Origin: Candidatus Cybelea sp.
GTDB lineage: Bacteria > Vulcanimicrobiota > Vulcanimicrobiia > Vulcanimicrobiales > Vulcanimicrobiaceae
Direction: 5' to 3'
DNA: 33,393 nucleotides
NCBI GenBank assembly: GCA_036489315.1
Contig: DASXFZ010000053.1
Span: forward strand, 1-33,393
Both the position numbers and the translations under genes were made by a program. Each line of letters begins with the position of its first letter. Positions within the stretch are counted from its first letter, which is position 1. The notes under the pieces were generated by a model, which worked only from the letters and a program-made list of their open reading frames with translations, did not search any database and was not told where the DNA came from. Of the stretch, positions 1-33,393 are shown piece after piece.

Positions 1-461
1 TCGCTTCATACTTTGCAGACCGGTTTGCCGCACCGATGCAGTTCGGCCGTTATGCGATCTGGCTGATGCCGCCGCCGGTCAATGAGGCCTATCTTGGTGG
101 CGGCGACTATATTCGCCCGCGCGATTTTTTGAAGTTCGGAGAGCTCTTGCTCGATGGCGGCGCTTGGCACGGAACGCGGATCGTAGCTTCGTCTTGGATC
201 GAAGAGTCGATCCTACCGCGCACCGAGCCGCAAGGAGAGGGAGACCGCTACGGCTACGGTTGGCACCTCACCACCTTAGCGGTAGACGGAAAGAGCTACG
301 ACGTCGTAAACGCCGGCGGCAACGGCGGACAATTGATGATCGTCGTTCCCAAGCTCGACCTTGCGATAATGATAACCGCCGGCAACTATAACCAGTATCC
401 CGTCTGGCGAACGTTTCTGCCGCAGATCACGTCGGCGGCAATTCGCAGCTGCACGCCGTAA
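1..461 (+). CDS. Beta-lactamase-family serine hydrolase, C-terminal fragment
   Basis: The frame is open from the left window edge (first full codon at base 3) to a TAA at 459-461, so only the last ~152 residues are visible and the true start lies outside. A YGYGWH motif followed about 25 residues later by an NAGGNGGQ stretch and a hydrophobic strand matches the C-terminal half of class C beta-lactamase/penicillin-binding-protein-like serine hydrolases (Pfam Beta-lactamase), where the GGNGGQ stretch takes the place of the KTG/HxG box. The SxxK and YxN catalytic motifs would be upstream, so activity cannot be judged. Such proteins are usually exported esterases or peptidases; substrate unknown. 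No terminator is evident after the stop. Confidence 0.75.
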   Translation, partial: ASYFADRFAAPMQFGRYAIWLMPPPVNEAYLGGGDYIRPRDFLKFGELLLDGGAWHGTRIVASSWIEESILPRTEPQGEGDRYGYGWHLTTLAVDGKSYDVVNAGGNGGQLMIVVPKLDLAIMITAGNYNQYPVWRTFLPQITSAAIRSCTP

Positions 462-548
462 AATTCATACAACTCACAGCCTCCCTTACGGTGCGCTTCA
501 GTTTGGCGTGAGATTATGCACGGGTCAGCTCCAAAAAAGGAAGTCCCA

Positions 549-668
549 ATGCAGTCTCACCGCAGAGAAATTCGCGACGTTCTGATACTCGCCCAAGGCC
601 TAGTCTACTTCATCTTCATCGGCGCCGGCACCGTCGCAATCGCGGTCGCCGCCCACCTGCACCGCTAG
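549..668 (+). CDS. Small single-pass membrane protein, 39 residues
   Basis: An ATG at 549 is preceded by an AAGGAAG Shine-Dalgarno-like stretch (about 537-543) with 5 nt spacing and opens a frame of 39 codons ending in TAG at 666-668. The product starts with a charged segment (MQSHRREIRD) followed by a ~25-residue hydrophobic stretch (about residues 11-35) with a GxG in the middle and a short HLHR tail, which is what a small inner-membrane protein looks like. It stands alone between the serine hydrolase and the convergent sigma-factor operon. No family is recognised. The ribosome-binding site and clean hydrophobic segment argue for a real gene; its small size keeps confidence moderate. Confidence 0.5.
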   Translation: MQSHRREIRDVLILAQGLVYFIFIGAGTVAIAVAAHLHR

Positions 669-690
669 GACTGTGAAGCAGCATATGAGG

Positions 691-993
691 CTACGAGGCT
701 CGATAACATCCGCTGGGATCGACCTGCACGCGCCGATCCCCCACCATAATCGAACGGAGGCGATGATCCCAAAACGCAAGCACATTGATAACCACCGGGC
801 GCAGCTTCGCGATGAGCTCGCGAGCGCGCTGTGAAACCGCGACGGCGTCCTTTACCCAGCGTGGATGGTCCTGCGGCAGCAGTTCAGTCTCGAGCTCCGC
901 CTCGGCAACGGCCGGCACGGCCTCCGGACGGTTCGTCTCGACGCCGGCCGAAAGTGCGGGCCGGTTCTCGTCGAGCTCAATGCGCCGCAGCAA
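691..993 (-). CDS. Hypothetical protein, last gene of the rod/sigma operon
   Basis: This frame of up to 100 residues begins with a TTG at 993, inside the 3' end of the sigma-factor gene (17 bp overlap), and ends at 691; an ATT at 981 overlapping the sigma stop is another possible start. The product is acidic and Ala/Glu-rich in its first half and then has a basic-hydrophobic stretch (about residues 55-75) ending in VGDRRVQVDP. There is no signal peptide or clear membrane segment. I do not recognise the family. Tight coupling to the flgF-flgG-flgJ-sigma genes suggests it belongs to that operon, for instance as a regulator or chaperone, but that is only context. Confidence 0.45.
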   Translation of the reverse strand: MLRRIELDENRPALSAGVETNRPEAVPAVAEAELETELLPQDHPRWVKDAVAVSQRARELIAKLRPVVINVLAFWDHRLRSIMVGDRRVQVDPSGCYRAS

Positions 994-1651
994 CGGCCTC
1001 TCGCTTTAGCTTCGCAATCGCGCTCAAATGGAGTTGCGAGGCTCGCTGAGGTGAGATCGCCAAGCGCCGGCCGACGCAGCGCAGCGACGTACCCTTAAAG
1101 TAGTGCAGCAGCACGACGTCGCGCTGCCGCTTCGGCAGCCCCGCGATCAGCGACGCGAGGTGCGAGCGCTCGAGGCGGCGCTCGACGATCTGTGCCGGAT
1201 CGACGCTCCAATCGCCGCTCAACGACTCCCCAACCGGTAGCGGAGCGTCGAGCGAAAGCGGCTGTCCGCGGTAAACCGCCGCGACCGCGCGGCGATATCC
1301 AGGACACTGCCGTTCGGTCTGGGCAGCGCTGGGAATCTCACCGATCGCGGCCGCGAGCGTGTAGCGTTGATTCTCACCCTCACGCACGATGCGGCGCGCC
1401 CGTTCCGAGACCGGATCCATTCGGCGAATGCCGTTGAGCATCGCGCCGACGATCAAGCGCCGGGCGTAGTCTTCGAGCTGCGGGCCGCGGAGCGGGTCGA
1501 AGGAATCGACCGCGCGCAACAGTCCGAGCGAACCGTCGCCGACGAGATCGTCCATATCGAAGGCTGGAACCAGCCGTTTGAGGCGGCGCGCCAAGCGGCG
1601 AACGAGCGGCAGCAGCGCGCCGACTTGCTCGTCACGCGTGCAAGCCGTCAC
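977..1651 (-). CDS. RNA polymerase sigma factor, FliA/WhiG (sigma-28) type
   Basis: A 224-residue sigma-70 family protein. Region 2 is seen in FDMDDLVGDGSLGLLRAVDSF with an aromatic/basic 2.4-like part (DYARRLIVGAMLNGIRRMD); region 4 is LPKRQRDVVLLHYF followed by a helix-turn-helix with SPQRASQLH. The GAML..IRRMD pattern and two-region layout with a short region 3 match FliA/WhiG, which direct flagellar or sporulation promoters. The GTG start at 1651 overlaps the TGA of the rod-binding gene (GTGA), which I prefer to a longer frame running 18 codons upstream. Co-translation with flagellar rod genes supports a flagellar or morphogenetic sigma factor. The anti-sigma partner FlgM is not seen in the window. 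Confidence 0.85.
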   Translation of the reverse strand: MTACTRDEQVGALLPLVRRLARRLKRLVPAFDMDDLVGDGSLGLLRAVDSFDPLRGPQLEDYARRLIVGAMLNGIRRMDPVSERARRIVREGENQRYTLAAAIGEIPSAAQTERQCPGYRRAVAAVYRGQPLSLDAPLPVGESLSGDWSVDPAQIVERRLERSHLASLIAGLPKRQRDVVLLHYFKGTSLRCVGRRLAISPQRASQLHLSAIAKLKREAVAAAH

Positions 1652-1842
1652 CGGCGACCCTCCAAGCGTGCCGCGACCAGCGCGGCGAAGCCGCTGCGGT
1701 CGCAACGCGCGATTTCGTTTGCCATGAGATCGAGCTCGTAGTCGCCCAGCGGGCCGGCACCGGCGCAGAGCGGACGAAGGACCGGTGCGAGCAGCATCGC
1801 TTCGAAGATCTCGCCTGCGCGGCGAGCCGCCAGGCTATCCAC
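1648..1842 (-). CDS. FlgJ-type rod-binding protein, 64 residues
   Basis: A very short protein starting with GTG at 1842, overlapping the TAG of flgG, and ending in a GTGA overlap with the sigma gene. Its sequence, with FEAMLLAPVLRPL then GPLGDYELDLMANEIA and GFAALV, follows the FlgJ N-terminal rod-binding domain pattern (FE.ML...L.., ....Y...LA..LA..G..GLA). That domain acts as a cap/scaffold for rod assembly in the periplasm. The C-terminal glucosaminidase domain of proteobacterial FlgJ is absent, as in many other phyla. Assignment rests on the motif plus its position directly after flgG. A longer frame exists upstream inside flgG but has no domain support. Confidence 0.7.
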   Translation of the reverse strand: MDSLAARRAGEIFEAMLLAPVLRPLCAGAGPLGDYELDLMANEIARCDRSGFAALVAARLEGRR

Positions 1843-2563
1843 TCTGCAGGTTGTTGGCGATGCGCAACATCTCATCAGCGGCCTGTACGCCTTTGGCATT
1901 TGCCTCGTACGCACGCTGTGCCGTCAAAATCTGCATCATCGCATCGACGACCGTAACGTTCGACTCTTCGAGCATGCCAAAGCGAATTTTCGGCCCATCG
2001 GGTGAGCCCGCACCGGCCGTTTCGACCCTGCCGGCTGCGGGCGTCGCCGCGAAGACCGCCCCGTCGATCGCGCGCAGATGATCGGGAGACGGAAACTGTG
2101 CGAGCGCAATACGCCCGATCGCGCGCGAGCCCGCGGGAAAGACCGCGCGTACGGTACCGTTCTCGTCGACGCTCGCGGAGAGCGCGCCGGCAGGAATTCG
2201 AACGCCGGCCAACCGGTAATCGAGCGCACTGCGCAGCGTGCCGTCGGCCGCGCGCGAGAACTGACCGTCGCGCGTATAGGCTCGCCGCCCATGTGCATCG
2301 ACGACCTCGAAGAAGCCCGGGCCATCGATGGCGAGATCGAATGGACCGGCCGTGCGCGCGAGTTTGCCTTGCCCAAAAAGCACGTGCGATCCAAGCGCGA
2401 CCGTGCCTTGCCCTCCGCCGCCGGGCACGACGAGCTCTGCAAAGCTCGCGACCGATCCCTTGAAGCCGATGACCCCGGCATTGGCGAGGTTGTCGGCGAT
2501 CGTATCGAGATTCCGCTGCTGCGCCGCCATGCCGCTCGCCGCTGCGAAGAGAGCCCGATCCAT
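1835..2563 (-). CDS. flgG: Flagellar basal-body rod protein FlgG-like
   Basis: A 242-residue flagellar rod/hook family protein. The N-terminus (DRALFAAASGMAAQQRNLD, then NLANAGVIGFKG) is the rod-protein N domain; the middle has the GPFDLAIDGPGFFEV core; the C-terminus (MLEESNVTVVDAMMQILTAQRAYEAN ending NNL) is the FlgG/FlgE C domain. FlgG normally has about 260 residues, so this is slightly short. It would polymerise into the distal rod through the periplasm. A strong AGGAGG lies 6-7 nt before the ATG at 2563, and the gene begins 10 bp after flgF. Hook, ring and export genes are absent from the window. Confidence 0.9.
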   Translation of the reverse strand: MDRALFAAASGMAAQQRNLDTIADNLANAGVIGFKGSVASFAELVVPGGGGQGTVALGSHVLFGQGKLARTAGPFDLAIDGPGFFEVVDAHGRRAYTRDGQFSRAADGTLRSALDYRLAGVRIPAGALSASVDENGTVRAVFPAGSRAIGRIALAQFPSPDHLRAIDGAVFAATPAAGRVETAGAGSPDGPKIRFGMLEESNVTVVDAMMQILTAQRAYEANAKGVQAADEMLRIANNLQSG

Positions 2564-2573
2564 TTGATGCCTC

Positions 2574-3137
2574 CTACTTCACGCGCGCCGCTTCGGCGGC
2601 TTTGCCGCGCATCGCGTCGATTGCCGCGACGGCTTTTTGCGCGCTCTCGAACGAACGCTCCGCCGCCAGCACGTCGACCATCTCGGAGATCGCGTCGACC
2701 GCTGGCCCTTCGAGGAATCCGTTTTGGACGCGGCTGCCCGGCGGCAGGGCAAACTCGCGCGCGTCGATACTCGCTCCCGCGGGAACGCGCAGTGAACCGT
2801 GGAGCCCCAGCACCACGCGTCCCCGGAGGTCGCGCAACGTTCCGTCGGATTCGCGGACGAATGCGCCCGCCCGCGTCTCGCTCGTGCGTCCGCCGGCGTC
2901 GCGGACTTTGAACGAGCCGTTCCCCACGATCGCGAAATCGAGATCGCGCCCGGTGTGATGCAAAACCCCGCCGCCGCGCGACGTACGTTCGATCGTCACC
3001 CCGCGTGCGGTGAGAAAGCTCCGAGCCTCGACGCGGCGAAAAGCGTCGGTCGAGACGTTAGCGAGGTTTTCCGTGGCAATTTCGAGCCGCGTTCGCGCCG
3101 CGACCATGGCACTGGCCGCCCAACCGATTCCGTCCAT
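2574..3137 (-). CDS. flgF: Flagellar basal-body rod protein FlgF-like, short form
   Basis: A 187-residue member of the flagellar rod family and first gene of the operon. The N domain (ATENLANVSTDAFRR), a central TGRDLDFAIVGNGSFKV core and a C domain (FLEGPAVDAISEMVDVLAAERSFESAQKAV) are all visible. At 187 residues it is clearly shorter than typical FlgF (about 240-250); the beta-rich central domain is reduced. The ATG at 3137 has only a weak GAG upstream. FlgF versus another proximal-rod protein (FlgC or FlhO) cannot be separated by eye; the pairing with a following FlgG resembles the flhO-flhP pair of Bacillus. Confidence 0.75.
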   Translation of the reverse strand: MDGIGWAASAMVAARTRLEIATENLANVSTDAFRRVEARSFLTARGVTIERTSRGGGVLHHTGRDLDFAIVGNGSFKVRDAGGRTSETRAGAFVRESDGTLRDLRGRVVLGLHGSLRVPAGASIDAREFALPPGSRVQNGFLEGPAVDAISEMVDVLAAERSFESAQKAVAAIDAMRGKAAEAARVK

Positions 3138-3391
3138 GAGCTCAATGGTAGCCGGTTGGTTTAGCCGCCTCTTTGCCGCCGCATGGACGATAACGCCGAG
3201 ATCGAAGCGCTCGCCCCGCTGAAATCCCGCTAGGCCGGTATCGTGATGGGGTTCGACGTAGACCGGGTAGCGGCGATGCGCAAAGAGACGCTCGTGCGCT
3301 GGCGGTCAATTTGGGGCGCCCGGCATCCGGGGGAGCCGCAAGGTCGCGCAAGGATCAACCCCGGTTTGAGGACCGGCTCTCTTTGTGAACC
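3138..3391. other. Intergenic region between leuB 3' end and flgF
   Basis: About 250 bp between the stop of leuB and the start of flgF, both on the minus strand, where the promoter of the rod/sigma operon is expected. I see no sigma-28-like or sigma-70-like box that I would defend. A weak inverted repeat (CCGGT / ACCGG, around 3362-3377) lies just after the leuB stop, without a T-tract. The frame of flgF stays open upstream for some 57 codons but has no start codon, and a 50-codon plus-strand frame (3246-3395) runs into leuB; neither is called as a gene. Confidence 0.5.
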
Positions 3392-4516
3392 CTAGAGCCG
3401 CGCGATGACCGCGTCGGCGAACGCGCCGGTGCCCAGCGATTCGTCCGAAGATGCGGATAGTTCCGCAGTGCGCAGCCCGTCGGCGTAGACGCGATCGACG
3501 GCGCGCTCGATCTGCGCCGCACCGCGCTCGTCGCCGAGGCTGTGGCGCAGCAGCATCGCCGCGGAAAGAATCGCAGCGGTGGGATTGGCGATGCCTTTTC
3601 CGGCGATATCGGGCGCCGTGCCGCCGATCGGCTCGTACAGCCCAAACTGCCGCCCCGGCGAACCGCGCGTTCCGAGGCTCGCGCTCGGCAGCGTTCCGAT
3701 CGAGCCCGTAAGGATGGCCGCTTCGTCCGAGAGGATGTCGCCGAACATATTCTCGGTGACGATAACGTCGAAATCGCCCGGCCAGCGCACCAGCTGCATC
3801 GCCGCGTTGTCGACGAGTAGGTGTTCGAGCCGGACGTCCGGATACTGCGCAGCCACCGCCTGCACGACCCGCCGCCAGAGACGCGACGTTTCCAAGATGT
3901 TCTGCTTGTCGACGGACGTGACGTGTTTGCGCCGGGAGCGGGCAACGTCGAACGCGACACGCGCAATTCGCTCGACCTCCGGCGCGCGGTAGATCATCGT
4001 GTCGACGGCCTCGTCGACGCCGTCGACGGTGCGTTGTTCCTTCGGCCGGCCATAGTAGATGCCGCCGGTAAGCTCGCGGACGACCATCAGATCGAGGCCG
4101 CGGACGAGCTCGGGGCGCAGCGACGAGGCATCCTCGAGGCCCGCGAAGACGCGCACCGGACGAAGGTTCGCATACAGTTCGAAGTCCCGGCGCAGCAGAA
4201 AGAGCGCGTACTCGGGACGCTCGACAAGCGGCTTGCCTTCGTATTGCGGCAGGCCGACGCTGCCGAAGAGGATCGCTGCGCTGCGCTCGCAGAGCTCGCG
4301 CGTCTGCGGCGGGAGCGCCGGCAGGCCGAGCGCGAGTGCCGCGCCGCCGACGGGCGCTTCGGCGAACTCGACGGAGGGGCAGACCCCTTTGAGTACTCGA
4401 GCCGCCGCGGCGACGACTTCGGGGCCGATCCCGTCGCCGGCCAGGAGAGCGACGGTGCTAATAGACGGTGATGCGCTTGGTATCGTCGTGTTTGGGCGCC
4501 GGTTCGGGCGGAGCAC
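3392..4516 (-). CDS. leuB: 3-isopropylmalate dehydrogenase
   Basis: Oxidises and decarboxylates 3-isopropylmalate to 2-oxoisocaproate with NAD+ in leucine synthesis. The ~374-residue product has the N-terminal LLAGDGIGPEVV, the ELTGGIYYG strand, SVDKQNILETSRLW, and the family signature NMFGDILSDEAA.LTGSIG, then EPIGGTAPDIAGKGIANP. Length is normal. The GTG at 4516 gives a start that overlaps divIVA by 59 bp; the conserved part begins only ~20 residues later (STVALLAGDG), so the true start may be an unusual codon near the divIVA stop. It is the last gene of the lgt-yggS-sepF-divIVA series; leuC/leuD are not nearby. Confidence 0.93.
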   Translation of the reverse strand: MLRPNRRPNTTIPSASPSISTVALLAGDGIGPEVVAAAARVLKGVCPSVEFAEAPVGGAALALGLPALPPQTRELCERSAAILFGSVGLPQYEGKPLVERPEYALFLLRRDFELYANLRPVRVFAGLEDASSLRPELVRGLDLMVVRELTGGIYYGRPKEQRTVDGVDEAVDTMIYRAPEVERIARVAFDVARSRRKHVTSVDKQNILETSRLWRRVVQAVAAQYPDVRLEHLLVDNAAMQLVRWPGDFDVIVTENMFGDILSDEAAILTGSIGTLPSASLGTRGSPGRQFGLYEPIGGTAPDIAGKGIANPTAAILSAAMLLRHSLGDERGAAQIERAVDRVYADGLRTAELSASSDESLGTGAFADAVIARL

Positions 4517-5006
4517 TCTGCGTGTTCGGTGCGCTCTGCGCCTCGCCGTTGCTCGCCAACGATTCCGCCCGTTCGAGCAGCGCGAGATGGGTCATCAACA
4601 GGCTGCGCAGCTCGCTCTTCGCCTTTTCGGTCGCTTCGACCGCGCGCTGCTGTTCACGCCGTACTTCGGCGATCGCGTCGCTGTAGCCGGTGATCTCGCG
4701 TTGCGTTGTGAGCCTGGCCTGCTCCTTGATGAGGTCGGCTTCCTTGTGCGCCGACGCTTTGACTTCGTCGGCCGTGCGCTGTGCGAGCACGAGGGTATTC
4801 TGAAGCGATTCTTCCATCGCCTTGAAGTGGCTCACCCGTTCCTTGAGGTCGGCGATCTCCGCCCCGAGCGCGGCTCGCTGCTGCGCCTCGTCTTCGAACG
4901 TCTCGATGACCTCGTCCAAAAACGCGTCGACGTCGGCGCGGTCGTAGCCCTGCAGCGCCTTCTTGAACGACTTGTGCTGTATGTCTACCGGTGTGATTTT
5001 TTGCAT
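4458..5006 (-). CDS. divIVA: DivIVA-family cell-division/polarity protein
   Basis: A 182-residue coiled-coil protein. The N-terminus (MQKITPVDIQHKSFKKALQG, YDRADVDAFLDEV) is the DivIVA lipid-binding domain, which targets curved membrane; residues ~30-150 are continuous heptad-like coiled coil, with a Pro-rich C-terminal tail. DivIVA organises poles, septum placement or growth zones in Gram-positive and some other bacteria. An AGGA sits ~6 nt upstream of the ATG, and the gene starts 8 bp after sepF, repeating the ylm/divIVA order of Firmicutes and Actinobacteria. Confidence 0.9.
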   Translation of the reverse strand: MQKITPVDIQHKSFKKALQGYDRADVDAFLDEVIETFEDEAQQRAALGAEIADLKERVSHFKAMEESLQNTLVLAQRTADEVKASAHKEADLIKEQARLTTQREITGYSDAIAEVRREQQRAVEATEKAKSELRSLLMTHLALLERAESLASNGEAQSAPNTQSAPPEPAPKHDDTKRITVY

Positions 5007-5014
5007 CGCGCGTC

Positions 5015-5428
5015 CTACGTTCTACTCGTCATGAAATCGAAGGTACCGTCGGCCATCATCGAATCGCGCAGACCCGCAGCGTTTACCACGACGCCCGCCG
5101 GAACGACCAAGTAGATCGACTCGGCGAGCTTCTGAATCTTGCCGTCGATCGTGTAGGCGACGCCCGAAGTAAAATCGACGACGCGCTGCAAGAGCGTCCG
5201 ATCCGCGTTCTGCAGGTTCACGATGACCACCTGACGGCTGCGCAGCGCGTCGGCGATTTCGACGACATCCTGGTAGCTGCGGGGGGAGAAGACGCTCACC
5301 TGCGTGCCGCCGCGCCGGCCGGCATTCGATAACGGAACGACGCGTCCGCTGGGAACTTCCTCTTCATAAAACTCTTCTTCGTCATCGCGAATCGAGAAGA
5401 ACGAGCCGATCTTACTAAAAACGCTCAC
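5015..5428 (-). CDS. sepF: SepF-like cell division protein
   Basis: A 137-residue protein with an N-terminal amphipathic membrane-binding segment (SVFSKIGSFFSI), an acidic linker and the SepF/DUF552 core: SPRSYQDVVEIADALRSRQVVIVNL, then DRTLLQRVVDFTSGVAYTIDGKIQK and a final YLVVPAGV. SepF tethers FtsZ to the membrane and can substitute for FtsA. The GTG start at 5428 overlaps the yggS stop as GTGA, and a GGGAGG lies 5 nt upstream. Position between yggS and divIVA is the classical ylm arrangement. Confidence 0.92.
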   Translation of the reverse strand: MSVFSKIGSFFSIRDDEEEFYEEEVPSGRVVPLSNAGRRGGTQVSVFSPRSYQDVVEIADALRSRQVVIVNLQNADRTLLQRVVDFTSGVAYTIDGKIQKLAESIYLVVPAGVVVNAAGLRDSMMADGTFDFMTSRT

Positions 5429-6102
5429 GGGTACCTCCCATCACTGCGCGGGCCAAAGAGCGCCTCACCGATGCGCAACATCGTCGAACCCGCTCGCAGA
5501 GCCTCGCGCCAATCTCCCGACATGCCGATTGAGAGCGTAGTTCCACCTATACGCTCCAAGGTCTTGGCTGCCAGCTCAAAAGCGGATGAGATCGCGTCCC
5601 GGTCCGTCGTCAGCGGGCCGATGGCCATGACGCCCTCGAGACGCAAGCCCGCCTGCCGACGGAGCATTTCGGCGAGTTGCTCGGCCTGGTCCGGCGGGCA
5701 TCCGAAACGCTCGATCGGCGAGACGTTGAGCTGAAGCAAGACAGGAAGGCTCTTGCCGCACTCGAGGGCGGCCTTCGAGAGCGCGATGCCGGCCTCGCCG
5801 CGGTCGACGCTCTGCACGAGATCGAAGGTTTCGGCAATCCCACGGGCCTTATTGGTCTGCAGATGGCCGACAAAGTGCTTGCGCACCGGCGGGAGCGCGA
5901 CGAACTGGCGTCGCGCCTCCTGCAGATAGCTCTCGCCAATATCGGTCAAGCCGGCCTCGATGGCCGTTGCGATTGACGCAACGCTCTGACGCTTAGCAAT
6001 CCCGACGAGCGTCACGCTGGCCGGCTCGCGCCGGCACCGCTGTAGTTCCTCGTCGATATCGCGGCGCAACGCACGGTAGCGTTCGAGAACGTCTCGGCTC
6101 AT
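5425..6102 (-). CDS. yggS: YggS/PLPBP family pyridoxal-phosphate homeostasis protein
   Basis: A 225-residue single-domain PLP-binding protein (alanine-racemase-like barrel, YggS/YlmE/PROSC). The PLP lysine is in VGIAKRQS; HFVGHLQTNKAR, QLNVSPIERFGC and LSIGMSGDWREAL..GSTMLRIGEALFG are the family signatures. It buffers free PLP and affects amino-acid and vitamin B6 balance; no catalytic reaction is established. The ATG at 6102 overlaps the lgt stop (ATGA). A much longer reading frame runs antisense-like through lgt in another phase and is not used as the start. Confidence 0.93.
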   Translation of the reverse strand: MSRDVLERYRALRRDIDEELQRCRREPASVTLVGIAKRQSVASIATAIEAGLTDIGESYLQEARRQFVALPPVRKHFVGHLQTNKARGIAETFDLVQSVDRGEAGIALSKAALECGKSLPVLLQLNVSPIERFGCPPDQAEQLAEMLRRQAGLRLEGVMAIGPLTTDRDAISSAFELAAKTLERIGGTTLSIGMSGDWREALRAGSTMLRIGEALFGPRSDGRYP

Positions 6103-6956
6103 CCACGGGCCGGACGCGACGCGACGCGCGCCTCGGTTCTGGGACCGGGACGCGTTGCGCAAAAGACGATGCCGATGATGCCGACGGCGATCATCGGCAG
6201 CGCGTAGAGCTGGCCGCCCGTCAGGCCGAGTGCGCTGAAGTCGGTCTGGCGCCACATCTCCGCAATCGTCCGCGTGATCCCATAAAGCGTAAACCAGGTC
6301 CAGGCGACCACGCCGTCCTTCGGCTTGAGCCGATAGAGCAGGAGCAGGATCGGCAGCGCCAAGATGTCGAGGATCGCCTCGTAAATCTGCGATGGGTGAC
6401 GAAAGGCCGGCATGCCGTTGACCAGCGGCGCCGCAGGAAAGACCATGCACCACGGATGGTCCGGCTGGCAAACGTCGCCCCACAGTTCGTCGTTGATGAA
6501 GTTCACGAGGCGCACGAGCGTAATGCCGACGGGCAGCATCATGACGACCTCGTCGCCCACGACGGTGTACTTGAGACCCGGATGACGGCGCACGAAGAGC
6601 CAGATCGCGATGAGCACGCCGACCAGACCGCCGTGGAAGGCCATCCCGCCGTTCCAGATCGCGATGAAGTTGATCGGATTGGCGACGTACGTCGAGGCGT
6701 CGTGCTTGCTGATGATGTCGTTGATCACGAAGAAGGTTCTGCCGCCCACGATCACGCCGACCAGCGCGTAGAAGAGAAAATCCTGAATGTCTTGTTTCGT
6801 GAGCCCGAGACGCAGCAGCCCGGCCGGACGGCTCATCCACAGGTAGACGCAGACAAACCCCACCAAGTAGGCGATTCCGTACCAGTGGATACCGAAGCGA
6901 GGACCCAGGTGGATCGCGATGGGGTCAATGTTCGGATAGGTGAACCAGTGCTGCAT
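6099..6956 (-). CDS. lgt: Prolipoprotein diacylglyceryl transferase
   Basis: Transfers diacylglycerol from phosphatidylglycerol to the lipobox cysteine of prolipoproteins, the first lipoprotein-maturation step, in the inner membrane. The ~285-residue protein has about seven membrane segments and the Lgt signatures NGGMAFHGGL, the RLVNFINDELWG loop and RHPSQIYEA. The usual RxGNFIN loop reads RLVNFIN here (Gly to Val); the Arg and Asn are kept. The ATG at 6956 is chosen; a TTG three codons upstream is possible. Either start leaves almost no 5' space before the divergent ccdA. It pairs functionally with lspA at 7687. Confidence 0.93.
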   Translation of the reverse strand: MQHWFTYPNIDPIAIHLGPRFGIHWYGIAYLVGFVCVYLWMSRPAGLLRLGLTKQDIQDFLFYALVGVIVGGRTFFVINDIISKHDASTYVANPINFIAIWNGGMAFHGGLVGVLIAIWLFVRRHPGLKYTVVGDEVVMMLPVGITLVRLVNFINDELWGDVCQPDHPWCMVFPAAPLVNGMPAFRHPSQIYEAILDILALPILLLLYRLKPKDGVVAWTWFTLYGITRTIAEMWRQTDFSALGLTGGQLYALPMIAVGIIGIVFCATRPGPRTEARVASRPARG

Positions 6957-6974
6957 TTCTAACAATCTTCACAG

Positions 6975-7709
6975 ATGACCGCGACGACACATATCACCGC
7001 CGGCATCGCCTTCCTTGCGGGCCTCGTTTCCTTCGTTTCGCCGTGCGTCCTCCCGCTGGTACCGGCTTACCTATCCTTGCTTACGGGCGAGAGCCTGGAA
7101 GATCTGCAGTCCTCAACGTCGGCAAAGACGAGGATGCACTTGCTCTCGCACGCGCTCGCGTTCGTCGCCGGATTCAGCCTCATCTTCATCGCGTTGGGCT
7201 TGAGCGCGAGTGCGATCGGCGGGGTGCTCGATGCGAACCGGGTGCTGATCGCGCAGATCGGCGGCGTGCTGGTCGTCCTGCTGGGCCTGCAGATGATGGG
7301 AATGCTGCGGATCCCGCCGTTGCTGCTGCGGGACACGCGAGCTCATCTCAGCCTCGACCGGCGCACGCTCTGGACCTCGGGGCTGGTCGGCATGGCCTTT
7401 GCGGCGGGCTGGTCGCCCTGCATCGGCCCCATTCTAGCGGGGATTTTGGCGATTGCGTCGCAACAGCACAGCGCCGCGGCGGCGCTGCTGCTCTCGTTCT
7501 ACTGCCTTGGGCTGGCGCTCCCGTTCCTGGCAACCGCACTGGCGATCGGCGTCGTTCTGCCGTTCCTGGGGCGAATCAAGCGTTCGTTGCGGGCGATCGA
7601 GTTCGCCTCGGGCGCGTTTCTCATTGCCGTCGGATTGGTTCTCGTCAACAATGCATTCCTCAACGTCGCCGGATGGTTCTATCAGTTTGTACCGCAACCG
7701 AATCTCTAG
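6975..7709 (+). CDS. ccdA: CcdA/DsbD-type thiol-disulfide membrane transporter
   Basis: A 244-residue six-helix membrane protein that carries reducing equivalents from cytoplasmic thioredoxin across the membrane for cytochrome c maturation or extracytoplasmic disulfide reduction. The redox cysteines lie in FVSPCVLPLVPAYL (Cys24) and GWSPCIGPILA (Cys149), in helices 1 and 4 as expected. Length is typical of stand-alone CcdA; no thioredoxin or DsbD domain is fused, and no ccm/res genes are in the window. Its 3' end overlaps lspA. Confidence 0.92.
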   Translation: MTATTHITAGIAFLAGLVSFVSPCVLPLVPAYLSLLTGESLEDLQSSTSAKTRMHLLSHALAFVAGFSLIFIALGLSASAIGGVLDANRVLIAQIGGVLVVLLGLQMMGMLRIPPLLLRDTRAHLSLDRRTLWTSGLVGMAFAAGWSPCIGPILAGILAIASQQHSAAAALLLSFYCLGLALPFLATALAIGVVLPFLGRIKRSLRAIEFASGAFLIAVGLVLVNNAFLNVAGWFYQFVPQPNL

Positions 7710-8175
7710 CCTCAAACAAGCACTCGTCATTGCCGCGGCGGCCATCGCCACGCTTGCCGCCGACCAGTACAGCAAGGTTTGGGTCCTCCGAACCTGCGCC
7801 CCGATACCTCCGCCGTGCCGGACGATAATTCCCAATCTTCTCAATTGGACGTTCGAGCGCAACGTTCACGGCGCGTTCGGACTCTTTGGCAGCAGCGCCG
7901 TCTTGCTGATCGGAATGGCGATCGTCGTGCTGGTTCTCTTCTGGTTCAGCTTCCGCGAGGCCGCCGCACGGTCGCAGACGGTGCGCATCGCCTTCGGAAT
8001 GATCGTCGGCGGAGCCATCGGCAACATCGTCGATCGCGTGCACTACGGGTTCGTCATCGACTTTATCGACTTTTATCGCATTTGGCCGAACATCTTCAAC
8101 GTCGCGGATTCCTGCATCACGGCGGGAGTCGGGCTGTTGATTCTCTCTAGCCTTGTTACACGTCGTCACCGCTGA
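7687..8175 (+). CDS. lspA: Lipoprotein signal peptidase (signal peptidase II)
   Basis: Aspartic membrane protease that cleaves the signal peptide of diacylglyceryl-modified prolipoproteins. With a TTG start at 7687 (overlapping ccdA by 23 bp) the product has 162 residues, the normal size. Four hydrophobic segments and both catalytic motifs are visible: GNIVDRVHYGFVIDF with Asp116 and FNVADSCITAG with Asp141. The usual N.GAAFG motif appears as FERNVHGAFGLF. No ATG suits the domain, so translational coupling to ccdA is likely. It works directly after Lgt, encoded divergently. Confidence 0.93.
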   Translation: MYRNRISSLKQALVIAAAAIATLAADQYSKVWVLRTCAPIPPPCRTIIPNLLNWTFERNVHGAFGLFGSSAVLLIGMAIVVLVLFWFSFREAAARSQTVRIAFGMIVGGAIGNIVDRVHYGFVIDFIDFYRIWPNIFNVADSCITAGVGLLILSSLVTRRHR

Positions 8176-9052
8176 GCAGGCCGGAAAGCGTACCGATGTT
8201 CTGATCGCCACGCTCTGCGGCGCCCCGCGATCGCTCATCGCGCAAAGTGCTCGCCGCGGCGACGTCACCCTGAACGGAATTTCGGTGAAGCCGAGCCGGC
8301 CCGTGGAGGCCGGCGACGTTCTCGAGTTCGAGATTGAAGTGCGCGAGGCGCTGGTCGCGCTCCCGGAATCGATCCCGCTCGACGTCGTCTACGAAGACGA
8401 GGACCTGATCGTCGTCGACAAGCCGGCCGGCATGATTACGCATCCGGCGCATAGCGCAACGAGCGGTACGCTGGTGAACGCACTGCTTGGCCACGTTGCG
8501 GCGCGGCCTCCCGGCGATCTCTTGCGCCCCGGCCTCGTCCATCGTCTGGATCGGGACACTTCCGGACTGCTCGTAGTCGCCAAACGCGAGGCAAGCCTGC
8601 ACGCGCTGGGCGTTGCGATGAAAGCGCGACGGATCGAGCGCGAATATCTGGGCCTCGTGCGAGGCGTCCCCGAACATCCACTCGGCACGATCGAGGGCCC
8701 CATCGGCCGCGATCCTCGCAACCGCTTGAAGTTCGCGATCACGGCCGATGGGAAACCGGCGGTCACGCACTACGAAATTCGAGAACGTTTCGAAAAGTAC
8801 GCCGAACTGGTCTTCCGCCTCGAAACCGGGCGGACTCATCAAATTCGCGTGCACCTCGCCGCGATCGGTCACCCCATACTCAACGATCCGCTCTACGGAA
8901 AAACCGAATCGCGCTTCGAGTTACCGGGGCAAGCGCTGCACGCGTGGCGTCTGCGGTTTCTTCATCCGCGCACGGGCGAACCGATGTCGTTCGAGGCGCA
9001 ACCGCCGCCGGAGTATGTGCACGCGAGAGAAATTGTTGCGGCGCAAGGGTGA
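8153..9052 (+). CDS. RluA/RluD-family 23S rRNA pseudouridine synthase
   Basis: A protein of about 299 residues with an N-terminal S4 RNA-binding domain (SLIAQSARRGDVTLNG) and the RluA-type catalytic domain. The catalytic Asp is in GLVHRLDRDTSGLLVVAK (Asp133); RTHQIRVHLAAIGHPILNDPLYG is the family's second signature. RluD isomerises uridines of helix 69 in 23S rRNA; which site this one modifies cannot be told from sequence by eye. A TTG at 8153 is used as start, overlapping lspA by 23 bp; the lspA-rluD order is very common in bacteria. Confidence 0.9.
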   Translation: MLHVVTAEQAGKRTDVLIATLCGAPRSLIAQSARRGDVTLNGISVKPSRPVEAGDVLEFEIEVREALVALPESIPLDVVYEDEDLIVVDKPAGMITHPAHSATSGTLVNALLGHVAARPPGDLLRPGLVHRLDRDTSGLLVVAKREASLHALGVAMKARRIEREYLGLVRGVPEHPLGTIEGPIGRDPRNRLKFAITADGKPAVTHYEIRERFEKYAELVFRLETGRTHQIRVHLAAIGHPILNDPLYGKTESRFELPGQALHAWRLRFLHPRTGEPMSFEAQPPPEYVHAREIVAAQG

Positions 9053-9063
9053 ACGGTACGTGA

Positions 9064-12920
<3,857 letters not shown>

Positions 12921-12924
<4 letters not shown>

Positions 12925-14015
12925 TGCTCGTTCAAGAGTTCGCGAAGCACTGCGAAATTGCGTTCGGCAGCCTTTGCGATGACGTCGGCGCGCGCGCACA
13001 GCGCCGCCGAGAGCCCGTCGCGCTCGGTGACCAGCCGATCGACGAGTTCGTCGATCTGCCCGTCGGGCGGGCGCTGCGCGCCCGGCGTCCACAGCGGCTG
13101 CAGCGGATACTCGAGATCTTCGCAGAGTGCGCTCACCTTGGGATCGTACGGAATCGCCAGAAACGGAACGCCGTGCCGCGCGGCGAGGACCAGCGCGTGC
13201 AGGCGCATACCGATGACGACGCGCGCTTCGCTCAGGATCGCCGCCGCCTTTGCGAGAGAGCACTCGGGGAGCAGCACGGGAGCAGAGGCACAGGCGCGGA
13301 TAACGTCGGTCGAGATCGCCGCGTCGGCCGCGCCCCCGAGCGGCAGGAAGGCCGATCGAATACCGTGGCGCTCCGCCAAACGATCGACGGCGCGCGCCAC
13401 GATCTGCGGTGCGTCGCGCGATCCGGCGGAGCGCCGCACGCTAATAACCGCGTACGGCCCGCTCTCAGGGCCCAAACCCTCGGCCGAAAGATCGACGCCC
13501 GCTTCCGGCGACTCGTAGAGGAATACCGGATCGGCGGTCTGCTCGATCGGCGTCCTCGGCAGCAGTTCGCGCAGCAGCCGCAACGATCGTTCGTCGCGTA
13601 CGGTCGCGCGGTTCACGCCGCGGCAGAATCTTCGTACGAGCAATCGGCCCCAGAAGTCGAGCGGGCCGATCGACTGAGCGAAGATCATCGCCTTGCGCCC
13701 GGCGCGTACCGCCTCTCGCAGGATCGAGGCGTAGTAGAGCAGACTGCGCAGACTCGTTTGATTCTGCAGCAGCCCGCCGCCGCCGGAGAGCACGACGTCG
13801 GCACGGCGAATCGACTCTCGCACCGCGCGCCACTCCCAGCGTGGGGTCGCTTCGACTCGCAGTGAAGACTCGGTGCGCTGCGGCGTCGCCGAAAGCACCT
13901 CGATCGTCGCCGCCGGAAGCGTGCGCCGCACGCCCTCGACGATCACCTCGAGCAGCGCCTCGTCGCCCAGATTCCCGAAACCGTAGTAACCCGATACGAG
14001 CACGCGGGCGCTCAC
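12921..14015 (-). CDS. csaB: Polysaccharide pyruvyl transferase CsaB
   Basis: A 364-residue protein of the polysaccharide pyruvyl transferase family (PF04230). The N-terminus SGYYGFGNLGDEALLE, the middle DVVLSGGGGLLQN and AQSIGPL, and the C-terminal VIGMRLHALVLAARHGVPFLAI are the CsaB signatures. CsaB adds ketal pyruvate to a secondary cell-wall polymer, which is what SLH domains of S-layer and other surface proteins bind. It sits between a DUF5693 membrane protein and ileS with ATGA-type overlaps on both sides. No SLH-domain protein is in the window. Confidence 0.92.
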
Positions 14016-16009
14016 GGCTGCGCAGGCACGCGACGCCGGTAGATCCAGATCAGCAGCGCGCCGATGATGGGGCCGACGATCAATCCGTTGACGACGCGCA
14101 GCAGCGAGACCTCGATCGGCGTATGCAGATGGGAGAACGTGTCGATGACGTCACCGATTCCAACGCCGATAGCCAAGGCGAGCAGCCAGCCGACGGCACG
14201 ACGATGCGGCGGCAGCAGCGCCGGGAGCAGCATCATCGCGGGGAAGCCGATCAAAAACTCTTTGAAACGCGGCCGCACGCTGAGCGCCGCCGTGAGGAAA
14301 TGCCGCAACGCAAGCTCGATGGGAGAGGGCGAGATGTCGCTGTCGTTGCCGCTGCGCACGAGCATCAACGCGCCGGCCGCGACGATCGCGATCCCGCCCA
14401 AGAGCTGATACGCGAGCACCGGTGAGAGGAACACATCTCGCGGGCGTTCGATGCCCGAACCGAATCGCTGGTCGAAGAGGTACAGCACGAGCGCGATGAG
14501 CGGTGGAAGCGCCAGCACGAGCCGGACGCCGCGAAAACGCTCGATCTCTTCCATCGCAAGCGGCATGCTCATCAGCCCGACGACGACGAGCGCCCCGAGC
14601 AGCGCGACGCCGGTGGCCGCCACCGTCCAACCGAGGCTTCGCACGAGCTGCGTCCCAATGGCCGGAGCGGGCACCTCGCGCCAGGCGGGAATCAAAGTCA
14701 GCAGGGCCGCGGTCGCGAAGAGCAGCGCCCCGGCCAGCGCGATAGCCGAACGAGCAAAAGCATCGTGATGCGCGAGCAGGCCGCCAAGGTAGAGCGCGAC
14801 GGTCAACGCGTACGCGGCCGCGGCGATGCTGCGGCGATACCATCCGAAGAACTCGAGCAAGAGGATGAAGATCGACGGCACGGCGAGTGCTGCCAAGCCG
14901 ACGAGGATGCGATTGTTACCGCGATACTGCGGTATCGGTGTCGCGCGGCCGAGCCGCAAGCCGTCGGCGCGCAGCTCGTCGGCGATCCGTTTGACCATCT
15001 CGACGTTGGTCGCTTCGATCGAAAGGTTGCCGTCTTGGTGCGCCCACGGTCGCAGATAAACGACGCGAACGTTGCGTTCGCGCACGCCGAGAACGTATCG
15101 CGCGACGATCTCGTCGAGCTTGAGCTTGTCCAGCTCGGTCTTGGCGATCGCTTGGACGCGCACCGTCCGTCCCGGGATCAGACGCGCGAGGGTTTCACTC
15201 CCCTTCTGCACTTGGCTGGGATCGTACGTCTCGATCGAGCCGAAGTTAAAAATGTGCCGCTTGAATGCCGCGGCGGTATCCTCGAGGTGATCCGGATAAC
15301 CGACGACGGCGTTGCCGAGACCGAAGAAGATAACCGTCGAAACCTTCGGATCGTAGCGCAGTACGTCGTCGAAGAGCGCATCGATCTGCGGCGCCTTGAA
15401 GCGCTCGTCGTTTTGAAAGCGCGGCACGACGAGCAGCGCGAGACGGTGCGCCAGCTCGATCTGCCCGGTCGGAATCCCGAGGGCGACCGCATTGAAGTAG
15501 TCGACCTGCGTTCGCACCTCGATCAGCCACGGCCGCGTCGCTCGCAAGACGCGCACGCTGTTGCGACTGAAGTGCAGCGAAAGCTGCGAAAGGTAGCGAT
15601 GATAGGTCGATGGATCGGAGACGATCAGGTAGATCGCGCCGTCGTCGATCCGCCGGTTCGCGACCAGGCGCGCGAGCAGGGGGTCGCGGATCGGCGCAAG
15701 CCGCGCCTGATTGACTAGGGAAGCCCCGGTCGTGGCGTAGGCCTTGCCGTTGTTTCCGACGTTCGTCCCGAGCTCTTCGGTCAGCGCAAGCGACGTGAGG
15801 CCGGCGCGCCGCAGCGCGATCAGGAATGCGGCCGGATTGTAGTCGTAGGAACGCGCCAGTGCGTCGAGATCGGTAAAGTCCATGGCGAGCTCGACGCGCC
15901 GGGCGTGCGACTCGGTGCGTACGCGGAAGAAGGCGACGGCCAGCGAAGCGAGGAGCGCAACGAGTAAGACGACGGCCGCGTAGCGCGTTCTGGGAGTATA
16001 GAGCGTCAC
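14012..16009 (-). CDS. DUF5693 family membrane protein
   Basis: A protein of about 665 residues: one N-terminal membrane helix, a large extracytoplasmic domain (roughly residues 30-360, with LTSLALTEELGTN early on) and about seven to eight C-terminal membrane helices. This layout and its place directly before csaB are typical of the DUF5693 family, thought to act with CsaB in making or modifying a cell-wall polymer; the activity is unknown. I take the GTG at 16009 (VTLYTPRTRY then the first helix) rather than a frame reaching 16135, because the extra ~42 residues look like translated leader. No Shine-Dalgarno is visible before this GTG. The 3' end overlaps csaB by 4 bp. Confidence 0.8.
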   Translation of the reverse strand: MTLYTPRTRYAAVVLLVALLASLAVAFFRVRTESHARRVELAMDFTDLDALARSYDYNPAAFLIALRRAGLTSLALTEELGTNVGNNGKAYATTGASLVNQARLAPIRDPLLARLVANRRIDDGAIYLIVSDPSTYHRYLSQLSLHFSRNSVRVLRATRPWLIEVRTQVDYFNAVALGIPTGQIELAHRLALLVVPRFQNDERFKAPQIDALFDDVLRYDPKVSTVIFFGLGNAVVGYPDHLEDTAAAFKRHIFNFGSIETYDPSQVQKGSETLARLIPGRTVRVQAIAKTELDKLKLDEIVARYVLGVRERNVRVVYLRPWAHQDGNLSIEATNVEMVKRIADELRADGLRLGRATPIPQYRGNNRILVGLAALAVPSIFILLLEFFGWYRRSIAAAAYALTVALYLGGLLAHHDAFARSAIALAGALLFATAALLTLIPAWREVPAPAIGTQLVRSLGWTVAATGVALLGALVVVGLMSMPLAMEEIERFRGVRLVLALPPLIALVLYLFDQRFGSGIERPRDVFLSPVLAYQLLGGIAIVAAGALMLVRSGNDSDISPSPIELALRHFLTAALSVRPRFKEFLIGFPAMMLLPALLPPHRRAVGWLLALAIGVGIGDVIDTFSHLHTPIEVSLLRVVNGLIVGPIIGALLIWIYRRRVPAQP

Positions 16010-16026
16010 GAAGCGAGTCTGGTTCG

Positions 16027-16140
16027 CTCCGCCGAGGCCGTTTTTCTGCCTGGCGGCCCAGTGATTACAGAAGGGCTCGCCATGGGCGAGCCCTCCTGCC
16101 GTCGCGTATGCGCGAGTCCCTTTTTGTCGGGTCACGCATA
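16027..16140 (-). promoter_or_regulatory. Hairpin-rich leader before the DUF5693-csaB-ileS operon
   Basis: Read on the minus strand, three stems follow one another: TATGCG/CGCATA (16135-16140 with 16107-16112), a perfect 9-bp stem GGGCTCGCC/GGCGAGCCC with a 3-nt loop (16073-16093), and a CCGCC/GGCGG stem around a GGCCG/CGGCC alternative (about 16027-16055). A further AGCGA/TCGCT stem lies just before the GTG start. None is followed by a clean T-tract. It may be a leader controlling the operon or the end of the upstream crotonase transcript. Pairings are seen directly; function is inference. Confidence 0.35.
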
Positions 16141-16250
16141 CCGGGTGTGGGCGACGCTTGTGATTTCATCGCATCGCTCGCGGCCCACGAGTCGAGTGAC
16201 GCGGACGGTTCGGCTTCAACGGTAGGGGATTATCCCCTCCAAGACGGCGG

Positions 16251-17030
16251 TCACCAGTTCGGTCTGCGCTTTTCGAGAAATGCGGAGATGCCCTCACGTG
16301 CATCGGCTTCGAGCGCATTGCGGGTCATCACGTCGTTTGTATAGCGGTACGCCGACGCTTGGTCGAGATCGATCTGCGCGTAGAACGCAGCCTTGCCGAT
16401 GCCCACGACGGTGCGACTCGCCGACGCGATCTTCGCAGCGAGCTCGAGCGCTGCCGCCGCAAGCTGTTCCGGCGGCACGACGCGGTTGACCAAGCCCCAA
16501 TCCAGGGCCGTCTTTGCGTCGATGGGATCGCCGGTCAGCAGCATCTGCATCGCGCGTTTGCGACCGATTGCGCGCGTCAGCGCAACCATCGGCGTGCTGC
16601 AGAAGAGCCCGATGCGAACGCCCGGCGTCGCAAACGACGCCTCCGTCGAAGCAACCGCGAGATCGCAGGCGGCGACGAGCTGGCAGCCCGCCGCGGTTGC
16701 GACGCGCGCGACTTGCGCGATGATCGGCTGCGGGGTTTCCACGATACGCGCCATCAAAGCGACGCAGGCATCGAAAATCGTCGCATATGCATCCGCGTCG
16801 CGGTCGCGCAGCTCGCGAAGATCGTGGCCGGCGCAGAATGCCGGCCCCTCCCCGCGCAGAATCACGGCGCGGACGCCCTGCTCGCCGGCGAGCGCCGCGA
16901 GTGCGGCGTCGAGCTCGCGCATCATCTGCAGCGAGAGCGCATTGCGCTTCTCGGGGCGGCGCATCGTGACGATCGCGATCTCACCTTCGCGCTCGACGCC
17001 GATGTCGGCGTAGGCCGGCAACGTCTCCAT
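16251..17030 (-). CDS. Crotonase-family protein, ECHDC3-like
   Basis: A 259-residue enoyl-CoA hydratase/isomerase-fold protein. The oxyanion-hole motif FCAGHDLRELR and the region ATAAGCQLVAACDLAVAS, FATPGVRIGLFCSTPMVAL are clear. Where true enoyl-CoA hydratases have catalytic glutamates (GCE and PE), this protein has Gln and Val/Arg, a feature it shares with ECHDC3-type proteins, whose reaction is not settled. It probably binds an acyl-CoA, but hydratase activity should not be assumed. The ATG at 17030 has AAAGG about 8 nt upstream. It follows the next gene by 10 bp, so the two are co-transcribed. Confidence 0.85.
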   Translation of the reverse strand: METLPAYADIGVEREGEIAIVTMRRPEKRNALSLQMMRELDAALAALAGEQGVRAVILRGEGPAFCAGHDLRELRDRDADAYATIFDACVALMARIVETPQPIIAQVARVATAAGCQLVAACDLAVASTEASFATPGVRIGLFCSTPMVALTRAIGRKRAMQMLLTGDPIDAKTALDWGLVNRVVPPEQLAAAALELAAKIASASRTVVGIGKAAFYAQIDLDQASAYRYTNDVMTRNALEADAREGISAFLEKRRPNW

Positions 17031-17040
17031 TCGGGTGCCT

Positions 17041-17550
17041 TTACCGGGGCGGCTGCGTACTCCCTGGGACCGGCGAGGCAACGGGCGAGACGGGCGGAGA
17101 CGGGGACGGGGAGGCAGCGGACGAAGCCGCTCGCATCGCAACCGCCCAGGCCGGATCGCGCTTAGCCGGTACGCCGCGATGGAGCGCCGCGCGGCTGGCC
17201 TTCGCATAGGAAGAACTCGGAAAGTTCGTTTTCACGTAGACGTAGAGGGCGACCGCACGTTCGCGGGCAGTCGCCCCCGGCAGTTCGGCGAAGAGCGCCG
17301 CCATCGCGTACCCGGTCGACGGCAGCCAGGAGTCCTTTGGATACGCCCGTGCCCACTGCACGAACGCGTCGTCCGTCAGCAGGAGCAGATGCTCGGCCTG
17401 CTCGGGCAGTAGTTGGTGCGTTTCATAACGCTTCTTGAGCTGCATTGTCTCATAGCGAATTCGCAGCGCGCTCATGTTGAGCTTGCCAAAGTATCGGTCG
17501 GCGGGCGCGCTAACGGCGGCCTGCGCCACCGCAGCGATAGTCATCAGCAT
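17041..17550 (-). CDS. Exported protein of unknown function
   Basis: A product of about 169 residues if the ATG at 17550 is used; a TTG at 17592 would add 14 residues including a basic n-region (RRPSLRR), making a better signal peptide (MLMTIAAVAQAAVSA with cleavage near SAPA). The middle is helical (RIRYETMQLKKRYETHQLLPEQAEHLLLL; FPSSSYAKASRAALH) and resembles TPR-like outer-membrane assembly or tetratricopeptide segments, though I cannot assign a family. The C-terminus is a low-complexity Pro/Ser/Val tail (from about residue 140), as in wall-spanning linkers. It forms an operon with the crotonase gene. Confidence 0.6.
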   Translation of the reverse strand: MLMTIAAVAQAAVSAPADRYFGKLNMSALRIRYETMQLKKRYETHQLLPEQAEHLLLLTDDAFVQWARAYPKDSWLPSTGYAMAALFAELPGATARERAVALYVYVKTNFPSSSYAKASRAALHRGVPAKRDPAWAVAMRAASSAASPSPSPPVSPVASPVPGSTQPPR

Positions 17551-17627
17551 GCTTTCGCTTGTACCCAGCCGGCGGAGCGAGGGTCGACGCAAGCATAGCC
17601 GAACAGGCGCTCGTCGAGTCTCTTAAG

Positions 17628-17909
17628 CTATTGTCCGTTTTCGGTTTCGCGGTCGCCCGCAGCATCGGCTTCCTTCTCGCAGACGTAAGCACCGTGCTTC
17701 GTGTTGCCGTACCAGCGCTCTCCCTTTAGGTGATAGATCCCCGAAGCCGTGTTGAGCCAGACGACTGTGTCGTGTGGGCAATGATGCTGTGCTTGCGGTT
17801 CCGTCGTGAAGAGCTGAAGTGACGAGGCTATTGCAGCGGTTGTATGAACGGCGATCGATGTGGCGACTCCCCCTAGTAGGAGGACATAAGCGAGAATGAT
17901 CGGACGCAT
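17628..17909 (-). CDS. Small exported protein with conserved YHxxGxRWYGNTKxG motif
   Basis: A 93-residue protein with a signal peptide (MRPIILAYVLLLGGVATSIAV) and a compact domain: CPHDTVVWLNTASGIYH, then KGERWYGNTKHGAYVCE and a charged tail. I recognise this pattern as a widespread uncharacterised small exported domain in which a Trp-Asn strand, a His-Gly loop and a Tyr-Gly-x-Thr motif recur, often with two cysteines as here; no activity is known to me. The ATG at 17909 has a strong AAAAAGGAG about 8 nt upstream. A LexA-like palindrome lies some 210 bp upstream. Confidence 0.75.
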   Translation of the reverse strand: MRPIILAYVLLLGGVATSIAVHTTAAIASSLQLFTTEPQAQHHCPHDTVVWLNTASGIYHLKGERWYGNTKHGAYVCEKEADAAGDRETENGQ

Positions 17910-18201
17910 GTGAGCGGCTCCTTTTTCTGCGTGTCGGTGAAAGGCGCGATAAGCCGCATGGATTCAAACCGAACAGTGATCGCCGGCAAGCATAAATGCT
18001 GCCGCTCCTAAGACCGGATGAACCCATACTCCCTTTCCCCGTGAGAGGATAGGGGCTCTCCATTTCTGCCTTGCCCTTGCTTTCCTTCCTCGCCCAACCA
18101 AACGACGCAGCCCCGCCGAGCGAACAAATGTTCGCCTGGCGGCCACCACAGTTTGCAAATACGATGCCGCCGTCGATTTGCGGGCCGCGTGCGGCGAAAT
18201 A
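17910..18201. other. Non-coding gap between tRNA-Val and the small exported protein
   Basis: About 290 bp without a credible gene. It contains the LexA-box-like palindrome at 18121-18134 and a pyrimidine-rich stretch (about 18028-18105) with clustered CCC/GGG tracts. The minus-strand frames that cross it are rich in Arg/Ser and run out of phase through the exported-protein gene, so they are not called. Confidence 0.5.
18121..18134. promoter_or_regulatory. LexA/DinR-type SOS-box-like palindrome
   Basis: CGAACA-AA-TGTTCG is a perfect 6-bp inverted repeat that matches the Gram-positive LexA box pattern GAAC-N4-GTTC. It lies downstream of the tRNA-Val and ~210 bp upstream of the exported protein at 17909. 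No lexA, recA or repair gene is nearby, so it may be a chance match; a single site in 33 kb is not proof. Confidence 0.35.
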
Positions 18202-18277
18202 TGGTGGGCGATGACGGGCTCGAACCGCCGACATCCTCCTTGTAAGGGAGGCGCTCTCCCAGCTGAGCTAATCGCCC
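18202..18277 (-). tRNA. tRNA-Val (anticodon TAC)
   Basis: On the minus strand a 76-nt cloverleaf is complete: acceptor GGGCGAT/ATCGCCC, D arm with TTAGCTCAGCTGGGAGAGC, anticodon stem CCTCC/GGAGG with loop CTTACAA (anticodon TAC, reading GTA/GTG), T arm GGCGG-TTCGAGC-CCGTC, discriminator A and an encoded CCA. It stands alone rather than in a tRNA cluster. No integrase or duplicated 3' end is seen beside it. Confidence 0.97.
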
Positions 18278-18412
18278 CGGCGTCCGCCGCGCTGTGCTTT
18301 CGACGGCCCTGCGCCGACTTCCGACCTGTCTCAAACACGGGGTTCGTGCCTTGCAAAGGTTTAGGCAAGGCTGAGAGCCGGGAAATGCGTATTCTACGGG
18401 ACCGCCATCTTT

Positions 18413-18850
18413 TTGAATACACATTATCGAGCCGACTATACAAATGACATCCGCAACGTCGCCTTAGCGCGACGGGGAGTGGCAGGCTTTGCTAGTGCCT
18501 GCGGCTTCTCGGAAAGCGAGATTGCGGACATCCGTCTTGCTGCGGGCGAGGCGCTGAGCAACGCCGTCGAGCACGGAAGCTGCGGCGCGAACACGCTCGG
18601 CTTTACGGTCGAGTGCCGCTTCGACGGTTCGGAGCTCTCGATCGAGGTCCGCGATAGCGGCAACGGCTTTCCTATGCCGGGCCATCACGGGAGCATCAAG
18701 CCCGATCACCGCGGCCGCGGGTTCGGGATTTTCCTCATGCGGCGTCTAATGGACGACGTCGCGTTCTCGAGCAACGGAACGGTCGTCCGATTGGTTCGCC
18801 GGCACTCGGCCGGCCGGCGTCTCTCGCTCAACGGCGAGCGGGTCGTCTAG
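18413..18850 (+). CDS. RsbW/SpoIIAB-like anti-sigma ATP-binding protein
   Basis: A 145-residue HATPase_c_2 protein. The N-box (AAGEALSNAVEHG), G1 box (VRDSGNGF) and G2 box (HRGRGFGIFLM) are intact, so ATP binding and serine-kinase activity toward an anti-sigma antagonist are plausible. In the RsbW family this protein binds a sigma factor until released by an STAS-domain antagonist. Neither partner is encoded next to it. A TTG at 18413 is the best start; there is no clear Shine-Dalgarno. It is convergent with the S41 protease (6 bp between stops). Confidence 0.85.
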   Translation: MNTHYRADYTNDIRNVALARRGVAGFASACGFSESEIADIRLAAGEALSNAVEHGSCGANTLGFTVECRFDGSELSIEVRDSGNGFPMPGHHGSIKPDHRGRGFGIFLMRRLMDDVAFSSNGTVVRLVRRHSAGRRLSLNGERVV

Positions 18851-18856
18851 CGAAAG

Positions 18857-20185
18857 CTAACTCTTCGTCGCGATCTGCTTCTGCAGTTGAGAGATCGCTG
18901 CGCGGAGCTGCGAGTCGCGATCGATCTCGCCGAACCGTGCGTTCTGATTCTCGTCGATTCGAATATCGGGATTGATGCCGCGCAGGTTGATGTCGCGGCG
19001 GTTCGGCGTGAGATAGTGCGCGGTAGTGATCTTGATCGCCGCTCCGTCCGGCAGCGGCGTCAGCGTCTGCATGACGCCCTTACCGAACGTCTTGGCGCCA
19101 ACCAGCATCGCGATTCCGTCGTCCTGCAGCGCACCCGCGGTGATCTCCGAAGCCGAGGCGGTGTACTGATTGACGAGCACGCTGACCGGCAGCGTAATCG
19201 AGGGATTAGGGTCGGCGTGAATCGTCGTATCGTGACGCCCGCGCTCTTCGACCGTCAACAGCGCCTTGTTGGCGATGAACCTCGAGCTGATATCCAACGC
19301 CGAGTCAACGTAGCCGCCGCCATCGTTGCGCAGGTCGAGAACGAGCGCCTTTGCGCCCTGCTGGTTGAGGCGCGTTAGCGCCTGGTCGAACTCCGTGGGC
19401 GTCGCTCGTCCGAAGGCCATCACCCAGACGTAGCCGATGTTATCGGCCAGCATCTTATAGATTACGGTCGGCGGCTGGACGTTGTCGCGCGTAATCGAGA
19501 CGACCGAGGTTGCATTCGCGCGGGAGAGGGTCACCGATACGACGGTGCCGGCCTGGCCGCGCAACAGCGCGCTGACCGCGTCCACTGCGAGGCCCTTTGT
19601 CGCCGTACCATTGACCGACATCACGAGGTCTCCGACCTGCAGGCCAGCGCGTTCGGCGGGCGTGCCGGGGAGAACGTAGGTGAGGCGAACGAAGCCGGTG
19701 ACGGCGTCGGGCTCGATCATCACGCCGATACCGCCAATGCGCGCCGGATCCAAGGCCTCGTTGAACGCCTTGAACTCCGTAGGCGTAAAGAACTGCGTGT
19801 AACGATCGTTCACGGCCTTCGCCATCGCAATGATCGCCGCGTAGGCGAACTCGCTGGGAGGCACGTGCGCTGCATGCGCGGCGTTCGCGATCGCGGCGTC
19901 GAGCTGCGCAACCGTCGCGTCGCGATCGTAGCTCGCGTGCAGGGCCGGCGGCGAAATCGCGACCCCGTGTTTACGAGCCGTGTCGACGAGCGCACCGCCG
20001 GCTGCAGCGAGCAGCACGTGCGGCTCGACGGGATCGTAATAGGTCGTCGTCAATAGACGATAGCTCTCCGCGACGTCACCGGCAACCTGATACGGCAAGA
20101 CCTCGCCGGCCGGCGCTGCGCCAAAACAGATGACCGCTGCCGTACAAAGCGCAGCATAACGAAGGAGATCGCGTTTGAGCATCAT
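18857..20185 (-). CDS. C-terminal processing peptidase (S41, CtpA type)
   Basis: A protein of about 442 residues with an N-terminal export signal or anchor (LRYAALCTAAVICFGAAPA), a PDZ domain (GIGVMIEP to DLVMSVNGT) and the S41 catalytic domain: LVLDLRNDGGGYVDSAL, the serine motif YTASASEITAGAL and the lysine motif GAKTFGKGVMQ. It degrades or trims extracytoplasmic proteins using a Ser-Lys dyad. The ATG at 20185 follows an AAAGGG by a few bases; the next ATG is adjacent. It starts 51 bp after the Sua5 gene and is probably in its operon. Confidence 0.9.
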   Translation of the reverse strand: MMLKRDLLRYAALCTAAVICFGAAPAGEVLPYQVAGDVAESYRLLTTTYYDPVEPHVLLAAAGGALVDTARKHGVAISPPALHASYDRDATVAQLDAAIANAAHAAHVPPSEFAYAAIIAMAKAVNDRYTQFFTPTEFKAFNEALDPARIGGIGVMIEPDAVTGFVRLTYVLPGTPAERAGLQVGDLVMSVNGTATKGLAVDAVSALLRGQAGTVVSVTLSRANATSVVSITRDNVQPPTVIYKMLADNIGYVWVMAFGRATPTEFDQALTRLNQQGAKALVLDLRNDGGGYVDSALDISSRFIANKALLTVEERGRHDTTIHADPNPSITLPVSVLVNQYTASASEITAGALQDDGIAMLVGAKTFGKGVMQTLTPLPDGAAIKITTAHYLTPNRRDINLRGINPDIRIDENQNARFGEIDRDSQLRAAISQLQKQIATKS

Positions 20186-20236
20186 GACCCTTTCTTCTTT
20201 ACCCACCTGGAAAACGCTTTGCAGCGCCGAGGCGTT

Positions 20237-21181
20237 TCAGCGGGCAGCTCGGCGAAGGCGATCCATGATCGCCATTCCCAGCCCGTTCTCAGCAACCGGC
20301 TGCGCATCGATGCGTTCGAGCCCCATCGCATCGAGTTCGTGAAGAGTTTTGAAGAGGCCGGCTGCAGCCTCGCGAAGGTCGCCGCTCGCGGAAAGCACGC
20401 GCGAGGCAGCATAGCCCTCGAAGGAGTCTCTGAGCGCAATAACGGCCGCTCGGCGGCGTTCGACCAGCGGAACGTCGCGGGGCTCCACGACACGCAACCG
20501 CGTCGCCGGTGCGTAGTGCGTCGCCAGCTGCCCCGGAGCACGAAGCTCCATGCCGTCGATTGCACGCTCCAGGGGACCGATCAGCGACTCGATCTCTTCA
20601 ACGGTAATCGCACCCGAACGCAACAGCGCCGGGCGCGGGTCGAGCGTGACGATCGTCGACTCTATTCCGCGCTCGGCTGCACCTCCGTCGAGTATCAACG
20701 CCACGCGATGGCCGAGCATCCGTTCGACGTGCTCGGCTCGCGTGGGGCTGACGCGCCCAAAGGGATTGGCACTGGGAGCGGCCAGCGGGGATCCCGCCGC
20801 TTCGATCAGAGCGCGAGCGATCGGGTGCGCGGGCATGCGGACGGCGACTGTCGACAACCCCGCGCAAACCAATTCCGGTAGTTCGGCTCGCTTGGGCAGC
20901 ACCAGCGTCAACGGACCCGGCCAGAAGCGCTCGATAAGTGAAACCGCCATTGCGGGAACTGTTGCGGCCACTCGTTCCAGCATCGCCGTATCGGTCACGT
21001 GAACGATCAGCGGGTCGAACGACGGTCGCTGCTTGATTTCAAAGATCGCGGCGACCGCGTGCGGCTGGAATGCGTCGGCCCCCAACCCATAAACGGTCTC
21101 GGTTGGAAAGGCGACGACGCCGCCCTCGCGCAAGAGTCGCCCAGCCTCGATGACGGCCTTCGCTGTCGCGCGAACGATCAT
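20237..21181 (-). CDS. Threonylcarbamoyl-AMP synthase, Sua5 type
   Basis: Makes threonylcarbamoyl-AMP from Thr, bicarbonate and ATP for t6A37 modification of ANN-decoding tRNAs. The 314-residue protein has the YrdC domain (GGVVAFPTETVYGLGADAF, KQRPSFDPLIVHV, FWPGPLTLVL, APSANPFGRVSPT) and the C-terminal Sua5 domain after the linker APGQLATHYAP, which separates it from short YrdC/TsaC. The ATG at 21181 is chosen because the YrdC core begins ~20 residues later; frames upstream lack support and no Shine-Dalgarno is visible. Divergent from the first phosphoesterase. Confidence 0.92.
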   Translation of the reverse strand: MIVRATAKAVIEAGRLLREGGVVAFPTETVYGLGADAFQPHAVAAIFEIKQRPSFDPLIVHVTDTAMLERVAATVPAMAVSLIERFWPGPLTLVLPKRAELPELVCAGLSTVAVRMPAHPIARALIEAAGSPLAAPSANPFGRVSPTRAEHVERMLGHRVALILDGGAAERGIESTIVTLDPRPALLRSGAITVEEIESLIGPLERAIDGMELRAPGQLATHYAPATRLRVVEPRDVPLVERRRAAVIALRDSFEGYAASRVLSASGDLREAAAGLFKTLHELDAMGLERIDAQPVAENGLGMAIMDRLRRAAR

Positions 21182-21249
21182 CGGCTGCCGCGGCGAGCGC
21201 TCGTCCGGGAAGGGATGCCGTGCGAACCCGAACCATATGCTCTTAGGGT

Positions 21250-22626
21250 ATGGGCGATCGAAATCGGTGCGTACGGGTTGTCTCGTTGGCGGCCCTCGTT
21301 TGCGCGGGTGCCGTTTCGGCCGCATTGGCGGGCTGCGGCGGCGGATCGGCGCGCTCGCCCGCGGCCCCTTTCCTGCCGCCGCCTCCGGCAAAGCAGGGTA
21401 AGCATTTCAAGCACATCGTCATCGTGATTCAAGAGAACCGCACCTTCGACAATCTCTTCGCCACCTTCCCCGGCGCCGACGGGACAACCGTGGGTAAAAC
21501 TCATAACGGCGGTACGCTGCGCCTTCGGCCGTCCAATCTCGAGAGTCCGATCTCGCCGAACAACGGCTATTCGTTCTGGCTGCGCGACTGGAACCACGGG
21601 AAGATGAACGATTTCGATATCGTGCCAATCGGACGAACGTCGGGAACGTACGTCTATCAGTACGTCCTGCCGGCGCAGATCCGGCCGTACTGGGACTTGG
21701 CCAAACAGTACGTGCTCGCCGATCACCTGTTTCAAACGCAAGGCAGCGGCAGTTTTACGGCGCATCAGGATTTGATTCGCGGCGACACGGCGATCAACTC
21801 GACATACAACCTTATCGATTTTCCTAGCGGCGGAGCGGGCCAGCCATGGGGCTGCGACGCGAATCCCGGCACCACAACCTCGCTGATCACGCAGAGCGGC
21901 CTATGGAAACAGTACCAGAACGCCGGGCCCTTTCCGTGCCTGACGTATCGGACGCTGCGGGACACGCTCGATGCGAAGAGCCTTTCCTGGCGCTATTACG
22001 CGCCGGCGGTCGGGGAAAGCTTCGGCGGAAACCTTTGGAACGCGTTCGACGCGATCAAGGCCGTCCGGTACGGGCCTGAATGGCAGACGAATCAAGCGAG
22101 CCCTGAGACGAAAGTCTTCACCGATATTCGCCGCAACACGCTCCCGGCCGTTTCCTGGGTAATACCCGACTATCAGAACTCCGATCACCCGGGCGACAAT
22201 TCAGATACGGGTCCCTCGTGGGTCGCGCAAGTCGTCAACGCCATCGGCGAGAGTCCGGCCTGGAAGACCACGGCGATCGTCATCGTGTGGGACGATTGGG
22301 GCGGTTGGTACGATCACGTGGCTCCGCCGGGCGAGCGAAGCTACGGCGGTTTGGGCTTCAGGGTACCGGCGATCGTCGTTTCGCCGTACGCGAAGATGGG
22401 TTACGTATCGCACGACGAGTACGATTTCGGCAGCATCATCAAGTTCGTGGAAGGGAACTGGGACCTACCCTCGCTGGGTACTTCGGACAAGAACGCTACC
22501 AGCTTCCTCGACGATTTTTTTGACTTTACGCAACAACCTCGCGCGTTCGTTCCCATCGGGTCCAAATACGCGAGAGCGTATTTCCTGCACCAGCGCCCCT
22601 CGAACCGGCCCGTCGATGATGAATAA
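21250..22626 (+). CDS. Lipoprotein phosphoesterase (PF04185), paralog 1
   Basis: A 458-residue exported lipoprotein (lipobox LAGC, Cys29) of the phosphoesterase family that includes phospholipase C and the acid phosphatase AcpA, in the alkaline phosphatase superfamily. Metal-site motifs correspond to those of AcpA: QENR (Glu62-Asn63), the nucleophile candidate Ser168 in GSFTAHQ, and Asp348-Asp349 in [11 protein letters not shown]; then [14 protein letters not shown]. It would hydrolyse phosphomonoesters or phospholipids at the cell surface. The C-terminus NRPVDDE is nearly shared with paralog 2. Start ATG at 21250, 68 bp from the divergent Sua5 gene. Confidence 0.9.
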
Positions 22627-22667
22627 ATGATAAGACGCAACCACACAAAAGGTAACTGAGATTACTC

Positions 22668-24020
22668 ATGTCACGTGAATCACAACGGCAAACTCCGCCC
22701 GCATGGAAGAATGAGCCCGACGGCGAACAACAGTCCTGGGTTTATATGAGTACGCTTGAAAAAATCTCCGATTCCGGCCCACGCACGGCCCCGGCCGCGA
22801 TTGCCGCGCCTAATGCGCGCCCCGTCGCGGTGCCGGTCGTGCTCGCGGATTTCCAGCGAATTTTAATGACCGAGCCGCGCGGGCAAGACGAACTTAAACG
22901 CATTCAGGCACACTTCATGACGATCGCGCAGAGCGCGCGCAAAGGCTTGAAATCTCGCGAAGAGCGCGAGGAGCTCGCGCGTTTGATTACCGAGCGCATG
23001 GGGCGTTACGGCGCCTCGAGCCAGCACATCGCCCGGCGCCAGGTCAGCGTGCTGACGTCACGCTTCGTCGTTCCGAATCCCGAGAGCGAATACGAGACGA
23101 TTCGCAGCTACGGCGATCTGCGAGCCGCAACGGGAGAGGCGCTCGACGAACGCATGAGCCTTTTCGAAGAGATCGCGTGCGACATTTTCGAACGCGTCTA
23201 CGCCGATCCGAACGCGCAGCCTCCCGACGACATCGTGCACGTTAGCTGCTCCGGGTACATCTCGCCGAGTCCGGTGCAGACATTTCTCTCGCGTCGCAAG
23301 TGGCTTAACACCGGCGTCACGCATTCGTATCACATGGGATGCTACGGCGCGTTTCCAGCCGTGCGAACGGCGGTGGGGCTCGTCGGCTCGTCGTTCGACT
23401 CGCTGCCGAAGCGCAAGCGGCGCGTCGATCTCGTCCACACCGAGTTCTTGTCGCTGCACTTCGATCTGTTGGGCGACGAGCCCGATAATTTCGTAACGTC
23501 GACGCTTTTCGCCGACGGCTTCATCAAGTATGCGGCCTATCCGCAGACGGAGTTCGAACGCACCGAAGGCAACGGGCTCAAGGTACTGGCGATCGACGAA
23601 TACATTCTGCCCGATTCTCTGCCGGAGATGACGCTGCGTCCCGGGCCGCTGCAGTTCGATATGTCGCTCTCCAAGCGCGTGCCCTTCATGATCCGCGATT
23701 CGATCGCCGATTTCGTTACCTCGATCTGCGAGCAAGTCGGCCTCGATTTCGAGCGCGAAAAACATGCGATGACCTTTGCGATCCACCCCGGCGGCCCCGC
23801 GATCCTCAATCAGATTCGCAGCCGCCTCGGCATCGAGGAGTCGCAGATTGCACTGAGCCGCAAGGTTCTCTACGAGAACGGAAACATGGCCTCGGCCACG
23901 GCCCCCCACATCTGGCAGCTGATCGTCGACTCCGGCGAGATCCCCGTCGGCACGAAGATCCTCAGCATGGCTTTTGGGCCGGGCCTGACAGTAATCGGCG
24001 CGCTCTTCGAGAAGGTCTAG
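22668..24020 (+). CDS. Type III polyketide synthase (chalcone synthase-like)
   Basis: A 450-residue thiolase-fold condensing enzyme. The catalytic triad is visible as Cys225 (SYHMGCYGAFP), His373 (IHPGGPAIL) and Asn406 (NGNMASAT), with spacing very like chalcone synthase (Cys164, His303, Asn336). Bacterial homologues extend an acyl-CoA with malonyl-CoA to form alkylpyrones, alkylresorcinols or small phenolics; the product here is unknown. It has an N-terminal extension of ~60 residues; a later ATG at 22749 is an alternative start. It is followed after 8 bp by a sulfotransferase, pointing to a sulfated product. A KAS III identity is less likely because of the NGNMASAT and GCYG context. Confidence 0.85.
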   Translation: MSRESQRQTPPAWKNEPDGEQQSWVYMSTLEKISDSGPRTAPAAIAAPNARPVAVPVVLADFQRILMTEPRGQDELKRIQAHFMTIAQSARKGLKSREEREELARLITERMGRYGASSQHIARRQVSVLTSRFVVPNPESEYETIRSYGDLRAATGEALDERMSLFEEIACDIFERVYADPNAQPPDDIVHVSCSGYISPSPVQTFLSRRKWLNTGVTHSYHMGCYGAFPAVRTAVGLVGSSFDSLPKRKRRVDLVHTEFLSLHFDLLGDEPDNFVTSTLFADGFIKYAAYPQTEFERTEGNGLKVLAIDEYILPDSLPEMTLRPGPLQFDMSLSKRVPFMIRDSIADFVTSICEQVGLDFEREKHAMTFAIHPGGPAILNQIRSRLGIEESQIALSRKVLYENGNMASATAPHIWQLIVDSGEIPVGTKILSMAFGPGLTVIGALFEKV

Positions 24021-24028
24021 CCCCGACA

Positions 24029-25198
24029 ATGGCTACATCAGAAACGGCTAAGCCGCAAAAGTTTTCCGTTCCCGCTCCGTTTTATTGGAGCGTCCGCGGC
24101 GTTCACGCTGCAGCGCCCCTCTTCGTGGCGTTAGGGAACCTCGAATCCAAGATGCTGGAACGGCGCATCGCCACCCAGTCGATAGACCGGCCCGTCTACA
24201 TCTGCGGGCTTCCCCGAGCGGGGACGACGATCACGCTGCAGATGCTCAGCGAACATCCCGACGTCGTCACGCACAAGTACGCGGACTTCCTGATGCCGTA
24301 CATGCCGTACGTCTGGAATCAGGTCTTCCCGCGAATACCCGTCGACGCGATGCGCAAACCGGTGCCCCGCATTCACCGCGACCGCATCCAAGTGACGCGC
24401 GACAGCGCCGAGATGGGCGAGGAGATTCTCTGGGAGCACTTCTTCCCATTCATCCACGACGAAAGCAAATACAGCGTCCTCGACGGCTCGACTTCGAACC
24501 CCGGCTTCGAACGCTTCTACGTCGATCATCTGCGCAAGCTCGAGCTCGTTCGCGGCCGCACGCGCTATGTCAGCAAAGCGATCATGTGCGTCGTGCGCAT
24601 GCAGTACTTGCGCCGTCTCTTTCCCGACGCGCGCTTCCTGCTTTACGTGCGCAACCCGATCGATCACATTGCGTCGATGATCAAGCAGGATCGAATCTGG
24701 GCCGAGCTCGAGCGTGACGACCCGCGTCAGATCGAGATCATCGAGCTGACCGGCCATCACGAGTTCGGCCCGCATCAGGTTATGGCCAACGTCGGCAGCC
24801 CCGAGGTGCTGCACGAGATCCGCCGGCTCTTCGACGCGGGGCAGGTCGTCCAGTCGCGCGCTCGTTACTGGGCGTACGTCTACGGATTCATCGCGAGGCA
24901 GATCGCCGACGACCCGCAGCTCAAGGGGCGCGTCTGCGTCGTGCGCTACGAAGACCTTTGCTCGGACTCGCTGGCGACGATCGACCGTATCCTCGCGCAC
25001 ACGGGGCTCGCCCCGGAAGGCTTTGCCGCGACGCGCGAAGCGTACGGCAAGAAGCTCTCTTTCCCCGACTACTACAAGCCGGTCTTCAGCGCCGGGGAGC
25101 TCGCCGACATCACGGCGGTTACGAGTCCGGTCGCCGAGTCGTTCGGCTACGACGTCGGTTCGATCGCACAGCGAGCGAGCGCCGCCGCGGCGCCGTGA
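24029..25198 (+). CDS. PAPS-dependent sulfotransferase
   Basis: A 389-residue sulfotransferase-family protein. The 5'-phosphosulfate loop is ICGLPRAGTTIT (Gly60-Thr67 region) and the 3'-phosphate site is LLYVRNPIDHIAS (Arg208 region); YVSKAIM and VVRYEDLC are further conserved blocks. It resembles the Sulfotransfer_3-type enzymes that act on lipids or small hydroxylated molecules, and it has no signal peptide, so it acts in the cytoplasm. With the polyketide synthase 8 bp upstream the likely acceptor is the phenolic or hydroxyl product of that enzyme. Its TGA overlaps the GTG of the next phosphoesterase (GTGA). Confidence 0.85.
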   Translation: MATSETAKPQKFSVPAPFYWSVRGVHAAAPLFVALGNLESKMLERRIATQSIDRPVYICGLPRAGTTITLQMLSEHPDVVTHKYADFLMPYMPYVWNQVFPRIPVDAMRKPVPRIHRDRIQVTRDSAEMGEEILWEHFFPFIHDESKYSVLDGSTSNPGFERFYVDHLRKLELVRGRTRYVSKAIMCVVRMQYLRRLFPDARFLLYVRNPIDHIASMIKQDRIWAELERDDPRQIEIIELTGHHEFGPHQVMANVGSPEVLHEIRRLFDAGQVVQSRARYWAYVYGFIARQIADDPQLKGRVCVVRYEDLCSDSLATIDRILAHTGLAPEGFAATREAYGKKLSFPDYYKPVFSAGELADITAVTSPVAESFGYDVGSIAQRASAAAAP

Positions 25199-26568
25199 GC
25201 CTCACGCGCCGGGCCGTCGCAATTGCGGCCGGCGCGGCGCTTGCCTCCTGCTCGCGCGGCGCTGCGCCGCCCGCCGGTTTTGCGGCGCTGCCCGCGGCCG
25301 AATATCGCGCAGCCGCAACGCCGATCGAGCACATCGTCGTGGTGGTTCAAGAGAATCGGACCTTCAACGATCTCTTCGCAACCTTCCCCGGAACGGCCGG
25401 CACGACGATCGGAAGAGAGTTCCTCGATGGTGCGACGCGCCAAATCGCACTCGCCAAGGTGCATCTCGAATCTCCGAACACGCTGCGCCATACCTATCCC
25501 GCCTATAAGACGGCGTATCGCGACGGTAATATGGACGGCTTCAATCACATCATTTATCAGTCGACCGGTAAGCCGGAAGGCAGCGCACCCTATCAGTACG
25601 TCGACCCGAGCGATATCGCTCCGTACTGGGACATTGCGAAGGACTACGCGATCGCAGACCGCTTTTTCCAAACGCAAGGCAGCGGCAGCTTTACCGCGCA
25701 CCAAGATCTGATTCGCGGCGACACGCAGATCAGCGCTACGGAGAGCCTCATCGACGATCCCACGCTTTCCCCTTGGGGCTGCCCGGCCGAAAAGACCAGC
25801 AAAACCTCCCTCATCACGACCGCGCTCAAGTACGAGAAAAACAAAGGGCCGTTCCCGTGCACCTCGAGTTTCCCCGATGGTGGAAAGAACTACGCGACGC
25901 TCGCGGATCTGCTCGACGCGAAGGGCGTCTCGTGGAAATATTACACGCCGGCCTGGCGAGGCGAGACTGGATCGCACTGGAACGCGTTTCTCGCAATCTC
26001 GTCGGTTTACGGCAACTCCAAAGAGTGGAACGCGCACATATCGCAGCCGGAGAAAAACATCTTGGGCGACATCGATCGCGGCGCGCTGCCGTCGATGTCG
26101 TGGGTGATCCCCGACGGGATCAACTCCGACCACTCCGGATATCCGTCCGATACTGGGCCTTCGTGGGTCGCAAGCGTCGTCAACGCTATCGGCCGCAGCA
26201 AGTACTGGAAGTCGACCGCCGTCGTCATCCTCTGGGACGACTGGGGAGGCCTCTACGACGAGGTCGAGCCGCCGACGGTCGACCGCCAAGGCGGGCGCGG
26301 CTTCCGCGTTCCGCTGCTCGTCGTCTCACCCTACGTCGCGCGAAATAAGATCTCGCACACCACCTACGAGTTCGGCAGCGTCGTGAGGTTCATCGAAGAC
26401 ACGTGGAGTTTAGGGCGGCTCGGAACGACCGACCAGAGCTCGGCGAGCATCGCCGGGATCTTCGACTTCCATCAGACGCCGCGGCCCTTTATCGCGATTC
26501 CGTCAAGGCGCAGCCGAGCGTACTTCCTCAAACAACCGCCATCCGGCTTACCCGTCGACGACGAATAG
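25195..26568 (+). CDS. Lipoprotein phosphoesterase (PF04185), paralog 2
   Basis: A 457-residue protein closely related to paralog 1 in length and motifs: QENR (Glu53-Asn54), Ser165 in GSFTAHQ, Asp348-Asp349 in WDDWGG. After the Asp pair it reads GLYDEVEPP where paralog 1 has WYDHVAPP, so the His is replaced by Glu. The N-terminus (LTRRAVAIAAGAALASC) carries a twin-arginine-like RR and a lipobox with Cys19. The GTG start at 25195 overlaps the sulfotransferase stop, making it the third gene of the polyketide operon. It ends PVDDE, like paralog 1. Its stop is 5 bp from that of the convergent paralog 3. Confidence 0.88.
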   Translation: MSLTRRAVAIAAGAALASCSRGAAPPAGFAALPAAEYRAAATPIEHIVVVVQENRTFNDLFATFPGTAGTTIGREFLDGATRQIALAKVHLESPNTLRHTYPAYKTAYRDGNMDGFNHIIYQSTGKPEGSAPYQYVDPSDIAPYWDIAKDYAIADRFFQTQGSGSFTAHQDLIRGDTQISATESLIDDPTLSPWGCPAEKTSKTSLITTALKYEKNKGPFPCTSSFPDGGKNYATLADLLDAKGVSWKYYTPAWRGETGSHWNAFLAISSVYGNSKEWNAHISQPEKNILGDIDRGALPSMSWVIPDGINSDHSGYPSDTGPSWVASVVNAIGRSKYWKSTAVVILWDDWGGLYDEVEPPTVDRQGGRGFRVPLLVVSPYVARNKISHTTYEFGSVVRFIEDTWSLGRLGTTDQSSASIAGIFDFHQTPRPFIAIPSRRSRAYFLKQPPSGLPVDDE

Positions 26569-26573
26569 CGGCG

Positions 26574-27914
26574 TTACTGTTCGTCGGGAATTCGCGGGTC
26601 GGCCGGCTGTCTCAGGAAAAATTCGGCGTCCTGCGGAGCCTTGATGGGAACGAAGCTCCGTGGTTTCTGCGCAAAATTGAGACAATCTCCCGCAGGCGAG
26701 AGGGCGCGCGCATCGGCAGCGGACAGCTGGGGCAAGTTGAAAAGATCCTCGGCAAAACGAAGCACGCTCGCCGTTTCGTACTGCTTGTGCGAAATGTAGT
26801 TCTTCTTAGCGTACGGAGAGATCACGATCAGCGGCACGCGGAAGCCTAAACTGTCGTAGCCTCGAAACGGCGGCGGCACGTGCTCGTAGAGCCCTCCCCA
26901 ATCATCCCACTGCACGAAAACGACCGTCGAGTCCCAAAACTTGCTCTTGCCCACGGCGTTGACCAGCGACGTCACCCACGAGGGACCCATCCCGCCGCCG
27001 CACGAGAGATGGTCCGAGTCTTCGCACAGCGGCGTAATCCAGGTAAAGCTCGCCAAGTGCCCCGCCTTGATGTCGGTCAGAAACCGCTTCTGCGGCGTGA
27101 TCACGTCTTTCTTCCAGTCCGGTCCGTTAAAGATATGTTTGACGGCCTGATATCCGGACCAGAAACCACCCAACGGCTCGCTGTACGCACTCGTATAGAA
27201 GCGCCAGCTCAGGCCGGCGTCGTCAAGCTCGTCGCCTAGGGTCTTGTAGTCGAAGCAGGGGCGCTGATCGCCGTCATACTGGCGCTGATGATTGATCACC
27301 GAGACAGAATCGGTATAGGCGCCTTCGCAGCCCCACTGGTTGGAAGGAACGTCGACGCTGGAGTGCGCCTGGGCGGCGATGATGTACTGATGCGCGACGA
27401 AACTCTCATCGAGCTGCGAGGCGAACATTCGGTCGGCCAGAACGAACTCGTGGGCCATGTCGAAGTACGGTTTGCTCTCACTATGCGGAACGTACACGTA
27501 CTGTCCGTTATGCGGTCCACCTTCCTGAAATTCTTTATTGAAACCGTTCATGCGGCAGTGCGTCCCCGGCAGCTTCCCGGTGCCGTGGCACGCGCTGAAC
27601 ATCGCACGCGCCGAATGATCGATCTCGTAGGACACCTTCAGGCTTACCGGCTGCAGGACGATCTTCTGCCCCGTCGTCGTCATGCCGCTCGAAACGGTAT
27701 CGGCTCCCGGATAACCCTGGAACAGATTGTCGAAGCTGCGATTCTCTTGCACGATGTAGACGACGTGCTCGATCTTCCCGCTGCCGGTCGTCGCGGCCGC
27801 GCCGAAGGTACCCGCACTCGCAAGGGACGGCAGTGAGGAATGCAATCCCGTACCGCAGCCGCTTAACGAGAGCGACGACAAAGCCAGGATCGCAGCGATC
27901 CGCGTTGGGTTCAT
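26574..27914 (-). CDS. Lipoprotein phosphoesterase (PF04185), paralog 3
   Basis: A 446-residue lipoprotein (lipobox LSGC, Cys20) of the second subfamily: QENRSFDNLF (Glu57-Asn58), ESFVAHQ as the presumed nucleophile motif, QWDDWGGLYEHVPPP with Glu in place of the first Asp of YDHV, and FRVPLIVISPYAKKNY. A Cys-rich insert (FSACHGTGKLPGTHCRMNGF) and CEDSDHLSCGGG are shared only with paralog 4, which has the same length. Surface phosphatase or phospholipase; substrate unknown. The start at 27914 has AGAGG ~11 nt upstream. Confidence 0.9.
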   Translation of the reverse strand: MNPTRIAAILALSSLSLSGCGTGLHSSLPSLASAGTFGAAATTGSGKIEHVVYIVQENRSFDNLFQGYPGADTVSSGMTTTGQKIVLQPVSLKVSYEIDHSARAMFSACHGTGKLPGTHCRMNGFNKEFQEGGPHNGQYVYVPHSESKPYFDMAHEFVLADRMFASQLDESFVAHQYIIAAQAHSSVDVPSNQWGCEGAYTDSVSVINHQRQYDGDQRPCFDYKTLGDELDDAGLSWRFYTSAYSEPLGGFWSGYQAVKHIFNGPDWKKDVITPQKRFLTDIKAGHLASFTWITPLCEDSDHLSCGGGMGPSWVTSLVNAVGKSKFWDSTVVFVQWDDWGGLYEHVPPPFRGYDSLGFRVPLIVISPYAKKNYISHKQYETASVLRFAEDLFNLPQLSAADARALSPAGDCLNFAQKPRSFVPIKAPQDAEFFLRQPADPRIPDEQ

Positions 27915-28166
27915 CTACAAAAGACCTCTACTTCCGCGAGCGATGCCCTCGCGATTCGAAAAGAACATGATGAAAACGCCGAGCCGTTTTTGGGGCCCTA
28001 CAAAGAGAACGTTCCGATGCGCTCGCGCGTTCTCCCGTCCGCGCATTTACGGTCACAAAAAGGCGCTTGCATGCAGCCGGCGGCCTTCGGCCCGAAGTGG
28101 CAGGTAGGAATGCCGCCCAGATGGTAACACAGCAAATTCCCAGACCATACCATCAAAGGAGCTTTT
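27915..28166. promoter_or_regulatory. Divergent promoter region of paralog 3 and the S53 protease
   Basis: About 250 bp must hold promoters in both directions. It contains a 7-bp inverted repeat GAGAACG/CGTTCTC (28005-28011 with 28028-28034) and a CTTCG-GCC-CGAAG hairpin near 28085. No clear -35/-10 pair is defended. The last bases (AAAGGAG before the GTG at 28167) are a good ribosome-binding site for the protease. No gene is seen. Confidence 0.4.
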
Positions 28167-29369
28167 GTGAAGGGACCCCTTAAACTTATTGTGCCGCTCG
28201 CAGTGGCACTCGGAGTCGCGGCCTGTAGTGCCGGCGGCTCCTCAAACGTGCCGTCGGTGTCCGGACTTGCGGGCCTCGGCGCGGCACACGTTCCGGAGTG
28301 GGCGCACTCCGCATACCCGGCCTGCGGCGGAAGCCACATCGGCCAAGCGCAATGCGACGCGTTGGTCCCTTACGACCAAAGCGTCGGCAAGATCCGCCAC
28401 AACGCGTACCCCGGCTGGAGCGCCTCGGAGCTCGAAAAGGCCTATAATCTGCCGTCATCCTCGGGCGGTAAGGGTCAAGTCGTCGGCATCGTCGACGCCT
28501 ACGACAATCCGAACGTCGTCACCGACTTCAACACCTACCGTTCCGGCATGGGCCTTCCGAAGAGCACGCTGCTGAAGTACAACCAGAGCGGGCAGCAGAG
28601 CAACTATCCGACAGGCAACAAAGGATGGGGCCTCGAGATCGATCTCGACGTCGACATGGTTTCGGCGAGTTGCCCCAACTGCAAAGTCATCCTCGTCGAA
28701 GGAAACTCCAACGCTTGGAGCGACCTCGAGGCGTCCGAAAAAGAGGCCGTGAAGTTGGGCGCGACGATCGTCACCAACAGCTACGACGGCACCGGCGGCA
28801 GCGAGTCCGACTACGACACCAAGGGAATCACGTATCTGGCCAGCGCCGGCGACACCGGTTTAGGCCTCGTCGACCCGGCCACGTTCCAAAGCGTGATCGC
28901 GGTCGGCGGCACCGTTCTCAGCAACGCCAAGGGCAAACGGGGCTTCAGTGAAGTCGTTTGGCCCGGCACCGGCGGCGGCTGCTCCAACACCGGAGAAGCC
29001 AAGCCCTCGTGGCAAAAGGATCCGAGCTGCACTCTTCGCACGGGTAACGACGTCTCCGCGGTCGCGGTTGCGGCCGGCGAGTACGACAGCTACCAGTACG
29101 GCGGCTGGATCGCAATCAATGGCACGAGCGTCTCGTCGCCGCTCGTCGCCGGCATCGTCGGGCTGGCGGGCAACTCGACGAAGCAGACCGGTGGCGAGAA
29201 CCTCTGGAAGCTCGCCAAGAAGAAACTGAAGAAAGAGATCAACCCGGTAACGACCGGCAGTGACGGCTCCTGCGGCGGCTCGTACCTCTGCACCGCGGGG
29301 ACCAAACAATTCGGGACCTACTCCGGCCCGGACGGCTGGGGAACTCCGAACGGGGCCAAGGCGCTCTAG
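28167..29369 (+). CDS. S53 (sedolisin-like) lipoprotein peptidase
   Basis: A 400-residue exported lipoprotein (lipobox VAAC, Cys20) with a sedolisin-type catalytic domain. The Glu-x-x-x-Asp pair is Glu157/Asp161 in GLEIDLDVDM, the oxyanion Asp is Asp229 in SAGDTG, and the nucleophile is Ser321 in GTSVSSP; NDVSAVA (Asp295) and the final DGWGTPNG are further S53 features. Sedolisins are serine-carboxyl proteases active at low pH. Classical members carry a ~180-residue propeptide; here only ~80 residues separate the lipobox from the YNLP start of the domain. GTG start with AAAGGAG 6 nt upstream. Flanked by phosphoesterase paralogs 3 and 4. Confidence 0.88.
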   Translation: MKGPLKLIVPLAVALGVAACSAGGSSNVPSVSGLAGLGAAHVPEWAHSAYPACGGSHIGQAQCDALVPYDQSVGKIRHNAYPGWSASELEKAYNLPSSSGGKGQVVGIVDAYDNPNVVTDFNTYRSGMGLPKSTLLKYNQSGQQSNYPTGNKGWGLEIDLDVDMVSASCPNCKVILVEGNSNAWSDLEASEKEAVKLGATIVTNSYDGTGGSESDYDTKGITYLASAGDTGLGLVDPATFQSVIAVGGTVLSNAKGKRGFSEVVWPGTGGGCSNTGEAKPSWQKDPSCTLRTGNDVSAVAVAAGEYDSYQYGGWIAINGTSVSSPLVAGIVGLAGNSTKQTGGENLWKLAKKKLKKEINPVTTGSDGSCGGSYLCTAGTKQFGTYSGPDGWGTPNGAKAL

Positions 29370-29393
29370 CGACCGGCCGTCGAGGCAAGAAAA

Positions 29394-29422
29394 GAGGGCG
29401 GGCGCCGCGGGCACCCGCCCTC
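29394..29422. terminator. Bidirectional intrinsic terminator
   Basis: A 9-bp perfect stem GAGGGCGGG/CCCGCCCTC (29394-29402 with 29414-29422), extended by three more pairs after one mismatch. On the minus strand it is followed by TTTTCTT, so it should stop transcription of phosphoesterase paralog 4; on the plus strand the tail TTCATT is weaker and would serve the S53 peptidase. It lies exactly between the two convergent genes. Confidence 0.85.
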
Positions 29423-29450
29423 TTCATTAGCGGCGAGCTCCTGCGCTCGT

Positions 29451-30791
29451 TTACTGGGTATCGGGCATGCGGTCGTCGGCGGGCTGCTGCAAGAAAAACT
29501 GCGGCCCGTGCGGCGCATCGATCGGCACGAACTTGCGGGGTCTCTGCGAAAAATTAAGAGTGTCGGCCGCCGGCGAGGTTGCGCGCCGGTCGGCCGCGGA
29601 GAGTTGAGGCAATCCGAAAAGATCTTCGGCGTAACGCAGCACGCTGCCCGTTTCGTACTGCACGTGCGAAACGTAGTTCTTCTTCGCATATGCAGAAATC
29701 ACGATCAACGGCACGCGGAACCCGACCCCATCGTAGCCTCGGTGGGGGGGCGGCACCGGATCGAACGTCCCGCCCCAGTCGTCCCACTGCACGAAGATCA
29801 CCGTTGAGTTCCAGAATTTACTCTTCCCGACCGCATTGACCAGCGAGGTTACCCACGAGGGCCCAAATCCGCCGCCGCACGACATGTGATCCGAGTTCTC
29901 GCACGTCGGCGTGATCCAGGTAAAGTTTGCCAGCTTACCCGCCGCTACGTCGGTGAGGAATTTTTTCTGGGGAACGATGATGTCCTTAGGCCAATCGGGC
30001 CCGCGGAAGATGTGCTTTACCGCCTGATATGACGACCAGAACCCGGCCAGCGGCTGAGAGTATTTGCCGGTATAAAAACGCCAGGAGAGACCCGCCGCGT
30101 CCAGCTCGTCTCCGAGCGTTTGATAGTCGTAGCAGGGGCGTTGGGTACCTTGTATCGTTCTCTGCCGCGTGATGATCTCGACTCTGTCGCCCGGCGCGGC
30201 TGCACACCCCCAGGCTCCGCTGGGAACGTTTACGCTCGACTGCGCCTGGGCGGCGATAATGTACTGATGCGCGACGAAGCTTTCATCGAGCTGCGAGGCA
30301 AACATCCGATCGGCCAAAACCCATTCGTGCGCCATATCGAAGTACGGCTTCGATTCGGAGTGAGGAACGTAGACGTATTGGCCGTTTGGAGGGCCGCTCT
30401 CTTGAGTCTCTAGGTTGAAGTGATCCATACGGCAGTGGGTCCCCGGCAGCTTACCCGTGCCGTCGCACGCAGCGAACATCGCGGCGGCGGTATGGTCGAC
30501 GTCGTACACGACTTTGAGGCTCACGGGCTGCAGCTTGATCGTCTTGCCCAGGGAGTTCTTGCCGCGCGATACCGTATGGGCGCCGGGGTAACCCATGAAC
30601 ATGTCGTTAAAGCTGCGGTTTTCTTGGACGATGTACACGACGTGCTCGATCTTGCCGGCACCGGCCGCCGAACTGCCCGTCAGTTTGAGAGCAGCCGAAG
30701 CATAGGGCAGCGTCGCGGGCCGATAACCGCTCGAGCACGCGCAAACGGCCGCGCAGGAGAGCAAGCCGAGCGCGCCGCGATAATCTTTCAT
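29451..30791 (-). CDS. Lipoprotein phosphoesterase (PF04185), paralog 4
   Basis: A 446-residue sister of paralog 3: QENRSFNDMF, ESFVAHQ, the Cys insert (AACDGTGKLPGTHCRMDHF), CENSDHMSCGGG and VGFRVPLIVISAYAKKNY all match it. The metal-site region reads QWDDWGGTFDPVPPP, keeping the Asp pair but replacing the later His by Pro. The ATG at 30791 gives a signal sequence with a lipobox-like VCAC (Cys19); a frame reaching 30866 would add 25 residues without signal features and run into the upstream terminator. A weak AGAGAG lies ~16 nt upstream of the ATG. Confidence 0.88.
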   Translation of the reverse strand: MKDYRGALGLLSCAAVCACSSGYRPATLPYASAALKLTGSSAAGAGKIEHVVYIVQENRSFNDMFMGYPGAHTVSRGKNSLGKTIKLQPVSLKVVYDVDHTAAAMFAACDGTGKLPGTHCRMDHFNLETQESGPPNGQYVYVPHSESKPYFDMAHEWVLADRMFASQLDESFVAHQYIIAAQAQSSVNVPSGAWGCAAAPGDRVEIITRQRTIQGTQRPCYDYQTLGDELDAAGLSWRFYTGKYSQPLAGFWSSYQAVKHIFRGPDWPKDIIVPQKKFLTDVAAGKLANFTWITPTCENSDHMSCGGGFGPSWVTSLVNAVGKSKFWNSTVIFVQWDDWGGTFDPVPPPHRGYDGVGFRVPLIVISAYAKKNYVSHVQYETGSVLRYAEDLFGLPQLSAADRRATSPAADTLNFSQRPRKFVPIDAPHGPQFFLQQPADDRMPDTQ

Positions 30792-30826
30792 CGCGATCGA
30801 ATTTGTGCTCTCTGCAAATCGATTCC

Positions 30827-30898
30827 CTTTAAAAGAAATGGGCCCGCCGAAGCGAGCCCATTTCAATCGGTCCGTACCGATTTACACCGTCGCGGTGT
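30827..30898 (-). terminator. Triple hairpin ending in a UUCG-loop terminator
   Basis: Starting 4 nt after the lipoprotein stop, the minus strand forms three hairpins: ACACCG/CGGTGT (30884-30898), AATCGGT/ACCGATT with a 4-nt loop (30865-30882), and GAAATGGGC-x-CGC-TTCG-GCG-x-GCCCATTTC (30835-30864), followed by TTTT. The last has a cUUCGg tetraloop and a T-tract and is a clear intrinsic terminator. The two hairpins before it are unusual and may stabilise the 3' end. Confidence 0.85.
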
Positions 30899-30901
30899 GC
30901 G

Positions 30902-31909
30902 TTACTTCTTGACCGAAACCGAGCCGATCGGGCCGTCGAAGCTTCCCGAGAGGGTCGCGACGGCGTTGCCGCCGGCCGGGTATTTGAACACCGTGGCGTT
31001 CTCGTTTCCGGCATCCGGGCAATAGACGAGTTTTCCAGCAATCCACGTCTGGACGCAGTCAGAGGTACCGTTCAGAGCAACCGTACCTTTGACGGTCGCC
31101 TTGCTGCCTTTGACCGTGTATTGATAGATATCGTGAGCTTCCTGGTCGTTGATCGTGATGTACGTTCCGTCGTACTGCACTTGACCCGGGAACAGGATGC
31201 TGTTCGACACGGTGATCGGCGAGAACGTCTTGCCGCCGGCCTTCATCTCCGCAAATGCGAAGGTGCTGCCGGCGTTTTTGCCGTCAACGAAGAGATCGCC
31301 GGCCTTGTCGTAGCCGAGGAAGTAGCTGCTCGCCAGACCGTTGCCAATCGTGGTGCCTGAGCCCTTGCCACCGGCAAACACAACGACATCGCCCGCTCCG
31401 AGGATCGAAACGGCGACGTCGCCCTTGCTGTTAACCGAACAGCCAGCCGGCTCGCCGGCCGTTACGCTGAGCGTTGTGATCGGGGACGTGCCGCCGGCCT
31501 TGTACTCTAATACCTGGTCGGAACCGGAGGAAACGACCCACCAGGTTCCTTTGCCGTTCATCGTGCACATGCCCTGAGGATCGGTCGAGCCGCCGACGGT
31601 GCCGACGGACGAGTTGCTCTTCGGGTAGTTGAACTCAAGAATCGAGCTGGCGTAGAAATTCGAGATGTACTCGTCTGCGCTTTTCTTCTTGTGCTTATCG
31701 GGCTGTACGGGGATCTGGATCGGACGCGACTGCGGCAGTACCGCCGACGCAATGAGACGGCCGTTATAGGACAGCGTCCCGCCCGGGCCCCGGCCCTGGG
31801 GGCTCATCGTGGGGTTGAGGCCTGAGTTTCCGCCCGTGCTGCATCCCGCGAGCAGAGCGGCAGCCACGGTTACGCCGACGGCGTAGTTGGCTAGACTCGA
31901 GATCTTCAT
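30902..31909 (-). CDS. Lipoprotein with propeller-like repeats
   Basis: A 335-residue exported lipoprotein (lipobox LAGC, Cys23). After a low-complexity linker (about residues 25-85, with KHKKKS) come repeated ~40-residue units with Gly-Asp/Asn turns, for example SSILEFNYPKSNSSVGTV, SDQVLEYKAGGTSPI, AGDVVVFAGGKGSG, HDIYQYTVKGSKATV and ATVFKYPAGGNAVAT. This pattern suggests a six- or seven-bladed beta-propeller of the NHL/SMP-30-like kind; no enzyme residues are identified. Such proteins may bind ligands or partners at the surface. The gene has a long leader that can fold (31910-32115) and a strong terminator. Confidence 0.75.
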   Translation of the reverse strand: MKISSLANYAVGVTVAAALLAGCSTGGNSGLNPTMSPQGRGPGGTLSYNGRLIASAVLPQSRPIQIPVQPDKHKKKSADEYISNFYASSILEFNYPKSNSSVGTVGGSTDPQGMCTMNGKGTWWVVSSGSDQVLEYKAGGTSPITTLSVTAGEPAGCSVNSKGDVAVSILGAGDVVVFAGGKGSGTTIGNGLASSYFLGYDKAGDLFVDGKNAGSTFAFAEMKAGGKTFSPITVSNSILFPGQVQYDGTYITINDQEAHDIYQYTVKGSKATVKGTVALNGTSDCVQTWIAGKLVYCPDAGNENATVFKYPAGGNAVATLSGSFDGPIGSVSVKK

Positions 31910-32115
31910 TTAGAAATTTGCTCCATTTCTTTCATGAAAGTGTGTATGGGGGTCACCAGGCTCTCTCGGCAAGCCTGATTGGGGACTCCGTGGCAGGTAG
32001 ACCGTTTGACCCTGACAAGGGAGTATGGCGTATCAGCCTCCCGCATTCAGGACGGACTACATTAGTATGGGGCTCCCGCCCCGACGGTTAGCGGTTCCCG
32101 AGAGCATCCCCTGCC
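31910..32115 (-). ncRNA. Candidate structured 5' leader RNA upstream of the lipoprotein
   Basis: On the minus strand the following pairings are nested: P1 GGCAGG/CCTGCC (32110-32115 with 31992-31997); P2 ACCGT/ACGGT (32084-32088 with 32001-32005); hairpin P3 GGGGC-GGGA-GCCCC (32069-32082); P4 CCTGA/TCAGG (32047-32051 with 32011-32015) enclosing hairpin P5 with a 4-5-bp GGGAG/CTCCC stem (32019-32042). A separate hairpin CAGGCT/AGCCTG (31957-31977) and a 12-nt palindrome CTTTCATGAAAG (31929-31940) follow, close to a GGAG that lies 11 nt before the ATG. No known riboswitch class is recognised. No open frame of note crosses it. Confidence 0.4.
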
Positions 32116-32186
32116 TTGAAATTTATGCTAGTCGGCTTTTTCGCGCGCAAATTCGCTCGCTTGTTTAGACGCGCCAAGCACATGCT

Positions 32187-33393
32187 CTATCCCTCAGCGA
32201 TACTCGTTACAGCCTGGACGAGCGAGTCTTTTCCTTTGGTTGCCGTTTTGAACGCCATCTGCACGTAATCGACGACCTCGGGGAAGCGCCGCAGGTAGCC
32301 GGTGATAAATCGCCGCGAGAAGATCCGCTTTGCCGAAAGATACTCCGCTTCGTACAGCAGCAGCAGATTGGTTACGATGAAGTGGCGCATCGCGCTGCCG
32401 CGTTTGACGTGCACGCGCCATCGCTTCGAGATATCCACATTGGTAAAGACGGTATTGCGCAGCGAGCCGGAGAGTACGGCGGGGTGCACGGTTACCGCGC
32501 TGTCGTAGGCTTCGGGCATCCGCTCCAGCCGCTCGATCTTGCCGGTGCGAAAGTCGACGCACCAATACTCGGGGCTGGGCTTCTCGATCGGGAAGACCCA
32601 ACGAGCATTCATCAACGGTCGTAGAAGCCGCGTCGCTTTAAGAAACTTGGTGAAATAGTTCGAAAAGTCGTCGAACGCAATGTGCTTCTGATCTTCGGAT
32701 CCGTACGCTTTTTCAAGGCGTTCTTGCACTTCTTGCGCTCGCTTCTCGGCGTAGGCGACCATATCGCTAACGACGGCGCCGGTGAGGCTGAAACCCGATT
32801 CCGACGACCACGAACTTCCGACCGGCATCACGATCAGCGAGGTCTGCGGCGCGCGCGCCGAATTCGCTTCGAAGTACGCCTTCATTTCCGGAGCCGAGAC
32901 CAGGAACCGATTCTCGTCGCGAACCTCGCGATGCAGGTGACAGATTCCGCTGGCAAACGGGACCGCGTAGCGCGGGCGCAGCTGTTGCGCAGCCGCAACG
33001 AAGGCCTCCATATACGTCCGAGCATCGACGGGTAGGCGATCGGCCGGGTCTTCGAAGGTGTAGCGCGTCGGATACGACCACGCCGGCGAGTGGCTTCTCA
33101 GCATGAAGTCGACCTTCGGATACTTTGCGCGGAAGCTGCGCCAGGACGACGGAAGCGGTTTTGCGTCGTTGAGGTCGACCAGCACCACGCCGTCGGCTTC
33201 GACGACCGCGACACTGTCGTCTTGGAAGCTGATTTGGTAGCTCGTGAACGTCAGCCCGTCGGCCAACTCGACCGGGCGCCCGTGCTCCAGCTCGATGATG
33301 TGCGCGAAGCCGATGTCGCGCAGCTGCTCGTGCAGTCCTGAGATCGGAAACCGGGGCACCATCACCGTGGTGTTCTTGGAGAATTTCTTGAGC
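32187..33393 (-). CDS. Metallo-beta-lactamase-fold protein, C-terminal part
   Basis: The frame is open to the right edge, so the N-terminus is outside the window; about 400 residues are visible. The visible start (KKFSKNTTVMVPRFP, then HIIELEHGRPVEL and FTSYQISFQDDSVAVVEADGVVLVDLND) fits the second half of an MBL-fold domain of the UlaG / CMP-sialate-hydroxylase-like kind; a later RSHSPAWSYP and PFASGICHLHRE contain His residues that may bind metal. The HxHxDH motif would lie beyond the edge. A C-terminal region of ~200 residues has no family I recognise. Substrate unknown; the gene ends 71 bp before the candidate leader RNA. Confidence 0.65.
   Translation of the reverse strand, partial: LKKFSKNTTVMVPRFPISGLHEQLRDIGFAHIIELEHGRPVELADGLTFTSYQISFQDDSVAVVEADGVVLVDLNDAKPLPSSWRSFRAKYPKVDFMLRSHSPAWSYPTRYTFEDPADRLPVDARTYMEAFVAAAQQLRPRYAVPFASGICHLHREVRDENRFLVSAPEMKAYFEANSARAPQTSLIVMPVGSSWSSESGFSLTGAVVSDMVAYAEKRAQEVQERLEKAYGSEDQKHIAFDDFSNYFTKFLKATRLLRPLMNARWVFPIEKPSPEYWCVDFRTGKIERLERMPEAYDSAVTVHPAVLSGSLRNTVFTNVDISKRWRVHVKRGSAMRHFIVTNLLLLYEAEYLSAKRIFSRRFITGYLRRFPEVVDYVQMAFKTATKGKDSLVQAVTSIAEG

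Follow-up and report, generated by a model that had tools for sequence, protein, structure and literature searches.

What does a soil bacterium of the Candidatus Eremiobacterota make with a type III polyketide synthase (PKS) and a sulfotransferase (ST) encoded among genes for phosphoesterases that are predicted lipoproteins, and which of these genes belong together? The window analysed here, a stretch of 33,393 nucleotides, carries both enzymes (Table 1). The original prediction read the PKS, the ST and the PF04185 gene that follows them (PE2) as a trio that makes a sulfated polyketide lipid inside the cell and processes it outside. The three genes lie where they were said to lie, and the description of each of them was accurate. 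The PKS has the complete Cys-His-Asn triad, which is invariant in its orthologues; its stop at 24020 is separated by 8 bp from the ATG of the ST; the ST is of the PAPS type, with GLPRAGTT at residue 60 and VRNPIDH at residue 207; and PE2, a predicted lipoprotein by its lipobox, begins at a GTG that overlaps the ST stop (25196-25198) as GTGA. The prediction did not mention PE1 upstream, PE3 and PE4 on the minus strand, or the 59 PF04185 matches in the genome. PE1 ends 41 bp before the PKS on the same strand, and PE1, PKS, ST and PE2 form an apparent single operon with PE1 first; PE3 and PE4 probably stand outside it. The PKS may in fact start at 22746, at a conserved second Met. A promoter scan found no sigma-70-type site and was uninformative.

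Table 1. Genes of the PKS-ST locus and neighbouring PF04185 genes in the window.
Feature	Coordinates	Strand	Supporting features
PE1, PF04185 phosphoesterase, predicted lipoprotein	21250..22626	+	PF04185 E 3.8e-59; lipobox LAGC
Type III PKS, ArsB/ArsC type	22668..24020	+	PF02797 E 9.5e-19; Cys225-His373-Asn406; Leu323
Sulfotransferase (ST), PAPS-type	24029..25198	+	PF13469 E 5e-23; GLPRAGTT + VRNP motifs
PE2, PF04185 phosphoesterase, predicted lipoprotein	25195..26568	+	PF04185 E 6.5e-54; lipobox LASC
PE3, PF04185 lipoprotein, convergent neighbour	26574..27914	-	PF04185 E 3.5e-49; lipobox LSGC
PE4, PF04185 lipoprotein, neighbour	29451..30866	-	PF04185 E 6.2e-47; lipobox VCAC

The unit at this locus is the PKS-ST pair, not the trio. 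The same 19 of 149 genomes of the phylum (3 of 70 genera), and no others, carry orthologues of the two genes, which are adjacent in each and never more than 76 bp apart. On genus counts alone, with genera taken as independent, the chance of such co-occurrence is 1 in 54,740. The pair is found again in an Acidobacteriota MAG (L055; PKS 49% and ST 58% identical) and in a Chloroflexota MAG (L056; 47% and 44%), these phylum assignments resting on MAG bins, and the two are the only carriers of the ST among the 396 Acidobacteriota and 400 Chloroflexota genomes. The pair thus withstands a refutation named in the original prediction, that the genes are neighbours in this genome alone.

The PF04185 genes keep the pair company in a looser way. 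Such a gene lies on the PKS side of the pair in 18 of the 19 genomes; in genus g1, each of the 15 genomes has one directly before the PKS, and the PE1 proteins form a clade in the tree. After the ST, a PF04185 gene is present in all 14 g1 loci whose contig extends that far. However, the genes in this position come from at least three different subclades of the family, and there is none in genera g13 and g34 or at L055 and L056, which rules out the trio as a fixed unit. Adjacency is likewise ruled out as strong evidence by the 59 genomic copies. The link between PF04185 and the pathway is positional and unproven, and these proteins are weak partners. Nor is the proposed role as sulfatase-like processors supported. 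The PE2 model had its best structural matches in PLC-N and AcpA, at about 1e-20, and matched sulfatases only at 1e-5; PF04185 was the sole Pfam match in PE1-PE4, with no match to PF00884; and the residues Q51-E52-N53 (QEN) and W346-D347-D348 (WDDxGG) are invariant across 20 PF04185 copies. Model and sequence together point to a predicted phospholipase C/acid phosphatase family, not a sulfatase one. It is highly improbable that a PF04185 lipoprotein acts on the sulfated lipid outside the cell as a sulfohydrolase or sulfate transferase, even though the GTGA overlap, the regular PF04185 gene after the ST in g1, the membership of the alkaline-phosphatase superfamily and the lack of an arylsulfate sulfotransferase (ASST) for this job in the Eremiobacterota clade would all suit it. 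Against it stand the changing subclades, the loci that lack the gene, the 59 copies in the genome, the fold matches, the large PF04185 expansions in two genera without the pair (g10 and g33), and five PF00884 sulfatase-family genes elsewhere in the genome.

The same family assignment lends itself to another reading, in which the PF04185 enzymes would strip phosphate from phospholipids and the sulfated polyketide lipid would be the phosphate-free anionic replacement. The position of PF04185 on the PKS side of the pair is consistent with this, and there is a precedent in Azotobacter cysts, where ArsB/ArsC lipids replace membrane phospholipids (PMC4824345). However, no phosphate-regulon gene was recognised within the window, g10 and g33 have expanded the family without having the pair, and no PF04185 gene flanks the pair at the Acidobacteriota or Chloroflexota loci. 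We regard phosphate sparing as quite unlikely.

The best PDB match of the PKS is Azotobacter vinelandii ArsC (3vs8/3vs9; E 4e-88 over residues 57-450; 38% identity), as against 6e-20 for the next, and ArsB and ArsC are its closest characterised relatives. The expected kinship with alkylresorcinol and alkylpyrone synthases holds in the tree as far as the ArsB/C-type set is concerned, within which the pair-linked PKSs form one clade of their own (support 96/92). At the position of ArsB Trp281 and ArsC Gly284, where the residue sets the outcome of ring closure as resorcinol (Trp) or pyrone (Gly) (PMC6274091), the window PKS has neither Trp nor Gly but Leu323, so that it is a relative of both enzymes and an orthologue of neither. 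Every PKS of the pair-linked clade has Leu at this site; most of the other ArsB/C types have Trp, and ArsC has Gly. A strict rule that Leu marks ST linkage fails, as a second copy in Beijerinckia has Leu and a divergent ST-linked PKS in Myxococcota (L087) has Trp, and the ring type may therefore vary. The predicted product is most likely a long-chain alkylresorcinol or alkylpyrone and, with Leu instead of Trp at the ring-closure position, the sequence suggests that an alkylpyrone is the most likely of these. In the window, the pair has no neighbouring gene for starter loading; a gene for an AMP-ligase plus ACP precedes it in L056 and L087, which points to a fatty-acid starter.

The acceptor of the ST is not fixed by homology, because characterised sulfotransferases are only distant relatives by sequence: the best PDB match is about 1e-5 in a single-sequence search and 3e-9 with a profile. 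The best Foldseek matches of its model (pLDDT 78) are all sulfotransferases, at a TM of only about 0.4-0.5, and include, weakly, tyrosylprotein sulfotransferase, STF9, STF1 and the olefin-synthase ST. The protein has no visible signal peptide and is predicted to be cytosolic. There are no PAPS-synthesis genes in the PKS-ST locus, and its PAPS is predicted to come from the single CysN-CysC fusion in the genome, which lies on another contig. With no close characterised homologue, and with Rv1373, encoded beside pks18 in Mycobacterium tuberculosis, assayed as a glycolipid sulfotransferase (PMC13141999), the ST might act on a substrate that has no connection with the PKS product, so that the two neighbouring genes would share regulation only. 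The exact co-occurrence in 19 genomes, and the retention of the pair across three phyla with different neighbours, make this very unlikely.

We consider it probable that the PKS and ST together form a cassette of two genes that makes a sulfated lipid of type III polyketide origin, because their co-occurrence is strict, the PKS is ArsC-like, PAPS can be supplied and a sulfotransferase that acts on such lipids, AdpST, is already known. The PKS would add malonyl units to a long-chain fatty acyl starter, and its closure of the chain would most likely yield an alkylpyrone; the cytosolic ST would then move sulfate from PAPS, made by CysN-CysC, to a ring hydroxyl. The product would be an anionic amphiphile destined for the envelope, where the flanking PF04185 lipoproteins, of a family expanded genome-wide, would be extracytoplasmic phospholipase C/phosphatase-type enzymes. 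Gene content, catalytic residues, the gene overlap, the strict co-occurrence of PKS and ST and the phylogeny are observations, from which substrate, ring type, sulfation site, export and function are predicted. Of the original pathway, the PKS-ST part stands as a coherent hypothesis, and the trio with processing outside the cell is not supported.

The claim that no such system had been described does not hold for the PKS-ST half, which is known from pks18-rv1373, adpPKS-adpST, cpz and tot; the pair in the window is a separate version. In M. tuberculosis, rv1371-rv1372(pks18)-rv1373 is a lipid-modification operon in which Pks18 is an alpha-pyrone synthase (PMC13141999), and a long-chain type III PKS is likewise followed by an ST, after a gap of 5 nt. 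However, Pks18 is far from the window PKS (E 1e-13 vs 4e-88 for ArsC), a predicted desaturase lies upstream where the window has PF04185, and Rv1373 was assayed on glycolipids. The adpPKS-adpST-adpP1-3 cluster of Streptomyces davaonensis also combines a type III PKS and a PAPS-dependent ST in one operon; it makes the sulfatostatins, for which a sulfated phenolic lipid was shown, and AdpST sulfates alkylresorcinols in vitro (PMC12135136). It differs in having its own PAPS genes in the operon, whereas the host of the window has them elsewhere, in lacking PF04185 and in making an alkylresorcinol. The A. vinelandii arsABCD locus has no ST, besides its Trp or Gly at the ring-closure site. In the caprazamycin (cpz) cluster, a triketide pyrone made by a type III PKS receives sulfate from a PAPS-dependent ST and then serves an ASST as donor (PMC4257720). 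In gene content only, its gene kinds match those at L055 and L056; it differs as an actinobacterial antibiotic cluster, and the window and its genome have no ASST.

At both loci outside the Eremiobacterota (2/2), an ASST (PF05935; E 3.5e-42 and 4.4e-49), judged by its N-terminus to be exported, adjoins the pair. The L055 protein had no match in the PDB by sequence. These genomes contain only three and four ASST genes, respectively, two of the three in L055 within about 11 kb of the pair, and such an ASST was absent from the flanks of every other locus in a scan of 80 ArsB/C-type loci. On the L055 contig, the pair borders a surface-polysaccharide cluster encoding Wzi, Wzz, a glycosyltransferase and an ABC exporter with Wzt_C. 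The occurrence of an exported ASST beside the pair in two distant relatives suggests that the PKS-ST lipid may be a vehicle for sulfate export. The sulfated pyrone or phenol lipid would then be a membrane-borne donor for extracytoplasmic transfer, for example to surface polysaccharide, by the adjacent ASST in Acidobacteriota and Chloroflexota and by some other enzyme in Eremiobacterota. This is compatible with the cassette reading and concerns the purpose of the lipid. The caprazamycin precedent and the pyrone suggested by Leu argue for such two-step sulfation. However, it rests on two loci, both from MAGs, and the Myxococcota PKS-ST locus has no ASST in its flanks. An ASST as the missing partner here was rejected, as PF05935 is absent from all 19 Eremiobacterota genomes with the pair, this one included, so that a second step would need another enzyme. 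Overall, we hold two-step sulfation to be possible but rather doubtful. The broader proposal, that a dispersed PKS-ST cassette makes a sulfated alkylpyrone as a transmembrane lipid sulfate carrier feeding polysaccharide-sulfating enzymes outside the cell, is speculative and unlikely.

In summary, the clade-wide Leu at the ring-closure site and the exported ASST beside the pair outside the Eremiobacterota are new here. With the cassette, a phylum of soil and permafrost that is largely uncultured would have a conserved pathway to sulfated polyketide lipids, and the Leu provides a defined, directly testable active-site marker. If the ASST link is true, it would offer a testable explanation for the source of the aryl-sulfate donors of extracytoplasmic ASSTs in bacteria of this kind, which cytosolic PAPS cannot supply. 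Furthermore, if the lipid is indeed a carrier, it would represent a general route of sulfate export, with caprazamycin as a special case.

The type III polyketide synthase (PKS), sulfotransferase and PF04185 lipoprotein of the original prediction are present as described: the first two genes lie 8 bp apart, and the GTG start of the third (25195) does run into the sulfotransferase stop. Overlooked were a further PF04185 lipoprotein gene, 41 bp 5' of the PKS, which opens the apparent operon, and two more downstream of the operon on the opposite strand (lipoproteins were assigned by lipobox pattern). The host genome is 3.09 Mb and 95% complete. Those orthologous contigs that carry a public title come from Candidatus Eremiobacterota MAGs, several of which are 'palsa' isolates by name. 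The window also encodes a large DUF5693 (PF18949) protein, with a homologue near the PKS locus L031. A second, distant type III PKS elsewhere in this genome has no recognised sulfotransferase beside it.

Coordinates of the features discussed
Sequence	Feature	Position	Remark
Window	DUF5693 protein	14012-16135
Window	PF04185 phosphoesterase (PE1)	21250-22626	+
Window	PKS	22668-24020	+
Window	PF13469 sulfotransferase	24029-25198	+
Window	PF04185 phosphoesterase (PE2)	25195-26568	+
Window	PF04185 phosphoesterase (PE3)	26574-27914	-
Window	PF04185 phosphoesterase (PE4)	29451-30866	-
L038 (G000:C10)	Second type III PKS	9390-10427
L055	Arylsulfate sulfotransferase	4858-6444	Divergent to pair; predicted lipoprotein
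L170	Arylsulfate sulfotransferase	11659-13239	Lipoprotein
L061	Beijerinckia mobilis tandem PKSs	7001-9597	ArsB/C-type
L087	AMP-ligase-ACP, PKS, sulfotransferase	4857-9350	ArsB/C-type PKS (Trp form); different PF13469 sulfotransferase

Conserved co-occurrence of all three genes held only in part. PKS and sulfotransferase orthologues occur in an identical set of 19 of 149 phylum genomes (3 of 70 genera, taken as independent in chance estimates; relatives compared were largely MAGs), and the pair is kept, never more than 76 bp apart, in all 19. The three congeneric genomes lacking both genes are 63-85% complete, and a fourth genus has only a distant type III PKS (G081) and no sulfotransferase match. 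The PF04185 gene after the sulfotransferase, in contrast, was found in 14/14 readable loci of genus g1 but belongs to at least three subclades, and is absent from genera g13 and g34. In our tree, PE2 clusters with the second downstream copy of loci L044 and L053, not the first. On the PKS side a PF04185 gene is present in 18/19 loci (same strand in 17); PE1 looks orthologous within g1, and other subclades occupy that place in g34 and g13. Thus, the array is real and local, and its members turn over. Genome-wide there are 59 PF04185 matches, many in tandem. Candidates number 21-69 per genome across the genus, varying with completeness, 42 and 62 in two pair-less genera and 1-23 in other families of the class; numbers are similar across the genus and in some of the genera related to it, a lineage-specific expansion. 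A structure model of PE2 (mean pLDDT 69, middling) matched PLC-N and AcpA at ~1e-20 and sulfatases at ~1e-5.

Among solved structures, the window PKS is closest to ArsC of Azotobacter (E 4e-88, with 6e-20 for the runner-up), and its Cys225-His373-Asn406 triad is invariant. According to a review (PMC6274091), one residue steers ring closure in ArsB/ArsC-type enzymes (Trp281 in ArsB, Gly284 in ArsC), aromatic bulk favouring resorcinols and a small residue pyrones. This position is Leu323 in the window PKS, and Leu in every aligned Eremiobacterota protein and both sulfotransferase-linked PKSs of other phyla. Nearly all remaining ArsB/C-type PKSs have Trp, the exceptions being Gly (ArsC copies), Glu (locus L062) and Leu in the second of the Beijerinckia tandem PKSs; the first has Trp, a parallel to Azotobacter ArsB/ArsC. 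Because the residue is Leu rather than Trp, a pyrone is a better guess for the product than a resorcinol, judged from sequence. As the sulfotransferase-linked PKSs form one clade (support 96/92), the Leu may reflect a single event.

To look beyond the phylum, a single scan of genome contigs gave 80 loci with PKS relatives, and outside Eremiobacterota the orthologous sulfotransferase adjoins the PKS in only two: L055 (Candidatus Sulfotelmatobacter MAG, Acidobacteriota) and L056 (Chloroflexi MAG), both taxonomies depending on binning. No further pairs were found in 396 and 400 sampled genomes of those phyla; the pair is therefore rare and was probably spread by transfer. In L087, a Polyangia MAG, a more distant PKS is followed after 4 bp by a different, non-orthologous PF13469 sulfotransferase. 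An AMP-ligase-ACP gene lies immediately 5' of the PKS in L056 and L087, as expected for fatty-acid loading.

Both non-Eremiobacterota pairs (2/2) adjoin a predicted exported arylsulfate sulfotransferase (ASST; PF05935). That of L056, with a signal-like N-terminus, lies two genes 3' of the pair, beyond a methyltransferase. With three and four ASST genes in the L055 and L056 host genomes, we infer roughly a ~0.5% and 0.8% chance, respectively, of one within 3 kb. The motifs HHD/E, D-W-T-H-x-N, R-H-Q and Q-H, which we take to hold the catalytic residues, are conserved. The 5' part of the L055 contig is a surface-polysaccharide cluster (Wzi, Wzz, glycosyltransferases, an ABC exporter with Wzt_C, another ASST); the L170 and L055 ASST lipoproteins bracket part of such a cluster near the pair in the Acidobacteriota MAG.

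In caprazamycin biosynthesis a sulfated pyrone supplies an ASST (PMC4257720), and the L055 and L056 neighbourhoods show this logic in their gene content. Since ASST is absent from all 19 pair-bearing Eremiobacterota genomes, a sulfated lipid donating sulfate to an extracytoplasmic enzyme is only a possibility for the window organism. The pairing itself is already known from M. tuberculosis pks18-rv1373 (PMC13141999) and from adpPKS-adpST, whose sulfated alkylresorcinol products are proven (PMC12135136); a gene of each kind is likewise present in cpz and in tot. Our literature search found no paper on the Eremiobacterota lineage, its Leu marker or the ASST neighbourhood. What is new, then, is a separate ArsB/C-type lineage of this pairing in Eremiobacterota, marked by Leu and by strict co-occurrence of the two genes, and the ASST neighbourhood of the pair in two other phyla.
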